This document shows, one piece after another, positions 1 through 64,000 of a DNA stretch of 64,000 nucleotides (position 1 is its first letter; every line of letters starts with the position of its first letter). Under the pieces are notes generated by a model that searched no databases, had not been told where the DNA came from, and saw only the letters and a program-made list of their open reading frames with translations. Made by a program: the position numbers and the translations under genes. The stretch comes from Leyella stercorea. GTDB taxonomy: Bacteria > Bacteroidota > Bacteroidia > Bacteroidales > Bacteroidaceae. The DNA is taken from the NCBI RefSeq assembly GCF_021531655.1, contig NZ_JADYUF010000004.1:1-64000 (forward strand), read 5' to 3'.

Positions 1-61
1 ACTTGCATGTGTTAAGCCTGTAGCTAGCGTTCATCCTGAGCCAGGATCAAACTCTACATTG
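1..61 (-). rRNA. rrs: 16S ribosomal RNA, 5' end only (partial)
   Basis: Read on the minus strand, this contains the conserved 16S start AGAGTTTGATCCTGGCTCAG followed by the Bacteroidetes-type continuation GATGAACGCTAGCTACAGGC and CACATGCAAGT. Only about the first 60 nt of the gene lie in the window; the rest runs off the left edge. The exact mature 5' end is estimated from its usual position about 8 nt before AGAGTTTGATC. Confidence 0.96.
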
Positions 62-371
62 TAAAATATCTTTTACTAGGCAAATTCCTTGGTGCCAAGC
101 CTTACTGGGCCGTCTGGGCCTTTCTAAGCCTTGGCGGAATATTGCTTATTGTTTGTATCTGTTTCAGAACGAGCTTCCAAATTAGAGTTTAAAGTCAAAC
201 AAACTTGACGGTTCGTTTTTCTTCTACCCAAGAACGAATTTCTTCATTCTCGCTTCTTGTACTACTTTATCTGTCTTATGTAAATCTTTTCAAAGAACTC
301 TTTCTTAATGCAATCTTAACACGAACTCATCTCGTTTTGCTTGAGGTTTCGTTCGTTCTCGAAAGCGGATG
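62..371 (-). other. 16S rRNA leader region
   Basis: About 310 nt between the rRNA promoter and the 16S 5' end on the minus strand. It would be the transcribed leader of the rrn operon that carries processing and antitermination signals. I see no convincing protein gene in it; the reading frame at 205-498 on the opposite strand crosses the promoter and looks like chance. Confidence 0.6.
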
Positions 372-400
372 CAAAGGTATGGCTTTTTCCCGTATCTCCA
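372..400 (-). promoter_or_regulatory. rRNA operon promoter
   Basis: On the minus strand a -7 box TACCTTTG lies at 379-372, preceded by TTTTG about 19 nt upstream. This is the Bacteroidetes sigma-ABfr type promoter and matches the -7 boxes found before the tRNA genes in this window. It points into the 16S leader. Confidence 0.75.
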
Positions 401-540
401 AAACTTTTGCCAATAAAATGCTTAATTTTATCAATATTTTAACAGTTGCTTACAATTCATGGTGTTTTGAGAGTGTCTACACATTATATTATATATAAGG
501 CGGAGGGAATGGCGGAGGGGACGGATTGTGCCTGTTGTGG

Positions 541-650
541 AAAAGGAGTCCTTTTGGAGTGCAAAAGGATTACATTTGGAAGGCAAAAGGACTCCTTTTG
601 CATGGTAAAAGGGGTACATTTGAAGTGCAAAAGGGGTCCTTTTGGAAAAT
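541..650. repeat. Array 1: five 22-bp palindromic units
   Basis: Five consecutive 22-bp units start at 541, 563, 585, 607 and 629. Each has an AAAAGGANTCCTTTTG-like palindromic core plus a 6-base variable spacer, often ending in GC or GT. Units 2 and 4 carry TACA in place of TCCT. A low-complexity stretch of TTAAGTGTTAAGTG-type repeats follows (651-705). It lies between the rRNA promoter and the end of the CYTH gene. The same array type recurs at 21209, 36664 and 51562. Confidence 0.9.
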
Positions 651-716
651 GTTAAGTGTTAAGTGATAAATATTAAGTGACAAGTGATGGATGTTGAGTG
701 TTATGTTTTGGGGATT

Positions 717-1208
717 CTACTCTTGTTCTTTCCAGCGAGAATAGGGATTCTGGAGGAGTTGGGAGTTGTAGTAACGGCGGTCGCCTGTCACTTCCTGACC
801 TATGAAGTCGGGTTTGCTGAAGGGTTCGTCTTCTGATTTCAGTTCTACTTCGGCTACCACCAGTCCGGCGTTATCGCCATAGAACTCATCCACCTCGAAC
901 GTATGCTGTCCGTCGGGACTCTTCACCAGCCAGCGACGTTTGTCTATCACGCCACCCCGACACAATTCGAAGAGATGCTGCGCTTCGTCGTTACTGATTT
1001 CTTTTTCAAACTCATAGCGTGACAATCCGGCACGGTCGCTATGGCTCTTGATAGTGAGCCACGAGCGGTCGTCGCGGGTACGCACGCGCACTGTAGCCGA
1101 CTCGCATGGCATATAGCCTTGCTTGATATGACTTGAAGAAAAGGCGGCTTCCTTCCAGGAGCCGCCTTTGCGTATAAGGAACTTGCGTTCTATTTCCAGT
1201 CCACTCAT
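717..1208 (-). CDS. CYTH domain protein (triphosphate tunnel enzyme)
   Basis: A 163-aa protein that begins with the CYTH signature E-x-E-x-K (EIERKFLI, residues 5-12) and continues with alternating basic and acidic strands (RVRTR, LTIKS, YEFEKEIS, TFEVDEF, VVAEVELKSEDE) typical of an eight-strand triphosphate tunnel. CYTH proteins hydrolyse or cyclise triphosphate compounds with a divalent metal; bacterial short forms are usually inorganic or thiamine triphosphatases. The exact substrate cannot be told from sequence. The protein is cytoplasmic, with no signal peptide. It follows a 46-aa membrane protein gene by 24 nt and is probably co-transcribed with it. Confidence 0.85.
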   Translation of the reverse strand: MSGLEIERKFLIRKGGSWKEAAFSSSHIKQGYMPCESATVRVRTRDDRSWLTIKSHSDRAGLSRYEFEKEISNDEAQHLFELCRGGVIDKRRWLVKSPDGQHTFEVDEFYGDNAGLVVAEVELKSEDEPFSKPDFIGQEVTGDRRYYNSQLLQNPYSRWKEQE

Positions 1209-1232
1209 TGTTGTACGAATAGTGTGTTGACG

Positions 1233-1373
1233 TTAAGCGTTCATCGTGGTCCAGATCATGAATGCCACGGCCAATATGATGAATGCCCAAAGGATGTATT
1301 CCACTACTTTCTTGCCTTTACGCTCCTGTTCTTTGGCGTAACGCTGTTTTCTGATTTTACTGTTCTGGCTCAT
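1233..1373 (-). CDS. Small membrane protein, 46 aa
   Basis: A short frame beginning MSQNSKIRKQRYAKEQERKG, strongly basic and hydrophilic for about 24 residues, followed by one hydrophobic segment (about residues 25-41, YILWAFIILAVAFMIW) and ending TTMNA. This predicts an N-in, single-pass small membrane protein. It lies between prfB and the CYTH gene on the same strand, 24 nt before the CYTH start. I do not recognise a named family. Support comes from the clean charge-then-membrane layout and tight spacing to the next gene. Confidence 0.65.
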   Translation of the reverse strand: MSQNSKIRKQRYAKEQERKGKKVVEYILWAFIILAVAFMIWTTMNA

Positions 1374-1377
1374 AGTA

Positions 1378-1562
1378 ATATAAATTTTGAATTTTGATTT
1401 TTGAATTTTGAGTTATTCTCGGCTTCGCCTGCGATTGTGAGTTTGGAATTTTGAGTTTTTCGTTTTGACTTTTGAATTATTGTCCAACCAAATCAAAATT
1501 GAACAACTCACAATCGGCATAGCCGACCAATTCAAAACTCAAAACTCAAAATTCAAAACTCC
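1378..1562. repeat. AT-rich palindromic low-complexity element (prfB downstream copy)
   Basis: Alternating GAATTTTGA / GAGTTTTGA words on the left and their complements TCAAAACTCAAAATTC on the right form a long imperfect inverted repeat. It contains GC-rich hairpin cores with TCGGCTTCGCC and CGGCATAGCCGA. A near copy flanks the other side of prfB (2690-2898) and a third lies at 42583-42713. Non-coding. Confidence 0.8.
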
Positions 1563-1567
1563 TCAGG

Positions 1568-2686
1568 CTACGCTTCGACCACTGGGAATTCCATGAGGTA
1601 TGCTTTTATGAATCCGTCTATCTTTCCGTCCATCACCCCATCGACGTCGGTGGTCTGATAGTTGGTGCGATGGTCCTTGACGCGGCGGTCGTCGAAGACG
1701 TATGAGCGTATCTGACTGCCCCACTCTATCTTCTTCTTGCCTGCCTCGATCTTGGCTTGCGCTTCCAGACGTTTCTTCATGGCACGGTCGTAGAGTTGCG
1801 ACTTGAGCAATCGCATTGCGTTGTTTCGGTTTTCGAGCTGTTTGCGGCTTTCGGTATTCTCGATGAGGATTTCTTCCTCCTCACCGGTGTCGGGGTCGGT
1901 ATACTGATAGCGCAATCGCACGCCCGTCTCCACCTTATTTACGTTCTGGCCTCCTGCTCCGCCCGAACGGAAGAGGTCCCAGCTCACTTTAGAGGGGTCG
2001 ACATACACCTCGATGGTGTCGTCGACGAGCGGCGAAACGAATACCGAAGCGAAGGATGTCATGCGCTTGCCCTGGGCATTGAATGGCGAGACGCGTACCA
2101 GACGGTGCACGCCGTTCTCGCTTTTGAGGTAGCCGTAGGCGTACTCGCCGCCTTCTATCTCCATTGTCACGCTCTTGATTCCAGCCTCATCGCCCTCCTG
2201 GAGGTTGCTTATGGTCACCTTGTAGCCGTGAGCCTCAGCCCAACGCATGTACATACGCATGAGCATCTGTGCCCAGTCCTGGCTCTCGGTGCCGCCAGCA
2301 CCTGAGTTTATCTTCATCACACAGTCCATAGGGTCTTCCTTCTGGCGCAGCATATTCATCAGTTCGAGGTCTTCTATCGCCTTGATAGCGTTGGCGTAGT
2401 CGGCGTCAACTTCCTCTTCGGTCACGAGATCCTCCTTGTGGTAGTCGAAGGCGAGCTGCGTTTCGTCGGCAAGACGTCGCACCTGCTCATATCCCTTAAT
2501 CCACTTTTCGAGTCCCTTCACCTTCTTCATCTGCTCCTCTGCACGCTTAGGATCGTCCCAAAAGTCGGGAGCCTGAGTGCGCAGCTGCTCTTCTTCATAT
2601 TCTACTTTCTTCTGGTCTATGTTGAGATAATGGTTGAGCGCATCAGCACGCTCAAGCAAATCCTTCAGTTGGTCGGATGTTATCAT
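1568..2686 (-). CDS. prfB: Peptide chain release factor 2
   Basis: RF2 recognises UGA and UAA stop codons and triggers peptide release on the ribosome. The 372-aa product carries the GGQ motif (residues 245-247, in SGGAGGQNVNKVETG) that enters the peptidyl transferase centre, and the stop-codon recognition tripeptide SPF (200-202), which separates RF2 from RF1. The N-terminal coiled region (about 1-110) is normal. The reading frame is continuous through the region (LNHYLNIDQKK, residues 17-27) where E. coli and many other bacteria have an in-frame UGA and a programmed +1 frameshift, so the usual autoregulatory frameshift is absent. Both sides of the gene carry AT-rich palindromic elements. 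Confidence 0.97.
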   Translation of the reverse strand: MITSDQLKDLLERADALNHYLNIDQKKVEYEEEQLRTQAPDFWDDPKRAEEQMKKVKGLEKWIKGYEQVRRLADETQLAFDYHKEDLVTEEEVDADYANAIKAIEDLELMNMLRQKEDPMDCVMKINSGAGGTESQDWAQMLMRMYMRWAEAHGYKVTISNLQEGDEAGIKSVTMEIEGGEYAYGYLKSENGVHRLVRVSPFNAQGKRMTSFASVFVSPLVDDTIEVYVDPSKVSWDLFRSGGAGGQNVNKVETGVRLRYQYTDPDTGEEEEILIENTESRKQLENRNNAMRLLKSQLYDRAMKKRLEAQAKIEAGKKKIEWGSQIRSYVFDDRRVKDHRTNYQTTDVDGVMDGKIDGFIKAYLMEFPVVEA

Positions 2687-2689
2687 TTA

Positions 2690-2898
2690 TGAGTTTTGAA
2701 TTTTGAGTTTTGAATTTTGAATTGTTGCCTTGCGGCAATTTTGAATTTTGAATTTTGAGTTTTGAATTATTCTCGGCTTACGCCTGCGATTGTGAATTTA
2801 TGAATTTTGACTTTTGAGTTGAACAATTCAAAATTGAACAATTCCTAATCGGCGTAGCCGACCAATTCAAAACTCAAAATTCAAGACTCAAAATTCGC
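2690..2898. repeat. AT-rich palindromic low-complexity element (prfB upstream copy)
   Basis: Same architecture as 1378-1562: runs of GAATTTTGAGTTTTGAATT, a TTGCCTTGCGGCAA hairpin, a TCGGCTTACGCC core, then complementary words and CGGCGTAGCCGA. It separates prfB from the acyl-CoA synthetase gene upstream. Non-coding. Confidence 0.8.
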
Positions 2899-2903
2899 TA
2901 TAC

Positions 2904-4712
2904 TCATTCTTCGTACATTTTATCTACCACTTCCTTGAAGTTCTTGTAAATCACCGGTCGGCGTATCTTGAGCGTGTTTGTAAGCTCGCCCGACTCCATA
3001 GAGAAGTGGTGGGCGATGAGCGTAAATCGCTTTATCTGCTCGTAATGCGCCAACTGCTGCTGCAGTGTCTGTATGCGGTCCATCATCATCTTGTGCACCT
3101 TGGCGTTGGCACAAAGGTCCTCGCGGCTCTCGAATGCTATGCCGTGATCCTTGGCCCATTCCTCTACGAGGCGGAACTCGGGCACGATGAGTGCCGACAC
3201 GAACTTGCGCTCGTTGGCTATCACTATCACCTGATCGATGAACTTGTCAACAAGCAGCAGCGACTCTATCATCTGCGGAGCGATATACTTGCCGTTGGAT
3301 GTCTTGAAGAGGTCCTTGATGCGGTCGGTAAGGAACAGCTCACCGTTCTTCATGTATCCGGCATCGCCTGTGCGGAAGAACCCGTCTTCGGTGAAGGCTT
3401 CCTGATTGGCAGCCTCACGCTTGTAGTAGCCCGGCGTGATAGTGGGACCCTTGAGCAATATCTCGTCGTTGTCGCCTATCTTCACCTGCAATCCGTTGAT
3501 AGGACGACCTACCGAACCGATGGTGAACTGCATGTCCTCGCGGTCGCAACTTACGGTGGCAAGACTCTCTGTAAGTCCGTAGCCCACTATCATATTAATG
3601 CCTACCGAATGGACGAAGCGCTCTACTGCGGGCGAGACCGTAGCGCCTGCCGTGGGGAACAGATGGGCGTTCTCCAATCCTATCTGCTTGCGCACCAGAC
3701 GCAGAATCATCTTGTCGAAGAGCTTGTATTCCATGGCCAGCAACGGCGACGGACGCTTGCAGCGGCTCTTGCAGTCGATGTTGTATCGGCGGCCTACCTC
3801 AAGGGCGTGACGGAAGAGGCGCTGCTTGGCAACGCTCGAACGGTCGATCTTGTCAAGCACAGCCTGGTAAACCTTCTCCCAGAATCGTGGCACACTCGAC
3901 ATGCATGTAGGATGCGTCTCGCGCATTGACTGCTGGATGTCGTGCGGATTGGTATTGATGATGATGTGGCATCCTTCGGAGAATGCGAGGTAAGACCATC
4001 CGCGCTCGAAGATGTGGGTAATGGGCAGGAACTGGATGACGCGGTCGCTCTCCTTGAGAGGCACCACCTCGTCGTTGGCCTTCAATGCTGCCTCATACTG
4101 TCCGTATGTGAGCATTACGCCCTTCGACTCGCCCGTTGTGCCCGACGTGTACAGTATGTTGCAGAGGTCGTCGTTGTTGGCCTGTGCGTATAGCTGCTCC
4201 ACCTCACTCTGCCGTGGCAGTCCATCGCCGAGCTTCAGGAAGTCGTCAAAGTAGAGTGCGGCAGGGTCGTGAGTGGAAATGCGTACCGAGCGGTCGAATA
4301 TGATGATGCGCTCGAGCGTGTTGCAAAGGGCGAATATACGGTGCGCCTTGTCATACTGCTCCTGCTCGCCTACGAAGAGGAAGCGTATGCCGGCATCGTT
4401 TATCATGTATTGTATCTGCTGTTCGGAAGCCGTGGCATAGAACGGTATGGAGATTGTACGCACGCCATAGGCTCCAAAGTCGGTGATGAGATACTGTATG
4501 GTGTTCTGCGAGAACACGCCGATAGTGTCCTGCGGCTTGATGCCGAGGTTGAGCAGAGCGTTGGATGCTTGCTTCACCAGCTGGGCGAAACGATTGTAGC
4601 TCATCTGCTTCCATACAGTGCCTCCAAAGTCCTTGTAGGTGAAGGCTGCACGGTCGCCATACTTCTCAGCCAGCTTCAGGGCGAGAACAGAAAGATGACA
4701 TCTTGTTTGCAT
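2904..4712 (-). CDS. Long-chain acyl-CoA synthetase (AMP-forming)
   Basis: A 602-aa ANL-superfamily adenylating enzyme. It would activate a fatty acid to acyl-AMP and then acyl-CoA at the cytoplasmic side of the membrane. The ATP-binding loop is YTSGTTGESKG (188-198), followed by the A5 motif YGLTES (about 385) and TGDAGYM with the catalytic aspartate (about 455), and the C-terminal domain with KTSNGKYIAPQ. Length fits the FadD-like long-chain family common in Bacteroidetes. A -7 box TATTTTTG on the minus strand at 4771-4764, about 55 nt upstream, probably drives it. The chain length of its substrate is not readable from sequence. Confidence 0.93.
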   Translation of the reverse strand: MQTRCHLSVLALKLAEKYGDRAAFTYKDFGGTVWKQMSYNRFAQLVKQASNALLNLGIKPQDTIGVFSQNTIQYLITDFGAYGVRTISIPFYATASEQQIQYMINDAGIRFLFVGEQEQYDKAHRIFALCNTLERIIIFDRSVRISTHDPAALYFDDFLKLGDGLPRQSEVEQLYAQANNDDLCNILYTSGTTGESKGVMLTYGQYEAALKANDEVVPLKESDRVIQFLPITHIFERGWSYLAFSEGCHIIINTNPHDIQQSMRETHPTCMSSVPRFWEKVYQAVLDKIDRSSVAKQRLFRHALEVGRRYNIDCKSRCKRPSPLLAMEYKLFDKMILRLVRKQIGLENAHLFPTAGATVSPAVERFVHSVGINMIVGYGLTESLATVSCDREDMQFTIGSVGRPINGLQVKIGDNDEILLKGPTITPGYYKREAANQEAFTEDGFFRTGDAGYMKNGELFLTDRIKDLFKTSNGKYIAPQMIESLLLVDKFIDQVIVIANERKFVSALIVPEFRLVEEWAKDHGIAFESREDLCANAKVHKMMMDRIQTLQQQLAHYEQIKRFTLIAHHFSMESGELTNTLKIRRPVIYKNFKEVVDKMYEE

Positions 4713-4833
4713 AATCTTAGGTTTTTAATGCGGCGGATTGACTTTACCACATATATGAATATGCAAAAATACGCTAAAAAAGGCGAAAGGCAAAACAATT
4801 AACGAAAAAAAGATGATTGTTTTTATTTTCAAC

Positions 4834-4925
4834 GCCAACTGCGGAAGTGAAATCGCGCCAACTACGGAAATGAAATCGCGCCAACTGCGGAAATAAAATC
4901 GTGCCAACTGAGGAAATAAGGCGAT
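4834..4925. repeat. Four 23-bp tandem repeats
   Basis: Units of 23 bp start at 4834, 4857, 4880 and 4903. Each begins GCCAACTGCGGAA or a close variant and continues with (G/A)TGAAATCG. They lie upstream of the acyl-CoA synthetase promoter. No function is evident. Confidence 0.85.
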
Positions 4926-5266
4926 GCCAAGCCCTTTCGTTTCTCATGATTCTTACTGCCGTAGGCGACTTTGCCTACCAACGCAAGGACGGTGTGTATG
5001 TAGTACTAATAAATACACTACATCACACGTATATTTTATGTGCGTTCTGATGACAAGTACTATGCAATACGATAGAATGTACCTTTACAATCGTTACACT
5101 AATGCCCAGGTCGTGACATAAAGAAACGTTGCGTGTCTTGAAATGATCGTATCATGCCTTGAAATGATCGTATCATGCCATGATACGAAGGTTTTTACCG
5201 GATAATAGCCGAGCACTTGGGGCGAAGTTGTCGTCATGCGAAATTATGACAAAACAATAACAAACA
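4926..5266. other. Intergenic region with a short duplicated motif
   Basis: No credible gene. A 21-bp direct duplication containing ATGATCGTATCATGCC occurs at about 5139-5180 and is followed by an inverted part-copy (CATGATACGA). The short frames here lack a ribosome binding site and recognisable composition. Confidence 0.5.
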
Positions 5267-5315
5267 AAAGAAAGCGTATATCCCGTCCACGCTGTGGACG
5301 GGATATACGCTTTCT
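5267..5315. terminator. Terminator after the left susD
   Basis: A near-perfect hairpin with a stem of about 21 bp (AAAGCGTATATCCCGTCCAC paired with its complement around a 3-4 base loop), with T-rich flanks on both sides. It sits 25 nt after the stop of the left susD on the minus strand. Confidence 0.85.
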
Positions 5316-5339
5316 TTATGTTATGTTCAGTCTATTATT

Positions 5340-6956
5340 TTAGTTCTGATCGTCAGGTGTCAGAGCCTTGTTGTTCTCAATCTCTGAGATAGGAATCTGA
5401 TAACGGAAGTTGCGAGACTCCTGATCGAGCTTCAGACGAGCAGTTGCCAAGTGGTTGTTGTGCGGGTCGGTAGAAGTGCGGTCAAGCGTGATGTTAAGAC
5501 GACGGTTGTCAAGGAACTCGATACCCTCACCCCAGAACTCTACACGCTTCTGGAAGTTAATCTCCTCAATGAGGTCGGCCTTGGTGTTGCCCTTAGCGTA
5601 GGTGTAGCTGGGCTGACGTGTCTTCATGAACTCCTCAAGAGCAGTCTTTGCACCTGCAAGGTCGCCCTTATGAGCCAGAATCTCAGCCTTCATGAGGTAA
5701 GCCTCCTCCGAACGGAGATAGATGTAGTCGCCAAGTTCCCAACCTGGAGCGCCATTGCCCTGAGCGATGCTCTTGGCGTTAGCAATGACAGCGTCACGGC
5801 CAGAACCGATGAACTTAACAGCCTGATACTCACAAGCTGCAGGAGCCATAACGTCGCGCTTCAAGGTGAGACGACCACCCTTGTAATCAATACCTGTAGA
5901 ACGGTCGCAGCAGAACCACTTCAGACGCAAGTCGTCGTCAGCAATCTTGTCTACAAACGGACCATAGGCAGCACGCCATACGCCGATACCTGCATATCCT
6001 TTACTGTAGCTGTCCATCTGCGAGAACCACGACATGTATAGAGTAGTATTGTCGGCAGTGATGTCGCATCCATACACTACGTCAGGAAGATTGATATCGC
6101 TGAATCCCTGAAGAATCTGATCCTCGCCCTTCAGAACGGGGAAGTTGTCGACTATCACCTGTGCATAGGTCAGAGCCTGATCCCAATCGTGAGTAATCAT
6201 GTATGCACGTGCGAGGTAAGTTGCAGCAACGCATCCGTCGAAATCGGTAGGATCTGTTGTCTTCTGCATGCCGATTTTATTGAAGATGTCGTATGCAGTG
6301 CCGAGGTCGCCCTTAATCTGATCCATAACCTGCTTGACAGTGCTCAGAGGCTGGTCGCCCTCAGTATTCTCTGTTACGATAGGTACACACTTCGACTCTG
6401 AGAAGTCGTAGTGCTGACCCTTGCCCCACTTGGTGTCGTCGCATCCTACATAGTAGCTCTGCTGATAGAGATAAGAGAGCTGCAGGTAGGCATAGCCACG
6501 CATGCCGAGAGCTATGGCACGATACTTCAAGACTGCCTCATCGGTAGTTTCCGGATCGATGGTCTTGAGAATCTGGTTGGCATTGTCAATGCAACGATAA
6601 TACTCACGCCAACGGTTGGCAGTAGCAGTATAGTTCTGTGCCCAATAGTCGCAAAGATAGTGATAAAGACTCATAGCGAATCGGCCGGTCATAACCATAT
6701 CGTTGCCCATAAGCGATGTAAGATAGTCGAAACTCTTCTGGCCGAAGTAGTTGTGATTCATGTTACTATACACGTAACTCTGCATATCGCTGTACATACC
6801 AGCTACTGCTGACGAGAACACCTTGTCAGGATTCTCTTTGGCAAGTTCTGTGCGACGGTCTTCCGTCAGATATGTGTTCTGCTCGGCATCGTCGATACAG
6901 GAGGTGAAGAGTGGAAGTGACGCAAGTGCCAGCAAAAATATTTTTCCTTTTTTCAT
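5340..6956 (-). CDS. SusD/RagB family outer-membrane lipoprotein
   Basis: A 538-aa nutrient-binding lid protein that would cap its SusC partner on the cell surface. The N-terminus has a lipoprotein signal ending LPLFTSC, with Cys20 as the lipidated residue. The TPR-like SusD fold is suggested by RAIALGMRGYAYLQLSYLYQQS, ATYLARAYM, LRSEEAYLMKAEILAHKGD and the C-terminal QKRVEFWGEGIEFLDNRR. It starts 28 nt after the SusC stop, so the two are co-transcribed. No glycoside hydrolase or SusE-like gene follows, so this is a minimal SusCD unit and the ligand cannot be guessed. Confidence 0.93.
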   Translation of the reverse strand: MKKGKIFLLALASLPLFTSCIDDAEQNTYLTEDRRTELAKENPDKVFSSAVAGMYSDMQSYVYSNMNHNYFGQKSFDYLTSLMGNDMVMTGRFAMSLYHYLCDYWAQNYTATANRWREYYRCIDNANQILKTIDPETTDEAVLKYRAIALGMRGYAYLQLSYLYQQSYYVGCDDTKWGKGQHYDFSESKCVPIVTENTEGDQPLSTVKQVMDQIKGDLGTAYDIFNKIGMQKTTDPTDFDGCVAATYLARAYMITHDWDQALTYAQVIVDNFPVLKGEDQILQGFSDINLPDVVYGCDITADNTTLYMSWFSQMDSYSKGYAGIGVWRAAYGPFVDKIADDDLRLKWFCCDRSTGIDYKGGRLTLKRDVMAPAACEYQAVKFIGSGRDAVIANAKSIAQGNGAPGWELGDYIYLRSEEAYLMKAEILAHKGDLAGAKTALEEFMKTRQPSYTYAKGNTKADLIEEINFQKRVEFWGEGIEFLDNRRLNITLDRTSTDPHNNHLATARLKLDQESRNFRYQIPISEIENNKALTPDDQN

Positions 6957-6984
6957 TGTTTTCCTGTTTTAAAATTTGATGAAC

Positions 6985-9900
6985 TTAGAATGTGATGTTG
7001 ATACCGCCGGTGATTGTGCGCATTGGTGAATAGCCACCATAGCTGCTGTTGCCGCCACTCATTGAAACGCGCGGGTCGAAGCCCTGACGCTTAGAGAAGA
7101 GAGCCAAGTTGTCACCTGTTGCGAACACGCGGATAGAACCGATACCCCAACGCTTCATCAAGCTTGACGGCAATGTGTAGCCGAGCGTAATGTTGCGGAT
7201 GCTGAAGTAAGATGCACTGATAAGGTGGGCATCTGATGTCTGGGTGTATGAGTTAGACGAGTTGTTGGCGTTCCAGATAGGATACTTACCCTTGCTTGTC
7301 TCCGGATTCCATGTATCCCACATATCTCTGTTGTGGCCTACGTAGTACGAAACGCTCATACCGCTGAGGTACTGTGAGTCGTATGCCCATCCGCCAAGCT
7401 GGAATGCAGTAGCGATGTTCACGTCGAAGCCCTTGTATGAGAATGAAGTGTTCAAACCACCGTTGAAGTCGGGCAGAGCCTGCTTGCCAAGCCAGTACTT
7501 TGTAGCCTCGGTATATTGGCCTGTAGTAGTCTGGCCGGTAACGTTGCCTTGCTCATCCTTCTCGTCGGTATACCATGTCGGGTTGCCCTTCTCGTCCATG
7601 CCAGCATACTTGTATGTGAAGTACTCGTAGCGGCTCTTACCCTCCATGAGCTTGAATGCACCGCTTACGATACCGTCCTCACGGTTCTCCTCAGGCAGTG
7701 TAAGCACCTTGTTAGAATAGTGTGAACCAAGCAATGTAACGGTCCACTTCATATCCTTGTTCTTGATGATGTCGGCGTTCAGTTCAAACTCGATACCGTT
7801 GTTGCGCATTGCACCGATATTCTCCCAGTTGTAAGGACGGCCACTTGATGTTGCCAAAGGACGCTTGAACAGCATGTCGTCAGTACGACGTGTGAAGAAG
7901 TCGATGTTACCGTAGATACGGTCGAGGAAACGGAAGTCAAGACCGAGGTCGAATGTCTTCTGAGTCTCCCAAGAGAGGTCCTTGTTGCCATAGAAAGCTA
8001 CTGCGTAGCCAAGCTTTGAACCGTCCCATGTCACATCATACATGTCTACATACGGAGTGTAGCCATAAAAATAACCCGGAAGGATAGCCTCGTTACCCTG
8101 TGTACCGTAAGATGCACGGAGCTTCAGGTCGTTGAGCCATGACTTGGTGCTCTCCATAAACTTCTCTGACGAGATACGCCATCCGGCACCTACCGACCAG
8201 AAGTTGCCCCAACGGTCGAGGAAGCGTGATGTACCGTCGCGACGGAACGCAGCCGAGAGGTAGTACTTGTGAGCATAGTTGTAGTCAGCCATTGCGAAGT
8301 AGCCCTCGATGTTGTGAGTTACAGAGTTGCTCGTCAGTGACTGAATCTGACCACCATTGTAGAGTTCAGAGTTATACGGATCGAAGAAGTTTGTCTTCTG
8401 TCCTTCCAGATAAGTTGTCTTGTATGTATAGTACTCATGGCCAAGCTTGGCAGAGAAGTTGTGATCCTCGTCGAACACATTCTCATAAGAGAGAATCTGG
8501 TTGAAGTTGCTTGTCATATCTGTACCACTTGCACGTGTGCCACGACCATTGAACGAAGCACCGTCGCCGATGGTAGGAGTCATGAAGCTGTTGCTTGTTA
8601 CATTGGTGAAGTCGTAAGCATAGTTGGTCACGAACTTGAAGTTGAGCGGCAACTTCACCTCGATGAACGAACGTGTAGAGATGTTGTTGTAGATATTCTC
8701 GTTGATATCCTCGTTCATTGAGCATATGATGTTCTGGTTCTGAGCTGTAGGACGCGATTCTGTGCCGTCAGTCTGGCCTGTACCGGCATCATAAATCGGT
8801 TTGCCATTCTCATCGCGTTTCATGTTGCCCTGAGCGTCATAGGCATGTACCGGAAAGATAGGAGCCCAACCGCGAGCTGTCTCAAACGGGTTAGAAGCCG
8901 TACCCGAACGCTCCTGTACACCATTGCTCTTGGTGTGCGAGTAAGCGATGTTGGTACCTACCTTAAGCCATGACTTCAGCTGTGAGCTGACATTGGCACG
9001 CATTGTATAGCGCTCGTATGAAGAACCGATAACGTACGACTGGTTGTCAAGATAGCCTGCTGACAAATAGAAGTTGGTGCGGTCGTTGCCACCCGATGCA
9101 GAGATGGTGTATTCCTGACGGAATGCCGACTTGAACAGTGCATCAGCAAATGAGTCGTTGTAGCGCAACTTGGCATTCTTATTAAATGTACCATCGGTGT
9201 TGACGAGATACTCACCCTCTGGAACAATGTAGGCATTGTAGTTGCCCAGTTCGCCGAGCAAGCTGCTACTTGCAGTTTCTGCAGCCTCCGCAAGCGACTT
9301 GCCTGCAGCCCACTCTGTGTTGCGGATACCGTACCATGTAAGGCGATAGAACTCACTCTGGTCGGTAGCCATGTCATAGTCCTTGTAGGCACGGTTAGAA
9401 ACGCCCCATGTGCCACGGAAGTTGATGGCAACCTTCTCCTTGCTGCCCGACTTTGTGGTCACCATAACCACGCCGCCTGCTGCACGCGAACCGTAAAGTG
9501 AGTTAGACACAGCGTCCTTAGACACTGAAATCGACTGGATATCCTGAGGGTTGATGTCTGACAATTTGCCGTTGAAAGGCACACCGTCGACTACGATAAG
9601 GGCTGCGTTGCTGGCAGACATAGAACCGATACCACGTACATAGATGGCGGCATCGCTACCCGGCTGACCTGAACCACTGAGCACCTGTACACCTGCGACA
9701 GCACCCTCAAGAGCACTTGATACAGAAGACGACTGCGCATTGGCAATAATGTTCTTGTTGACGTTTGCCACCGAACCTACAACATCCTGCTTGCGCTTAG
9801 TACCATAAGCCACTACTGTCACCTCGCCCAACTGCTCGTTGTCTTCCTCGATGACAATAACAAGATTGGTACGGTTCTTCACCTGTACAGTCTGGGGCTT

Positions 9901-10131
9901 GTAGCCGATATAAGTGATGTTGAGCTTACTGTTGGCCGGCACCGAGATGGAGAATTGTCCATCGCCAGCGGTAACGGCACCTACATTCGAACCTTCAACC
10001 TTAACGGTAGCTCCTATGATAGGATTGCCGTTGGCATCGGTGATTTTGCCCTTCACAGTACGATTCTGTGCCATAGCCATAGAGCTGGCAACGAGCGCTG
10101 TACAAAGCGTGAGTGCAATTTTCTTTACCAT
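6985..10131 (-). CDS. SusC/RagA family TonB-dependent transporter
   Basis: A 1048-aa outer-membrane importer. It has a signal peptide ending MAMAQ (residues 1-22), a carboxypeptidase-like regulatory beta domain (about 23-100, KGKITDANGNPIIGATVKVEG), a TonB box/linker, a plug domain (about 110-230, with the SusC signature LYGSRAAGGVVMVTTKSG) and a long 22-strand-type barrel ending in ITGGINITF. It pairs with the SusD that follows. A perfect 31-bp repeat ends immediately before its start codon and is shared, inverted, with the right-hand susC at 14061. I see no good -33/-7 promoter on this side, which suggests the gene may be off in the present orientation. Confidence 0.95.
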   Translation of the reverse strand: MVKKIALTLCTALVASSMAMAQNRTVKGKITDANGNPIIGATVKVEGSNVGAVTAGDGQFSISVPANSKLNITYIGYKPQTVQVKNRTNLVIVIEEDNEQLGEVTVVAYGTKRKQDVVGSVANVNKNIIANAQSSSVSSALEGAVAGVQVLSGSGQPGSDAAIYVRGIGSMSASNAALIVVDGVPFNGKLSDINPQDIQSISVSKDAVSNSLYGSRAAGGVVMVTTKSGSKEKVAINFRGTWGVSNRAYKDYDMATDQSEFYRLTWYGIRNTEWAAGKSLAEAAETASSSLLGELGNYNAYIVPEGEYLVNTDGTFNKNAKLRYNDSFADALFKSAFRQEYTISASGGNDRTNFYLSAGYLDNQSYVIGSSYERYTMRANVSSQLKSWLKVGTNIAYSHTKSNGVQERSGTASNPFETARGWAPIFPVHAYDAQGNMKRDENGKPIYDAGTGQTDGTESRPTAQNQNIICSMNEDINENIYNNISTRSFIEVKLPLNFKFVTNYAYDFTNVTSNSFMTPTIGDGASFNGRGTRASGTDMTSNFNQILSYENVFDEDHNFSAKLGHEYYTYKTTYLEGQKTNFFDPYNSELYNGGQIQSLTSNSVTHNIEGYFAMADYNYAHKYYLSAAFRRDGTSRFLDRWGNFWSVGAGWRISSEKFMESTKSWLNDLKLRASYGTQGNEAILPGYFYGYTPYVDMYDVTWDGSKLGYAVAFYGNKDLSWETQKTFDLGLDFRFLDRIYGNIDFFTRRTDDMLFKRPLATSSGRPYNWENIGAMRNNGIEFELNADIIKNKDMKWTVTLLGSHYSNKVLTLPEENREDGIVSGAFKLMEGKSRYEYFTYKYAGMDEKGNPTWYTDEKDEQGNVTGQTTTGQYTEATKYWLGKQALPDFNGGLNTSFSYKGFDVNIATAFQLGGWAYDSQYLSGMSVSYYVGHNRDMWDTWNPETSKGKYPIWNANNSSNSYTQTSDAHLISASYFSIRNITLGYTLPSSLMKRWGIGSIRVFATGDNLALFSKRQGFDPRVSMSGGNSSYGGYSPMRTITGGINITF

Positions 10132-10162
10132 AAAATCTCTCTCTTTTGGTGAATAATATAAT
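10132..10162. repeat. Left 31-bp inverted repeat (candidate recombination site)
   Basis: Read on the minus strand this begins ATTATATTATTCACC and continues AAAAGAGAGAGATTTT, ending directly at the susC start codon. It is a perfect reverse complement of 14029-14059. The GAGAGAGA part also serves as the purine-rich ribosome-binding region. Confidence 0.92.
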
Positions 10163-10206
10163 TGTAATTGTTATTATCGAGTCTTAACGTCCGCCACTAC
10201 CGGCGA

Positions 10207-10232
10207 AGCTTCTCCGCCTACGGGCGGGAGGT
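10207..10232. repeat. Left 26-bp inverted repeat with hairpin core
   Basis: A GC-rich sequence with the self-complementary core CTCCGCCTACGGGCGGAG-like hairpin. It is a perfect reverse complement of 13934-13959 and lies in the same order relative to the 31-bp repeat on both sides, so both susC leaders share two blocks. Confidence 0.9.
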
Positions 10233-10322
10233 GGTGAATGAGGGCATAAGCTACTACACCTTATTTATATAAGTAACTATTAAGTATTTGTCCTTTTTTA
10301 TTTTATATATGAGTTCATTTCC

Positions 10323-10626
10323 ATAGGAGGATGTGTCAAAAGTCAAACAAAGCGGGCTGAAAGCCCCAAAAGCACATAGCCCAAGGCAGCGTCTTGGGTG
10401 TACGAATTGAAAATATCAAAACGCCCTGCAAGGGCAAAAGCATTGATAATTAACGCTTTTGCCCTTGCAGGGCGCATCGGTATTTGTGATACTTTTACCC
10501 AGGGCGGTGCCCTGGGCTATGTGCTTCTGCCCCTTTCGGGGCGTGCTGCTTTGACTTTTGACACCCTCCTATGAATGTCATTGGGCTTTCAGCCCGCATT
10601 GTTTGAGTTTTGACACACTCTCCTAT
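10323..10626. repeat. Dispersed palindromic element, copy 1 (extended)
   Basis: Ends are ATAGGAGG..GTGTCAAAAGTCAAA and its complement TTTGACTTTTGACACCCTCCTAT, with nested hairpins inside: GCGGGCTGAAAGCCC, CATAGCCCAAGGC..GCCCTGGGCTATGTG, and a central CGCCCTGCAAGGGCAAAAGC / GCTTTTGCCCTTGCAGGGCG stem. An additional half-copy is fused on the right (10568-10626). Similar elements lie at 33924-34165, 36386-36618, 32728-32810 (deleted) and 55990-56052 (central stem only). It encodes no protein, and long nested inverted repeats suggest a MITE or REP-type unit. Confidence 0.85.
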
Positions 10627-10672
10627 TATATATGTAAAGATAATTTTGAACTGTTACTTATCAATATAGGTG

Positions 10673-10760
10673 GCAGTACCAGCCAGTATAAACTCCAGTA
10701 CCAGTTATATGAAACTCCAGTACCAGCTGTATGAAAATCCAGTACCAGTTATGCTATACT
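10673..10760. repeat. Four 22-bp iterons upstream of the recombinase gene
   Basis: CCAGTACCAG (first copy GCAGTACCAG) recurs exactly every 22 bp at 10673, 10695, 10717 and 10739, with AT-rich spacers such as TTATATGAAACT. An inverted half site GGTACTG follows near 10767. The array ends about 100 nt before the recombinase start. It could be an operator or a recombinase-binding array. Confidence 0.85.
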
Positions 10761-10859
10761 GAAAACGGTACTGAGAAACTGCCGTTGCAAGTATTGCTTG
10801 TATTGATTATTATAGTAAATTGGGGATCGTATTGTCTAACCTCTTAATGCTTTAATGTT

Positions 10860-11825
10860 ATGGTATACTTCAGAATTGAAATGGGATTGGGAAAAGATCC
10901 GAAAGAAAACAAACGTAGCGTTACAACTGCAAAGCGGTTGAACGGAATGAGTTTTGCCAAGGCTGAGGCAGAACGTATTGACCAAGAGCAACGCCACAAG
11001 ACCGCCTACAACTATCTTACAGCCGTACGCTCGCTCACGCAATTCATCGGCAACGACAAATGGAGTTTTGCCGACATCACGACCTCTATGCTTGAGCGCT
11101 ATCAACGATGGCTTTGCAACCGAGGAATACGGCTCAATACCGTGTCGGTATATATGCGTACGCTGCGGGCCTTGTACAACCGGGCGGTGGAAAATAATGC
11201 CGACAGTCCGTTCTCAGCTGTGTTCACGGGGCACGAACAGACAGCCAAACGAAGCGTCACCGAATCAGAGATACGCCAATTGCTTGCATTACGGCTCGAC
11301 AGCCAACCGCATCTTGCCTTGGCTCGCGACCTTTTCGTGTTCAGCTTTATGGCTATGGGAATGCCGTTTGTAGACATAGCCTACCTGAAATGGCACCAGA
11401 TAAACGACGGCGTGATGCACTACGCACGCCACAAGACTGGGCATAAAGTGTGCGTGAACGTCGAACCATGTATGGCTGAAATCATCAATCGCCACGCCAT
11501 AACGGGCAGTGAATACGTGTTTCCGTTGCTTGCAGGCACCACAGCCGACAATGTTCACCCGACTTATCTCAAACGGCTGCGCTCGTACAATTATGCCCTA
11601 CGCCGCCTCTCGTCACTCATCAACACCAGCCGTACGCTCTCGTCGTATGTGGCACGCCATTCATGGGCAAGCCTTGCCTACCGCTCCGGACTCGACATTT
11701 CGCAAATAGCCAAGGCTATGGGTCACACCAAACTGTCCACCACCTTAATATATATACGCGCATTGTTCGACCCTTCGCTTGCCGAAGCCAACAAAAAGAT
11801 GATGCAGGCATTAGGTGTAATGTGA
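10860..11825 (+). CDS. Tyrosine recombinase (Bacteroidetes invertase/integrase type)
   Basis: A 321-aa site-specific recombinase with an N-terminal SAM-like core-binding domain (about 30-115) and a catalytic domain (about 130-310). Visible catalytic elements are ARHSWAS (Arg266), MGHTKLSTT (His289) and the nucleophile Tyr298 in TLIYIRAL. At the box I position, where relatives usually read RGM-FVD, this protein reads AMGMPFVD, with Met166 in place of the first arginine; the Bacteroides integrase IntDOT is a known precedent for lacking that arginine. The gene lies between two divergent susC genes that share inverted leader repeats, so its likely job is inversion of this segment. An alternative start is ATG at 10878. 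Confidence 0.93.
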   Translation: MVYFRIEMGLGKDPKENKRSVTTAKRLNGMSFAKAEAERIDQEQRHKTAYNYLTAVRSLTQFIGNDKWSFADITTSMLERYQRWLCNRGIRLNTVSVYMRTLRALYNRAVENNADSPFSAVFTGHEQTAKRSVTESEIRQLLALRLDSQPHLALARDLFVFSFMAMGMPFVDIAYLKWHQINDGVMHYARHKTGHKVCVNVEPCMAEIINRHAITGSEYVFPLLAGTTADNVHPTYLKRLRSYNYALRRLSSLINTSRTLSSYVARHSWASLAYRSGLDISQIAKAMGHTKLSTTLIYIRALFDPSLAEANKKMMQALGVM

Positions 11826-11838
11826 CGACAACGAATCC

Positions 11839-11885
11839 GATAACTTGCCAAAATCATGATTTTTTATAAGTTTTGGCAAGTTATC
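11839..11885. repeat. Upstream inverted repeat of the ATPase_2 gene (IR1)
   Basis: GATAACTTGCCAAAA (11839-11853) and its exact complement TTTTGGCAAGTTATC (11871-11885), with a 17-nt AT-rich centre. It begins about 14 nt after the recombinase stop and could also act as a weak terminator. It repeats the architecture of IR2 at 11892. Confidence 0.9.
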
Positions 11886-11891
11886 CAAACC

Positions 11892-11938
11892 GATAACTTG
11901 CCAAAACCGTATTTTTTTTGTAATTTTGGCAAGTTATC
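11892..11938 (+). promoter_or_regulatory. Promoter embedded in inverted repeat IR2
   Basis: The same 15-bp arms as IR1. A -33 TTG (11898-11900) lies in the left arm and a -7 TAATTTTG (11921-11928) in the right arm, exactly 20 nt apart. The promoter therefore sits inside the dyad, as expected if a dimeric regulator, possibly the gene's own product, bound the arms and blocked transcription. The start codon is 16 nt after the right arm. Confidence 0.75.
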
Positions 11939-11953
11939 AATAATAAATGGCAT

Positions 11954-13393
11954 ATGGACAAGTTAATCGGAAGGCATAAAGAACAGTCGATACTGAAGAA
12001 CTGTCTTGAATCGGGACGTTCGGAGTTTGTTGTAATATACGGTCGTCGCCGTATAGGCAAGACTTTTCTTGTGCGTCGTTTCTTCAACGACACTTACGAC
12101 TTTTCGTTTGTAGGCAAGCATGATATGCCACGCGAACAGCAACTTGCCGATTTCGCAAAGACATTGCAACGTTACTCTTCATCAGAATTTACTCCAGAAC
12201 TGAAGAATTGGACACAGGCTTTTGACGGTCTTGCCAAACTGCTTGAAGCAAAAGACACGAGCAGAAAGAAAGTGATTTTCTTCGACGAAATGCCGTGGAT
12301 GGACACTCCAAAGTCGGATTTCGTGTCGTCATTGGAGAACTTTTGGAACGGATGGGCAGCAATGCGCGATGACATCGTGTTTGTAGCTTGCGGCTCAGCC
12401 ACATCGTGGATGATTGACAGTCTGCTCCATAATCAGGGTGGACTCTTCAATCGTATCACGCGCAAGATATATCTACGTCCGTTCCGCCTATATGAAGTGG
12501 AGCAGTATATGGACGAACACCACTTCAATTGGAGTCGATATCAGATTGCACAATGCTACATGATATTGGGAGGTGTGCCTTTCTATCTGACACTTCTCAA
12601 TCCGCACATGTCGTTATTGTCTAACATCGACGAGCTGTTCTTTGCTGACAGCCACGCCATGCTCCGTACGGAACACAACGAACTCTACGCTACACTCTTC
12701 AAGCGTCCCGACAATTATCTTACGGTAATTCGTCTGCTCACACAACGAAAGGAAGGATATACACGCAAGGAAATTTCAGAAAATACGGGGTTGGGTGGAG
12801 CTACGCTCACGAAGGTACTTTCTGATTTGGAGCAATGCGATTTTGTGCTGCCATACGCACGCTACGGCAATAAGCGCAACAATACAATCTACCGCATTAA
12901 AGACTTCTACACTCTGTTCTTCTATAAATATATACAAGGTGTAGACACGAAAGACCCGCACCGCTGGACCCATCTGTCTTCAAGTCAGCAAGTGGTGAGT
13001 TGGCAAGGATTCAGTTTCGAATTGTTGTGTCTGATGCATCTTGACGAGATAAAGCAGGCTCTTGGCATCGACCGAATACTCAACGATTCAAGCGCATGGC
13101 GTAGCCGACAAGGCGGACATGGCACACAGATTGACCTTGTGATAGAGCGTGCCGACCGGAATATAAACATCTGTGAAATGAAATTTTCCGGTACACCTTA
13201 TATAATAAGCGCCGACTACGAACGTCGCTTACGTGAGCGTATGGCTATTTTCCGTGCCGAGACGGCTACACGTTGCAGTACACGCATGACAATAGTTACT
13301 ACATACGGGGTTTTACCTGGAAAACATTCGGCAATTGTTGATGATGAGGTTACTCTCGACAATTTGTTCACCGTGACCGACGACACTAAATAG
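11954..13393 (+). CDS. AAA ATPase with DUF234/PD-(D/E)XK-like tail
   Basis: A 479-aa protein of the archaeal-type ATPase_2 family (PF01637 with DUF234). The Walker A motif is GRRRIGKT (30-37) and the Walker B motif is IFFDEMPWMD (about 109-118); a winged-helix-like segment follows (about 270-310, YTRKEISENTGLGGATLTKVLSDLE). The C-terminal domain has IDLVIERADRNINICEMKF, with the ID..E-x-K pattern of PD-(D/E)XK nuclease folds. The cellular role of the family is unknown. It follows the recombinase and lies within the candidate invertible segment. Its promoter is built into a pair of inverted repeats. Confidence 0.85.
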   Translation: MDKLIGRHKEQSILKNCLESGRSEFVVIYGRRRIGKTFLVRRFFNDTYDFSFVGKHDMPREQQLADFAKTLQRYSSSEFTPELKNWTQAFDGLAKLLEAKDTSRKKVIFFDEMPWMDTPKSDFVSSLENFWNGWAAMRDDIVFVACGSATSWMIDSLLHNQGGLFNRITRKIYLRPFRLYEVEQYMDEHHFNWSRYQIAQCYMILGGVPFYLTLLNPHMSLLSNIDELFFADSHAMLRTEHNELYATLFKRPDNYLTVIRLLTQRKEGYTRKEISENTGLGGATLTKVLSDLEQCDFVLPYARYGNKRNNTIYRIKDFYTLFFYKYIQGVDTKDPHRWTHLSSSQQVVSWQGFSFELLCLMHLDEIKQALGIDRILNDSSAWRSRQGGHGTQIDLVIERADRNINICEMKFSGTPYIISADYERRLRERMAIFRAETATRCSTRMTIVTTYGVLPGKHSAIVDDEVTLDNLFTVTDDTK

Positions 13394-14028
13394 ACAACGC
13401 AAAAACCGGAAATTACAAAAAAGACAATAATATTCTTTATTTTACAATAAACGCAGCGTGTTTTTGCTTTCATATTGCAAAATAACGCTGTGTTTCTTTT
13501 ATTTTTGTCATCTTTTAAATTTACAAATATTAATTGTTGGAATGTAAACAAAATATATAAACAATTCATTTGTTTGCATTTTTATGCGACTTTTCTGCAT
13601 AATTATACCTTTCATATGTAAATATGTCCATACACGAACATTGCAAAAACTAAGGTACAATAGGCGTTTTATTGACTTATGTAATAAAAATGCAATATTT
13701 GCGAACATTTTGTATCAAAATATTTGGAGCTATGACAAATAATAACTATTTTTGCAAATGAATTGAAATATTTAGAAATATTAAAACATTCATTGTGGGT
13801 TTATGCCTACACAAAAACAAAAGTAATTAAGCAATTACTTCGACAACGATAGGCCGACAATTACATATTGTCTATACCTATTATATATATGCAACAACAA
13901 CACATCAAGCGTTGCAACATACATCTCTAAAGAACCTCCCGCCCGTAGGCGGAGAAGCTGACACCATTTACAGACACAGTAAGAAGGTGAAGGCGACACA
14001 AACACAGTAAAAAGAAGGAAACAATTAT
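13394..14028 (+). promoter_or_regulatory. Upstream region and promoter of the right susC
   Basis: Non-coding AT-rich region. A clear promoter is present: -33 TTG at 13724-13726, 20 nt, then -7 TATTTTTG at 13747-13754, pointing right. This predicts a 5' leader of about 300 nt before the susC at 14061. An imperfect hairpin near 13450-13500 (AACGCAGCG..ACGCTGTGTT) may end ATPase transcription. The 26-bp GC-rich repeat (13934-13959) lies inside the leader. Confidence 0.7.
13934..13959. repeat. Right 26-bp inverted repeat with hairpin core
   Basis: Exact reverse complement of 10207-10232. It lies 69 nt before the right 31-bp repeat, against 44 nt on the left side. Confidence 0.9.
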
Positions 14029-14059
14029 ATTATATTATTCACCAAAAGAGAGAGATTTT
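14029..14059. repeat. Right 31-bp inverted repeat (candidate recombination site)
   Basis: Exact reverse complement of 10132-10162, ending one base before the susC start codon at 14061. The two copies bound a 3.9-kb segment carrying the recombinase and the ATPase. Confidence 0.92.
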
Positions 14060-14060
14060 T

Positions 14061-17039
14061 ATGGAAAAAAGATTCATGACTTTTGTAGCCTGCCTTTTCC
14101 TGAGCATAGGAATGGCACTGGCTCAATCTCGCATTTCCGGTAAGGTCACCTCAGCCGAAGACGGGCACCCCGTTGTTGGTGCCACAATTAAGGTAGTGGG
14201 CTCGAAGACAGCGAGCGCCATAACCGACGTCGACGGCAACTTCTCGATCAGCGTTCCTGCAGGTTCGCGTCTTGAAGTGACCTACATCGGTATGGTTCCT
14301 AAGACTGTCAAGGCTTCAAGCAATATGAGCATTGAGCTTAATGCCGACAGCCATGCACTTGACGACGTAATCGTAGTAGGTTATGGTACTACACGCCGTG
14401 AAGCCAAGACCGGTTCTATTACATCGGTAAGCTCAAAGGAGCTGGCCGACGTTCCCGCTACATCATTCGACAAGATGCTTGCCGGCAAGATGGCTGGTGT
14501 GAGCATCACACAGACAACCGGTCAGCCGGGCTCTAACTCACAGATTCGCATTCGTGGTATCAGCTCTATCTCAGCCGGCAACGAACCATTGTACGTTGTC
14601 GACGGACTGCCTATAACATCAGGCGACGACGGTGCATTCACCAACAGTAGCAACGCCCTGTCGGCTATCAACCCTGACGACATCGAAAGCATCACAGTAT
14701 TGAAGGATGCCGCTGCCGCTTCGGTTTACGGTTCGCGTGCTGCCAACGGTGTTATTCTTATTACAACCAAGAGCGGCAAGGAGGGCAAGAGCCACCTTAC
14801 GGCACGTGCCAAGTTCGGTATCTCACAACTTGCCAACGACAACAACTACGGAGTGATGAACGCCCAGCAGCTTCTTGAATATGAGCGCACAGCCATTCGC
14901 AATGCAGGTATGGATCCGGACAATCCCGCCAACCCGGCAAACGCTTATCGCCCGATGTCTATTCTGCAGGGCCCGCTCTACAACTGGATGGACGCCGTGA
15001 CACGCAACGGCAAGATGCAGGACTACGAACTGACACTCTCGGGTGGCTCGGCTCGCACCAAGTACTACAACTCATTGAACTATCAGAAGACCGAAGGTGT
15101 ATTCCCGGGCTTCGAATTCAGCCGTATCAACTTCCGTGTCAATGCCGACCACGAGATCAACCGATTCCTCAAGACCGGTGCGCGCATCAATGCCGGCTAT
15201 TCGTACAGCGAGGACGTACCTACACAGAATTTCTATTATTCAAACCCAATCTTTACGGGTATGACTTTAGAACCGTGGCAAAAGCCCTTCAACGAGGACG
15301 GAACACCCAACGTAAATCTTCCGACCAACAGCAACACCAACCCGCTTGCCACTGCCATGTACGACGACCAGTGGAGCAAGCGCTATGCTTTCAACGGTAG
15401 CGTATATCTTGAGTGGAAGCCTATCAAGCAACTTACATTCAAGACTACTGACGGTGCCGAACTGTCGTTCATCAACGGCCGCCGCTACTGGAGCCCCCTT
15501 GCTCACACCGACCAGAAAGGTACGGGTACGCTGCAGACCGACCAGATGATTTATCGTTCGTTCACTACATCTAACACAGCCACCTATCAGGACCAGCTGG
15601 GCAAGCACTATCTGCGCGTATTGCTGGGTCAGGAGGCCAACTACAGCGACTCTGAGGAGAACTACGAAAGATCGCAGGGACTCGACCCGCAGATACCTTA
15701 CCACGTTAGCGGCAACTCTACCAACGACATTGCCTATGGTATCGGCACTGTGACTATGATGTCATGGTTTGGCATTGCCGACTACAACTTCGACAACCGC
15801 TACTTCATCCAGGCATCACTTCGTTCGGACGGCAGCTCAATATTCGGCAAGAACAGCCGCTGGGGTACATTCTGGTCGGTAGGAACATCATGGAACATCC
15901 ACAACGAGAAGTTCATGGAGTCTGCCAAGGATTGGTTGCAGGTGCTCAAGTTGCGCGCCAGCTACGGTATCAACGGTAACGACAATATCTCAAATTACCT
16001 CTCATACGGCACCTACACACAGTCGGTGTACAACGGCATCACTGGACTTCGTCCTGACAAACCAGCCAACCCCGACCTTTCATGGGAGAAGAACAAGGCG
16101 TTCAACGTAGGTATCGACTTCCACGTACTGAAGCGTCTCTCGGGTAGCATCGACTTCTATACACGTAAGACTTCCGACATGCTTCTTGCCAAGTCGCAGT
16201 CGTCAACATCAGGCTTCAACTCGATGACTACCAACATCGGTTCGCTGCGCAATACCGGTGTAGAATTCCAGCTCAACGCCAGCATCATCGACTCGAAGGA
16301 CTGGAAGTGGGACATGGGATTCAACATCTCGCACAACCAGTCGAAAGTGCTTGAGCTTGCAGGTGAGGACTACCTCACATACGGCGACGGATTTATCCGC
16401 CACTTCGTAGGCGAGAAGCTCTATACATTCTATCTGCGCGACTATTACGGAGTCAACCCGGTTAACGGCGAGGCTTTGTGGCGCACCGAGGACGGCTCAC
16501 TCTCAAACAACGTAAGCAACGCACGCTACGTGAAGTGCGGCAGTCCGGAGCCTACATACGCCGGCGGTATCAACACCACTGTATCATGGCGCAACCTCAC
16601 GCTGAGCGTAGTCACAGAATTCAAGGGTGGCAACAAGGTTCTTATCGCCGACAACAACTTCGTCAACAGCGACGGCTCACGTGTCAACATGAACCAGTCA
16701 GTCACAGCACTCAACTACTGGAAGAAGCCGGGCGACACAGGATGCAACCCGAAGCCTATATACAACAACTCTACCAGCTCAAGTTCGACAAGCTCGACAC
16801 GTTACCTTGAGAAGGGCGACTACTTCCGCATCAAGGACGTGACACTCTCGTACAGCTTCGACCGCTCGCTGCTCAGCAAGATTGGTCTGCAGGGAGCACG
16901 CGTCTACACCAGTGCCCTCAACCTCTACACATTCCACAATGTGAACTTCTGGGATCCGGAGCGTGGCGTTGACGGACTCGGCAAAGGTATCTATCCTGTC
17001 ACAAAGACCTTCATGGTAGGTCTTGACATCACCCTGTAA
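14061..17039 (+). CDS. SusC/RagA family TonB-dependent transporter
   Basis: A 992-aa outer-membrane importer. It has a signal peptide ending GMALAQ (1-22), a carboxypeptidase-like domain (about 24-100, SGKVTSAEDGHPVVGATIKVVG), a TonB-box region (DDVIVVGYGT, about 110) and a plug with the signature VYGSRAANGVILITTKSG (about 225-242), then a barrel ending VGLDITL. It differs from the left susC throughout its coding sequence, yet shares its two leader repeats. It heads an operon with SusD, two lipoproteins and probably the C10 protease. A strong promoter lies about 310 nt upstream, so this copy is probably the expressed one. Confidence 0.95.
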   Translation: MEKRFMTFVACLFLSIGMALAQSRISGKVTSAEDGHPVVGATIKVVGSKTASAITDVDGNFSISVPAGSRLEVTYIGMVPKTVKASSNMSIELNADSHALDDVIVVGYGTTRREAKTGSITSVSSKELADVPATSFDKMLAGKMAGVSITQTTGQPGSNSQIRIRGISSISAGNEPLYVVDGLPITSGDDGAFTNSSNALSAINPDDIESITVLKDAAAASVYGSRAANGVILITTKSGKEGKSHLTARAKFGISQLANDNNYGVMNAQQLLEYERTAIRNAGMDPDNPANPANAYRPMSILQGPLYNWMDAVTRNGKMQDYELTLSGGSARTKYYNSLNYQKTEGVFPGFEFSRINFRVNADHEINRFLKTGARINAGYSYSEDVPTQNFYYSNPIFTGMTLEPWQKPFNEDGTPNVNLPTNSNTNPLATAMYDDQWSKRYAFNGSVYLEWKPIKQLTFKTTDGAELSFINGRRYWSPLAHTDQKGTGTLQTDQMIYRSFTTSNTATYQDQLGKHYLRVLLGQEANYSDSEENYERSQGLDPQIPYHVSGNSTNDIAYGIGTVTMMSWFGIADYNFDNRYFIQASLRSDGSSIFGKNSRWGTFWSVGTSWNIHNEKFMESAKDWLQVLKLRASYGINGNDNISNYLSYGTYTQSVYNGITGLRPDKPANPDLSWEKNKAFNVGIDFHVLKRLSGSIDFYTRKTSDMLLAKSQSSTSGFNSMTTNIGSLRNTGVEFQLNASIIDSKDWKWDMGFNISHNQSKVLELAGEDYLTYGDGFIRHFVGEKLYTFYLRDYYGVNPVNGEALWRTEDGSLSNNVSNARYVKCGSPEPTYAGGINTTVSWRNLTLSVVTEFKGGNKVLIADNNFVNSDGSRVNMNQSVTALNYWKKPGDTGCNPKPIYNNSTSSSSTSSTRYLEKGDYFRIKDVTLSYSFDRSLLSKIGLQGARVYTSALNLYTFHNVNFWDPERGVDGLGKGIYPVTKTFMVGLDITL

Positions 17040-17088
17040 TGTTACAGACAGAAAATAATCAAGTAACGAAACAAAAGGAACTGAATTT

Positions 17089-18528
17089 ATGAAAAAGATA
17101 TTTATCGGAATGGCTATCCTCTCGGCTGGATTATTCACGTCGTGCAGCGACTTCCTGACCGAGGAGCCAAAGCAGGAACAGAGCAACGAGCTGACGTTCG
17201 CAACATTCGACGGCGTGAACAAGGCTGCCGCCGCTATGTATGGAATGTTCCAGAGCGATGCATGGTACGACGGCGAATTCACGCTTATGTCTGAACTGCG
17301 CTGCGGCAATGCCAAGAACCCGACATCGGTGCCGGGCTCGGGACGCTACCGCTCAGACACACAATGGATATACAGCGACCGCAGCACTTCGCCCCTATGG
17401 AGCTACGCCTACTACACAATAGCACGTGCCAACAACGTGATAAACAATCTCGACGACAAGGTAGGCGTGGACGCTACACAGCAGCAGGTAAACAATGTCA
17501 AGGCCGAGGCGCTCTTCATTCGCGCCCTGTGCTACTTCGACCTTGTGATAACCTACTGCCAGCCCTACAACTACAATGCCACCGAGGACGACAAGATGGG
17601 TGTGCCACTGGTGCTCGTAACCGAGAACGGCAAGCCCGCACGCGACTCTAAGGAGAACGTATACAATCAGATTGTTGCCGACTTGCTGCAGGCTGAGAGC
17701 ATAATGGCTGACGACTACGTACGTGCAGGCGTTACCGACAAGGCTGCAACTCCTACAAAGCCTGCCATCCAGGCACTGCTCTCGCGCGTATACCTTTATA
17801 TGAACAAGTGGCAGGAAGCTGCCGACTACGCCACAAAGGTTATCAACAACAAGAAGTATGAACTTGCTCCGGCTGACGCTTATGCAGCTATGTTCTCGGC
17901 AGCTACGGCTCCTGAGGGCGGCGAGATAATCTTCGAGGTGTACGGTTCGGACAAGAACGAGTATTGGGACAACTCTGGTTGGGCTCACCTTCCATACATC
18001 ACCACTACCGACGACAAAGGTTCGCACGGCGACGTTTGCGCCACTAAGGACCTTTACGACCTCTACTCTGAGGGCGACATACGCAAATCGATGTACAAGC
18101 AGCACGGCAACGACTACTTCCCGACAAAGTATTCGGGCAAGCCGAAGGACTCTGACCCGAAATACACCAACGTTCCCATCCTGCGCCTTTCGGAGATGTA
18201 CCTCAACCGTGCCGAGGCCATCATCAACGGAGCCTCTATTCAGGGCGTGACAGCCGAGAGCGATCTCCGCAAGATAGCTACAGTACGTGGCGCATCGCAG
18301 ACAGCAGCTGCTACAAAGCAGGGCGTATTTGACGAGCGCCGTCGCGAGCTGGCTTTCGAGGGACACATAGCTGCCGACTACGCACGCTGCAACAAGTCGA
18401 TGACACGTAAGGATTTCGACGACTCGAAGAACAAGGATGTGGCATTCCCAAGCTACATGTGGGCACTGCCTATACCTAACCGCGAGTGCACCGCCAATCC
18501 TAACGTGGCTCAGAACCCTGGTTATTAA
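17089..18528 (+). CDS. SusD/RagB family outer-membrane lipoprotein
   Basis: A 479-aa surface lipoprotein partner of the preceding SusC. The lipoprotein signal ends GLFTSC (Cys19). SusD-type features are YYTIARANNVINNLDD, AEALFIRALCYFDLVITY, QALLSRVYLYMNKWQEAADYATKVI, LRLSEMYLNRAEAIINGAS and the C-terminal DERRRELAFEGH. It starts 49 nt after susC. It would close over the SusC barrel and bind the nutrient; association with a protease gene downstream hints at peptides, but this is inference. Confidence 0.93.
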   Translation: MKKIFIGMAILSAGLFTSCSDFLTEEPKQEQSNELTFATFDGVNKAAAAMYGMFQSDAWYDGEFTLMSELRCGNAKNPTSVPGSGRYRSDTQWIYSDRSTSPLWSYAYYTIARANNVINNLDDKVGVDATQQQVNNVKAEALFIRALCYFDLVITYCQPYNYNATEDDKMGVPLVLVTENGKPARDSKENVYNQIVADLLQAESIMADDYVRAGVTDKAATPTKPAIQALLSRVYLYMNKWQEAADYATKVINNKKYELAPADAYAAMFSAATAPEGGEIIFEVYGSDKNEYWDNSGWAHLPYITTTDDKGSHGDVCATKDLYDLYSEGDIRKSMYKQHGNDYFPTKYSGKPKDSDPKYTNVPILRLSEMYLNRAEAIINGASIQGVTAESDLRKIATVRGASQTAAATKQGVFDERRRELAFEGHIAADYARCNKSMTRKDFDDSKNKDVAFPSYMWALPIPNRECTANPNVAQNPGY

Positions 18529-18548
18529 TCTAAAGAGAGAGAAAAGCT

Positions 18549-19451
18549 ATGAAAATATTCAAGAATACAACCATAGTACTCGCAGCTCTTGCTGCCGTGG
18601 CACTCGCCTCGTGCAACAACGACCAGCCCGAGTTCAATGACAAGGATGCTTTCGTATCGTTCACCGACACAAAGGCTTCGATCGACGAAAACAAGGCAAC
18701 ACTCGAAATACCCGTACAGCTTTCGTCGCTCAAGGGAAAGGAAGGCTCTGTCGACTTCGAGATTACTCCCGACAAGACAGCACCTGCCGTAGAGGGCACC
18801 AACTACACCGTTGCCAACGCTACGCGCACGCTCACCTTCACCAAGGAATCCAACGTGCAGAACATCAAGCTCAACATCGTTGACCTTGCAGGCACATTCA
18901 CCGGCGACCTCCGTCTGAACATCAAGCTCAAGAATGCGCAGGGCGTAAACCTTGGAGCCGAAAGTTCGTTCGATGTGACAATCGTCGATCTCGACCACCC
19001 GTTGGCTTTCATGCTCGGAACGTTCAGAGCAAGCGGAACTTCACAGTATAACGGTGCTGAAACTTGGACAGTCAATATTGCCAAGGACGACAAAGACGTC
19101 AACAAAGTATGGATTACCAATATGGTACTTGGTGCCTCGTCGCCTAATTATCCTATATACGGAACCGTAAACGAAGAGAAGACCGAGATACGCATTCCTG
19201 CATATCAGGTAATGGGGAAGAGCAGTTCTTATCCAGCCGTATTGTTCACCATCCTGGATTCAGAAGGAGAAAACCTTGTTGAAGACTATATGCTCGGCAA
19301 GATAACAACCGATGCCAACGGCAAGGCTATCATCACATTCGCCGACAACTTCTTCGGTACAGGTGCCTTCGACTCTGCTACACCTTCGGAGTCCGCATTT
19401 AAGGGATTCTTCAATCTATATCAGCCTGGTGTAGTGTTCAAGAAGAACTAA
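18549..19451 (+). CDS. Surface lipoprotein, SusE-position, Calx-beta-like
   Basis: A 300-aa protein with a lipoprotein signal (MKIFKNTTIVLAALAAVALASC, Cys22). Residues about 30-155 look like a Calx-beta/Ig-type beta sandwich (ATLEIPVQLSSLKGKEGSVDFEI, FDVTIVDLDHP). The C-terminal half (about 155-300) looks like a separate beta domain (FRASGTSQYNGAETWTVNIAKDD). It lies 20 nt after susD, where SusE/F-like ligand-binding lipoproteins normally sit. Function is inferred from position; no family is confidently named. Confidence 0.8.
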   Translation: MKIFKNTTIVLAALAAVALASCNNDQPEFNDKDAFVSFTDTKASIDENKATLEIPVQLSSLKGKEGSVDFEITPDKTAPAVEGTNYTVANATRTLTFTKESNVQNIKLNIVDLAGTFTGDLRLNIKLKNAQGVNLGAESSFDVTIVDLDHPLAFMLGTFRASGTSQYNGAETWTVNIAKDDKDVNKVWITNMVLGASSPNYPIYGTVNEEKTEIRIPAYQVMGKSSSYPAVLFTILDSEGENLVEDYMLGKITTDANGKAIITFADNFFGTGAFDSATPSESAFKGFFNLYQPGVVFKKN

Positions 19452-19489
19452 GTAAATAGATATTCACACTAACAACGACACATATAATT

Positions 19490-21100
19490 ATGAAAAAGTT
19501 ATTATATAGTCTTGCAGTCGCCTTTGCAGGTATTGCAGCCCTCACGGGCTGTACTACCTTCGACGACGAGCACTCAGAGCACTATGGCGAAGGCCCTGCC
19601 GTAGCCATAAATCTGACGGAGACCAAGGACAACTCGTTCACATTCACCGTCAATCCGGCTGAAGGCACCAACTATTATGCCTACACCGTTGTTGAGGGCG
19701 ACGAAGCCGAGGACGTAAGCGAGGACGATGTGCTCAAGAAAACGATGGGTGGCATAAGCGAAGCCATCGTTAACTACTCGAAGGCAGCATCTACTACCGT
19801 CAACATGCTCAACTCAAAGGGCGAGGGCATCTGCTCGCCCAACAAATCGTATGTTATCTACGCCGTAGCTGCCAATGCCAATGGCATTACCGGTAAGGTA
19901 CAGTCGCTCGTGGTGAAGACCACCGACGGCAATGCTCCTACACTCGAACCGTACGAAGCAGGCGACCCGTCGGCTGAGACAACCGTTACATTCTCTGAGC
20001 CTGTATTCAAGGGCGAAGGCACCGTTTCGGCTAAGTACTATCAGGAGTGGGGCGACGGCGAATTCATCAACGTGCCTGCTGACAAGGTTCACGCAACAAT
20101 CAATGGCGCCAACGTGACATTCACTGTCGACGACGTTCCTGCCGGAGCATACGTGCTCTATTCTTGGACTGAGGGTGCATTCAAGGACAGTTTCGGCAAC
20201 AAGTGTCCGGCTGAGAACACCGTTATCGGCGACGAGGGATTCGTAGGCGTATACAACCGCCAGCCGCTCAAGCCGTTTGCCATCGAAGCCAAGCAGTTCA
20301 CACCTGCCTCAGGCAGCACAATCGGCGAGTACGACAAGTTCAAAGGCGTTATAACATTCGCTTTCGACGTATTCCGCAACGACATTGAGGAGTCGGACGA
20401 CTGCGTAAAGCCAGGCGACCTCTCGCTCACTTACTCTAACGCCAAGCGCTCTACAACCATCAATCTCGACCCGAGCGACTGGAGCGTAAACGGCAAGACC
20501 GTCACATTCAAGATGCCCGAGGCTGCTGTCGAAGGCGACAAGGTGACACTGAAGATAAAGGAAGGCGTCATCATGGACATCAACGGCAACGGCAACGAGG
20601 CTTTCGCTTCTACCGACGTAGCATGGAAGTACGACGGCTTCACAGCCACAGCTGCTATGCTCGAGGGCAACTACACGCTGACATACTACTCTGCCCGTGA
20701 GAAAAAGAAAGTGACCAACCATGTGACTATAACCAAAGCCACGACTAACAACGAGGACGGCACCAAGTTTGTCATCAGCGGACTGTACGCAGCCGGCAGC
20801 CAGGTTGCCGCTGTAGCCGACTATGCTAACAACCGACTCTACATCTTGCCAGGCTATGGAGTAGGCACGTATGACAAGAATGGTATTTCGGGAGTCATCA
20901 TTACATTCTCGGCAAGCCAAGCCAAATCTATTGAATGCAAGATCAACAAGGACGGCAGCATCACTACATCCGACCTTGCACTTGCATTATATGTTAAAGG
21001 TGAAGGAGTAGTTGATTTCTTAGACTTACTGAAAAATGCCAAGTTTGTCAAGACTACATCAGCTGCCAAAGCCAAGAGCCGTCGTGCAGCCAGAAAGTAA
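19490..21100 (+). CDS. Surface lipoprotein with repeated Ig-like domains
   Basis: A 536-aa protein with a lipoprotein signal ending ALTGC (Cys21). It is composed of several beta-sandwich modules. Residues about 165-260 and 275-395 resemble SwmB/Ig-like domains with F(T)PASG and VTFTVDDVPAGAYVL / VTFKMPEAAVEGDKVTLKIKEGV patterns. The tail is basic (AAKAKSRRAARK). It is the fourth gene of the SusCD operon, 38 nt after the previous one, and is followed by a strong terminator. It is likely a cell-surface binding or scaffold protein; ligand unknown. Confidence 0.8.
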   Translation: MKKLLYSLAVAFAGIAALTGCTTFDDEHSEHYGEGPAVAINLTETKDNSFTFTVNPAEGTNYYAYTVVEGDEAEDVSEDDVLKKTMGGISEAIVNYSKAASTTVNMLNSKGEGICSPNKSYVIYAVAANANGITGKVQSLVVKTTDGNAPTLEPYEAGDPSAETTVTFSEPVFKGEGTVSAKYYQEWGDGEFINVPADKVHATINGANVTFTVDDVPAGAYVLYSWTEGAFKDSFGNKCPAENTVIGDEGFVGVYNRQPLKPFAIEAKQFTPASGSTIGEYDKFKGVITFAFDVFRNDIEESDDCVKPGDLSLTYSNAKRSTTINLDPSDWSVNGKTVTFKMPEAAVEGDKVTLKIKEGVIMDINGNGNEAFASTDVAWKYDGFTATAAMLEGNYTLTYYSAREKKKVTNHVTITKATTNNEDGTKFVISGLYAAGSQVAAVADYANNRLYILPGYGVGTYDKNGISGVIITFSASQAKSIECKINKDGSITTSDLALALYVKGEGVVDFLDLLKNAKFVKTTSAAKAKSRRAARK

Positions 21101-21138
21101 GAATTAAGGAAAATGAACCTTAAGTAAACCATACTGAA

Positions 21139-21183
21139 GTCCCCACTCTACATTGCATAAGTAATGTGGGGTGGGGATTTTGC
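21139..21183 (+). terminator. Terminator of the right SusCD operon
   Basis: CCCCAC-TC-TACATT pairs with AATGTGG-GGTGGGG around a short loop and is followed by ATTTTG. It lies 39 nt after the last lipoprotein stop. Confidence 0.8.
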
Positions 21184-21208
21184 TTTCACCGAAATCTGCA
21201 TGCCCTGC

Positions 21209-21318
21209 AAAAGGAGTCCTTTTGATGTGTAAAAGGAGTCCTTTTGGCATCTAAAAGGAGTCCTTTTGCAGGGCAAAACGAGTCCTTTTGAACAGCAAAA
21301 GGACTACATTTGGAAAGC
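21209..21318. repeat. Array 2: five 22-bp palindromic units
   Basis: Units start at 21209, 21231, 21253, 21275 and 21297. The first three have perfect AAAAGGAGTCCTTTTG cores, the fourth has AAAACGAGTCCTTTTG, and the fifth the TACA variant. The array fills most of the gap between the operon terminator and the C10 protease start (21381), so it lies in the protease promoter region. Confidence 0.92.
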
Positions 21319-21380
21319 CACCGCATCCAGACGGGTCTACAACGAGCAAAAAAACCTGTTACAATCAAGAAAACAACAAT

Positions 21381-22979
21381 ATGAAAAGGATTTTACTGAC
21401 ATCAATCTTCGCCATCACCGCCATTGCCGCCGTGCTTGCCAAGCCCGTCACACCCGACGCTGCCAAGGCCAAGGCACAGCAGATTATGGGCAGCCGCTTT
21501 GAGGGATTCGACACAGCCGACGCCCGCGTCACTGCCGTGAGCCACAACGGCACTGCCGCCTACTACGTAGTGCAGTTTGCCAAAGGATGGACTCTCATAG
21601 CCGCCGACGACACCTCGCAGCCGCTCATAGGCTATTCCGACACGGGCATCTATCAAACAGAGGGCCAGCCCGAGAGCGTAAGTGCCATGATGGGATGCTT
21701 CGCCGAGCGCATAGTGCAGCGCGCCCATCGGCTCACATCCGTTGCCGAGGGATGGGCCAAGGAGTCGGCTACGCGTCCGCTTCGTGCCGCCACACGTGCC
21801 ACGAAGGCTGCCGTGGCACCGCTCATCAAGGTCAACTGGAACCAAAGCGGATCGTACAAGAAGTACTGTCCGAAGGACGGCAACGGCCAGGCCATAGTAG
21901 GTTGCGTGGCTGTAGGAATGGCTCAGGCTATGAGTGTGGCTCAGTGGCCCAAGCGTCCGACGGGCGAATTCGGCTACGACAGCAAGACTTACGGCTATCA
22001 ATACATCAACTACGACAAGGAGCCTGCCTACAACTGGGACGCAATACTGAGCGGTGCCAACGGCAACGACGACGTGGCACGACTGCTGTGGCACTGCGGT
22101 GTGGCGGTAAGGATGGATTACGGAGTAGACGGTTCGGGCACGCAAGACTCGTACATAGCCACTGCCCTGCCCCGCAACTTCGGCTATTCAGCTTCTACCG
22201 TAAAGTATGTGCAGCGTAAGAGTTATACCGATGCCCAGTGGGACGACCTCGTTTATGGCGAACTGGCAGCCGGACGTGCCGTGTGCCTTAGCGGTCAGGA
22301 CCTCAAGAACGGCTACGGCCACTGCTTCAATATTGACGGCTACGACAACGGAGCCTATCACGTCAACTGGGGATGGGGCGGTGCCAACAACGGCTACTTT
22401 GAACTCACGGCTCTCAAGGACCCTACAATGAACATGGACTACAGCGCCCCTGCCTACCAGAGCCTCATCATAGGCATACAGAAACCTACAAGCACCGTGG
22501 TGGCACAGGGACCGCAGGACATAACAATATCTGAAACATCCGTGGCAAGCGACGCTGCCGTAGGCACAGTGGTTGGCGATGTGAGCGTGGTGTTCGATAC
22601 GGGTCTGGCTCCCGAGTACGGGCTGACGGTGACTGGCACGAAATACAATGCCATAACACACAGATATAATAAGGTGCCGTTCGGCATTACGGACGGGCAG
22701 CTGGTCACCACCGATGCAATACCGACCGACAAGACTTCGATAGACATCAAGATAACAGCCACCGACGAGTACAACTACAAGCTCGACAAGACATTCACCA
22801 TAACCATTACCGCCCCTACTGCCATCAGCACGATAGGCAGCGACAACGACGCAATAGTCAGCACCACCTATTATAATATAGAGGGCCAGCGTGTCGACAA
22901 GGCGCAGCACGGCACATACATCGTGGTGTACACGCTGAAGAGCGGCAAGAAACGCACGGCTAAGATTGTGAAACAATAA
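21381..22979 (+). CDS. C10 family cysteine protease (streptopain/interpain-like)
   Basis: A 532-aa secreted zymogen. The start at 21381 (MKRILLTSIFAITAIAAVLA) gives a clean signal peptide; the upstream extension of the frame does not. A Spi-like propeptide spans about 21-140. The catalytic Cys175 is in VGCVAVGMAQ with the oxyanion-hole Gln155 (WNQSGSY), and the catalytic His314 is in GHCFNIDGY, followed by HVNWGWGG (328-334). A C-terminal beta region and the tail YYNIEGQRV..GTYIVVYTLKSGKKRTAKIV resemble the C-terminal sorting/anchor domains of Prevotella secreted proteins. It probably digests extracellular protein. Its position after SusCD suggests coupling of proteolysis with peptide uptake. 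Confidence 0.94.
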   Translation: MKRILLTSIFAITAIAAVLAKPVTPDAAKAKAQQIMGSRFEGFDTADARVTAVSHNGTAAYYVVQFAKGWTLIAADDTSQPLIGYSDTGIYQTEGQPESVSAMMGCFAERIVQRAHRLTSVAEGWAKESATRPLRAATRATKAAVAPLIKVNWNQSGSYKKYCPKDGNGQAIVGCVAVGMAQAMSVAQWPKRPTGEFGYDSKTYGYQYINYDKEPAYNWDAILSGANGNDDVARLLWHCGVAVRMDYGVDGSGTQDSYIATALPRNFGYSASTVKYVQRKSYTDAQWDDLVYGELAAGRAVCLSGQDLKNGYGHCFNIDGYDNGAYHVNWGWGGANNGYFELTALKDPTMNMDYSAPAYQSLIIGIQKPTSTVVAQGPQDITISETSVASDAAVGTVVGDVSVVFDTGLAPEYGLTVTGTKYNAITHRYNKVPFGITDGQLVTTDAIPTDKTSIDIKITATDEYNYKLDKTFTITITAPTAISTIGSDNDAIVSTTYYNIEGQRVDKAQHGTYIVVYTLKSGKKRTAKIVKQ

Positions 22980-22993
22980 AACTACGCAATACT

Positions 22994-23668
22994 ATGAAAC
23001 GACTTCTTACGATTGCTTTCTGTCTGCTGCTCGCAGTAGTGGCAGCGCATGCCAAGTATGTGCCCAACACCAAGTGGCCATACGTATATGAGGACTTCAC
23101 CAAAGGCACCGTCTACTCTGCCGACAACCAGAAGAGCGAGGGACTGCTCAACATCCACCTCGCCGGCAACGTGCTTCACTATGTGGGCAAGGACGGCAAG
23201 GTGTATGCCAACGACAACCATCGCATAGCGCGCGTTGAGATAGGGCAGGATGCCTATATCGTAGTTGACAACCGTCTGATGCAGATTGTCAGTCAGAAGG
23301 GTGCCGATGTGCTGCTCAAGCTGGAGCTTGCCGACTTCAGCCAGCTCACCCAAGGCTCGGGCGGAGCATACGGTTCGTCGCTCAATTCGTCTGCCTCCAA
23401 CCAGCTGTCGTCGCTCGACCTGGGCGGACTCAACCGTCCCGAACATGGCATGATGCTGCAGGAGAAGCACGACGGACGCGAAATACCCGTCAGCACCGTC
23501 TACTACTTCGCCATAGGCGGACAATGCATCGAGGCCAACAAGGGCGAGGTGATGAAGTATGCCGGCGAAGAGCGCAAGGCAGAACTCACCCGTTTCATTA
23601 AAGAAAAGAAGGTGAAATGGAAGAACGAGGACAGCCTCAAGACTGTGCTGGAATACCTGAGCAGGTGA
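22994..23668 (+). CDS. Secreted protein of unknown function, protease partner
   Basis: A 224-aa protein with a signal peptide (MKRLLTIAFCLLLAVVAAHA, about 1-20). It has a beta-rich central part (EGLLNIHLAGNVLHYVGKDGKVYANDNHRIARVEIG), a Ser/Gly/Asn-rich linker (about 115-140) and a charged helical C-terminus (EERKAELTRFIKEKKVKWKNEDSLKTVLEYL). It starts 14 nt after the C10 protease stop, so it is co-transcribed. Possible roles include inhibitor, chaperone or substrate adaptor of the protease, but I do not recognise a family. Confidence 0.75.
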   Translation: MKRLLTIAFCLLLAVVAAHAKYVPNTKWPYVYEDFTKGTVYSADNQKSEGLLNIHLAGNVLHYVGKDGKVYANDNHRIARVEIGQDAYIVVDNRLMQIVSQKGADVLLKLELADFSQLTQGSGGAYGSSLNSSASNQLSSLDLGGLNRPEHGMMLQEKHDGREIPVSTVYYFAIGGQCIEANKGEVMKYAGEERKAELTRFIKEKKVKWKNEDSLKTVLEYLSR

Positions 23669-23698
23669 TATAAAGCATCAGCAGATTGATTAATAAGA

Positions 23699-23762
23699 TA
23701 GCGTTTATTCCGCTACGAACACTCATTGTGAACTGTTCGGAGCGGAACAAACGCTATTTTTA
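23699..23762 (+). terminator. Terminator after the protease operon
   Basis: A long hairpin, ATAGCGTTTATTCCGCTACG with its near complement ending AAACGCTATTTTT, followed by a T tract. Confidence 0.85.
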
Positions 23763-23829
23763 ATTCAATCCTAATAATTATGAAAACCGTAGAAGTTGGC
23801 GGTCTGACAACAATTTTATGCCTAAATTC

Positions 23830-23860
23830 TTGTATACACAAGAAATTTGTACTAATTTTG
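23830..23860 (+). promoter_or_regulatory. Promoter of the beta-barrel gene
   Basis: -33 TTG at 23830-23832, 20 nt, -7 TAATTTTG at 23853-23860, about 68 nt before the start codon at 23928. Confidence 0.75.
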
Positions 23861-23927
23861 CAGCACAATTCAACAATCGTTGGTATATATTAACATTTTA
23901 ATCAATTAAACACAAAGAACAAAAGCA

Positions 23928-24692
23928 ATGAAAACCAAAACGATCCTGAAGTCGCTTATCATCGCAATCATCATATTGGCAGGCTCGCTGCAAGCCGACG
24001 CACAAGAGAACCAGAAGAAGAGTATTTTCGGAATTGCCAACCGCGTAGGTCTTGGTGTAGGCGCAGGTACAGAGGGTATCGGCATCGACGTAGCCACTCC
24101 GCTGAGCCGTTATGTACACGCCAGCTTCGGTGTGAACATCATGCCCGACATCAAGATCAACACCACTGCCACCGCAACTATCGAAGAGTTGGACCAGGAC
24201 GAGGAAATCGACATCACCGGAGGCATCGGCCGCACTACGTTCAACCTTAAGTTCGACTGCTATCCCTTCCCCAATTCAAGCTCGTTCTTCGTAACAGCCG
24301 GATTGTCGTTCGGCGGCGACAAGATTATAAAGATTACCGGTCACAGCGACGAACTTGCCGCACTTGTAGCTCAAGGCAAGGATGCCGGCATCGAAATCGG
24401 CGAATACAACATTCCCGTTGACGAGAACGGTGACGTTAACGGTGGCGTAAAGGTGAAGAACTTCCGCCCGTATCTGGGTCTGGGCTTCGGCCGTATGATT
24501 CCTAAGAAGCGCGTTGCTGTACGCTTCGAAATGGGCGCCCAGTTCCAGGGCAAACCCGTTATATATGCCGACGGCGTTGGCGATCTGCAGAAAGTAGTAG
24601 GTCAGGACCCCGACGACGACATCTCCAAGATACTCGACTACGTGAAGGTTTATCCCGTGATAAAGCTTTCTATCAGAGGAAGAATTCTGTAA
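23928..24692 (+). CDS. Outer-membrane beta-barrel protein
   Basis: A 254-aa protein with a signal peptide ending QADAQ (about residue 26). Alternating glycine/aromatic strands (GLGVGAGTEGIGIDVATPLS, HASFGVNIMPDI, SFFVTAGLSFGGDKI, YLGLGFGRMIPKKRVAVRFEMGAQFQG, YPVIKLSIRGRIL) suggest an 8-10 strand barrel of the OmpW/OprF-N type. It is monocistronic, with its own promoter and terminator. No specific function can be assigned. Confidence 0.8.
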   Translation: MKTKTILKSLIIAIIILAGSLQADAQENQKKSIFGIANRVGLGVGAGTEGIGIDVATPLSRYVHASFGVNIMPDIKINTTATATIEELDQDEEIDITGGIGRTTFNLKFDCYPFPNSSSFFVTAGLSFGGDKIIKITGHSDELAALVAQGKDAGIEIGEYNIPVDENGDVNGGVKVKNFRPYLGLGFGRMIPKKRVAVRFEMGAQFQGKPVIYADGVGDLQKVVGQDPDDDISKILDYVKVYPVIKLSIRGRIL

Positions 24693-24708
24693 TTAGATAC
24701 GCATAAAT

Positions 24709-24749
24709 CCCCACCCCCAGCCAATACAGCTGGAGGGTGGGGCTTTTTC
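24709..24749 (+). terminator. Terminator of the beta-barrel gene
   Basis: CCCCACCC-CCAGC pairs with GCTGG-AGGGTGGGG, followed by CTTTTTC. Confidence 0.85.
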
Positions 24750-24842
24750 TTTTCATATATTTTTAACGGGGCATTCTGCCGTTTTCTCAATTATTTTTTG
24801 TTTATTTGCATAATAATATTGTCAACTAAAAACAAAAATACT

Positions 24843-27038
24843 ATGGGAAAAGGTAAAAAAGGCGGCAAGCGAATGACAAAGAAACAGCTTGCCCCGAAAC
24901 TTGAGGAACTCTTCACCTCCAATCCCGGCAAGACAATGTCGTTCAAGGAGATTTTCCGTGCTCTGCATCTTGACACCCATCCACTCAAAATGCTCGCCAT
25001 CGACATCATGGAAGAGATGGCTTGGGACGACTTCATCACCAAGGTGAGCGACAACTCCTACCAGCTCAACATGAAAGGGCAGGTGCAGGAGGGCGTGTTC
25101 CAGCGCAAGACAAACGGCAAGAACAGCATAATGCCCGACGGTTCGGACAAACCTATCTTCGTGGCTGAGCGCAACTCGATGTGGGCACTGACCGGCGACC
25201 GCGTGCGTTTCGCATGTATGGCACGACGCAAGAACCATATCAAGGAGGCGCAGGTTATCGAAATACTCAAACGTGCGAAGGATACGTTCGTCGGACGATT
25301 GTCGTTCGACCACGACCTGTGTACTCTCATCTCGCCATCCAACGTACTTGCCAACAGCATCATCATTCCGCGACGCAAGCTGAAGGGCGGCAAGGACGGC
25401 GACAACGCTGTCGTTCACATCGTGGAATGGCCCGACCAGGACCATCGCAATATGATAGGCGAGGTGGTGGACGTGCTGGGCAAGGCTGGCAACAACGATG
25501 TTGAGATGAACACTATACTTGCACAATACGGTCTGCCGTACAAGTATCCGAAGAACGTGGAGGAGGCTGCCGAGAAGATTTCGGCTGAGATAACACCCGA
25601 AGACTATGCCGAACGCGAGGACTTCCGCGACACTTTCACCTGCACCATCGACCCTAAGGACGCCAAGGACTTCGACGACGCGCTGTCAATCAAGAAGCTT
25701 AAGGACGGACTTTGGGAGGTAGGCGTACACATAGCCGACGTGAGCCACTACGTCAAGGAGGGTTCGGTGATAGACAAGGAGGCTGTGAAGCGTGCCACAA
25801 GTATATATCTCGTCGACCGCACCATACCGATGCTGCCCGAACGTCTGTGCAACTTCATCTGCTCGTTGCGTCCCGACGAGGAGAAGCTGGCATTCTCCGT
25901 CATCTTCAATCTCGACGACGACGCCAACGTGAAGAAATACCGCATAGTTCACACCGTGATAAAGTCAAACCGCCGCTACGCCTACGAAGAGGTGCAGCAG
26001 CTGCTTGAGGACAACGGCGTTGTGGACGGAACGGGCAATCCGGCTCCTCCTGCTCCTAAGGAAGGATACCGTGGCGAGAATGCCGACGCACTCATTCAGC
26101 TCGACCGTCTGGCAAAGAAGCTGCGCGCGGCACGCTTCAAGAACGGAGCCGTGAAGTTCGACCGCGAGGAACTTCACTTCGATGTAGACGAAAAGGGCAA
26201 GCCTATACGCTGCTACTTCAAGCGCTCGAAGGATGCCAACAAGCTCATCGAGGAGTTTATGTTGCTCGCCAACCGCACGGTGGCTGAATCTGTCGGCAAG
26301 GTGGCAAAGGGTAAAAAGCCCAAGACTCTGCCCTATCGTATACACGACAATCCCGACCCGACGAAGCTGGAGACGCTGCGCGAGTTTGTAGTGAAGTTCG
26401 GATACAAGATGAAGACCGACGGAACGAAGGGCGCATTGGCTAAGTCGCTCAACACGCTTATGTCGGCTTGTGAGGGCAAGCGCGAGCAAAACCTCATACA
26501 GACCGTGGCTCTGCGTGCCATGATGAAGGCTAAGTACTCCATCCACAACATCGGACACTTCGGACTGGCATTCGACTATTACACTCACTTCACATCGCCC
26601 ATACGCCGCTATCCCGACACTATGGTGCACCGACTCATCACCCGTTATCAGCAGGGTGGACGTTCTGCCAACAAGGAGCACTACGAAGAGCTGTGCGAAC
26701 ACTCGTCGGAGATGGAGCAGGTTGCAGCCAATGCCGAGCGCGACTCGATAAAGTACAAGGCTGTGGAGTTTATGTCAGAACGCATCGGCAATGTCTACGA
26801 TGCGCACATCTCGGGCATCCAGTCGTACGGAATATACTGCGAGATAGACGAAAACCACTGCGAAGGACTGGTGCCCATGCGCGATCTTGACGACGACTAC
26901 TACGACTTCGACGAGCGCAACTACTGCCTCGTGGGTCGCCGACATCACCACAAGTACCAGCTGGGTGACCCAATAAAGATTAAGGTAGCGCAAGCCAATC
27001 TCGAAAAGAAGCAGCTCGACTTCACGCTGGCAGAGTAA
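24843..27038 (+). CDS. rnr: Ribonuclease R
   Basis: A processive 3'-5' exoribonuclease of 731 aa that degrades structured RNA and takes part in rRNA/tmRNA quality control. In order: a lysine-rich N-terminus (MGKGKKGGKRMTKKQ), a winged-helix segment (about 15-75), cold-shock domains (about 80-240), the RNB catalytic domain with the acidic motif DPKDAKDFDDALS (about 268-280) and HYTHFTSPIRRYPD (about 580-592), and an S1 domain (about 640-728). It ends right after S1 (KKQLDFTLAE), without the basic tail of the E. coli enzyme; the basic N-terminus may compensate. ATG at 24843 is preferred over an upstream in-frame start with no ribosome site. Confidence 0.95.
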   Translation: MGKGKKGGKRMTKKQLAPKLEELFTSNPGKTMSFKEIFRALHLDTHPLKMLAIDIMEEMAWDDFITKVSDNSYQLNMKGQVQEGVFQRKTNGKNSIMPDGSDKPIFVAERNSMWALTGDRVRFACMARRKNHIKEAQVIEILKRAKDTFVGRLSFDHDLCTLISPSNVLANSIIIPRRKLKGGKDGDNAVVHIVEWPDQDHRNMIGEVVDVLGKAGNNDVEMNTILAQYGLPYKYPKNVEEAAEKISAEITPEDYAEREDFRDTFTCTIDPKDAKDFDDALSIKKLKDGLWEVGVHIADVSHYVKEGSVIDKEAVKRATSIYLVDRTIPMLPERLCNFICSLRPDEEKLAFSVIFNLDDDANVKKYRIVHTVIKSNRRYAYEEVQQLLEDNGVVDGTGNPAPPAPKEGYRGENADALIQLDRLAKKLRAARFKNGAVKFDREELHFDVDEKGKPIRCYFKRSKDANKLIEEFMLLANRTVAESVGKVAKGKKPKTLPYRIHDNPDPTKLETLREFVVKFGYKMKTDGTKGALAKSLNTLMSACEGKREQNLIQTVALRAMMKAKYSIHNIGHFGLAFDYYTHFTSPIRRYPDTMVHRLITRYQQGGRSANKEHYEELCEHSSEMEQVAANAERDSIKYKAVEFMSERIGNVYDAHISGIQSYGIYCEIDENHCEGLVPMRDLDDDYYDFDERNYCLVGRRHHHKYQLGDPIKIKVAQANLEKKQLDFTLAE

Positions 27039-27291
27039 AAGGTGAGTTGAGAATTGAAAGTTGAGAAAAAGCTTACATCTATCCGTACACTACTTTTTTT
27101 GAACAACAAATTAATGCGTAGTTTTTTTGAACGACAATACTGACAATGGTCGACAATAGGACAAGCGATATTATCTGTTGCCCACACGATTAAAAATATT
27201 GTCAAGCATTGTCAATATTGTCGTTTAATAAAAAAGTAATTGATGTTGTTGTGTTGTAATCACAACACAACAACAAAACAACATAAAACAC
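27039..27291. other. Intergenic region between rnr and tRNA-Phe
   Basis: AT-rich and non-coding. It contains short repeated words (TTTTTTTGAACAACA / TTTTTTTGAACGACA, and several GACAAT/ATTGTC copies) and an AACACAACAAC-rich tract. No gene is supported. Confidence 0.5.
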
Positions 27292-27327
27292 AAAAAAGCA
27301 GTTAAGATTTCTCTTAACTGCTTTTTT
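27292..27327 (-). terminator. Terminator of tRNA-Phe
   Basis: AAAAAAGCAGTTAAGA with its complement TCTTAACTGCTTTTTT around a 4-nt loop. It lies just downstream of tRNA-Phe on the minus strand and is symmetrical. Confidence 0.85.
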
Positions 27328-27332
27328 GTCTG

Positions 27333-27405
27333 TGGTGCCACCAGGAATCGAACCGGGGACACAAGGATTTTCAGTCCTTTGCTCTACCATCTGAGCTATG
27401 GCACC
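27333..27405 (-). tRNA. tRNA-Phe (GAA)
   Basis: Read on the minus strand: acceptor GGTGCCA pairs with TGGCACC, the anticodon loop is CTGAAAA with anticodon GAA, the T loop is GGTTCGATTCC, and the discriminator is A. No CCA is encoded. A -7 box TACCTTTG lies at 27437-27430 with a TTG about 20 nt further upstream. Confidence 0.97.
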
Positions 27406-27606
27406 AACTGTATTTCTTAATTGCGAGTGCAAAGGTAATGCTTTTTGTTCATTCCCACAACTTTTTATCCGTATTTTTATCCATTTGCACTAAAATTCAT
27501 TGTAAAACACACTACAGGCACCCCCTACAAGCACCAAATACAATATAAAATGCATATCATTGGAAAGATTTTATGAAAAAATTGCGTGTATATCAGAAAA
27601 AACCTG

Positions 27607-27614
27607 TACCTTTG
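27607..27614 (+). promoter_or_regulatory. Promoter -7 box of tRNA-Pro
   Basis: TACCTTTG about 40 nt before the tRNA, preceded by TTG about 22 nt upstream; the same form as the other tRNA promoters here. Confidence 0.7.
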
Positions 27615-27653
27615 CACTCGCTTTTGAGACATAAATGTCGCAACCGAAGCAAT

Positions 27654-27726
27654 CGGGATGTAGCGCAGTTGGTAGCGCACTACGTTCGGGACGTAGGGGT
27701 CGCAAGTTCGAATCTTGTCATCCCGA
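27654..27726 (+). tRNA. tRNA-Pro (CGG)
   Basis: Acceptor CGGGATG pairs with CATCCCG. The anticodon stem CTACG/CGTAG encloses the loop TTCGGGA, giving anticodon CGG. The T arm is CAAGTTCGAATCTTG and the discriminator is A. It is followed directly by a terminator. Confidence 0.96.
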
Positions 27727-27730
27727 CCCT

Positions 27731-27769
27731 AAAGACAGCTGAAACAAATTGTTTCAGCTGTCTTTTTTT
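27731..27769 (+). terminator. Terminator of tRNA-Pro
   Basis: AAGACAGCTGAAAC pairs with GTTTCAGCTGTCTT around AAATT, followed by a run of T. Confidence 0.9.
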
Positions 27770-27831
27770 GCCCTTTACACTACTTTTAGTAACTTTGCAG
27801 TTATAACCCGAGATACTAAAAACTTCAGCTT

Positions 27832-29379
27832 ATGAACAAATCTTTAGCTTTCGCAGCAGCATCGCTTGCCGTCACCGCCACAGCAACGGCAGCCCCCAAC
27901 GACAACGCAGGCAGCGCACGTCGCCCCAACATCATCCTCTTTCTTGTCGACGACATGGGTTGGCAGGACACCTCACTACCCTTCTGGACCGAGCGCACAC
28001 AATATAATAAGGTGTACGAGACGCCCAACATGGAGCGCCTGGCACGCCAAGGCATGATGTTCACGCAGGCTTATGCCGCCAGCGTCAGCTCACCTTCGCG
28101 TTGCAGCCTCATCACGGGCGCCAACAACGCACGCCACCGTGTGACGAACTGGACGCTCGAACGCGACAAGTCGGTGGACTTACCGAGCGACGTGGTGGAC
28201 TGTCCCGACTGGAACATCAACGGCGTATCGCAGGTGGCAGGCACTCCACACACCTACGTGGGCACATCGTTCGTAGAACTGCTGCGCCACAGCGGCTATC
28301 ACACCATACATTGCGGCAAGGCGCATTTCGGCGCTATGGACACTCCGGGCGAGAATCCTACACACTGGGGATTTGAAGTGAACATTGCCGGACACGCTGC
28401 CGGCGGACTCGCAACTTACCTGAGCGAGCTGAACTACGGACACACCAAGGACGGCAAACCAACTTCGCTTATGTCCATACCGGGTCTGGAGAAGTACTGG
28501 GGAACCGGAACTTTCGTCACCGAAGCACTCACCAAGGAGGCAATAGGAGCACTTGACAAGGCAAAGAAATACAATCAGCCCTTCTTTCTGTATATGTCGC
28601 ACTACGCCATACACATACCTATCGACCGCGACGAACGCTTCTTCTCGAAGTATGTACGCAAAGGCTTGAGCGACAAGGAGGCTGCTTACGCTTCGCTGAT
28701 TGAGGGAATGGACAAGAGTCTGGGCGACCTCATGGACTGGGTGGAGCGCAACGGCGAGAAGGACAACACCATAATACTCTTCATGAGCGACAACGGCGGA
28801 CTCGCCACCAACCCCACCTGGCGCGACGGCGAACTCTTCCACCAGAACTATCCACTATTAAGCGGCAAGTGTTCGCTCTACGAGGGTGGCATACGCGAGC
28901 CTATGATAGTGTCGTGGCCGGGCGTGACACGCGCCGGATCGAAGTGCGACAAGTACACGATGATTGAAGACTTCTACCCCACCATTCTCGAAATGGCTGG
29001 CGTAAACAAGTACAAGACCGTGGCACCGGTAGACGGAATCTCGTTCGTTCCGATGCTGCGCGAGACGGGCGACACATCAAAAGGGCGTGCACTGGTGTGG
29101 AACTTCCCCAACGTATGGGGAAACAACGGACCCGGCATCAACCTCAACTGCGCCATACGCAAGGACGAGTGGAAGCTGATATACTACTACGACACGGGCC
29201 GCAAGGAACTCTTCAACATTCCTGCCGACATCAGCGAGCAGCACAATGTGGCTGCCGAACACAAGGACATCGTGAAGCGTCTGTCGCGCGAACTGGGCGA
29301 ATACCTGCGCCGTGTAGGTGCCCAGCGACCCACGTTCAAGTCTGACGGAAAGCCATGTCCATGGCCCGATGAAGTATAA
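27832..29379 (+). CDS. Sulfatase, serine-type (arylsulfatase A family)
   Basis: A 515-aa secreted or periplasmic sulfatase with a signal peptide (about 1-21, ending TATAA). The metal-binding aspartates are in FLVDDMGWQD (Asp40, Asp41). The sulfatase signature is S-S-P-S-R (86-90) followed by CSLITG, so the formylglycine would be made from Ser86 rather than Cys. This requires an anaerobic radical-SAM maturase (anSME) encoded elsewhere. Further motifs are GKAHFG (about 165) and FMSDNGG (about 318-324). It probably removes sulfate from host or dietary glycans. It stands alone, without a SusCD pair beside it. Confidence 0.93.
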   Translation: MNKSLAFAAASLAVTATATAAPNDNAGSARRPNIILFLVDDMGWQDTSLPFWTERTQYNKVYETPNMERLARQGMMFTQAYAASVSSPSRCSLITGANNARHRVTNWTLERDKSVDLPSDVVDCPDWNINGVSQVAGTPHTYVGTSFVELLRHSGYHTIHCGKAHFGAMDTPGENPTHWGFEVNIAGHAAGGLATYLSELNYGHTKDGKPTSLMSIPGLEKYWGTGTFVTEALTKEAIGALDKAKKYNQPFFLYMSHYAIHIPIDRDERFFSKYVRKGLSDKEAAYASLIEGMDKSLGDLMDWVERNGEKDNTIILFMSDNGGLATNPTWRDGELFHQNYPLLSGKCSLYEGGIREPMIVSWPGVTRAGSKCDKYTMIEDFYPTILEMAGVNKYKTVAPVDGISFVPMLRETGDTSKGRALVWNFPNVWGNNGPGINLNCAIRKDEWKLIYYYDTGRKELFNIPADISEQHNVAAEHKDIVKRLSRELGEYLRRVGAQRPTFKSDGKPCPWPDEV

Positions 29380-29439
29380 AACAGCACAATAAAAGACGTA
29401 TAATGTTACGGTTTGCTTCTAAATGTCGAATATTTTTTA

Positions 29440-29447
29440 TAATTTTG
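29440..29447 (+). promoter_or_regulatory. Probable promoter -7 box for the NSS transporter pair
   Basis: TAATTTTG about 33 nt before the first NSS start codon. The -33 element is less clear. Confidence 0.5.
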
Positions 29448-29479
29448 CACCCTCGATAGGATATAAATTATAAAAACAC

Positions 29480-30838
29480 ATGTCACAAGAAAGAGTAAAC
29501 TTCGGAAGCAAACTGGGAATGATTCTCGCAACGGCGGGTTCGGCGGTAGGACTGGGCAACGTATGGCGATTTCCATACATGACCGGCCAGAACGGCGGAG
29601 CCGCCTTTATACTTATATATATAGCGTGCGTGCTGGTGCTCGGCATACCCTGCATGATGAACGAATTCATCATAGGCCGCCACGGAGCAGCCAATACGGG
29701 ACGCGCCTACGGCGAGATAGGCACTGCAAAGGCATGGCGGTTGGTGGGCTGCATGAGCGTGCTCACCGGATTTATCATCACAAGCTACTATGCAGTAGTG
29801 TCTGGATGGTGCCTGCAATACATCTTCGCCTCGGCATTCGGCGAGCTTAACGGCAATCCGCAGTACATCACCCAGTACTTCCAGGAATTCTCCGCTTCGC
29901 CCATACGTCCCGTATTCTGGACGGTGGCAATACTCGCGCTGACCCACTTCGTGATAATACACGGTGTGCGCAGCGGCATAGAGCGTGCGTCAAAGATGAT
30001 GATGCCGACGCTGTTTGTGCTGCTCGTAGTGGTTGTAATAGGCTCGTGCATGCTGCCCGGAGCCGGTAAGGGCGTGGAATTTCTGCTACGTCCCGACTTT
30101 TCAAAGATGGACTCAAGCGTATTTCTTGCCGCTATGGGCCAGTCGTTCTATTCGCTCAGCATCGGCATGGGCTGCATCTGCACCTTCGCAAGCTATTTTT
30201 CGCGCAAGGCCAACCTCATGAAGTCGGCTGTCAACATAGTTGTCATCGACTCACTCATAGCCATTCTGGCAGGATTGATGATATTCCCAGCCGCCTTTTC
30301 GGTAGGCGTCAATCCCGACTCAGGTCCGTCGCTGATATTCATCACACTCCCCAACGTATTCAAGGAAGCCTTTGCCACGATGCCGATAATAGGCACCGTG
30401 ATAGCCATCATGTTCTACGTGCTGCTGTCGCTGGCTGCGCTGACGTCGCTCATCTCGCTGCACGAGGTGTCGACAGCGTTCTTCTACGAGGAGCTGCACA
30501 CCACACGCAAGAAGGCGGCAACGCTCGTCACGGTGTCGCTGTGCGTGTTAGGTGCCCTGTGTTCGCTCTCGATAGGTGGCAGAGAATGGCTCGTGATAGG
30601 CGGAAAGTCGCTGTTCGACCTCTTCGACTTTGTCACCGGACAGATAATGCTGCCCATAGCAGGATTCCTGACATGTATATTCCTGGGATGGGTGGTGCCG
30701 CGCCAGACCGTCAAGGACGAGTTCACCAATTGGGGAACTCTGCGCTCTACGCTCTTCGGCGTGTACATACTACTGATTCGCTACGTCTGCCCCGTGTGCA
30801 TCGTAGCAATATTCCTCAACCAACTCGGCATAATCTAA
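29480..30838 (+). CDS. Sodium-dependent transporter, NSS/SNF family (first copy)
   Basis: A 452-aa inner-membrane Na+ symporter of the LeuT/neurotransmitter:sodium symporter family. The TM1 signature is ATAGSAVGLGNVWRFPYMTGQNGGAAF (about 14-40), with the unwound Na+-site GLGNVWRFPY. About 11-12 hydrophobic segments are visible, including SFYSLSIGMGCICTFASYFS (TM6 region). Substrates of bacterial members are mostly amino acids such as Trp, Tyr or Leu; which one cannot be told here. It is followed after 4 nt by a paralogue. Confidence 0.92.
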   Translation: MSQERVNFGSKLGMILATAGSAVGLGNVWRFPYMTGQNGGAAFILIYIACVLVLGIPCMMNEFIIGRHGAANTGRAYGEIGTAKAWRLVGCMSVLTGFIITSYYAVVSGWCLQYIFASAFGELNGNPQYITQYFQEFSASPIRPVFWTVAILALTHFVIIHGVRSGIERASKMMMPTLFVLLVVVVIGSCMLPGAGKGVEFLLRPDFSKMDSSVFLAAMGQSFYSLSIGMGCICTFASYFSRKANLMKSAVNIVVIDSLIAILAGLMIFPAAFSVGVNPDSGPSLIFITLPNVFKEAFATMPIIGTVIAIMFYVLLSLAALTSLISLHEVSTAFFYEELHTTRKKAATLVTVSLCVLGALCSLSIGGREWLVIGGKSLFDLFDFVTGQIMLPIAGFLTCIFLGWVVPRQTVKDEFTNWGTLRSTLFGVYILLIRYVCPVCIVAIFLNQLGII

Positions 30839-30842
30839 CACC

Positions 30843-32204
30843 ATGAGCAATAATTCAAGAGCAGGCTTCGCCACCAAGTTCGGGGCGGTGCTTGCAACGG
30901 CAGGCTCGGCAGTGGGTCTCGGCAACGTGTGGCGCTTCCCGTATATGACGGGCCACGACGGCGGCGCTGCGTTCATACTCGTATATATAATATGTGTACT
31001 CATGCTCGGAATACCGGGCATGATAAGCGAGTTCATCATCGGCAGACACGCCGGATCGAACGCTGCACGAGCCTATCGCCGCCTGGCTTCGGGCAAGTGG
31101 TGGATGCTGGTGGGCGTGATGGGTGCCATCACCTCAATGATAATACTCGGATTTTATGCCGTCATAGCCGGATGGTGTCTGCAATATCTGTATGCGTCGC
31201 TTATGGGTGGCATCAACGGCGACGCTGCCTACGTGGCTGAATACTTCAAGGAATTCACCACCGACCCGCTTATGCCAGTCGTATGGACGGTTGCATTCAT
31301 CGTGCTGACACACCTCGTTGTGGTGAAGGGTGTGCGCAGCGGCATCGAGAAAGTGTCCAATCTGCTCATGCCGACGCTGTTCATCCTGCTCATCATCATC
31401 GTCATTGCCTCGTGCATGTTGCCCGGAGCGTGGCGCGGAGTTGACTTTCTGCTCAACCCCGACTTCTCGAAGATGAACCGCGACGTATTCCTTGACGCAC
31501 TGGGTCAGGCATTCTTCTCGCTGTCACTGGGCACGGCGTGCCTGTGTACATACGCTTCGTACTTCAAGCGCAGCGCCAACCTGTCGAAGACGGCTTGCCA
31601 GATAGCGTTGATAGACATGCTTGTGGCGATACTCGCCGGACTCATGATATTCCCCGCAGCCTTCTCCGTAGGCATCAATCCCGACTCGGGTCCGTCACTG
31701 ATATTCATCACCCTGCCCAACGTTTTCCACGAAGCGTTCGGCTCAATGCCCATCATAGGCTACGTGATAAGCGTGCTGTTCTATATGCTTCTGGCACTGG
31801 CTGCACTCACGTCGACCATCTCCATGCACGAGATAGGCACCGCCTTCCTGTACGAAGAGCTGCACGTGTCGCGCCGTACGGGTGCCACTATCGAGACCGC
31901 AATATGTAGTGTGATAGGTATAATGTGTGCGCTGTCGTGCGGAGCGTCCGATGCGTTCGTGTTCAACGGCAAGTCGCTGCTCGACTGCTGCGACTTCTTC
32001 ACGGCACAGATACTCATGCCTCTGGGCGCTTTCCTCACAAGCATACTATTAGGATGGATTGTTCCGCGCCGTCTGGTACACCGCGAGTTCACCAACAACG
32101 GCACAGTCTCGCGCCACATATGGCGCATCTACCTTTTCGCCGTACGCTTCGTGTGCCCGATATGCATCATCGCAGTGTTCCTGCATCAGGCAGGAGTGAT
32201 ATAA
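30843..32204 (+). CDS. Sodium-dependent transporter, NSS/SNF family (second copy)
   Basis: A 453-aa paralogue of the preceding gene with the same TM1 signature (ATAGSAVGLGNVWRFPYMTG) and near-identical layout, including AGLMIFPAAFSVGINPDSGPSLIFITLPNVF. The two copies are clearly a tandem duplication that has diverged. The TM6 region differs (AFFSLSLGTACLCTYASYF against SFYSLSIGMGCICTFASYF), which may change substrate preference. It is co-transcribed with the first copy (4-nt gap). Confidence 0.92.
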   Translation: MSNNSRAGFATKFGAVLATAGSAVGLGNVWRFPYMTGHDGGAAFILVYIICVLMLGIPGMISEFIIGRHAGSNAARAYRRLASGKWWMLVGVMGAITSMIILGFYAVIAGWCLQYLYASLMGGINGDAAYVAEYFKEFTTDPLMPVVWTVAFIVLTHLVVVKGVRSGIEKVSNLLMPTLFILLIIIVIASCMLPGAWRGVDFLLNPDFSKMNRDVFLDALGQAFFSLSLGTACLCTYASYFKRSANLSKTACQIALIDMLVAILAGLMIFPAAFSVGINPDSGPSLIFITLPNVFHEAFGSMPIIGYVISVLFYMLLALAALTSTISMHEIGTAFLYEELHVSRRTGATIETAICSVIGIMCALSCGASDAFVFNGKSLLDCCDFFTAQILMPLGAFLTSILLGWIVPRRLVHREFTNNGTVSRHIWRIYLFAVRFVCPICIIAVFLHQAGVI

Positions 32205-32209
32205 AGCAA

Positions 32210-32421
32210 GCTGAGAACTTTTCCAGTTGAGAGTTGAGAATTTAGAGAGTGGAAAGTTTAGAGTGGAGAGTTTAGAGTGGAGAGTTATGATTGCCTATAA
32301 ACATTTACAAGTATGTTCACAAATTATTATTGACGACACAGCATATCATAACTCTCAACTCTCCACTCTCAATTATCAACTCACCCCATAACTCTCAACT
32401 CTCAATTTTAAACTCTCAACT
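32210..32421. repeat. Low-complexity GAGAGTTGAGAATT / complement repeats
   Basis: Runs of GAGTTGAGAGTTGAGAATTTAGAG on the left and complementary AACTCTCAACTCTCCACTCTC on the right, spaced by about 60 nt, so the region can form a long imperfect hairpin. Non-coding. Confidence 0.75.
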
Positions 32422-32473
32422 AAAAAAAGTAAAGCCTCGCAAATCTTTCGACTTGCGAGGCTTTACTTTTTTT
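32422..32473 (-). terminator. Terminator of tRNA-Asn copy 1
   Basis: AAGTAAAGCCTCGCAA pairs with TTGCGAGGCTTTACTT, with A and T tracts at the ends. A shortened version of the same hairpin follows the second tRNA-Asn. Confidence 0.85.
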
Positions 32474-32476
32474 CAG

Positions 32477-32550
32477 CGCTTCAAGATGGACTTGAACCAA
32501 CGACCCCCTGATTAACAGTCAGGTGCTCTAACCAACTGAGCTATTGAAGC
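32477..32550 (-). tRNA. tRNA-Asn (GTT), copy 1
   Basis: On the minus strand: GCTTCAA pairs with TTGAAGC, the anticodon loop is CTGTTAA (anticodon GTT), the T arm GGTTCAAGTCC, and the discriminator is G. The -7 box TACCTTTG lies at 32596-32589. It is identical to the second copy at 34217. Confidence 0.97.
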
Positions 32551-32727
32551 ATTATGTTTGAGCAATCTTGTCTGCTTGATTGCGGGTGCAAAGGTAAGAA
32601 GTTTTTTGCAAACACGAAAAATTTTCGGCTGTTTTTTTTCATTTTTCTATAATAAATAGAATTTGGCGTACATTTTAGGGGACATACGACAGAATAAAGT
32701 GATACAACAATTAATGCAGCACTGACA

Positions 32728-32810
32728 ATAGGAGGAGGGCGTGTCAAAAGTCAAAGCAGCACGCCCCGAAGGGGCAGAAGCACATGAGGGCGTGTCAAAA
32801 CTCCCTCCTT
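32728..32810. repeat. Dispersed palindromic element, internally deleted copy
   Basis: It has AATAGGAGG..GCGTGTCAAAAGTCAAAGCAGC, the GCCCCGAAGGGGC hairpin and AGAAGCACAT, then jumps directly to a second terminal copy GAGGGCGTGTCAAAACTCCCTCC. The centre of the element is missing. It ends within a few bases of the truncated protease start at 32815. Confidence 0.8.
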
Positions 32811-32814
32811 CTGT

Positions 32815-33912
32815 ATGACGGCACACGCACAATTTGCCGTGACCATACCCTACGCTATGGAGCGTGGCAAGATGATAGTCAGCGCCGAGGTGAACGGCGT
32901 GAAGGGCCGCGTCGTGCTCGATACGGGAGCACCGTGCGCCCTCTCGTCCGACTTCGCCCGCAAGGCCGGCATCAGTTCGGGACAAGAAATTACGGCAAGC
33001 GACTCCAATGGCAACCCCGTAAAGACGCGCGTGCTGATGCTCGGATCGCTCAAGCTGGGCAGCACAAACTTCCAGAAGGTGCAGGCGCTGGAGCTTGACA
33101 TGAAGGACAATCCCGTGTTCAGCCTGTTCCATATCGACGGACTCATAGGCTACACGTTGCTGAAAATGGGCACATTGAGCATATATGGACGCGAGCACAA
33201 GGCCGTGTTTGCATCGGCAGCTCCTACCGATGGCGACAGCAACACACGCTATGTGGCAATGCTACACCACCCCATGCTCGCCCTCATCCCGCTGCAAATA
33301 GGCAATGCAAAGGACACCGTCATGTTTGACAGCGGTGAAGACCGCGTCTACGTAATGTCGCGCCATAAGCACGATGAGCTTGCAGCACAGCACACCCAAG
33401 GCATCCGTACGCTTGGCGAAGGCATGGGATTCTCGTCGATGGGCGTAGGAGGCGTCGAAGCTGCGACACGCAAGGTACGCGTATGCACAGACACGCTTGC
33501 CCTGGCAGGCTACAAACTGGCTAACGTTTGCTGCATAGCCACCGACAATCCTACATCGCGCATCGGCACCGGACTGCTTGCCTATGGCGACATATCAATC
33601 GACTACCGGCACAACACCTTCGCATTCAGCCCCCACACCGACTCCACTCCCAATCTATACCAGCCCGACTGGGACGTTGTGCTCACCGTAACGCCCGACG
33701 GATGGTTGCGCGCCGGAATAGTATGGGACAAACGTCTTGCCATACACAGCGGCGACCGCATAGTGGAGGTGAACGGCCATCGGTTTGACGACAAGCTCGA
33801 TATGCGCGAAGCAACAACCAAATCGTTCACAGCATTGTCGGGCAACAAGGCAGTGATTAAGTTCATAAACAAGAAGGGAAAGGAACAGAAGGTTGTGATA
33901 AAGAGAATTTAA
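32815..33912 (+). CDS. Retropepsin-like aspartic protease with PDZ domain, signal peptide lost
   Basis: A 365-aa protein with two retropepsin-like halves: VVLDTGAPCALSSDF (about 32-46) and VMFDSGEDRVYVMS (about 164-177). A C-terminal PDZ-like domain follows (about 285-365, IHSGDRIVEVNGHRFDDK). It begins MTAHAQFAV, where AHA-Q looks like the cleavage end of a signal peptide whose hydrophobic part is missing. The sequence immediately upstream is the end of a dispersed palindromic element, which probably replaced the 5' coding region. The product may be unexpressed or stay in the cytoplasm. It is flanked by two copies of the palindromic element and two tRNA-Asn genes. Confidence 0.8.
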   Translation: MTAHAQFAVTIPYAMERGKMIVSAEVNGVKGRVVLDTGAPCALSSDFARKAGISSGQEITASDSNGNPVKTRVLMLGSLKLGSTNFQKVQALELDMKDNPVFSLFHIDGLIGYTLLKMGTLSIYGREHKAVFASAAPTDGDSNTRYVAMLHHPMLALIPLQIGNAKDTVMFDSGEDRVYVMSRHKHDELAAQHTQGIRTLGEGMGFSSMGVGGVEAATRKVRVCTDTLALAGYKLANVCCIATDNPTSRIGTGLLAYGDISIDYRHNTFAFSPHTDSTPNLYQPDWDVVLTVTPDGWLRAGIVWDKRLAIHSGDRIVEVNGHRFDDKLDMREATTKSFTALSGNKAVIKFINKKGKEQKVVIKRI

Positions 33913-33923
33913 AAGTTGAGAAT

Positions 33924-34165
33924 TGATGTGTCAAAACTCAAACAACGCGGGCTGAAAGCCCAATAAGCACATAGCCCAGGGCAACACCCTGGGTGTAGGG
34001 ATTGATGAAAACAAAACGCCCTGTAAGGGCAAAAGCATTGATTATTAACGCTTTTGCCCTTACAGGGCGTTTGATTGTTTGGGCATTTTCACCCAGGGTG
34101 TTACCCTGGGCTATGTGCTTCTGCCCCTTCGGGGCGTACTGCTTAAACTTTTGAGACACCCTCTT
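33924..34165. repeat. Dispersed palindromic element, full copy 2
   Basis: About 240 bp. It starts GATGTGTCAAAACTCAAACAA, contains GCGGGCTGAAAGCCC, a CATAGCCCAGGGC arm, the central CGCCCTGTAAGGGCAAAAGC stem and its complement, then GCCCTGGGCTATGTG and GCCCCTTCGGGGC, ending TTTTGAGACACCCTC. It begins about 10 nt after the protease stop. Confidence 0.88.
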
Positions 34166-34166
34166 G

Positions 34167-34213
34167 AAAAAAGAAAAAGCCTCGCAAATCTTTCGACTTG
34201 CGAGGCTTTTCTT
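34167..34213 (-). terminator. Terminator of tRNA-Asn copy 2
   Basis: AAAAAGCCTCGCAA pairs with TTGCGAGGCTTTT. It is related to the terminator of copy 1. Confidence 0.85.
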
Positions 34214-34216
34214 ATG

Positions 34217-34290
34217 CGCTTCAAGATGGACTTGAACCAACGACCCCCTGATTAACAGTCAGGTGCTCTAACCAACTGAGCTATTGAAGC
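34217..34290 (-). tRNA. tRNA-Asn (GTT), copy 2
   Basis: Identical in sequence to the tRNA at 32477-32550, with the same upstream words (TGTTTGAGCAATCTTGT, GATTGCGGGTGCAAAG). The -7 box is TAACTTTG at 34335-34328. The two copies lie 1.7 kb apart in the same orientation. Confidence 0.97.
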
Positions 34291-34514
34291 ATTCTGTTTG
34301 AGCAATCTTGTTTCTTGATTGCGGGTGCAAAGTTAGCGGTTATTTTTCATTCCTCCAAACTTTTCGCAAGAAAATTTCTCAAATTATGTAATTTTTCTTT
34401 GTCAATACGTAAAATAAGGTACAAAACAAGTGTTTTGTGAGGTTAATGTATTACTTTTGCATCAGTCTACGACATACACATATTATTAATATAGCAACAT
34501 TATACCAACAAGAC

Positions 34515-36215
34515 ATGTACCTACGCAAATACACAAAAACAATGCGCAGCCTGATGCTGATGGCACTCATGGCTGTCGCTATGCCTATCATGGCACAGAA
34601 CACCAGCGACCACAACTTCCGCGTGGCAAAGAACCTTGACATTTTCAATGCCATCTACCGCAATCTCGACTTGATGTACGTCGACTCGCTCGATGCCGAT
34701 AAAACCATCGGAACGGCAATACGCTCGATGATGCACTCGCTCGACCCATACACCGACTACTTCCCCGAGGACAAGGCGGCTGAATACAAGCAGATGATGA
34801 CGGGCAAATATGCGGGCATCGGCTCGATAATAAGCTACAGCTTCACACGCAAGCACGTCATCATCAACGAGCCTTACGAGGGAATGCCGGCTGCTGAAGC
34901 CGGACTGAAGAAGGGAGACATGATACTGAGTATAGACGGCGAATCGATGGTTGGAAAGACCACTGCATACGTCAGCGACCACCTGCGTGGCGAGCCTGGC
35001 ACAACGATGGTGCTGAAGATTCAGCGACCATCGACGGGCAAGAAGATGACCGTCAAGGTGCAGCGCAAAGCCATACAGATGCCCTACCTGCCCTACTACG
35101 GCATGCAGAAGGACGGTATCGGATACATCAACTACAACCAGTATCTGGAGAACAGCGCCAAAGACGTGCGCCGAGCATTCATCGACCTGAAGAAGCAAGG
35201 CATGAAGGGACTGGTGCTCGACCTGCGCAACAACGGCGGAGGTTCGGTGCAGGAAGCCCTTCAGATACTCAATATGTTCATACCCAAGGGCCGCCACCTG
35301 CTCTCGATGAAGGGCAAGGTGAAGAACGCCAACAGCAATTACAACACTACAGTCGAGCCTCTCGACACCGTGATGCCTATCGTGGTGCTCGTCAACGAGG
35401 CTACAGCCAGCGCCAGCGAGATAACGAGCGGAACGCTGCAGGACTACGACCGCGCCGTAATCATGGGCACACGCACCTACGGCAAGGGTCTGGTGCAGAT
35501 ACCAAACGTGTCGCTGCCATACAACGGCAAGCTGAAACTCACCACAGCCAAATACTACATACCCTCGGGACGATGCATACAGGCTCTGCGCTACAAGCAC
35601 ACCGACAACGGATATGTAGCCGAGAACGTGCCCGACTCGCTCACTCACGAGTTCCGCACAGCTGCCGGACGCATCGTGCGCGACGGCGGTGGCATCAAGC
35701 CCGACATCGAAGTGAAGCCCGACTCGCTGCCCAACATCGCCTTCTATCTCTCGCGCGTGGACACGACCGACATCATGCTCAACTACGAGATTGACTACAT
35801 AGCCGCCCACCCCACCGTGGCAAGCCCCAAGGACTTCGAACTCTCGGATGCCGACTACGAGCAATTCAAGCAGCGCGTGGTAAAGAGCGGATTCACATAC
35901 GACCAGGTGAGCGAGAAGATACTCAAGGAACTGGAGAGCCTGGCACGCTTCGAGGGCTACTACGACGATGCCAAACCCGAGTTTGAGGCGCTGCGCCAGA
36001 AGCTGAAGCACAACATCGCCAAGGACCTCGACTATCCGTACAACAAGCAGAAGATAAAGGAACTCATTGCCGCCGACCTCATGGCTGCCTATTACTTCGA
36101 GAAGGGTTCGCTCGAAAACTCGCTGCGCAACGACAAGCAGTTTGCCGAGGCAGCACGCCTGCTCGGCAACCCCACCGAGTACCAGAAACTGCTGCAACCA
36201 AAGAAAGAGAAATAA
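34515..36215 (+). CDS. S41 family C-terminal processing protease
   Basis: A 566-aa exported serine protease of the CtpA/Tsp type. The start at 34515 is chosen because a -7 box TACTTTTG (34452-34459) lies just upstream and would exclude the earlier in-frame ATG; a start at 34542 is also possible. The signal peptide ends PIMAQ (about 28). A PDZ domain spans about 90-180 (KYAGIGSIIS, GLKKGDMILSIDGE). The catalytic core has LDLRNNGGGSVQEAL (235-249), the serine in NEATASASEI (about Ser299) and Lys324 in TYGKGLVQ. The C-terminal helical region (about 430-566) is longer than in CtpA and Tsp-like. It probably trims periplasmic or exported proteins. Confidence 0.93.
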   Translation: MYLRKYTKTMRSLMLMALMAVAMPIMAQNTSDHNFRVAKNLDIFNAIYRNLDLMYVDSLDADKTIGTAIRSMMHSLDPYTDYFPEDKAAEYKQMMTGKYAGIGSIISYSFTRKHVIINEPYEGMPAAEAGLKKGDMILSIDGESMVGKTTAYVSDHLRGEPGTTMVLKIQRPSTGKKMTVKVQRKAIQMPYLPYYGMQKDGIGYINYNQYLENSAKDVRRAFIDLKKQGMKGLVLDLRNNGGGSVQEALQILNMFIPKGRHLLSMKGKVKNANSNYNTTVEPLDTVMPIVVLVNEATASASEITSGTLQDYDRAVIMGTRTYGKGLVQIPNVSLPYNGKLKLTTAKYYIPSGRCIQALRYKHTDNGYVAENVPDSLTHEFRTAAGRIVRDGGGIKPDIEVKPDSLPNIAFYLSRVDTTDIMLNYEIDYIAAHPTVASPKDFELSDADYEQFKQRVVKSGFTYDQVSEKILKELESLARFEGYYDDAKPEFEALRQKLKHNIAKDLDYPYNKQKIKELIAADLMAAYYFEKGSLENSLRNDKQFAEAARLLGNPTEYQKLLQPKKEK

Positions 36216-36385
36216 ACTGAAATACAGATTTTCAACTATTGCTGTCCGGCAAACAATTATTCATCCTTATATTGTTTTGTTGTTCAGTGTTTTATTGCAA
36301 TATTTACTAAGGGGGCTTGCTATATACTATGCGGACTGAACCAACATTCACCAGCGCGTAGCGGAAAGGTAAAGCCTAAATATCA
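36216..36385. other. Intergenic, no gene seen
   Basis: AT-rich region after the S41 protease. No hairpin terminator stands out and no credible reading frame is present. Confidence 0.4.
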
Positions 36386-36618
36386 CATAGGAGGGATTGT
36401 CTAAATATAAGCATCGCGCCCCGAAGGGGCAGAAGCACATAGCCCAGGGCACCCGCCCTGGGTGAAAATGTCCAAACAACCAAACGCCCTGTAAGGGCAA
36501 AAGCGTTAATAATCAATGCTTTTGCCCTTGCAGGGCGTCTTGCTTTTATCAATCCGTACACCCAGGGCGGGTGCCCTGGGCTATGTGCTTATTGGGCTTT
36601 CAGCCCGTCTTTGACCAC
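36386..36618. repeat. Dispersed palindromic element, full copy 3 (opposite orientation)
   Basis: It begins CACATAGGAGGG, has GCGCCCCGAAGGGGC, AGCCCAGGGC..GCCCTGGGTG, the central CGCCCTGTAAGGGCAAAAGC stem and complement, CCCAGGGCGGGTGCCCTGGG, and ends GGGCTTTCAGCCCG. The hairpin order is reversed relative to the copies at 10323 and 33924. Confidence 0.87.
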
Positions 36619-36663
36619 ATTATTAGTTTTACCGGACAGCAATTTTTTCAACACCCCCATTCA

Positions 36664-36773
36664 AAAAGGAGTCCTTTTGCCTGTCAAAAGGGCTCCTTTT
36701 GCATTGTAAAAGGACTCCTTTTAAAGGGTAAAAGGACTCGTTTTGAAGTGCAAAAGGACTCGTTTTGAAAATG
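36664..36773. repeat. Array 3: five 22-bp palindromic units
   Basis: Units start at 36664, 36686, 36708, 36730 and 36752, with cores AAAAGGAGTCCTTTTG, AAAAGGGCTCCTTTTG, AAAAGGACTCCTTTTA and two AAAAGGACTCGTTTTG. As with array 1, a TTAAGTGTTAAGTG low-complexity stretch follows (36785-36830). Confidence 0.92.
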
Positions 36774-36934
36774 GAGAAGGGTTATTTTAAGTGTTAGATG
36801 TTAAATGTTAAGTGTTAAGTGGTGAAGATTGAATGTATTGAAACGACTCTTTACCTATCAACAATGATATTGTCGCTGTTAAAAGCAATGATTATAAAAA
36901 TAAGAATAAACTTGTTTCCTATCAAAAAATTAGT

Positions 36935-36942
36935 TATTTTTG
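36935..36942 (+). promoter_or_regulatory. Promoter -7 box of the DUF6169 locus
   Basis: TATTTTTG about 65 nt before the small ORF at 37007. Confidence 0.6.
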
Positions 36943-37006
36943 CGCAAGAAGACAAACCACATAGAATTATCACAACAATTTAGAACACATTAATAATATT
37001 ATAAAT

Positions 37007-37162
37007 ATGGATAGAATTAAACTAACACGTGAGGAAGCCTTGCGACGTTGGAAGGCATCCAAAGAACTAAAACGTAAAATGTCTGAGAAATTAGAACAAT
37101 TAGTACGCGACAGTTGCAAGGAGCAAACTGACAACAATTCTATTAGTGTAGAAATATGGTAA
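37007..37162 (+). CDS. Small charged protein, 51 aa, upstream partner of DUF6169
   Basis: A short protein beginning MDRIKLTREEALRRWKASKE, helical and rich in Lys, Arg and Glu (residues 1-40), with the tail NNSISVEIW. Its stop codon overlaps the start of the next frame (TAATG at 37160-37164), so the two are translationally coupled. It has its own promoter upstream. Size and arrangement resemble an antitoxin/toxin-type pair, but that is only an analogy. Confidence 0.6.
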   Translation: MDRIKLTREEALRRWKASKELKRKMSEKLEQLVRDSCKEQTDNNSISVEIW

Positions 37163-37664
37163 TGGAAAAACTGTCATTAGATGCAATAAATGCCAAATCT
37201 GAGTATCTTGTAAAAAAGAAGAGGATGAATTGACCTTTAGTTTCATGACTGATAATATGGCAGAAATTTTCATTTCATTTGAAAAAGATGACATATTACA
37301 ATCAGGCATTGTCTATCAGTTTGGTATATCCAATCCGCAAGGAACAAAATCCCCTCGCGACCAAAAAGTACGCAATACGATACTGGCAATTATTGAAGAA
37401 TTTTTTAATAAAAACAAGGCAGCTCTGCTATACATATGTGAGACTGGCGACGGTATGCAAAAAATGCGCAGTCGTTTGTTCCAATATTGGTTTAGCATTT
37501 ATAACGAAAGGGAAGAATACCTGTTTCCTCCGCAAATTGTCTACGACGAAGAAGAAAACGAGAATTATGCAGCTTTAATTATAAGAAAGGACAATCCTTG
37601 TTTTGTCGAATTGGTGTCAGAATTTACTGATACAATAAACTTGCTTAACGGAAAACCCGAGTAA
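37162..37664 (+). pseudogene. DUF6169 family protein, frameshifted
   Basis: The 5' part from ATG 37162 reads MEKLSLDAINAKSEYLVKKK and stops at 37231. The remainder, continuing in another frame, reads EEDELTFSFMTDNMAEIFISFEKDD and onward to 37664, with SPRDQKVRNTILAIIEEFF, ALLYICETGDGMQKMRSRLFQYWF and a final acidic region, which match the DUF6169 pattern. Adding one A to the A6 run at 37212-37217 restores a single frame of about 167 aa (SEYLVKKEEDELTFSF). It is either a mutation, a slippery-site frameshift or an assembly error. If translated only from 37230 (TTG) the protein lacks its N-terminus. Confidence 0.7.
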
Positions 37665-37714
37665 CGCAACAACAAAAAAAGCAATAAGCCACAAAAGGCA
37701 TAATGGCGCATACA

Positions 37715-37794
37715 GGAAAAGTGTAGTTTTTGGTTGCTTATTTCGTAGGAAAAGTGTATTTTTGCAATCGTAAAAACATAGGAAAAGTGTAATT
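37715..37794 (+). promoter_or_regulatory. Promoter with three 33-bp spaced GGAAAAGTG iterons (ATPase B)
   Basis: GGAAAAGTG occurs at 37715, 37748 and 37781, exactly 33 bp apart. A promoter with -33 TTG (37734-37736), 20 nt and -7 TATTTTTG (37757-37764) spans the middle copy, and the last copy lies 5 nt before the start codon, where the ribosome would bind. The same iteron and spacing precede the other DUF4143 ATPase at 48441. Confidence 0.8.
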
Positions 37795-39123
37795 ATGCTA
37801 TATCGTAAGATCGAAAAAGATATTGTTAGCCACTTACAATCAGGCTCTGACAAGATTCTGATTATAGACGGTGCGCGCCAGATAGGCAAGTCGTATATAA
37901 TAAGAGAGGTAGGCAAAAGGCTCTTCCCTAATTACATCGAGATAAATATGGAAACCGACAAGTTGGGCGACCGCACCTTTGCCGACGCCCGAACAAAGGA
38001 CGACTTTTATCTCGCATTAAGTACGATTGCCGGTGACAAGATGGGCAGCAAGCACGAAACACTTGTATTCATAGATGAAATACAAGCTTACGACCATCTT
38101 CTCACCCTGTTGAAATTCCTGCGCGAAGACGGCAAATTCACCTATATAGCCAGTGGTTCACTACTTGGCGTGACACTGAAAGTCACTTCTTCAGTACCAT
38201 TAGGCAGCATCGTCATCAAGCATATGTATCCTATGGACTTCGAAGAGTTTCTCATAGCAAACGGCATAGGGCAGCTGGTGATTGACACAATGCACCGGAA
38301 TTTCACAGAAAGAAAATCCATGCCAGATGCGATTCATGGCAAACTGCTCGACATGTTCAGGAAATATCTTCTCGTAGGAGGTTTGCCCGATGCCGTAAAG
38401 GAATTTGTAGAGACAAAAAACATCACATCCGTCCGAACCATCCAAAGCAACATACATCATCTGTATGGCGTAGACGCTGCAAGATACGAGGACACACACA
38501 ACCGGCTGAAGATACAACGCATATACAATATGATTCCGTCGAATCTTGAGAACAAGAAAAAACGGATAGTGGCAAAGAACATAGAGGACAAAAAAGGCAA
38601 ACGCATGAGCGATTACACCGAGGAGTTCGACTACCTTATCTCATCGGGAATCGCACTGGAAGTGAAAGCCATAAGCAAACCGAGTTTTCCGTTGATAGAA
38701 AACAGTGGGAAAAATCTCCTGAAACTGTATATGAATGATGTGGGAATTCTGACCGGCATATTCTTCGGAACCAATATAAAGGCTATCATGGACGATGTCG
38801 CAAGCATCAATCTTGGATCAGTCTACGAGACGGTAGTTGCCCAGGAACTGAGAGCGCATGGCTTCAATCTGTACTATTACGACAACAAGAAAACAGGCGA
38901 GGTGGACTATCTCATCGACGACAGAACCAATCTCTCTGTACTGCCATTAGAGATAAAGTCGGGCAAGGACTATACAATACATAGTGCACTTGATAAGTTT
39001 CTACAGATTAAGGAATACAACATCCATCAGGCTTTTGTATTGTCAAACGCTAAAGACGTAGTGACAACTAATGGAGTGACTTATCTGCCAGTTTACTACA
39101 TAGCATGCATCAAGCCTGACTGA
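37795..39123 (+). CDS. AAA_14 / DUF4143 ATPase
   Basis: A 442-aa cytoplasmic protein. The Walker A motif is GARQIGKS (26-33), Walker B is LVFIDEIQAYD (about 100) and a sensor-like IASGSLLGVTLK follows. A middle helical domain (about 170-260) carries VGGLPDAVKEFVE, typical of the family. The C-terminal DUF4143 domain has GEVDYLIDD..LPLEIKSGKDY (about 370-395), a PD-(D/E)XK-like D..E-x-K pattern. Members are abundant in Bacteroidetes and their role is unknown. It stands alone behind an iteron-bearing promoter. It is distantly related to the ATPase at 48441. Confidence 0.9.
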   Translation: MLYRKIEKDIVSHLQSGSDKILIIDGARQIGKSYIIREVGKRLFPNYIEINMETDKLGDRTFADARTKDDFYLALSTIAGDKMGSKHETLVFIDEIQAYDHLLTLLKFLREDGKFTYIASGSLLGVTLKVTSSVPLGSIVIKHMYPMDFEEFLIANGIGQLVIDTMHRNFTERKSMPDAIHGKLLDMFRKYLLVGGLPDAVKEFVETKNITSVRTIQSNIHHLYGVDAARYEDTHNRLKIQRIYNMIPSNLENKKKRIVAKNIEDKKGKRMSDYTEEFDYLISSGIALEVKAISKPSFPLIENSGKNLLKLYMNDVGILTGIFFGTNIKAIMDDVASINLGSVYETVVAQELRAHGFNLYYYDNKKTGEVDYLIDDRTNLSVLPLEIKSGKDYTIHSALDKFLQIKEYNIHQAFVLSNAKDVVTTNGVTYLPVYYIACIKPD

Positions 39124-39222
39124 GGCCTGACGTTGCCCATGATTTGCAATGTCGCAATACAACAAAAGGCATTTTCCGACAAGAACTGCTGCATTTCATT
39201 TTGTATTGCGACCGATTTGCAC

Positions 39223-39230
39223 TATCTTTG
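39223..39230 (+). promoter_or_regulatory. Promoter -7 box of rbfA
   Basis: TATCTTTG with a TTG about 19 nt upstream. It lies 34 nt before the rbfA start, which supports the start at 39265 rather than the earlier in-frame ATG. Confidence 0.7.
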
Positions 39231-39264
39231 CATATTAAAAACAAAATTTAAACAGATAAACAAC

Positions 39265-39600
39265 ATGCAAGAAACAAGACAAAACCGTATAGCACGACTC
39301 CTGCAGAAGGAGCTGAGCCTTATATTCCAGTCGCAGACACGTGCCATGCACGGCATCATGGTGAGCGTGACACGCTGCCGTGTGTCGCCCGACCTGAGCA
39401 TCTGCACAGCCTATCTCAGCATTTTCCCGTCGGAAAAAGCCGAGGAACTCATCAAGAACGTAACAGCCAACGAGAAGACAATACGCTACGAACTGGGCAC
39501 CCGCGTACGCAACCAGCTGCGCATCATCCCCGAACTCAGATTCTTCATCGACGACTCGCTCGACTACATCGAACGCATTGACGAACTGCTGAAGAAATGA
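39265..39600 (+). CDS. rbfA: Ribosome-binding factor A
   Basis: A 111-aa KH-fold protein that helps mature the 16S rRNA 5' end on the 30S subunit. RbfA features are RQNRIARLLQKELSLIF (N-terminal helix), VSVTRCRVSPDLSICTAYLSIFP (central strands) and RIIPELRFFIDDSLDYIERIDELL (C-terminal helix with the family pattern PELRF-DDS). Its stop overlaps the start of the following permease gene (ATGA). Confidence 0.94.
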   Translation: MQETRQNRIARLLQKELSLIFQSQTRAMHGIMVSVTRCRVSPDLSICTAYLSIFPSEKAEELIKNVTANEKTIRYELGTRVRNQLRIIPELRFFIDDSLDYIERIDELLKK

Positions 39601-40817
39601 ATTTCCCGTTCTTTATAGCTCGACGCTATGTCTTCTCGAAGAAGTCGACTAACGCCATCAACGTCATTTCTGCCATTTCGGTGGTAGGCGTGGCTGTGGG
39701 CACAATGGCACTGGTGATTGTGCTGAGCGTGTTCAACGGATTTCACGACCTCGTGGCGTCGTTCTTCACCAACTTCGACCCTCAAATCGAACTTGTGCCG
39801 ACGCAAGGCAAGACGGCTCCTGCCGACGATCCGTTGCTCGACAAGATACGCAAGATGCCTCAGGTGAGCGTTCACACCGATGTGCTTGAGGACCAGGGAC
39901 TGGCTGTATATGGCGACCGTCAGCAGATGGTGACCGTTATGGGTGTCGACGACAACTTCACCCAGCTCACCAACATCAGCGACATCCTGTACGGCGACGG
40001 CGAATTCACGCTTCAGGCTGCCAATCTGTTCTATGCCATTCCGGGCATACGCCTGGCGCAGGACATGGGACTGGGCGCACGCTTCGACGGCTATCTGAAG
40101 CTGTATGCTCCCGTACGACGCGGACAGATTACCGACCTTGAAGACCCGTCAGACGGATTTGTGGTAGACTCGCTCATATCGCCGGGCGTAGTGTTTGCCG
40201 TCAATCAGGCAAAATACGACCGCGACCACATTATATGCTCCATAGGTTTCGCACGCCGACTGTTCGATCAGGACGGCATGCTGTCGTCTCTACAGATACG
40301 GCTGAAGCCGGGCAGCGACCTCGCGGCTGTGAAGAAGCAGATGCGCGAGATTGTCGGCTCGAAGTATAGGGTGCTCGACAGGTTCGAACAGCAGTCAGAC
40401 ACGTTCAACATCATGCAGATAGAGAAGGTGCTGGCATACGTCTTCCTGACGTTCATACTTATGGTGGCTTGCTTCAACATCATATCGTCGCTCTCGATGC
40501 TCATCATCGACAAGAAGGCCGACGCTGCCACCCTGCGCAACCTCGGCGCTACCGACCGACAGATACGCAGCATTTTCCTATTCGAAGGCCGCATCATATC
40601 AGCCATCGGGGCCGTCGTGGGCATATTGCTCGGACTGCTGCTCTGCTGGCTTCAGCAGGAGTTCGGACTGGTGCACATGGGCGACTCGGCTGGCTCGTTC
40701 GTGGTCAATGCCTACCCCGTAAGCGTCCATTACGACGACGTGGCTATAGTCTTCGTCACGGTGCTCTTGATAGGATGGGCTGCAGCATGGATTCCTACGC
40801 GCAAGCTTAAGGTATAA
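39597..40817 (+). CDS. ABC permease of the LolC/LolE-FtsX type
   Basis: A 406-aa inner-membrane protein. The N-terminal signature is FIARRYVFSKKSTNAINVISAISVVGVAVGTMALVIVLSVFNG (TM1 about 17-45). A large periplasmic MacB-like domain follows (about 50-270), then three TM helices (about 278-305, 320-350, 370-395) containing SSLSMLIIDKKADAATLRNLGAT. This topology matches the lipoprotein-releasing complex that passes lipoproteins to the outer membrane. The ATPase partner (LolD) is not adjacent. It is translationally coupled to rbfA. Confidence 0.9.
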   Translation: MNFPFFIARRYVFSKKSTNAINVISAISVVGVAVGTMALVIVLSVFNGFHDLVASFFTNFDPQIELVPTQGKTAPADDPLLDKIRKMPQVSVHTDVLEDQGLAVYGDRQQMVTVMGVDDNFTQLTNISDILYGDGEFTLQAANLFYAIPGIRLAQDMGLGARFDGYLKLYAPVRRGQITDLEDPSDGFVVDSLISPGVVFAVNQAKYDRDHIICSIGFARRLFDQDGMLSSLQIRLKPGSDLAAVKKQMREIVGSKYRVLDRFEQQSDTFNIMQIEKVLAYVFLTFILMVACFNIISSLSMLIIDKKADAATLRNLGATDRQIRSIFLFEGRIISAIGAVVGILLGLLLCWLQQEFGLVHMGDSAGSFVVNAYPVSVHYDDVAIVFVTVLLIGWAAAWIPTRKLKV

Positions 40818-40900
40818 TCTGGCTTTTGACACACCCGCCTCCTACATCAGTTATTATCAAAAACGTTGTTCACTCCATATCTCGGGTAAACCAATAAAAA

Positions 40901-40928
40901 AGCGGGGCAGCTCTACAGCTGTCCCGCT
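40901..40928. terminator. Hairpin overlapping the DUF4294 stop codon
   Basis: AGCGGGGCAGCT pairs with AGCTGTCCCGCT around CTAC, which contains the complement of the stop codon. A-tract on the left reads as a T-tract for minus-strand transcription. It also faces the lolC/E-like gene, so it may work both ways. Confidence 0.75.
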
Positions 40929-41569
40929 TCTACTTGACGCACAATGCGCTCGGTATATTTATCGACGCCTTCAGCGTCATATTTTTTTGTAAGCGACGCG
41001 CCGAACAAGGCTGCGAACGCCTGATAAAAGCCAGCCCTTATAGGTCCGAGAAACGCCTGTATCAATTGATACGACGACGAGTTGCACTCGCGATACACCA
41101 GTTTTATCAGCAGTTTGCCCTGCGAATACGTCAGTTTCTTCATGCGTGGCGTGTACTCCTTGCGTATGCTGCGCTCCACACGTTGCATGTGCTCGTCCTT
41201 AGCCTTCTTGTTGGGCAGCGTCTGCAGAAACTCGTAGGTCTCGATGATTATAGCATTCACCTCCTTGGCTATGGGCAGCACCTTCTTGATATTGGCCACA
41301 AGACGGTTGTAGGCCTGCCGCTGGCGAGCGTCGGCAAACACAGGTTGCGGATAGACATACAGCGTGTTCAGCTCGACATACTGTATGCTGTCGCCGTCGT
41401 GCAGCACCTTGCCCACCTTGACCATAGGCACAAACGTGGGCGTATCCATATCCACCTCGCGGTCTTCGGGGTTGACACGGCGACTGCCGTTGTCCTGCGC
41501 CCGTGCTGACATGGCGCTGAACGCAAGCAACACGACCAACAGTATTATGTTGCGATTGCTTCTATACAT
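40913..41569 (-). CDS. DUF4294 family exported protein
   Basis: A 218-aa protein with a signal peptide (about 1-24, ending SARAQ). The mature part has a beta-rich start (VGKVLHDGDSIQYVELNTLYVYPQPVF) and a helical body (RLVANIKKVLPIAKEVNAIIIETYEFLQTLP, MKKLTYSQGKLLIKLVYRECNSSSYQLI), matching DUF4294. It is conserved in Bacteroidetes and of unknown function. It starts 9 nt after the M28 peptidase stop, so it is in the same operon. Confidence 0.85.
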   Translation of the reverse strand: MYRSNRNIILLVVLLAFSAMSARAQDNGSRRVNPEDREVDMDTPTFVPMVKVGKVLHDGDSIQYVELNTLYVYPQPVFADARQRQAYNRLVANIKKVLPIAKEVNAIIIETYEFLQTLPNKKAKDEHMQRVERSIRKEYTPRMKKLTYSQGKLLIKLVYRECNSSSYQLIQAFLGPIRAGFYQAFAALFGASLTKKYDAEGVDKYTERIVRQVEAGQL

Positions 41570-41578
41570 ATTTATATA

Positions 41579-42580
41579 TTACTTTTCCGAGTACAATATC
41601 TGCACCATAGTCTGTCCGACAGCCTTGAGTGTGGCGCGGTCGATGTGCTCCATTGTGTCGTTTATGGTGTGCCATGTGGGTCCGAACGAGCTCTGCTGGC
41701 AGTCAGGATAGAACGGAATGATGTCGATGCAGGCTATACCTGCCTTCTCGTTTACGGGCACGTGGTCGTCGGTTATCATGCCGCCCTCCTGCATGGGGAA
41801 GTACGACCCATAGCCAATCTGCGACGCTGTGCGCCACACCTTATTTACAATCTCTGAAGCATACTGCTTCGACACCGACTCCTGATAGAACCGTGCGCCC
41901 TCGCCTCCTACCATATCGAGCAGCACACCGTATCGTGCCTCATAGCCATGGGGCTGATGTTCTGCCCAATACTGAGCGCCAAGTGCCCACGAGTCTTGCG
42001 AGTCGGGGGCCGATGACCATTGCGGAGTGCCGTAGTCTTCGGCATCGAAGCACACGAAGTCGACACCTACGTTGAGTGTAGAGTCGTTGCTTATGATGCG
42101 AGCCAGCTCCATCATCACAGCCACACCGCTTGCTCCGTCGTTAGCACCCATAACGGGTTTGCGCCAATTGGTAGAGTCGGGGTCGTTGTCTGCCCACGGA
42201 CGTGTGTCCCAATGGGCACACAGCAATATGCGTGTGGTAAGTTCGGGGCGGAAGCGTGCCCAGATGTTGCGCGAACGGAGCATAGTTCCGTCCCAAGCCT
42301 TAAGCTCTGCGTCCTGAGCCTCAACCTTCATTCCGTAGCTGGCAAACTGCTTCATTATCCATTCGCCGCACTTATCGTGTGCTTCGGTGTTCATAAGGCG
42401 CGGTCCGAAGCTGCATTGCTTGGCACAGAAGGCATAAGCCGAGTCGGCACAGAATGTCGGACCTACAAGAGCAACGGTATCAGGCTCAGTAGCCGACTTG
42501 CGCGAACTCTTGCACGACATGCACGAACAAGCCATTGCCACCACAAGAAATGCGAATAATATAGAGAATATCGATTTCAT
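41579..42580 (-). CDS. M28 family zinc peptidase / glutaminyl cyclase-like lipoprotein
   Basis: A 333-aa lipoprotein (signal with several cysteines, ACSCMSC, about 17-23). Zinc-ligand motifs of the M28 fold are visible: AHWDTRPWAD (His and Asp), GANDGASGVAV (bridging Asp), FDAEDYGTPQ (Glu/Asp), LLDMVGGEG and FGPTWHTINDT (final His). Overall length and the TRPWAD and DAEDYG motifs resemble bacterial glutaminyl-peptide cyclotransferases, which make N-terminal pyroglutamate, as well as aminopeptidases. Which activity is present is not settled. It is followed by DUF4294. Confidence 0.88.
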   Translation of the reverse strand: MKSIFSILFAFLVVAMACSCMSCKSSRKSATEPDTVALVGPTFCADSAYAFCAKQCSFGPRLMNTEAHDKCGEWIMKQFASYGMKVEAQDAELKAWDGTMLRSRNIWARFRPELTTRILLCAHWDTRPWADNDPDSTNWRKPVMGANDGASGVAVMMELARIISNDSTLNVGVDFVCFDAEDYGTPQWSSAPDSQDSWALGAQYWAEHQPHGYEARYGVLLDMVGGEGARFYQESVSKQYASEIVNKVWRTASQIGYGSYFPMQEGGMITDDHVPVNEKAGIACIDIIPFYPDCQQSSFGPTWHTINDTMEHIDRATLKAVGQTMVQILYSEK

Positions 42581-42582
42581 AA

Positions 42583-42713
42583 TTAAAATTCCAAATTGAA
42601 TAATTCCAAATCGGCGAAGCCGACCAATTCAAAACTCAAAATTCCAAATTGAACAATTCAAAATCGGCAAAGCCGACAATTCAAAATTCAAAATTCCAAA
42701 TTCCTAATTCTTC
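42583..42713. repeat. AT-rich palindromic low-complexity element, third copy
   Basis: CCAAATTGAATAATTCCAAAT and CAATTCAAAACTCAAAATTCC words with two CGGCGAAGCCGA / CGGCAAAGCCGA hairpins. It is of the same kind as those around prfB. It lies between sufE and the M28 gene. Confidence 0.75.
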
Positions 42714-43129
42714 TTCGCTTCATACGCCAGGGCGTACATACGTATCTGCTTCACCATAGCCAGCAGACCATTAGAGCGAGTGGGCGACAGATGGTCTTTG
42801 AGTCCGATACGGTCGATGAAGTAGAGGTCGGCATCAAGAATCTCGCGCGGCGTGTGTCCGCTTATCACCTGAATAAGCAGAGCGATGATACCCTTCACGA
42901 TGAGGGCGTCGCTGTCGGCAGTGAACACCAGACGTCCGTCATCTGTCATGTCGCATTGCACCCATACACGGCTCTGACAACCGTCTATGAGGTTCTGTTC
43001 GGTTTTATACTTAGCGTCGAGCGGCTCCAGTTCGCCACCCAGGTCAATCAGCAACTGGTACTTGTCCATCCAGTCGGTGAAGTCTTGAAACTGCTCAATG
43101 ACTTCGTCTTGTATTTCGTTTATAGTCAT
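42704..43129 (-). CDS. sufE: SufE family sulfur-acceptor protein
   Basis: A 141-aa protein that accepts persulfide sulfur from a cysteine desulfurase for Fe-S cluster assembly. The active cysteine is Cys51 in LIDGCQSRVWV. Other family marks are the N-terminal DEVIEQFQDFTDWMDKYQLLIDLG, ALIVKGIIALLIQVISGHTPREI and the C-terminal LSPTRSNGLLAMVKQI. It follows the U32 gene by 47 nt. No sufS or sufBCD is in the window. Confidence 0.93.
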   Translation of the reverse strand: MTINEIQDEVIEQFQDFTDWMDKYQLLIDLGGELEPLDAKYKTEQNLIDGCQSRVWVQCDMTDDGRLVFTADSDALIVKGIIALLIQVISGHTPREILDADLYFIDRIGLKDHLSPTRSNGLLAMVKQIRMYALAYEAKKN

Positions 43130-43176
43130 TTTTCTTCGTTGAAAAAAAGGTTGTTGTGTTGTTATGTTAGATGGTG

Positions 43177-44427
43177 TTATTTGTTGAGAACCATCTTAAA
43201 CAATTTATCACTTGGGCGGATTTTGCCCGGAACGCGGAACGACACGTGTTGTCCCTTTTGTGCGGTCTGTACGGGATTGAGGTCGTAGCGTATTTCGTCC
43301 ACGTCTACATACATCACGCCTGTAGTAGGACCCGTGATGAGCAGCTTGTCGCCCACGCTGAACTCGGCAGCTTCGCACGTAAACTCGGCAACACCAAGCT
43401 TTGAGAAGTACTTGACACCTCTGCCAACGTACACCTTCTTCTCCGTAGCGTTCGAACCATAGTTGCTGTTCCATTCGCCCAGAGTCTGACCCTGATAGTA
43501 GCCGTCCCAGAATCCGCGGTTGAACACAGTGGCAAGACGCTTGTCCCATTCGTCCTTCTTCTCTTCGGTGAAGTCGCCGTCGAGCACAGCCTGGATGGCC
43601 TCCTTGTAGCAGCGCACCACATTATATACATATTCAGCGCCACGTGCACGACCCTCAATCTTGAATACTCGCACACCCGAACGCATCATCCGGTCGATGA
43701 AACGAATGGTCTTGAGGTCCTTAGGCGACATGATGTACTTGTTGTCCACCTCAAGCTGCGTACCCGTCTCGTTGTCGGTGACGGTATAAGAGCGGCGGCA
43801 TATCTGCATGCACTCGCCACGGTTGGCAGAGCGTCCGGTGTTCATAAGGCTCATGTAGCACTTTCCGCTCACCGCCATGCACAAAGCTCCATGACAGAAC
43901 ATCTCAATGCGCACCAACTCTCCGTTGGGTCCGCAGATGTGCTGCTTCTCTATCTGCTCGAAGATATAAGCCACCTGGTCCATGTTCAACTCGCGTGCCA
44001 GCACCACCACGTCGGCAAACTGAGCATAGAACTTCAGAGCCTCAGCGTTGCTGATGTTGAGCTGTGTAGACAGATGAACCTCCTGACCAATCTCACGACA
44101 GTATGACATGACAGCCACGTCCGACGCAATAACAGCCGAAATCTGAGCCTTCTTGGCAGCATCGATTATCTGGTGCATCAGCTCCACATCCTCGTCGTAG
44201 ATGATGGTGTTGACGGTCAGATAGCTCTTCATGCCGTGCTCGGCACAGATAGCAGCGATGTCGTGCAGGTCGTCTATGGTGAAATGGTTGGCAGAGTGTG
44301 AACGCATGTTCAACTGCTCCACACCGAAGTAGATGCTGTCGGCACCAGCCTGTATGGCTGCCATAAGACTCTCACGTGAGCCTACGGGCGCCATTATCTC
44401 ATAGTCTTTTATTGTTGTATTATCCAT
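43177..44427 (-). CDS. Peptidase U32 family protein (RNA-hydroxylation type)
   Basis: A 416-aa protein with a TIM-barrel-like N-terminus (MAPVGSRESLMAAIQAGADSIYFGVEQLNMR). The U32 signature is EMFCHGALCMAVSGKCYMS (about 190-208), with further cysteines in ANRGECMQICRR that may ligate a cofactor. A C-terminal beta domain follows (about 325-416). U32 proteins such as TrhP and RlhA act in prephenate-dependent hydroxylation of tRNA or rRNA, although the family was first called a collagenase. A -7 box TAATTTTG at 44442-44435 precedes it. Confidence 0.92.
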   Translation of the reverse strand: MDNTTIKDYEIMAPVGSRESLMAAIQAGADSIYFGVEQLNMRSHSANHFTIDDLHDIAAICAEHGMKSYLTVNTIIYDEDVELMHQIIDAAKKAQISAVIASDVAVMSYCREIGQEVHLSTQLNISNAEALKFYAQFADVVVLARELNMDQVAYIFEQIEKQHICGPNGELVRIEMFCHGALCMAVSGKCYMSLMNTGRSANRGECMQICRRSYTVTDNETGTQLEVDNKYIMSPKDLKTIRFIDRMMRSGVRVFKIEGRARGAEYVYNVVRCYKEAIQAVLDGDFTEEKKDEWDKRLATVFNRGFWDGYYQGQTLGEWNSNYGSNATEKKVYVGRGVKYFSKLGVAEFTCEAAEFSVGDKLLITGPTTGVMYVDVDEIRYDLNPVQTAQKGQHVSFRVPGKIRPSDKLFKMVLNK

Positions 44428-44585
44428 ATTGGTGCAAAATTACTGATTTATAATTGTAAAACCACAAAAATATATAGAAAATAGCTATCTTTTACATTTA
44501 CAATGGATTGCATTTGTGAGTTTTTATGTAAATTTGCTACGTTATTTAAATCTACTATAGAAAAATGATTTCAAGAATAAGAATT

Positions 44586-45782
44586 ATGAAAATCAAAAGT
44601 CTACTTGTACTTTTGACCTTAGGACTGTCTGCCTGCACAGGCAGCAAGTATGCCGGTGTACCCAAGCAGTATCAGGAATTGATAAGCCAGTCTATGCAGA
44701 CGGCTGGCAGCAATGCCAAAGAACTGAAGAAGGCATTGAAGCAGACTCCTACCACACAAAGAGAAGGCATGGCTTTCCTCATTTCGTATATGCCCGAAAG
44801 GGATGCCAAGGCCCTGACTGCCGATTTCCTGCTGGAGAATGTGGATTATGCATATAAGGCACGAGCTGAGTTCCCGTGGGCAAAAGAGGTGCCCAACGAC
44901 ATATTCCTCAACGACGTCGTGGCTTATGTCAACCTTAACGAGAAGCGCGAAAACTGGCGCAAGGACTTCTACGAACGCTTCAAGAAGTATGTGGCTAACT
45001 GCAAGACTATGCGCGAAGCTATCGACTCTGTCAACAAGAATGTACGCGACGAACTGCTGGTCGACTATAACACTAAGCGTGAGAAACCCGACCAGGCTCC
45101 TTACGAGTCGATGCGCCAGCACATGGCTTCATGTTCGGGTCTGTCGATATTGCTCACCGATGCGTTCCGTGCTGTGGGCATCCCCTCACGTGTGGCTGGC
45201 ACTCCGGCGTGGTACGACGACCGCGGCAACCACAACTGGAACGAAGTGTGGATTGACGGCAAATGGCGATTTACTGAATATTATCCTTCGGAAGACTTGG
45301 ACAAGTCGTGGTTTCTGACCGATGCCGGCAAGGCCATCAAGGAAGACCTGCGCAAGGCTATATACGCAGCGTCGTTCAAGCCTACGGGTTCTTACTTCCC
45401 CTTGGTATGGGACAAGGACATCCGTTATGTTCATGCCGAGAACGTTACCGACCGCTATACAAGCCTTTACAGAGCGCAGCTGTCTGCCACTCCTGCCGAC
45501 GAACAGCACGTCGACCTGAGAGTAATGGTGTTCAAGGACAAGGAGCATGCCGAGAATTCGGGCGACCGTGTAGCCACCAATCTGGACGTATTCAAAGGCG
45601 AGGAAAAGCTGTTCGGCGGTCGCAGCACAGGCGCTACGCAAGACATGAACGATGTACTCACATTCAAGGTAGAGAAGAACCAGTCGTACACAGTAAAGTT
45701 CACAAACGGCAAGGGCGAATTGGAAACCAAGAACGTAGAAGTGGGCGACCAGACCACTACCTTGAAATTGTATATGAAGTAA
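44586..45782 (+). CDS. Transglutaminase-like lipoprotein
   Basis: A 398-aa lipoprotein (signal ending GLSAC, Cys17). The transglutaminase-like core has Cys183 in ASCSGLSILLTDAFRAVGIPSRV, His216 in GNHNWNEVWIDG and a following acidic residue (Asp224), giving the Cys-His-Asp triad. A C-terminal beta domain spans about 290-398 (VDLRVMVFKDKEHAE, TLKLYMK). Bacteroidetes members are exported and are thought to act as peptidases or cross-linking enzymes; the activity is unproven. ATG 44586 gives the best signal peptide. Confidence 0.88.
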   Translation: MKIKSLLVLLTLGLSACTGSKYAGVPKQYQELISQSMQTAGSNAKELKKALKQTPTTQREGMAFLISYMPERDAKALTADFLLENVDYAYKARAEFPWAKEVPNDIFLNDVVAYVNLNEKRENWRKDFYERFKKYVANCKTMREAIDSVNKNVRDELLVDYNTKREKPDQAPYESMRQHMASCSGLSILLTDAFRAVGIPSRVAGTPAWYDDRGNHNWNEVWIDGKWRFTEYYPSEDLDKSWFLTDAGKAIKEDLRKAIYAASFKPTGSYFPLVWDKDIRYVHAENVTDRYTSLYRAQLSATPADEQHVDLRVMVFKDKEHAENSGDRVATNLDVFKGEEKLFGGRSTGATQDMNDVLTFKVEKNQSYTVKFTNGKGELETKNVEVGDQTTTLKLYMK

Positions 45783-45811
45783 AAATATTTATTCAACTAA
45801 ATACTATCTTT

Positions 45812-46273
45812 ATGGAAAAAACATTGATTTTGTTAAAGCCGTGTACAGTTCAGCGCCGTCTCATAGGCGAAGTCATCAACCGCATTGAGCGCAAAGGTCT
45901 GCGCATCGTTGGATTGAAGATGATGCAGCTCGACGACGCTATCCTCAACGAGCACTATGCCCACCTCGTCGACCGTCCCTTCTTCCCGTGGCTCACAGCC
46001 TCGATGAAGTCGGCTCCCGTCATTGCCATGTGTGTTGAGGGCAACAGCGCCGTTACTGTTGTGCGCAACATAGTTGGCGCTACCAACGGACGCAAGGCTG
46101 CTCCCGGCACTATCCGTGGTGACCTCTCAATGAGCGGTCAGGAGAACATCATCCACGCTTCAGACTCTATCGAGACAGCCGAAATCGAGATGAAACGATT
46201 CTTCCGCGAAGGCGAGATATTCGAATATCCCGACCCATTGCACGACTACTTCTACGCTCCCGACGGAGATTAA
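45812..46273 (+). CDS. ndk: Nucleoside diphosphate kinase
   Basis: A 153-aa enzyme that transfers the gamma phosphate from ATP to other NDPs. The family marks are LLKP (7-10), RPFFPWL, the NIVGATNGRKAAPGTIRGD loop (86-104) and the phosphorylated His115 in NIIHASDS. The N-terminal TLILLKPCTVQRRLIGEVI carries Cys where many homologues have Asp (KPD). It starts about 30 nt after the transglutaminase gene. Confidence 0.95.
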   Translation: MEKTLILLKPCTVQRRLIGEVINRIERKGLRIVGLKMMQLDDAILNEHYAHLVDRPFFPWLTASMKSAPVIAMCVEGNSAVTVVRNIVGATNGRKAAPGTIRGDLSMSGQENIIHASDSIETAEIEMKRFFREGEIFEYPDPLHDYFYAPDGD

Positions 46274-46308
46274 GGATAAAGGGCACGGCTCCCCAGTTGA
46301 GGTGTTGA

Positions 46309-46422
46309 GAAAAAGAAGCTAAGGTAAAGATAGCATCTAATCTTCTTTCTCTTGGAGTGCCTATTGAAACTATCATACAAGCATCGGGCTTGTCAGAAGG
46401 AGAGATAAAGAATATATTATAA
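46309..46422 (+). pseudogene. C-terminal relic of an Rpn / PD-(D/E)XK nuclease family transposase
   Basis: This frame reads EKEAKVKIASNLLSLGVPIE then TIIQASGLSEGEIKNIL and a stop. It is the characteristic C-terminal helix pair of Rpn-type recombination-promoting nucleases (KIA..LL..G.SIE.I...TGLS.EEI..L). An in-frame stop at 46306 and the ndk gene immediately upstream leave no room for the catalytic domain, so only the last 37 codons remain. Confidence 0.7.
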
Positions 46423-46428
46423 AATTGA

Positions 46429-46480
46429 TTGGCAAAGTAATATATATTCATTGGCAAACTAATATATATTACTTTGCCAA
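46429..46480. repeat. TTGGCAA-type AT-rich iterons and inverted repeat
   Basis: TTGGCAAAGTAATATATATT at 46429, TTGGCAAACTAATATATATT 22 bp later at 46451, then the complement ending ACTTTGCCAA at 46480. The TTGGCAA core also forms the arms of the ATPase_2 promoter dyads at 11839 and 11892. Here no ATPase gene follows. Confidence 0.75.
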
Positions 46481-46499
46481 GTATTATTATATTACTTCC

Positions 46500-46739
46500 C
46501 GAACAGTTCCCTATTGCCGATGTGATTTCGCCTTTTCCACCATTGTAGTTCTTTGCAAAGAGGCAGTCTTCGAAAAGAGCTCGCGAACTTGCCCAGCATG
46601 AACGCAAGTTCACATCAGTGTAATAGCTCTCAGGCACATCGTCATATTCCAGTCCGGTCTGGCAGCTTGTAGTTGCCATGGCTGCCAGCATCACGAACAC
46701 GCCTGTATAGATGTTCTTTATTTTACTGAAAAGTCTCAT
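46500..46739 (-). pseudogene. SusE-position lipoprotein, 3'-truncated
   Basis: The first about 80 codons of a lipoprotein gene: MRLFSKIKNIYTGVFVMLAA with lipobox ATTSC (Cys26), then QTGLEYDDVPESYYTDVNLR and further. The frame then runs into the AT-rich repeats at 46429-46480. Its start lies 20 nt after the SusD stop, the spacing of an intact SusD-SusE junction. It is a remnant of a glycan or peptide utilisation locus. Confidence 0.75.
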
Positions 46740-46759
46740 AGTGTCGAATTGTTAGAAAA

Positions 46760-48145
46760 TTAATTGTTGCTCTGATACTTGAAGCCATGCCAACCCGGAT
46801 TCTGTTGTATCTGCTTGTTAGAGATAAGCACTGTGGCAGCATACGGTGTGAAATAGTAGCGCACATTGTCGAATTTGCGCTTGTAGTAGCTGAAGTCCAT
46901 CGGATATGTGCGGAATGTCGGTGTCTCATAGTTCTTGCCGTCGGTGTTTGTCTCACCCGGCTCCAGAGCCACGCCGTTCTCGCCTACGATATTGCTGTGC
47001 TTGCCAACACGGAATATCATGATACCGCGTGAGGCCTTGTTAAGCTCAGGAATTACAGTCTTGCCTTCATCCTCGCCCCAACGCAGAAGGTCGAAGTAAC
47101 GGAAGCCAGGATTCTCGAATGCGAACTCCAGACGACGCTCTTCCTTAACCTCGTCGTATACGCTCTGCTTGTCGGTAGCGCCATCGTATGCGCTCAAGCC
47201 TGCACGCTCACGTATTTTGTTGATATAAGTGATAGTCTCAGGAGCCTTGTCCAGATTTACAGCAGCCTCAGCAAGATTGAGCAATACCTCTGCATAACGG
47301 ATGTTGAAGTAGCATGAGGTGCGCTGTGTGGTCTTCAGTGTTCCGTCATCGTTAAACTGGTCGAAGTGAGAGTACTTGTGAAAATAGTAGCCACTAATGG
47401 TCTGTTATGAAGCACGGCCAGTTGGAGCCGACTCAATATTCTCCATATTACGGTAGCCAGAATGAAGGGCGCTGTATTGCAAAGTCTTCTGGTCGTCCAT
47501 TGTTGTCTTGTCAATCCATGTCTGTATCTCATAAACAGGATTGCTTTTCGGACCCATATAGGCGCCATCGTAAGTCACAGTGGCATAGAAGCGCTTGTCA
47601 CGGTTCTCGAACATCTTGCGGTAGTTGTCGCCCGAACCAGAGTACTGCTTGTTGCCATCCTTGTCTGTTGTAACAGCAATATTGAGGTCACGCGCCTGCT
47701 TGGTTTCCCACCAGTGCTTCCACTTGCCGTCAGCCTCATCCTTCTGCAAGTAGCAGTCAACGAGATCCTGTGTCGGGAAGAGTCCGGTACGGAAACTCCA
47801 TGAACGTGTCACCTTGTCGCTGTTGCCGTAATACAAGCATGTTGTCGAACAGAGTCTCACGCTTGGTCTGCGGCAGGAAGGTCTCTTCGTTTACAGATAG
47901 AGCGTGGTCAACATAAGGCACAGTGCCCCAGAACTTCTCCATGTCGAAGTACACCCATGCACGGAAGAAGTAGCACTCAGCGAGCAACTAGCTCTTTACT
48001 GATTCTGAAAGTGCACTGGCACTGCTTATCTTCTCTATACCTTTATGTATCTTGTAAAGGTTCTGATAAGAACCCGACCAAGGACCCGAACCTCCTGTAG
48101 ACCCATCATACTGACGGTTGTTGTATGACAGCTGGCGGTATAATA
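46760..48145 (-). pseudogene. Broken SusD/RagB gene, 5'-truncated
   Basis: Several frames together read as one SusD. The N-proximal piece YRQLSYNNRQYDG..KISSASALSESVKS ends at an in-frame TAG (47988-47990, probably CAG mutated). LLAECYFFRAWVYFDMEKFWGTVPYVDHALS follows, then a frameshift near 47860, a stop near 47405, another frameshift near 47290-47340, and finally the intact C-terminal part MLNLAEAAVNLDKAPETITYIN to GWHGFKYQSNN. The signal peptide and about 90 N-terminal residues are missing. A CTGAACTT/AAGTTCAG hairpin lies right at the truncated end (about 48154-48173). Confidence 0.9.
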
Positions 48146-48280
48146 CAATTGCTGAACTTTCGCAAGTTCAGAGTATTCAGTAGTTAAAGGAGTTAAGAAG
48201 TTAAGCCAAATGCTTATAATGCTATATCAAGTAAAAAAACTAAAAGTTTATTATAAGGCAGTTTATCACACATTGAAAAC

Positions 48281-48311
48281 TTGTTATTTGGGTAAAAATA
48301 GTGTATCTTTG
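48281..48311 (+). promoter_or_regulatory. Promoter of ATPase C
   Basis: -33 TTG (48281-48283), 20 nt, -7 TATCTTTG (48304-48311). The iterons lie immediately downstream, in the transcribed leader. Confidence 0.75.
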
Positions 48312-48315
48312 CACA

Positions 48316-48405
48316 AAAGTCCCTTGGAAAAGTGACGCAAACACACAAAAAGTCCCTTGAAAAAGTGGCACGAATAGGCAAAAAGTCCCTTGGAAAAGTG
48401 ACACA
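48316..48405. repeat. Three 33-bp iterons in the ATPase C leader
   Basis: AAAGTCCCTTGGAAAAGTG repeats with GGAAAAGTG cores at 48326 and 48392 and GAAAAAGTG at 48359, exactly 33 bp apart, plus variable spacers (ACGCAAACACAC, GCACGAATAGGC). Core and period match the repeats before the ATPase at 37795. Confidence 0.9.
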
Positions 48406-48440
48406 AACAAAAGTAAATCACTCCTAAACAATTGATAGTC

Positions 48441-49784
48441 ATGCTTAAACGTAAGATTGAGGAAGAACTCATTGCGTGGAAGAACGATTCTAATCACAAG
48501 CCTCTCGTAATAAAAGGCTGCCGACAATGTGGCAAAACTTTCATAGTACAGAAATTTGCAGAAGAGAATTATGCAAATGTTGTATATCTCAACTTTATGC
48601 AAGACTCTGATTATGCTCTTGCCTTTGAAGGGTCAAAAAGGGTTGACGACATCGTCATGAATCTATCAGCCATGATACCACAAAGCCAGTTTGTAGCCAA
48701 CGAAACATGTATAATAATAGACGAGATACAAGAATGTCCTGCTGCACGTACCGCCTTGAAATTCTTCAAGATGGACGGTCGCTACGACATTATTGCCACC
48801 AGATCATTGCTTGGAGTAAAAGGATATGGCGAAAGACGAAACAGTAGTGGCAACAAAAGTTCAAAAACGTCAATCCCCGTTGGATACGAAACCATTATTG
48901 ATATGTATCCTCTTGACTTTGAAGAGTTTCTTTGGGCAAATGGGATAAGCGAAGCTATAATTGGCAAACTCACAGAATGCCTTGACAGCATTCAGCCCGT
49001 ACCCGAAGTTATTCATCAGAAAATGCGTCAACTCATACTGCAATACACCGTTGTAGGTGGTATGCCATCTGTAGTAAACACATTTGTCAATACCCACAAC
49101 ATGGGCAGAGTTCTTGCCGAACAACGAGGAATAGTTGCTGAATATGAAGAAGATATGGTGAAGTATGCCTCTGATGCTGACAAACCACGCATACGCGAAT
49201 GTTTTGAATCAATACCACGTCAACTGAGCAAGGAATACAAGAAATTTCAGTATTCTACTATCCGCAAAGGTGCTAAAGCTTCACAATATACCGGCAGCAT
49301 ACAATGGATTGAGGATGCAGGAATTATAACCCGATGTCGAAATCTCACTATTACCGAACTACCACTCAACGGAAATGCCATCGACGACTGTTTTAAGATA
49401 TATATGGCAGACACAGGATTGTTTGTATCTATGCTTGACGATGGTACGCAGTTTGATATTATGCAAGGCAACCTGCATGCCTACAAGGGAGCCATATTCG
49501 AGAATCTTGTGGCTGATATCTTCACCAAAATGAAACGCCGATTGTACTATTTCCGTAAGAATTCGGGATTGGAGGTAGACTTTGTCACAAGATACAAAGG
49601 CGAATGCGTACTTGTGGAAGTGAAGGCTAAAGACGGAAACATCAAAAGCTCAAAGACTATACTCTCACACCCCGAGAAATACCACGTAAACCATGCCATT
49701 AAACTTGGCGACCTTAACGTAGGCAGCAGCGGACAATTCCTTACGCTACCTCTATATATGACATTCTTGCTACGACAATTATAA
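48441..49784 (+). CDS. AAA_14 / DUF4143 ATPase
   Basis: A 447-aa protein starting MLKRKIEEELIAWKNDSNHK (ATG 48441; a TTG nine bases earlier is in frame but less likely). Walker A is GCRQCGKT (26-33), Walker B CIIIDEIQECP (about 95), and the sensor segment reads IIATRSLLGVKG where relatives usually have ASGSLLGV. The middle domain has VVGGMPSVVNTFVNT. The C-terminal DUF4143 domain has SGLEVDFVTRYKGECVLVEVKAKDG, a PD-(D/E)XK-like motif. It sits between a decayed SusD locus and a MaoC gene, apparently as a separate insertion. Function unknown. Confidence 0.9.
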   Translation: MLKRKIEEELIAWKNDSNHKPLVIKGCRQCGKTFIVQKFAEENYANVVYLNFMQDSDYALAFEGSKRVDDIVMNLSAMIPQSQFVANETCIIIDEIQECPAARTALKFFKMDGRYDIIATRSLLGVKGYGERRNSSGNKSSKTSIPVGYETIIDMYPLDFEEFLWANGISEAIIGKLTECLDSIQPVPEVIHQKMRQLILQYTVVGGMPSVVNTFVNTHNMGRVLAEQRGIVAEYEEDMVKYASDADKPRIRECFESIPRQLSKEYKKFQYSTIRKGAKASQYTGSIQWIEDAGIITRCRNLTITELPLNGNAIDDCFKIYMADTGLFVSMLDDGTQFDIMQGNLHAYKGAIFENLVADIFTKMKRRLYYFRKNSGLEVDFVTRYKGECVLVEVKAKDGNIKSSKTILSHPEKYHVNHAIKLGDLNVGSSGQFLTLPLYMTFLLRQL

Positions 49785-49798
49785 AACGTAAAAAGCAA

Positions 49799-49834
49799 TA
49801 GACCGGTTTCCTTGATTGGAACCGGTCTTTTTTT
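49799..49834 (+). terminator. Terminator of ATPase C
   Basis: AGACCGGTTTCC pairs with GGAACCGGTCT around TTGATT, followed by eight T. Confidence 0.88.
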
Positions 49835-49856
49835 TGCTATTATAGCATAAAAGTCT

Positions 49857-49864
49857 TACCTTTG
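49857..49864 (+). promoter_or_regulatory. Promoter -7 box of the MaoC-dusB genes
   Basis: TACCTTTG about 39 nt before the MaoC start codon at 49903. Confidence 0.65.
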
Positions 49865-49902
49865 CATAAAATATACGCATAAAAACAATAATAAATACAA
49901 CT

Positions 49903-50367
49903 ATGAGCAAAGTTATCATCAACAGCTATCATGAGTTTGCCGCGTTGCTCGGCAAGAACATCGGAGTATCCGACTATGTAGAACTCTCGCAGGAGCGCAT
50001 CAACATGTTTGCCGATGCCACACTCGACCATCAGTGGATTCACGTTGACACAGAGCGTGCCGCAGTAGAAAGCCCGTTCAAGTCGACCATCGCTCACGGC
50101 TATCTCACACTCTCAATGCTGCCATGCCTGTGGAACCAGATTATCGAGGTGAAGAATCTCAAGATGATGGTCAACTACGGTATGGACAAGATGAAGTTCG
50201 GCCAGGCTGTAAAGTCGGGCGAGCACGTACGCCTCGTTGCCGACCTCTACTCTATCGAGAACCTACGCGGCATTGCCAAGGTACAGATCAAGTTTGCCAT
50301 CGAGATAAAGGAGTCGCCCAAGAAGGCACTCACCGGCATCGCAACATTCCTCTACTACTTCGAGTAA
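49903..50367 (+). CDS. MaoC-like hotdog dehydratase
   Basis: A 154-aa single-hotdog protein of the (R)-specific enoyl-CoA hydratase type. The hydratase motif is ADATLDHQWIHVD, with Asp42 and His47 as the catalytic pair, followed by STIAHGYLTLSMLP. It adds water to 2-enoyl-CoA or a related thioester. Substrate and pathway are not indicated by its neighbours (dusB follows after 32 nt). Confidence 0.9.
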   Translation: MSKVIINSYHEFAALLGKNIGVSDYVELSQERINMFADATLDHQWIHVDTERAAVESPFKSTIAHGYLTLSMLPCLWNQIIEVKNLKMMVNYGMDKMKFGQAVKSGEHVRLVADLYSIENLRGIAKVQIKFAIEIKESPKKALTGIATFLYYFE

Positions 50368-50399
50368 GTGCCACCGACAACCAATCGAAAGTCTGCTAA

Positions 50400-51386
50400 A
50401 TGAAGATAGGCAACATAGAGTTCGGACCACGTCCGCTGTTTCTCGCACCGATGGAGGATGTCACCGACATAGGCTTCCGCCATCTGTGCAAGCGCTTCGG
50501 AGCATCAATGGTATACACCGAGTTTGTCAGTGCCGAGGCACTGGTGCGCTCGGTCAACGCCACCCTGCGCAAGCTGCACATTAGCGATGAGGAACGCCCC
50601 GTGGGCATTCAGATATACGGACGCGACGTAGAATCGATGGTCGAAGCGGCACGCATCGTTGAGGAAGTGCATCCTGACGTCATCGACATCAACTTCGGCT
50701 GCCCCGTAAAGAAGGTGGCTGGCAAGGGTGCCGGTGCCGGAATGCTGCAGAACATACCGCTTCTGCTCGACATAACACGCAATGTGGTGAAGGCTGTCAA
50801 CACGCCCGTCACCGTGAAAACGCGTCTGGGATGGAACTCAGACAATCTGGTCATCACCGATCTGGCAGAGGCTCTGCAAGACTGCGGCATACAGGCGCTC
50901 ACCATTCACGGCAGAACACGCGCCCAGATGTACACGGGCGAAGCCGACTGGACGCTGATAGGCGAGGTGAAGCGCAATCCGCGCATCCACATACCCATCA
51001 TCGGCAACGGCGACATCTGCACTCCCGAGCAGGCACGCGACGCCTTCGACCGCTACGGCGTTGATGCCGTGATGGTGGGACGCGCCACCTTCGGCCGCCC
51101 ATGGATATTCAAGGAGATGCGCGACCTGCTCGACGGCCGTCCCGAAGACACGTCGCTCACCTTCGACCGCAAGCTCGACATCCTGCTCGAACAGCTACGC
51201 ATCAACGTAGAACGCATTGACGAATACCGCGGCATTCTGCACACACGCCGCCACATTGCTGCCTCGCCCATATTCAAGGGCATCCCCGACTTCCGCCAGA
51301 CACGCATAGCTATGCTGCGAGCTACAACGGTTGAGGAACTGACTGGAATAATGGAAGAAGTAAGAGAGAAGCTGAATGCTCACTAA
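50400..51386 (+). CDS. dusB: tRNA-dihydrouridine synthase
   Basis: A 328-aa FMN-dependent enzyme that reduces uridines in the tRNA D-loop. The FMN-binding start is FLAPMEDVTDIGFRHLCKRFGA (14-35). The catalytic Cys101 is in DINFGCPVKKVAGKGAGAGML. QALTIHGRTRAQMYTG (about 167-182), PIIGNGDI and VMVGRATFGRPWIF complete the barrel. DusB assignment follows the usual bacterial single-Dus type. Confidence 0.93.
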   Translation: MKIGNIEFGPRPLFLAPMEDVTDIGFRHLCKRFGASMVYTEFVSAEALVRSVNATLRKLHISDEERPVGIQIYGRDVESMVEAARIVEEVHPDVIDINFGCPVKKVAGKGAGAGMLQNIPLLLDITRNVVKAVNTPVTVKTRLGWNSDNLVITDLAEALQDCGIQALTIHGRTRAQMYTGEADWTLIGEVKRNPRIHIPIIGNGDICTPEQARDAFDRYGVDAVMVGRATFGRPWIFKEMRDLLDGRPEDTSLTFDRKLDILLEQLRINVERIDEYRGILHTRRHIAASPIFKGIPDFRQTRIAMLRATTVEELTGIMEEVREKLNAH

Positions 51387-51561
51387 TTAATCACAAACAT
51401 TCATGGATAATTCATGACTATTCGTGACTATAAAGAAAGTTGTGTGCCGATGCAAATATCGTACAGGCAGTAAAAAAGTGTTACAAACGAAAAATTGATT
51501 CTGGAGATTTCAAACGCAGATTTTATCGGTTTTTGAAGGGTCAGAAACACTCCTGCTCGCC
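51387..51561. other. Intergenic region after dusB
   Basis: AT-rich, with ATTCATGGATAATTCATGACTATTCGTGAC direct repeats near the dusB stop. No gene is seen. Confidence 0.4.
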
Positions 51562-51686
51562 ATTTGTAGTCGTTTTGCAGTGCAAAAGGACTACATTTTA
51601 AGGGTAAATGTACTACAGTTGCAGTGCAAAACGACTACAGCTGGAAGGTAAAAGGGCTACATTTTCATGAAAATGTAGCCCTTTTT
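51562..51686. repeat. Array 4: five degenerate 22-bp units ending in a perfect hairpin
   Basis: Units at 51562, 51584, 51606, 51628 and 51650 follow the same 22-bp spacing but have drifted cores (AGTCGTTTTGCAGTGC, AAAAGGACTACATTTT, AAATGTACTACAGTTG, AAAACGACTACAGCTG, AAAAGGGCTACATTTT). The last unit is followed at once by its inverted copy, AAAATGTAGCCCTTTTT, giving a 17-18 bp stem with a T-tail, which could terminate plus-strand transcription. Confidence 0.85.
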
Positions 51687-51885
51687 GCGTATCAGCACAT
51701 TGTGCATCTTCTCACCACACCACTTAAACCGCTGACAATGAGCAACATAACACGAATCTCTCAAAACTCAAGAATTTCGAGCCAAAGATTTCTTAGCGCG
51801 CTCAACTCACAGTTTTGAGCTATAAAAAATGCAAATATTGTTGTGAAAATGGTCAAGAAACATGTATTTTAACCCACGATTTTAT

Positions 51886-51893
51886 TAACTTTG
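51886..51893 (+). promoter_or_regulatory. Promoter -7 box of the small exported ORF
   Basis: TAACTTTG about 38 nt before the ATG at 51931. Confidence 0.5.
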
Positions 51894-51930
51894 TATCAGT
51901 TAATGAATTCTTATTAGCATTACAGATAAA

Positions 51931-52215
51931 ATGAAGGGGAAATTACTAACAATCATATTATTCTTGATATTTATGCTTCCAGTTGGCATGGCAGACAACA
52001 GCGACGACCCTTCTTATCCTCCAGGAAAGGCGCAGGACGTGCTCGACTTCACCTATGCTGGAGGCATTTATCCCAAATCGGTCATTAGGATTTCTCTGTG
52101 TCGTACGGCAAAGAGAAATCCTAATGACCGATTTGGGTTTAACGCCCTCACTCACCGGAATCATGGAGCAAGTGAGAAGAGAACGAGGCTCGCAGATGTA
52201 ATGGTGAGATGGTGA
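51931..52215 (+). pseudogene. Small exported ORF disrupted by a hairpin insertion
   Basis: It begins with a good signal peptide (MKGKLLTIILFLIFMLPVGMA, about 1-21) and a short mature part (DNSDDPSYPPGKAQDVLDFTYAGGIYP, written here in pieces: DNSDDPSYPP, GKAQDVLDFTY). From 52072 it runs into a 26-bp inverted repeat, and downstream sequence in another frame ends LTGIMEQVRRERGSQM, which looks like an original C-terminus. It is probably a short exported protein gene split by a palindromic insertion. No family recognised. Confidence 0.5.
52072..52137. repeat. Perfect 26-bp inverted repeat (hairpin insertion)
   Basis: Left arm 52072-52097 begins CCCAAATCGGTCATTAGG; the right arm 52112-52137 is its exact complement; the loop is 14 nt (GTGTCGTACGGCAA). 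Both strands read KSVIRISL in one frame. Compact perfect palindromes of this size usually reflect REP/MITE insertion or a strong structured RNA. Confidence 0.9.
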
Positions 52216-52253
52216 TGTTGTTCTTTTTTTATACCTTATTATATTGTTTTCCA

Positions 52254-52284
52254 TTGCAAGTTCCCTCAGAAAAGTGTATTTTTG
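52254..52284 (+). promoter_or_regulatory. Orphan ATPase-type promoter
   Basis: -33 TTG (52254-52256), 20 nt, -7 TATTTTTG (52277-52284), with AGAAAAGTG directly before the -7 box and CAAGTTCCCTC before that. This matches the middle iteron of the ATPase B promoter (GGAAAAGTG then TATTTTTGCA) and the CCCTT-GGAAAAGTG iteron of ATPase C. No ATPase follows; a single AAAAGGACTCGTTTTG unit of the 22-bp arrays lies at 52346. Confidence 0.65.
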
Positions 52285-52421
52285 CATCGTATGCATCTAT
52301 TAGTGGGCGTTTGACTAATTGGAACCTTCACACTTATCATTTCCAAAAGGACTCGTTTTGTTTTAACGGTTCTACACACAATAATGTATTACTTGCACTA
52401 CTGTACGTAGTCGGTACATTT

Positions 52422-52466
52422 CACTCCCCTCCCTACGGGGGAGGGGCTGGGGGTGGGGCTTTTAAT
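52422..52466 (+). terminator. CCCCTCCC hairpin element, copy 1
   Basis: CTCCCCTCCCTACGGGGGAGGGG followed by CTGGGGGTGGGGCTTTT (each part under 24 nt, stem CCCCTCCC/GGGAGGGG). The T tail meets the stop of the nucleoside kinase on the opposite strand. Copies recur at 56105, 59044 (inverted) and 59156. Confidence 0.75.
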
Positions 52467-54123
52467 ACGAGAACGAGCTGCCTCCTATGAACTCACGCAG
52501 GAGTGATGTCGGTGGCAGAACGCCGTGGTCGATGGGCAGGAAGTAGCTGAGGAACTTGCGCAGACGGTAAGCCTCGGCATACTCTTCGCAGTTCTCGGGC
52601 ACCTGTTCGAGCAGCGGTTCGGCTTGGGTCTTGATGGCAGCCAACTCGTATATCATGGCAGTATTGAACATTTCGTCGGCATTTTCCTGGAACGGGAATA
52701 TCCATTTGTTCTCGCCTCGGCGCACGCTGGGCCAACGGCGTATGGTGTCGCGGGCTGAACATCCACGCTGCTTGTAGTCGCGTATGATGCGGCGCAGCAA
52801 GCGGTTGTCGGTGGTGGGGATGTAGTTGTGGTCGTCGAGGAGAATGGTGGTGAGTGCCGATGCGTACACCCGATATTTGAATTCTTCGGGTATCTGCGAC
52901 GTCAGTTCGGGATTGAGGGCGTGGATGCCTTCTATCACGAGCACATCGCCAGCACGCATGCGCATCTTCTTACCGCTCGGCACGCTGCGACCCTTGATGA
53001 AGTCGTACTTGGGCAGCTCCACTTCCTCGCCGTTGAATAGCTGCATGAGCTGCTTGTTGAGCAGAGGCAGGTTGAGGGCGTGCAGCGATTCGAAGTCGTA
53101 ATCGCCGTTCTCGTCCTTCGGAGTCAGCTCGCGGTCGACGAAGTAGTCGTCGAGCGATACGGGCACGGGGCGTATGCCGTTGCAAAGGAGCTGTATGCTC
53201 AGTCGCTTGCACGATGTAGTCTTGCCCGAACTTGAGGGTCCGGCTATGAGCACCATCTTAACGGTCTTCTTGTTGGCGATATTCTCGGCAATGTGCGCTA
53301 TTTTCTTTTCCTGCAGCGCCTCCGACACGTTGATTATCTCGGTGGCGTATCCCTCGCGCACAGCCTCGTTGAATGTGCCGACGGTAGACATTCCCAGAAG
53401 GTTCTGCCAGCGGTGGTGCTCCTGGAATATTTCAAACATCTTGTCCTGGCGTATGAGTGCGCCAAGCTCCGAAGGGTTGCTCATCGAGGGGATGCGCAGA
53501 AGCAGTCCGTCGTAGTATTTCTCCAGTCCGAAGAGCGTGAGCTGCGCCGTATTGGTGAGCATCGAACCGTAATAGTAGTCGACAAAGCCGTTGATGTCAT
53601 AATATAATGTATAGAGTCGGCCCGTAGTGCGCAGCAGCAGCGCCTTGTCGTGATAGCCCATATCCTCGAAACGTGCTATAGCCTCGTCGGTAGGCACTTC
53701 GTGTCGGCGTATGGGTATGGCACGGTCGATGATGGTCTGCATCCCGTTGCGCACAGCCGTAGCGTCGGCTTCGGTGACGGGACGGCCTATGTTGAGGTCG
53801 CAATAGAAACCATTGGATACCGGAATGTCGATACGCACAGTTGTGCCGGGATACAAATCCTGCACCGCCTTGCACAGCACGAAGAATAGAGTGCGTGTAT
53901 AGGCTCGCAATCCGGATGGCGACGAGATGTCGAGATACTCTATGTCCTTGGCGTTATATACGCGATAATGCAAGCCTTCAACCTTATTATTCACCTTGGC
54001 GCATACGGGCGGATAGGGCAAAGTCAAATTTAATTGCTTGAAAATGTCAGAAAGTGTGGTTCCGGCTTCAACTTTCAGACTTTTTTTATTATTTTTGCAA
54101 CGGATTTGTATCAACTGTTTCAT
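52462..54123 (-). CDS. Nucleoside (uridine) kinase with TGS domain
   Basis: A 553-aa protein. The start at 54123 (MKQLIQIRCKNNKKSLKVEA) fits the promoter (-7 TATCTTTG at 54169-54162); a longer upstream frame would begin before the promoter. The N-terminal TGS/ubiquitin-like domain (about 1-62) and a ThrRS-like second domain (about 65-240) precede the kinase domain with the P-loop AGPSSSGKTTSCKRL (about 288-302), SLDDYFVDRE and VLVIEGIHALNP. It phosphorylates uridine or a related nucleoside; the fused TGS region suggests RNA or nucleotide sensing. This fusion is common in Bacteroidetes and Firmicutes. Confidence 0.9.
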   Translation of the reverse strand: MKQLIQIRCKNNKKSLKVEAGTTLSDIFKQLNLTLPYPPVCAKVNNKVEGLHYRVYNAKDIEYLDISSPSGLRAYTRTLFFVLCKAVQDLYPGTTVRIDIPVSNGFYCDLNIGRPVTEADATAVRNGMQTIIDRAIPIRRHEVPTDEAIARFEDMGYHDKALLLRTTGRLYTLYYDINGFVDYYYGSMLTNTAQLTLFGLEKYYDGLLLRIPSMSNPSELGALIRQDKMFEIFQEHHRWQNLLGMSTVGTFNEAVREGYATEIINVSEALQEKKIAHIAENIANKKTVKMVLIAGPSSSGKTTSCKRLSIQLLCNGIRPVPVSLDDYFVDRELTPKDENGDYDFESLHALNLPLLNKQLMQLFNGEEVELPKYDFIKGRSVPSGKKMRMRAGDVLVIEGIHALNPELTSQIPEEFKYRVYASALTTILLDDHNYIPTTDNRLLRRIIRDYKQRGCSARDTIRRWPSVRRGENKWIFPFQENADEMFNTAMIYELAAIKTQAEPLLEQVPENCEEYAEAYRLRKFLSYFLPIDHGVLPPTSLLREFIGGSSFSY

Positions 54124-54221
54124 TTCGGTTACATGTTTAATGGTTAATACTTGATGTGCAACAAAGATACTCCGTTTTCGACACAATGCGCAACACCGCC
54201 ACATAAATTATATTAAAATAT

Positions 54222-55916
54222 ATGTCGATTTGGATTTTTTTTAAGATTATCGGATCATTAGCTCTGCTCATTTACGGCATGAAAGTGATGAGCGAGGCAC
54301 TCCAGAAGATGGCTGGCTCGCAGCTGCGCCATATCCTTGGAGCAATGACTACCAACCGCTTCACCGGTCTGCTGACCGGTATGTTCGTAACAACCTCGGT
54401 GCAGTCGTCTACTGCCACGACGGTGATGACAGTATCGTTCGTAAACGCCGGACTGCTCACACTGGCACAGGCCATCTCCGTTATCATGGGAGCCAACATC
54501 GGCACCACGTTCACGGCATGGATCATGACGCTTGGTTTCTCGTTCAACATGGCCAACGTCGTGTTCCCGGTGTTCTTCATCGCGTTGCTGCTCATCTATC
54601 GCAAGAAGCACCGCTACATCGGCGATTTCCTCTTCGGTGTCGCATTTATGTTCTTCGCCATATCCACTCTGGGCGCTACCGGCAAGGAAATGGACCTCAG
54701 TCATAACCAGATGGTTATCGACTTTTTCTCATCTTTCGACAAAGACAGCTATTTTACAATATTCTCGTTCCTGCTCATTGGCACGGTGCTGACGTTCTGT
54801 ATGCAGTCGTCGGCAGCCCTTATGGCCATCACTATGGTGCTGTGTTCGAGTGGCGTGCTGCCTATTTATATGGGTATCGCGCTTGTGCTGGGTGAGAATA
54901 TAGGCACTACCATCACTTCGAACATCGCCGCCATGGGTGCCAACACGCAGGCTCGTCGTGCAGCCTTGGCTCACCTGACGTTCAACGTGTTTGGTGTGAT
55001 TTGGGTGCTCTGCATATTCTATCCGTTCATCGACATGGTTTGCGAATTTGTGGGAGTCAACCCACATGCCGACCACATCGACGCCACACGCCTCTCGGTA
55101 GTGCTTGCTGCATTCCATACTACCTTCAACGTGTGCAACACAACGGTGCTGATATGGCTCATTCCGCAGATGGAGCGCTTCGTATGCTACGTTATCAAGC
55201 CTTCGATGAAGAAGGACGAGGACGACTTCCGCCTGCGCTACATAGGTGGCACAGCTATCATGAAGACTCCTGAACTCTCGGTGCTCGAGGCACAGAAGGA
55301 GATTCAGTCGTTTGCAGAGCGTATCCAGCGCATGTTCGGAATGGTACGCGAGCTGCTCGGCGTGAAGGACGACACCAAGTTCAACAAGATTTTCTCTCGT
55401 ATTGAGAAGTATGAGAGCATCTCGGACAACATGGAGATTGAGATAGCCAACTATCTCGACAACGTCAGCGACGCTCATCTCTCGGACGATACAAAGGCTA
55501 AGATACGCGCCATGCTGCGCGAGATCTCGGAGATTGAGTCTATCGGCGACTCGTGCTACAACATCGCACGCACCATGAGCCGCAAGCTGAAGGGCAAGGA
55601 AGACTTTACTGAGCAGCAGTATGAGCACCTGCACCAGATGTTTGAGCTGACCGACGACTCGCTGACTCAGATGAACGTGATGCTGACCGGCCGCCGCGAC
55701 TCGCTCGACATCAACCGCTCATTCAACGTTGAGAACGAAATCAACAACTATCGCAACCAGTTGCGCTCGCAGAATATCAATGATGTCAATGACCATAAGT
55801 ACACTTATGCCATCGGTACTATGTACATGGACATCGTGAGCGAATGCGAGAAGCTCGGCGACTATGTTATCAATGTCGTTGAAGCACGCATGGGCACTCG
55901 CCAGCGCGAAGCGTAA
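54222..55916 (+). CDS. Na/Pi cotransporter with PhoU-like domain
   Basis: A 564-aa inner-membrane protein. Two inverted Na/Pi repeats are seen with the QSS motif: TSVQSSTATTVMTVSFVNAGLL (about 60-82) and MQSSAALMAITMVLCSSGVLP (about 194-214), plus GANIGTTFTAW and GENIGTTITSN. About 8-9 TM helices end near residue 320. The C-terminal PhoU-like helical domain (about 340-560, IEKYESISDNMEIEIANYLDNVSD, YMDIVSECEKLGDYVINV) probably regulates transport. It is transcribed divergently from the nucleoside kinase. Confidence 0.93.
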   Translation: MSIWIFFKIIGSLALLIYGMKVMSEALQKMAGSQLRHILGAMTTNRFTGLLTGMFVTTSVQSSTATTVMTVSFVNAGLLTLAQAISVIMGANIGTTFTAWIMTLGFSFNMANVVFPVFFIALLLIYRKKHRYIGDFLFGVAFMFFAISTLGATGKEMDLSHNQMVIDFFSSFDKDSYFTIFSFLLIGTVLTFCMQSSAALMAITMVLCSSGVLPIYMGIALVLGENIGTTITSNIAAMGANTQARRAALAHLTFNVFGVIWVLCIFYPFIDMVCEFVGVNPHADHIDATRLSVVLAAFHTTFNVCNTTVLIWLIPQMERFVCYVIKPSMKKDEDDFRLRYIGGTAIMKTPELSVLEAQKEIQSFAERIQRMFGMVRELLGVKDDTKFNKIFSRIEKYESISDNMEIEIANYLDNVSDAHLSDDTKAKIRAMLREISEIESIGDSCYNIARTMSRKLKGKEDFTEQQYEHLHQMFELTDDSLTQMNVMLTGRRDSLDINRSFNVENEINNYRNQLRSQNINDVNDHKYTYAIGTMYMDIVSECEKLGDYVINVVEARMGTRQREA

Positions 55917-55989
55917 GCAAGGCTCGCGCTGCGAGCTTTGCTCGGTTGAGATGTTGCCCGGTTGTGATGTTGTGATTACTTAAGCATAC

Positions 55990-56052
55990 AAAAAAGCGCC
56001 CTGTAATGGCAAAAGCATTAATTGTTCAGCTTCTGTCATTACAGGGCGCATT
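55990..56052. repeat. Central stem of the dispersed palindromic element only
   Basis: GCGCCCTGTAATGGCAAAAGC and its near complement GTCATTACAGGGCGC; this corresponds to the central hairpin of the larger element. It may act as a terminator between the convergent genes. Confidence 0.7.
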
Positions 56053-56104
56053 GTTTAATGTACCTTTAACCCCATCCTTGCCAGCTTCGTCTTAAGCCGA
56101 CAAA

Positions 56105-56152
56105 TCATATCACTCCCCTCCCTACGGGGGAGGGGTTGGGGGTAGGGCTTTT
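56105..56152 (+). terminator. CCCCTCCC hairpin element, copy 2
   Basis: CCCCTCCCTACGGGGGAGGGG hairpin with GTTGGGGGTAGGGCTTTTT after it, abutting the recX stop codon on the opposite strand. Confidence 0.75.
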
Positions 56153-56631
56153 TATTCATCAGGCATGTCAACACACTTCCTGATGATATCCATGTCAAAT
56201 CCGCGTCCCATGGCAAACCTTATGAGTTTGCAGTTGAGTTCGTAATCGCTGTCAGCCTTCACTGTCCGGCGCTTGGCAGCAATCAATTGGCGCAGTATTT
56301 CGATGTAGTCGTCGGCAGGAACGGCATCGAGCACACGCTGGCTGATGTCCGACGCCACACCTTTCTTATATAAAGCCTGCTCTATCTTGCGTCGTCCCCA
56401 ACGGTCGAAGCGTATCTTGTCGCGCACGAAGAAGCGCGCAAAGCGCTCGTCATCGACAAAACGCTCGTCGATAAGGCGGTCGAGTATGCGCTCGGCTACA
56501 TCGCTTGGCAACATCCAGCGGCGCATCTTGTCCTTCATTTCGCCCGACGAATGCTCGGCTTGCGAGCATAGAGCCGACAGCTTGAGCAGTGCTTCCTGCT
56601 CGGTGATTTGTTTCTTTGGCTTTGCAAACAT
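56152..56631 (-). CDS. recX: RecX family regulatory protein
   Basis: A 159-aa helical-repeat protein that modulates RecA filaments. Family marks are LLKLSALCSQAEHSSGEMKDKMRRW, IDERFVDDERFARFFVRDKIRFDRWGRRKIEQAL (RecX core, about 60-92) and a third repeat (ADSDYELNCKLIRFAMGRGFDMDIIRKCV). MFAKPKKQ (ATG 56631) is chosen; an upstream GTG at 56664 is also in frame. It follows prmC closely in the same direction. Confidence 0.9.
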   Translation of the reverse strand: MFAKPKKQITEQEALLKLSALCSQAEHSSGEMKDKMRRWMLPSDVAERILDRLIDERFVDDERFARFFVRDKIRFDRWGRRKIEQALYKKGVASDISQRVLDAVPADDYIEILRQLIAAKRRTVKADSDYELNCKLIRFAMGRGFDMDIIRKCVDMPDE

Positions 56632-56667
56632 ATCGTTATTGTCAGTTGTTATTATTCGCCCCACTTG

Positions 56668-57552
56668 CTATTTCCTCTTGCCTACAGCAAAGCGTGGTTT
56701 GCCGAAGCAGTCGTCATAAACCTGCGTTGCAGTCATACCTTCATCTGCCATCATGCGAGCCGTGTCGCCTGCATAAAGCGTATTACACTCAAACAGCAGA
56801 CGACCTCCCTCGTTGAGCGAGCCTACGGCATAGCGTGTGATGGCACGATAGAACAGCAATGGGTCGGTGTCGGGCACGAATAGTGCTGTGGAAGGCTCAT
56901 GTTCGAGCACATTGCGAGCCATATCGGTGCGCTCCCGTTCACAAATATACGGTGGATTGCTTACTATCACGTCCCAAAGGGGGCTGTCTGGCACGACACT
57001 ATTGTCGTTTGGCGTGGTGCTTAGGACATTAGGCGTGATGTTGAGGGCATCCTGCTGGCGCCAAACAACGTCGAGCCCGAGGCTGCGGGCATTGTCGGCG
57101 GCTATTGACAGGGCCTCTGTAGAAATGTCCCAAGCCTCAACGTAAGTCTCAGGCAAGCGTTGCTTGATGCTGAGGGCAATGCATCCGCTGCCCGTACCGA
57201 TGTCAAGAATGCGCAAGGGGCGGTCGTTTGAGGGGGCAGGGTGGGCACAGATGTTGTCGACAAGCCATTCAGTTTCGGGCCGGGGAATAAGAACGCCACT
57301 ACGGACATTGAACTTCAGACCTCCAAACCAAGCCCATCCCAGCACATACTGTATCGGTTCGCCCTGCTCCAGGCGCTTCACGGCAGCCTCAATCCATTGC
57401 TTGTCGGCATCAGGCAGAGCCTCGACACCACCGCAGATGATGTCGGCAAACGAGAGGCTGAACTTCTCCTCAACGAGCATACGGGCAACAGCCCTCGCCT
57501 CGCGCTGGTCGTACACACCGGCAAGCCGGCGCCAAATGTCGTCGTATGTCAT
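56668..57552 (-). CDS. prmC: Release factor glutamine methyltransferase
   Basis: A 294-aa SAM-dependent methyltransferase that methylates the Gln of the GGQ motif in RF1 and RF2 (RF2 is encoded at 1568-2686). An N-terminal helical domain (about 1-85) precedes PRPETEWLV. The SAM-binding motif is ILDIGTGSGCIALSI (about 114-128) and the catalytic NPPY is in VSNPPYICERE (about 190). It is operonic with recX. Confidence 0.94.
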   Translation of the reverse strand: MTYDDIWRRLAGVYDQREARAVARMLVEEKFSLSFADIICGGVEALPDADKQWIEAAVKRLEQGEPIQYVLGWAWFGGLKFNVRSGVLIPRPETEWLVDNICAHPAPSNDRPLRILDIGTGSGCIALSIKQRLPETYVEAWDISTEALSIAADNARSLGLDVVWRQQDALNITPNVLSTTPNDNSVVPDSPLWDVIVSNPPYICERERTDMARNVLEHEPSTALFVPDTDPLLFYRAITRYAVGSLNEGGRLLFECNTLYAGDTARMMADEGMTATQVYDDCFGKPRFAVGKRK

Positions 57553-57684
57553 AAGTATTGCATCTTCAGAAGTGTATTATTATATAGTAATGTATATAAA
57601 AGTATGTAGCGTTTTATATAAAAGCAAAAGGTGAACATCCGTCTGGAATGCCCACCTTATATCGTTGTTAGTATATTCTCTTTG

Positions 57685-57770
57685 TGCCGCGAGCGGGACT
57701 CGAACCCGCACAGCCATTACTGGCCAAGGGATTTTAAGTCCCTCGTGTCTACCAATTCCACCATTGCGGC
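57685..57770 (-). tRNA. tRNA-Leu (TAA)
   Basis: An 86-nt class II tRNA on the minus strand: GCCGCAA acceptor, anticodon loop CTTAAAA (TAA), a variable arm TGGCCAGTAATGGCTGT and discriminator A. It lies directly after tRNA-Gly, sharing its promoter. Confidence 0.96.
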
Positions 57771-57791
57771 GACCTGTGTGTCCCTTTATTG

Positions 57792-57864
57792 AGCGGCAAA
57801 CGAGACTTGAACTCGCGACCCCAACCTTGGCAAGGTTGTGCTCTACCAACTGAGCTATTGCCGC
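57792..57864 (-). tRNA. tRNA-Gly (GCC)
   Basis: Minus strand: GCGGCAA pairs with TTGCCGC, anticodon stem CAACC/GGTTG with loop TTGCCAA (anticodon GCC), T arm GAGTTCAAGTCTC, discriminator T. The -7 box TACCTTTG lies at 57894-57887. Confidence 0.96.
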
Positions 57865-58024
57865 ATAGCGCTCTTTTCAGCGAGTGCAAAGGTATAAAAA
57901 ATATTTAGAATATACCGTGTTGTGAGCAAAAAAGTTATCGCAGAGCATCAAAAAAGTTGCCACAGAGCAGAAAAACTTTATCGCAGAGCACCAAAAAAAG
58001 TTGTTTTCGTGGACTACGTATGCC

Positions 58025-59026
58025 TTACTTATCCAATTTGTTGAGCTCGTCAATGAGGTTTGACATAGTGAGCGAGCGTTCCTTTATGCGTCCGTTCACA
58101 ATCAGAATGTTGTCGGGCAGCGCCACCATAGCCAGCTGATTGTAGGCAGTTCCGTCCACCATTTTGTCATCGCAGATGATGGTGGCATCGGTTATGTCGT
58201 TGCTCTTTAGCGTTGAGCGGCACTTATAGAGCGACGGATCGAGGCAGATGCCTATCACCAACATGCGTCCTTCGGATGATTTGGCACGCTGAGACATCTG
58301 TCGGAGCATACTGAGCGAAGTGTAGTTCCACGTCGACCATGCCATGACTACGGTGATGGGAGTCTTCTTGAGCGTAGCAGTTGTTACGGCTTTGCCGTTG
58401 ATATCGCGTGCATTGAGTTTTGGCAGTGCTCCTCCTGCGTCCTGAACGCGTCCCTTAATCATGGTTTTCAACTGTCCGACGTATCCGTTGTCGGGTTGTT
58501 TGGCTGATATATCCTTAAGCAGTTTTGAAGCTACGGCGAAATTGGGCGTTGGCGTTTCGATGAAGTATCGGCGCACGAGATAGGTTGCCACGATGCTCTC
58601 GGGATGATCCGTGACAAACTGTTGTGCAGCCTTCAGCGCCTCGGGAGGCGAAGCTGAGTGTATCTGCTCGCGAAACTTATTCATCAATTCGTTGTCCTTG
58701 GTGCCCTTGACGGTCATCTCCTTCAGGTGCGAAGCGTCACCCTTGATGTCCACACTCTTTCCAGGCTGTGCAAAGACGGGCTGCTCGGTATAGTTAGGAA
58801 ATACTATTACGAGTGTCTTCGGTGCGTCGCACTCGGTGATATACGAGAATCGTCCTGCCTGCACCTTTATCGTATCGAGTCCGCGCATGGCTCCATCGGG
58901 GCTGTATACGTAGAATTCGCCCTGGTTGAGATTGAGCAATCGACCCTCAAGTTTGAAGTGCCGGCTGTCGGTTCCGCACGATGCGAGCGTCAGAATAGCG
59001 AGAATAAGGATATATAAGTGTTTCAT
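58025..59026 (-). CDS. Thioredoxin-fold lipoprotein with DUF4369, lacking CxxC
   Basis: A 333-aa lipoprotein (MKHLYILILAILTLASC, Cys17; ATG 59026). An N-terminal DUF4369 beta domain (about 20-110, FKLEGRLLNLNQGEFYVYSPDG) is followed by a helical linker and a TlpA/AhpC-like domain (about 205-333, LPKLNARDINGKAVTTATLKKTPITVVMAWSTWNYTSL). Where redox-active members read W-x-x-W-C-x-x-C, this has WSTWNYTS, so both catalytic cysteines are missing. It is probably a non-redox binding or chaperone variant at the periplasmic face of the outer membrane. Confidence 0.82.
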   Translation of the reverse strand: MKHLYILILAILTLASCGTDSRHFKLEGRLLNLNQGEFYVYSPDGAMRGLDTIKVQAGRFSYITECDAPKTLVIVFPNYTEQPVFAQPGKSVDIKGDASHLKEMTVKGTKDNELMNKFREQIHSASPPEALKAAQQFVTDHPESIVATYLVRRYFIETPTPNFAVASKLLKDISAKQPDNGYVGQLKTMIKGRVQDAGGALPKLNARDINGKAVTTATLKKTPITVVMAWSTWNYTSLSMLRQMSQRAKSSEGRMLVIGICLDPSLYKCRSTLKSNDITDATIICDDKMVDGTAYNQLAMVALPDNILIVNGRIKERSLTMSNLIDELNKLDK

Positions 59027-59043
59027 TCTGTATATAAAAGAAG

Positions 59044-59090
59044 GAAGCCCCACCCCCGACCTCTCCCCCGTAGGGAGGGGAGTGATATGC
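59044..59090 (-). repeat. CCCCTCCC hairpin element, inverted copy
   Basis: The complement of the terminator-like element at 52422 and 56105, located between the TPR lipoprotein and the start of the thioredoxin-like gene. Confidence 0.7.
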
Positions 59091-59155
59091 CTTATTACTT
59101 GTATTTTGCCAAACTTGCTTCCTTAAATTGGATGCTTGTGGCAGTAATTGCATAC

Positions 59156-59205
59156 TACTCCCCTCCCTATTGGGGAGGGGCCGGGTGTAGGGCTTTGTTT
59201 TATTG
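59156..59205 (+). terminator. CCCCTCCC hairpin element, copy 3
   Basis: CTCCCCTCCCTATTGGGGAGGGG followed by CCGGGTGTAGGGCTTTGTTTT, next to the stop of the TPR lipoprotein gene. Confidence 0.7.
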
Positions 59206-59210
59206 TATGA

Positions 59211-60884
59211 TTACTTCAGAAGCTTCAGCTCCAGGTCGTTGTCGGCATACTCCTTGAGAGAAGCGTCCTTCTGGAGAGCCTCCTTTAGATAAGAAGCAGC
59301 AGCGAACTTGTTGCCACGGCGGGCTGCAGCGATAGCGTGCAGATAGTCGGTCATGGCGTTGGGGTTCTCTACCTTGTCAAGAGTCTTGGCAGCGGCTGCA
59401 TAGTTCTTGTTAAGGATCTGTGCCAGAGCAGCAGTGTTGCTTGCTGTCTTGCCGAAGTCGCTTTCAGCCTGGGCGTAGTTGCCCTTAGCGATGTTGAGAG
59501 CGCCAAGAGCTGCCTTCACGTTCTCAGAGTTTGCACCCTTAGAGATAGCGCGCTCAGCGTCCTGAACGTTGCCGTTGATGAGCGAGATAAGGCCGAGGTT
59601 GGCCTGAGCCTCAGGAGTATCGCTGCCCAGCTGAGCTGCCTTGGCAGCATACTTCTGTGCCGACTCCTTGTCGCCCTTGGCAAGAGCCAGAGCTGCGAGG
59701 TTGTTGTATGCGCGGTAATCGTTAGGATAAGTCTCGACAGTCTTCTTGTAGATTTCCTCCTGCTTGGCTGGAGTCTCGTCGAGAGTAGCCGAATAAAGCA
59801 GCTCGTCGGCGCTCAGCTTAGATGCGTCGTTCTTGTACTGCTCCTTGATCTGTTCGTCCGAACGGCCGATTGTCTCATAGTTGATGATGAGGCGTGAGCG
59901 GCGGAGTTCGGGCAGAATACCGTTGGCAAGCTCCTGGAAACCGGCCGACATATTGCGGATCTGCTGCTCGCGTTCCTGCGGATCCTGATACATTGAGAGC
60001 ACGCGGAGGATTACGTCCTTGTCCTGGAGGTTGCTTGCTGCAACGAGCTTCTGGAAGCCTTCCCAGTCCTGAGCGGTGTAGTGTGCGTCGAGTGCAGCGT
60101 CTACCTTGGTCTTCTTCAGAGTGTTCTTAACGTACTTCTCCGACTGGTTCTTACGCTGGCCAGCCAACTTGTCGTTGAACTTAACACCACCCTCAGGTGA
60201 AGCGTAAGCCTGGATTTCTACGTTCTGGATGTTCAAGCCCTCGCGGTCGGCGTTGATCTTCTTGAGCATTTCGATAAACTCCTTGATAGAGTTGTTCTTG
60301 AGTTCGCTCTTGCGGATGTTGGCCTGATTGATGAGGAACTTGATGTTGGCCTCCTGCTTCTTCTCGTTCACGCGCTGGAATGTGTCGGGAGCGATGATAC
60401 CGTTCTCCGAAGCCAGTGTGCGGCGATAGAGTTCAGATGTAGCGATAACGCCGTCAGCCACCTTGACAGCCGGAACGTTGTATGTCTTCTTGCCCTTGCG
60501 AGCGTCGAAAGTGAGGTACATGTCGCTCTTCTGCATCTCGGGAACATAGTCGAAAGATGTCTTCATTGTGTAGCGACCGCCCACCTTGTATGATATAGTC
60601 TGGTCGTTGCCCATAACCTTTTCGCCCTGGAATGTGGCGCTCTGGCCCTTGGCTACCTGGCCGTTGGCGTAGCGCAACTCGGGAGTTACGGTCACTACTG
60701 CCTTCTTCTTCATGTATTTTTCGGGGAATGTGCCGTTAACAGTAGCAGCCACCTTGCCACCCTGCGACTCGAGCGGGTTGGGTGTAACGGTGAAGTTGTC
60801 AGCCGAGAGCGGTCCCATCTTCGAGCATGATGCCATGAACAGCACTGAGGCTGCCGACAGGAGTAAATAGTTTCTCTTTTTCAT
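59211..60884 (-). CDS. TPR lipoprotein with OmpA-like segment
   Basis: A 557-aa lipoprotein (MKKRNYLLLSAASVLFMASC, Cys20; ATG 60884). An N-terminal beta region spans about 30-170. A segment about 195-280 (VEIQAYASPEGGVKFNDKLAGQRKNQSEKYV) resembles the OmpA peptidoglycan-binding motif. The C-terminal third (about 380-557) is a run of TPR-like repeats (YRAYNNLAALALAKGDKESAQKYAAKAAQLG, VKAALGALNIAKGNYAQAES). It is probably an abundant envelope protein linking the outer membrane with peptidoglycan. The promoter -7 TAACTTTG lies at 60954-60947. Confidence 0.85.
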   Translation of the reverse strand: MKKRNYLLLSAASVLFMASCSKMGPLSADNFTVTPNPLESQGGKVAATVNGTFPEKYMKKKAVVTVTPELRYANGQVAKGQSATFQGEKVMGNDQTISYKVGGRYTMKTSFDYVPEMQKSDMYLTFDARKGKKTYNVPAVKVADGVIATSELYRRTLASENGIIAPDTFQRVNEKKQEANIKFLINQANIRKSELKNNSIKEFIEMLKKINADREGLNIQNVEIQAYASPEGGVKFNDKLAGQRKNQSEKYVKNTLKKTKVDAALDAHYTAQDWEGFQKLVAASNLQDKDVILRVLSMYQDPQEREQQIRNMSAGFQELANGILPELRRSRLIINYETIGRSDEQIKEQYKNDASKLSADELLYSATLDETPAKQEEIYKKTVETYPNDYRAYNNLAALALAKGDKESAQKYAAKAAQLGSDTPEAQANLGLISLINGNVQDAERAISKGANSENVKAALGALNIAKGNYAQAESDFGKTASNTAALAQILNKNYAAAAKTLDKVENPNAMTDYLHAIAAARRGNKFAAASYLKEALQKDASLKEYADNDLELKLLK

Positions 60885-61018
60885 GTTTTTAATAAAAGTT
60901 GTTATTGTTATTGATTGTTGTTTCAAGCCACTGACTTAAGGAACTACAAAGTTAGTCATCTATTCTTGAAGCGACCGCAAACCTACCATTAATTTAGGTT
61001 TAATTAACCCCCACGGAG

Positions 61019-61543
61019 CTATTTTATCACCTTCATCCAGTCTTCCTTGCGTGGTTTGGCTTCTCTCGGCTCGCGCGAGGGATAGCCCAGCGAGAGTGCT
61101 CCTATGCCGATACGGTCGGATGCGATGCCCATCTCCTTCATCAGCTTCTTGCCCTCTTCGGTCTGGAACATCTGATATTCGCGGTTGATCCAGCAAGTGC
61201 CCAGTCCCACAGCGTGTGCTGCGAGCATCATATTCTGGAGCACGCACGATCCGTCTTGAAAGGCGTTGGGATTGTCTTTGGATGCAAACACGAGCAGATA
61301 GGTAGGAGCGTCGTAGTAGGGATTGCTGTCCACGCCCATAATCTTGGCGTTGAGGGCCGCCAGACGTTGCTTGAGTGCAGGGTTCTGCACAGCCACAATC
61401 TGCGGATCCTGCGTTCCGTGGCCCGTCGGTGCGTATGTTCCTGCCTCCATAACGGTATGTAGCAGCTGGTCGTCTACCTGCTCGTCGCGATAGTGGCGGC
61501 ACGAGCGGCGTGTCTTGATGATTTGCATGAAGTTGTTTTCCAT
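61019..61543 (-). CDS. Nitroreductase family flavoprotein
   Basis: A 174-aa FMN-dependent NAD(P)H oxidoreductase. The N-terminal signature is IIKTRRSCRHYRDEQVDDQLLHTVMEAGTYAPTGHGTQ (FMN-binding Arg residues). DGSCVLQNMMLAAHAVGLGTCWI (about 96-119) and IGALSLGYPSREPREAKPRK follow. The physiological substrate is unknown. It starts 21 nt after the ABC ATPase stop and is probably co-transcribed. Confidence 0.92.
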   Translation of the reverse strand: MENNFMQIIKTRRSCRHYRDEQVDDQLLHTVMEAGTYAPTGHGTQDPQIVAVQNPALKQRLAALNAKIMGVDSNPYYDAPTYLLVFASKDNPNAFQDGSCVLQNMMLAAHAVGLGTCWINREYQMFQTEEGKKLMKEMGIASDRIGIGALSLGYPSREPREAKPRKEDWMKVIK

Positions 61544-61564
61544 AATTCTGTATTTTTATCTGTT

Positions 61565-62386
61565 TTAATATTCTGTATTGATAGTGAGTTGCAGCGACTG
61601 GCGGTCGAGCCTTACGTCGTGTCTGCCGATATACCGTTGGATGTCGCCGCTATCTGCCAGCTCATGCGGAGTGCCCTGGGCGATGACTCCATCGGCAAGA
61701 ATCCACATACGGTCGGCGGTGCGCAGAGCCGCCTCAAGGTCGTGTGTCGCCATGAGTATGGTCTTGCCCTGCTCGTGGGCGAGTCGGCGCAGGAGCTGCA
61801 TCAGTTCCACCTTGCCCGTGAAGTCGAGAAAAGCCGTCGGCTCGTCCAATAATATATAAGGTGTCTGCTGCGCCAGTGTCTTGGCTATCATAGTCTTCTG
61901 ACACTCGCCGTCGCTAAGGCTGCACACGCGTCTGTGGCTCATGTGGCTGATGCCGACGCTCTGCATAGCCTCGTCGACAATCCTATGGTCGGCATCACTG
62001 AGCCTGCCCCAGAACCCCGTGTAGGGCGCTCTGCCCATCGCCACCACCTCGCCGACGGTGATATTGGACGCATCGGGGCGCGACGTGAGCACTACGCCGA
62101 GCGTGCGTGCCAACTGCAAGGCGCTGAATGCGGCTGTATCCACGCCACCCAGCTCTACCCTCCCGCCCAAATTGGGCTGCAGCCTTGCCACGGTGCGCAG
62201 CAATGTCGACTTGCCCGAACCGTTGCGGCCTATCAAGCAGGTGAGCGTGCCACCCTCGGCATGCGCCGTCAGCCGCTCAGCCACTACGTGTCGTCTGTGG
62301 CGCGATACGTAGCCTATGTCCAGCCCTTCTACAGCTACATAATTAGAGCGTAACGACGGTGTGGGAGTATTTATTTGCATATTCAT
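61565..62386 (-). CDS. ABC transporter ATP-binding protein, FecE/BtuD-like
   Basis: A 273-aa ATPase with Walker A LIGRNGSGKST (51-61), a Q-loop region (VVLTSRPDASNITVGEVVAMGRAPYTGFWG), signature LSDGECQK (about 157-164, normally LSGGQ), Walker B YILLDEPTAFLD (about 178-189) and the switch His in MATHDLEAALR. VVAMGRAPYTG is typical of iron-siderophore, heme and cobalamin importers. No permease or binding protein adjoins it in this window, so it must work with subunits encoded elsewhere or be a stranded component. Confidence 0.9.
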   Translation of the reverse strand: MNMQINTPTPSLRSNYVAVEGLDIGYVSRHRRHVVAERLTAHAEGGTLTCLIGRNGSGKSTLLRTVARLQPNLGGRVELGGVDTAAFSALQLARTLGVVLTSRPDASNITVGEVVAMGRAPYTGFWGRLSDADHRIVDEAMQSVGISHMSHRRVCSLSDGECQKTMIAKTLAQQTPYILLDEPTAFLDFTGKVELMQLLRRLAHEQGKTILMATHDLEAALRTADRMWILADGVIAQGTPHELADSGDIQRYIGRHDVRLDRQSLQLTINTEY

Positions 62387-62471
62387 ACGTATTTATTACC
62401 AAAACGACAGCCCTTGTATAAATATTTATACATTTTGTTTGTATATACGCATAATTATACAACATTATGTG

Positions 62472-62479
62472 TACCTTTG
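62472..62479 (+). promoter_or_regulatory. Promoter -7 box of the CoA-transferase gene
   Basis: TACCTTTG about 100 nt before the start codon at 62580. Confidence 0.6.
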
Positions 62480-62579
62480 CCGTCGGTTTAATGCTGCAAA
62501 ATTACAAAAGCAACTCCAAAGGACAAAGAATACACACATTATTTTATATATAAATAAACATACATCTAACAATCAGGAT

Positions 62580-64000
62580 ATGGCATACAGAAAGATTACG
62601 GCTGCCGAAGGGGCGGCAATGATAAACGACGGCGACAACATAGGGTTCAGCGGATTTACGCCCAACGGCGTGCCCAAGGCAGTGATACGCGAGCTGTCGC
62701 AGCGTGCCGTGCGCGAACATGAGGCCGGTCGCCCGTTCAAGGTGGGCATCATCACCGGTGCATCGTCGTGCCAGAGTCTGGAGGGCGACTTCGCCAACGC
62801 CCAGGCCATCAAGTTCCGCGCCCCATTCTCTACCAATGCCGACTTCCGCCGTCACGCCAACATGGGCGAGATAGACTACGAGGACATGCACCTGGGACAC
62901 ATGGCAGAGCGTCTGCGCCGCGGATTCTACGGCACTATCGACTGGGCCATCATCGAGGTGTCTGCCATTGAGGAGGTGGGCGGACGCATGCGCATATTCC
63001 TGACATCGGCCGACGGCATCGTGCCTACTATCGTCCGGATAGCCAAACGCGTAATTCTTGAGCTCAACACATTCCACGACCCGCGCGTGCGCCACCTGCA
63101 TGACGAATACGAATGTGCCGAATATCCCAACCGCCAGCCCATCCCGCTCGTCACGGTGGGCGGACGCATAGGCAAGGAGTATCTCGAACTCGACCCGCAG
63201 AAGCTCGTGGGCGTGGTGGAATGCTGCATCCCGGAGGAGGCACGCTCGTTCAAGGCGCTCACGCCCGAGACCGAAGCCATCGGCAACCACGTTGTCGACT
63301 TCTTCCTGAGCGACATCCGCAAGGGCCACATCCCGCCCACTATGTTCCCCATACAGAGCGGTGTGGGCGTCACGGGCAACGCCGTGATGCAGGCCATCGG
63401 CAAGAACGCACAGCTGCCCCGGCTCGAAGTGTTCAGCGAAGTGGTGCAGGACGCCATCATCGACATGATGCTTGAGGACAAGATAGCACACGCCTCGGTG
63501 GCTGCCATGACCGTAAGCAACGAGTGTCTGCGCCGTGTCTACGACAACATCGACTACTTCCGCTCGCGCATAACGCTGCGTCCGAGCGAGCTGAGCAACT
63601 CTGCCGAACTGATACACCGCTTCGGAGTGATAGCAATGAACACGGCTCTGGAGTGCGACATATACGGCAACGAGAACTCATCGCACGTGTGCGGCTCGAA
63701 ACTGATGAACGGCATCGGCGGCTCGTGCGACTACGAGCGCAACGGATCAATCAGTATATTCTACACTCCGTCTACAGCCAAGAACGGATGTATAAGCGCT
63801 ATCGTGCCACAGTGCTGCCATATCGACTCGACCGAGCACGATGTGGACATCATCATAACCGAGCAGGGCATTGCCGACCTGCGCGGAAAGGGCCCGGCAC
63901 GTCGCGCCGAAGAGATAATAAACAACTGCGCCCACCCCGACTATCGTCCGCTGCTGCGCGACTATCAGCGCATTGCGTCGCAAGGACACGAGCCTTGCGC
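62580..64000 (+). CDS. Acetyl-CoA hydrolase/transferase family (succinate CoA-transferase type), partial
   Basis: At least 473 residues, open to the right edge of the window. It begins MAYRKITAAEGAAMINDGD. Family features are IGFSGFTPNGVPKAV (about 21-35), GASSCQSLEGDFA, STNADFRRHANMGEIDYEDMHLG (about 84-106), FLTSADGIVP, PIQSGVGVTGNAVM (about 258-271), NENSSHVCGSKLMNGIGGSCDYERN and ITEQGIADLRGKGP. Full-length members are about 500 aa, so little is missing. It would transfer CoA between acetate, succinate or propionate, in line with succinate/acetate fermentation in Bacteroidales; the specific acyl pair is inferred. Confidence 0.93.
   Translation, partial: MAYRKITAAEGAAMINDGDNIGFSGFTPNGVPKAVIRELSQRAVREHEAGRPFKVGIITGASSCQSLEGDFANAQAIKFRAPFSTNADFRRHANMGEIDYEDMHLGHMAERLRRGFYGTIDWAIIEVSAIEEVGGRMRIFLTSADGIVPTIVRIAKRVILELNTFHDPRVRHLHDEYECAEYPNRQPIPLVTVGGRIGKEYLELDPQKLVGVVECCIPEEARSFKALTPETEAIGNHVVDFFLSDIRKGHIPPTMFPIQSGVGVTGNAVMQAIGKNAQLPRLEVFSEVVQDAIIDMMLEDKIAHASVAAMTVSNECLRRVYDNIDYFRSRITLRPSELSNSAELIHRFGVIAMNTALECDIYGNENSSHVCGSKLMNGIGGSCDYERNGSISIFYTPSTAKNGCISAIVPQCCHIDSTEHDVDIIITEQGIADLRGKGPARRAEEIINNCAHPDYRPLLRDYQRIASQGHEPC

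Follow-up and report, generated by a model that had tools for sequence, protein, structure and literature searches.

A segment of about 3.7 kb between two divergent susC genes of Leyella stercorea is very probably a two-way switch, in which site-specific inversion would connect a single promoter to one or the other of two susC systems. Of the explanations considered for the window (the whole 64,000-nucleotide stretch of DNA analysed), this one best accounts for the sequence. Its observed basis consists of the parts themselves, a site core that is identical in both arms, a good promoter confined to one side, and the inversion of homologous segments in relatives. An invertible promoter between two susC systems had been proposed in the initial annotation, and this reading is now supported because the cores are identical within a locus and different between loci, the promoter lies mostly 3' of the recombinase, and related loci are inverted relative to one another. 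We infer that the recombinase acts on this site, that the segment flips in this strain, and that one system is ON while the other is OFF.

In the proposed mechanism, the recombinase would recognize a 17-bp dyad composed of ACCTC, a 7-bp overlap, and GAGGT, and would flip the DNA lying between an inverted pair of such dyads. The promoter, inside the segment and 3' of the recombinase gene, would point outwards through the site, transcribing the right susC-susD operon in the orientation drawn and the left susC-susD pair after inversion. Inversion would move, along with the promoter, the genes for the recombinase and an ATPase, as well as the initial portion of the leader RNA. Whichever susC is transcribed, its translation leader would be the same, supplied by the 31-bp repeat next to its start codon. 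With such a two-way switch, one or the other system would be expressed at all times, in place of a single system being turned ON or OFF.

Architecture of the locus

SusC/SusD transporters are surface-exposed in gut Bacteroidota and import glycans or other nutrients. Domain matches confirm that both genes bordering the segment encode SusC/RagA proteins, that they are divergent, and that a tyrosine recombinase lies between them (Table 1). The recombinase reading frame is intact, and K192, R266, H289, and Y298, which we take to be catalytic, are invariant across 59 aligned recombinase sequences. In the same alignment, the box-I arginine is absent from its expected place. A tyrosine recombinase with conserved residues inside the element is a feature by which local invertible promoters of the Bacteroidales are recognized. 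No relative of the recombinase was found among the viral contigs searched.

Table 1. Features of the proposed switch locus and its flanking operons (window positions)
Feature	Positions	Strand	Basis
Left susD	5340..6956	-	SusD-like_3 + SusD_RagB domains
Left susC, predicted OFF in present orientation	6985..10131	-	TIGR04056, 771.7 bits
31-bp inverted repeat, left copy; probable susC translation leader beside ATG	10132..10162	.
26-bp inverted repeat, left copy; likely crossover site (17-bp core 10216-10232)	10207..10232	-
REP-like palindromic element, left half of segment; relatives elsewhere in window	10340..10640	.
Tyrosine recombinase, 321 aa; K192, R266, H289, Y298 present	10860..11825	+	Phage_int_SAM_5 + Phage_integrase (PF13102, PF00589)
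Two palindromes of GATAACTTGCCAAAA type upstream of ATPase gene; matched in An906	11839..11938	.
ATPase (ATPase_2/AAA) carried in segment; helix-turn-helix match sub-threshold	11954..13393	+
Promoter TTTG-N20-TATTTTTG, Bacteroidota -33/-7 type, facing right susC	13723..13754	+	motif scan
Leader stretch from promoter to site; would travel with promoter	13755..13933	+
26-bp inverted repeat, right copy; likely crossover site (17-bp core 13934-13950)	13934..13959	+
31-bp inverted repeat, right copy; probable susC translation leader	14029..14059	.
Right susC, predicted ON	14061..17039	+	TIGR04056, 828.3 bits
Right susD	17089..18528	+	domain search
Calx-beta domain protein, right operon	18549..19451	+	domain search
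Right-operon protein, fn3_3 match sub-threshold	19490..21100	+	domain search
Peptidase_C10 protein with Inhibitor_I69 domain, possibly right operon	21288..22979	+

Two pairs of perfect inverted repeats flank the recombinase, both as first described. The 31-bp repeat, confirmed by a repeat search, sits within a 46-nt match of 87% identity; it abuts the start of the left susC and stops one base short of the start of the right one. A 17-base word taken from it is exact only at these two copies within the window, and allowing up to 3 mismatches adds one match immediately in front of the gene at 18549 (18524-18540; shuffles expect 0.19). In L. stercorea An906, the nearest genome, the word is again present ahead of each of the two susC genes. 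As a general RNA family, the leader was rejected: among 149 genomes, the word is exact in one (G001, which has two copies at up to 1 mismatch) and is found with up to 2 mismatches in three. The 31-bp repeat is probably a susC leader sequence common to both genes, rather than the crossover site.

The candidate crossover site

The 26-bp repeats, 3701 nt apart and in the same order in both leaders, lie ~100-130 bp upstream of each susC. Crossover most likely occurs here; the core of the repeat is of the ACCTC-N7-GAGGT type. The initial annotation had placed the switch point in the ribosome-binding leader, at the 31-bp repeat, and this now seems less likely; the inner repeat, within the 5' leader, is favoured. 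The DNA between the repeats does carry the recombinase, and the likely crossover sites span ~3.7 kb and not the 3.9 kb first given.

The core in the window reads ACCTC-CCGCCCG-TAGGC, with 2 half-site mismatches relative to ACCTC-N7-GAGGT, and the inverted pair has an identical overlap. A 19-base word from the repeat is exact at its two copies, and no further match with up to 3 mismatches was found within the window (shuffles expect 0.01). With two copies, the window does not contain the set of more than two sites, joining several susCD cassettes, that typifies the Tsr0667 system. The repeats flanking 10207-13959 are inverted; among 10 families of direct repeats of at least 14 nt, none flanks the segment in the manner of the attachment sites of an integrative mobile element. 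In a search of 25 genomes, the matches listed (6 genomes) include 4 exact sites, all at switch loci. One-mismatch matches are common, at 7-28 per genome compared with 1-10 for a reversed-pattern control.

Promoter and leader RNA

The promoter between the sites, recognized by its motif, faces out on one side, with boxes at 13723-13726 (TTTG) and 13747-13754 (TATTTTTG). The motif scan agrees with the initial annotation that a good promoter is present on the right side only: two poorer matches deeper in the segment (at -561 and -2140 relative to the right ATG) also point rightward, and no match in the segment faces the left susC. At the matching place An906 has, by eye, TTTG and a TAATTTTG box. 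The predicted fold of 13755-14075 is better than that of shuffled sequences (z -3.80). An Rfam scan returned 7 matches at E <=0.5, all under gathering scores.

Related loci

A susC-recombinase-susC layout is present in 29 of the 58 related recombinase loci fetched, and recurs in a number of related species. The layout is no isolated case, whereas the ATPase cargo is matched in 0/58 of these loci and, by a 97% identical protein, in An906. The site comparison set comprised 31 loci (the window, An906, and 29 relatives), in which a script assigned the susC start codons; those of L064, L071, and L106 are apparently misplaced. Both leaders carry the site, with up to 2 half-site mismatches, in 26 of the 31; a recognizable pair is missing in L058, L064, L106, L114, and L122. 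In 25 of the 26 loci the two arms have the same 7-bp centre, with 23 distinct centres, as against 3/325 identical pairs drawn from different loci. Orthogonality of centres within one genome is not claimed, as loci L104 and L108 of G368, whose recombinases are 97% identical, share one centre. Of 30 loci, 25 have their better promoter match 3' of the recombinase and 3 have it 5' (L109, L113, and L117), with 2 ties (binomial p 2.7e-5); L055 has a promoter on both sides.

Measured in five-base bins, left-right identity stays at 0.23-0.35 between 40 and 6 bases inside the site, reaches 0.48 in the five bases next to it and 0.98-0.99 over its first 15 bases, and then declines from 0.81 to ~0.5 outside. 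The homology of the arms starts sharply at the ACCTC-N7-GAGGT core.

Comparison of related genomes, which the initial annotation had proposed as a check, finds both orientations between homologous loci. L071 and L097 have recombinases that are 96% identical and the same 1,212-bp segment, which matches at 1153/1212 positions when reversed versus 739 forward, while the right susC is on the same side in both (2616/2940 bases matching). When the 45 bases bordering each site on its inner side are compared, the L071 left and L097 right stretches are the same, and the other two (L071 right, L097 left) are similar. The segment is in opposite orientations in these two loci, exchanged at the site. L072 and L112 have orthologous susC operons on either side (84% and 83%), with the recombinase and promoter reversed between them.

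The locus of the window itself was compared with one genome, An906, in which the left susCD is 97% identical and the orientation is the same; because the two halves of the An906 locus sit on separate contigs, their linkage is deduced. Both An906 arms carry the site with one common core, different from the core common to both window arms. Since the arms share a core within each strain and differ between strains, the two arms change together.

Three loci with no susC match (L060, L062, and L069) encode the same recombinase family and have two inverted sites that enclose a promoter motif and are separated by ~180 bp; such a close pair was not seen in most of the other scanned loci lacking a susC pair. 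Because loci without susC have the site, it was rejected as a universal susC leader element.

Alternative explanations

The segment could instead be inverted by general (RecA-type) recombination between the 31-bp repeats, or within the more extensive leader and N-terminal homology, making the recombinase dispensable. A perfect repeat does lie beside both ATGs, and in many relatives the arm homology extends through the signal peptide and the N-terminal coding region. However, the sharp boundary of that homology at a core whose centre is locus-specific, the swapping of sides by the sequences inside the core in L071 and L097, and the presence of the same core type around small promoter segments without susC make this improbable. 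We also consider it unlikely that the locus is a static relic, in which duplicated susC leaders lie next to a stranded integrase and inversion no longer occurs. One orientation is known for the locus, in the window and An906, and the window core is imperfect, but the arms share one core within each strain though the strains differ, the recombinase is intact with its conserved residues, the promoter is on one side, and relatives are inverted.

The palindrome also lies within the predicted transcript, where it can form a hairpin, and the leader fold beats its shuffles. That it serves solely as an RNA attenuator in the leaders of the susC genes, with gene conversion keeping the copies alike, is nevertheless scarcely credible, given that it marks the inner boundary of the arm homology, varies in its centre between loci, and flanks promoter segments in loci without susC. 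The palindrome could be both an attenuator hairpin and a recombination site.

Relationship to known inversion systems

Tsr0667 of Bacteroides fragilis is reportedly a tyrosine-type recombinase. In the Tsr0667 SusC/SusD shufflon (Nakayama-Imaohji 2009, as described in excerpts of PMC4747536 and PMC11852207), inversion changes the SusC/SusD expressed, and multiple shufflon-type inversions occur at three SusC/SusD clusters and nine other regions. Recombinase-driven SusC/SusD inversion was thus, as the initial annotation noted, already known in Bacteroides, and the likeness is that recombinase inversion would select the SusC/SusD proteins expressed. In contrast to the shufflon as those excerpts present it, one site pair was found here, and the flipping segment itself contains both recombinase and promoter.

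Local invertible promoters include the B. fragilis Tsr19/BF2766 IVp-I, located beside its recombinase (PMC4747536, in part), and capsule promoters of B. xylanisolvens and Parabacteroides distasonis with an adjoining recombinase and repeats that contain an internal palindrome (PMC12118408, in part). These share with the element a recombinase beside the promoter and control of surface genes. In the portions cited, however, the promoter flips next to the recombinase, whereas here the inverted DNA includes the recombinase itself, and switching would be A/B rather than ON/OFF; the site arms are of the GTTAC type in B. xylanisolvens and of the ACCTC type here. The B. fragilis Mpi system also inverts promoters for surface variation, but it is described in sections of PMC4747536 and PMC12632263 as a serine recombinase acting on capsule promoters at many distant regions, and the recombinase here is of the tyrosine type.

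We read the self-carried switch as differing from the known Bacteroides SusC/SusD inversion in that the recombinase and promoter, joined here by an ATPase gene, would invert as one unit. Our incomplete literature search found no account of a susC switch in Prevotella whose invertible segment contains the recombinase, and an earlier description may exist. More tentatively, and stopping short of favouring it, we suggest that the Prevotella group may contain widespread, undescribed, self-contained A/B switches, in which a dedicated recombinase, one promoter, and optional cargo flip between divergent surface-transporter operons, most loci having their own 7-bp overlap and the flanking susCD operons being swapped as modules. 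If so, the modular exchange would make the element both a switch and a docking point for new transporters. The site rule (ACCTC-N7-GAGGT, the same centre in both arms, and a promoter usually 3' of the recombinase) allows switches to be proposed from assemblies without reads, and supplies a testable enzyme-site pair.

Recombinase relatives in other genera

Relatives of the recombinase in other genera of the order were found at 10 loci, and at 7 of them a small inverted pair lies close to the recombinase: of the GTTAC type in four (L177-L180), ACCTC-like in one (L182), and of other types in two (L183 and L186). No inverted pair was found near the recombinase in L184 or L185. In L181, the recombinase lies between long inverted stretches of other genes.

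Parts of the locus

The perfect 31-bp and 26-bp inverted repeats, which surround a tyrosine recombinase and lie in the leaders of the divergent susC pair, are confirmed as the initial annotation had described them. Its claim that the two coding sequences differ also holds, as both genes diverge shortly past the start codon; unlike in the window, the likeness between arms continues through the signal peptide in many related loci. Exact matches to words from either repeat occur in the 64-kb window only at the repeat positions. With up to 3 mismatches, the word from the 31-bp repeat has one additional match (18524-18540), immediately in front of the right operon's third gene; shuffling gives 0.19 expected matches for this word and 0.01 for the word from the 26-bp repeat. 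The 31-bp repeat ends in AAAAGAGAGAGATTTT, immediately before the ATG. Since similar words precede the susC starts of relatives, e.g. the fetched loci L064 and L106, the 31-bp repeat is probably a shared translation leader.

Coordinates of repeats and genes in the window and of small site pairs in related loci
Feature	Position	Location
31-bp perfect inverted repeat	10132-10162 / 14029-14059	leaders of divergent susC genes
26-bp perfect inverted repeat	10207-10232 / 13934-13959	leaders of divergent susC genes
Tyrosine recombinase gene	10860-11825	between both repeat pairs
ATPase gene	11954-13393	between both repeat pairs
Small site pair	9097 / 9274	L060
Small site pair	9045 / 9225	L062
Small site pair	10136 / 10318	L069

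A dispersed REP-like palindromic element is found at 10340-10640, 33935-34163, and 36386-36613, so that one copy lies inside the invertible segment; the part of An906 corresponding to 10340-10640 does not align.

Recombinase and ATPase

Recombinase residues K192, R266, H289, and Y298, which we take to be catalytic, are present in the window and invariant across 59 aligned sequences. Most family members have GMPF at the expected place of the box-I arginine. Of the solved sequences, even the closest are remote: XerC-like, XerD, and phage-type integrase entries.

The ATPase gives a sub-threshold match to HTH_IclR. Upstream of its gene (11839-11938) are two near-identical palindromes, GATAACTTGCCAAAA ... 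TTTTGGCAAGTTATC, which are matched in An906 and are a possible operator. Given these palindromes and the weak helix-turn-helix match, the ATPase may control its own expression.

A search of 398 same-genus genomes (E 1e-40 or better) found recombinase matches in 119. Surroundings were fetched for 58 of these matches, mostly the best-scoring (L053-L072 and L096-L133); L070 and L096 are identical (100% over 19 kb), and L105 and L115 share a contig. Divergent susC genes lie on both sides within 3.5 kb in 29 of the 58, as in the window. Among the remaining loci are some at contig ends and some with no susC match. No match to the ATPase was detected in any of the 58 (threshold E 1e-5).

The probable crossover site

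The best ACCTC-N7-GAGGT match was taken in each leader, up to 700 bp from the start codon and with the half-sites alone scored, in 31 loci (the window, An906, and 29 relatives). Both leaders carry a site with at most 2 mismatches in 26. The 7-bp center is identical left and right in 25 of these 26 (the exception, L057, matches at 6/7), but between loci in just 3 of 325 pairs, there being 23 distinct centers. A tyrosine recombinase requires identical overlap sequences in its two partners and tolerates many different overlaps. Centers that are constant within a locus and variable between loci are the pattern expected of such an enzyme.

Binned by five bases, identity between the left and right arms runs at 0.23-0.35 between 40 and 6 bases inside the site and at 0.48 in the final five. 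It reaches 0.98-0.99 across the site's first 15 bases and, outside the site, drops from 0.81 to about 0.5. No pair with at most 2 mismatches was found in L058, L064, L106, L114, or L122 of the 31. Some of these misses may be due to start codons that the script apparently misplaced (L064, L071, L106), shifting the distances.

An906 has an unchanged 31-bp leader word and a different inner repeat, which is again the same in both arms: ACCTCCCGGCAAGAGGT in An906 and ACCTCCCGCCCGTAGGC in the window. Such joint change would not be expected of two unconnected leaders, and suggests that the arms change together.

Promoter and predicted state

The promoter motif was defined as TTTG or NTTG, 17-23 bases, and then TAnnTTTG. 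Three matches in the window face the right susC (-314, -561, and -2140), the one at -314 being a full TTTG-N20-TATTTTTG, and the same scan gave none facing the left susC, which bears out the proposal of a promoter on the right side only. Among 30 loci scored on both sides, the better match is 3' of the recombinase in 25, 5' in 3 (L109, L113, L117), and tied in 2 (L055, L058) (binomial p 2.7e-5; Wilcoxon p 0.003). The full-score TTTG-N20-TAnnTTTG is present in 17 of the 30; it is one-sided in 16 of these, and on the 3' side in 13 of the 16. The promoter thus usually rides 3' of the recombinase.

At present, the right operon (SusC, SusD, a Calx-beta protein, another protein, and perhaps a Peptidase_C10 protein) is predicted to be ON and the left susCD OFF; inversion would turn the left susCD ON and the right operon OFF. 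The leader from promoter to right susC (13755-14075) has a far more stable predicted fold than shuffled sequences (z -3.80), and seems partially conserved in An906. It is possibly a regulatory RNA carried along with the promoter.

Orientation and possible exchange of susCD units

An906, the other strain compared, has the orientation of the window. An inverted arrangement, which had been proposed as a check, was found between two relatives, L071 (G178) and L097 (G156), whose recombinases are 96% identical. Aligned in reverse, the inner segments of the two (1,212 bp each) agree at 1153 bases, against 739 in the forward direction; the right susC stretch stays on the same side (2616/2940). At the inner edge of the sites, L071's left stretch equals L097's right one, and L071's right stretch is similar to L097's left one. 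As the left susC genes are not close (1976/2949), the comparison depends on the right flank. In L072 (G257) and L112 (G284), both flanking susC operons are alike (84% and 83%), the recombinases are 64% identical, and the promoter faces different orthologs. L102 and L103, with 99% identical recombinases, have the same orientation.

Leyella stercorea An906 (G001) is the nearest genome compared, with 23% of 31-letter words in common with the window. Its locus is split between two contig ends (L022, L023), which correspond to window positions 13551 and 13644, so we infer the linkage of its halves from the agreement of their arms and promoter region. At the DNA level, the left susCD stretch is 97% identical to that of the window, but its neighbors differ: prfB and an AMP-binding ligase adjoin it in the window, but in An906 they adjoin the other susCD operon. 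The two right susC genes align at the gene start only. L116 and L122 have one operon 96% identical and recombinases 57% identical. Together, these alignments suggest that susCD units have been exchanged at these loci. The flanks are rearranged (window 1-4871 and 5263-10191 versus L023 and L022), and the left-module match stops at a hairpin-like stretch near 5263-5317. Within the segment, the ATPase (11954-13393) is 97% identical in protein to that of L022 and the adjoining recombinase 77%, so the two genes appear to have different recent histories.

Known systems and family members beyond susC

In B. fragilis, three SusC/SusD clusters and nine further regions are described as undergoing shufflon-type inversion by Tsr0667, and Tsr19 as inverting one local and one distant promoter (PMC4747536; PMC11852207). 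SusC/SusD or nearby regions are described, in the portion consulted, among the most orientation-variable in inflammatory bowel disease (PMC10939037). The window locus belongs to this kind, but has two sites and encloses both recombinase and promoter in its segment. Unless older literature describes it, this would be a new form.

A further scan of 24 loci (at most 1 mismatch) found a pair of inverted sites, spaced by about 180 bp, adjoining the recombinase in L060, L062, and L069, which have no susC match. Between the sites is a full TTTG-N20-TAnnTTTG (L062, L069) or the same motif with a single mismatch (L060), in each case facing the recombinase and away from the adjoining ORF. These are predicted to be small invertible promoters with the same site type, OFF as drawn. 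A single exact site is present in each of L104 and L108, and most other loci of the 24 lack a close pair. L104 and L108 belong to one genome (G368); since their recombinases are 97% identical and the two loci share a site center, cross-talk between distant sites is possible.

Of 295 genomes sampled from other genera of the order, 25 (G001 included) have a match at 1e-45. A small inverted pair lies near the recombinase in 7 of 10 fetched loci; in four it is of the GTTAC type, resembling B. xylanisolvens sites in the part of PMC12118408 consulted. In L181 (G643, 1756-9786), the recombinase lies between long inverted homologous stretches of genes that have no susC match, and the inner repeat is palindromic, of the ATCTC type. 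This is the same design in a different family, with other genes as cargo. Thus, the enclosed-recombinase design may extend past susC.
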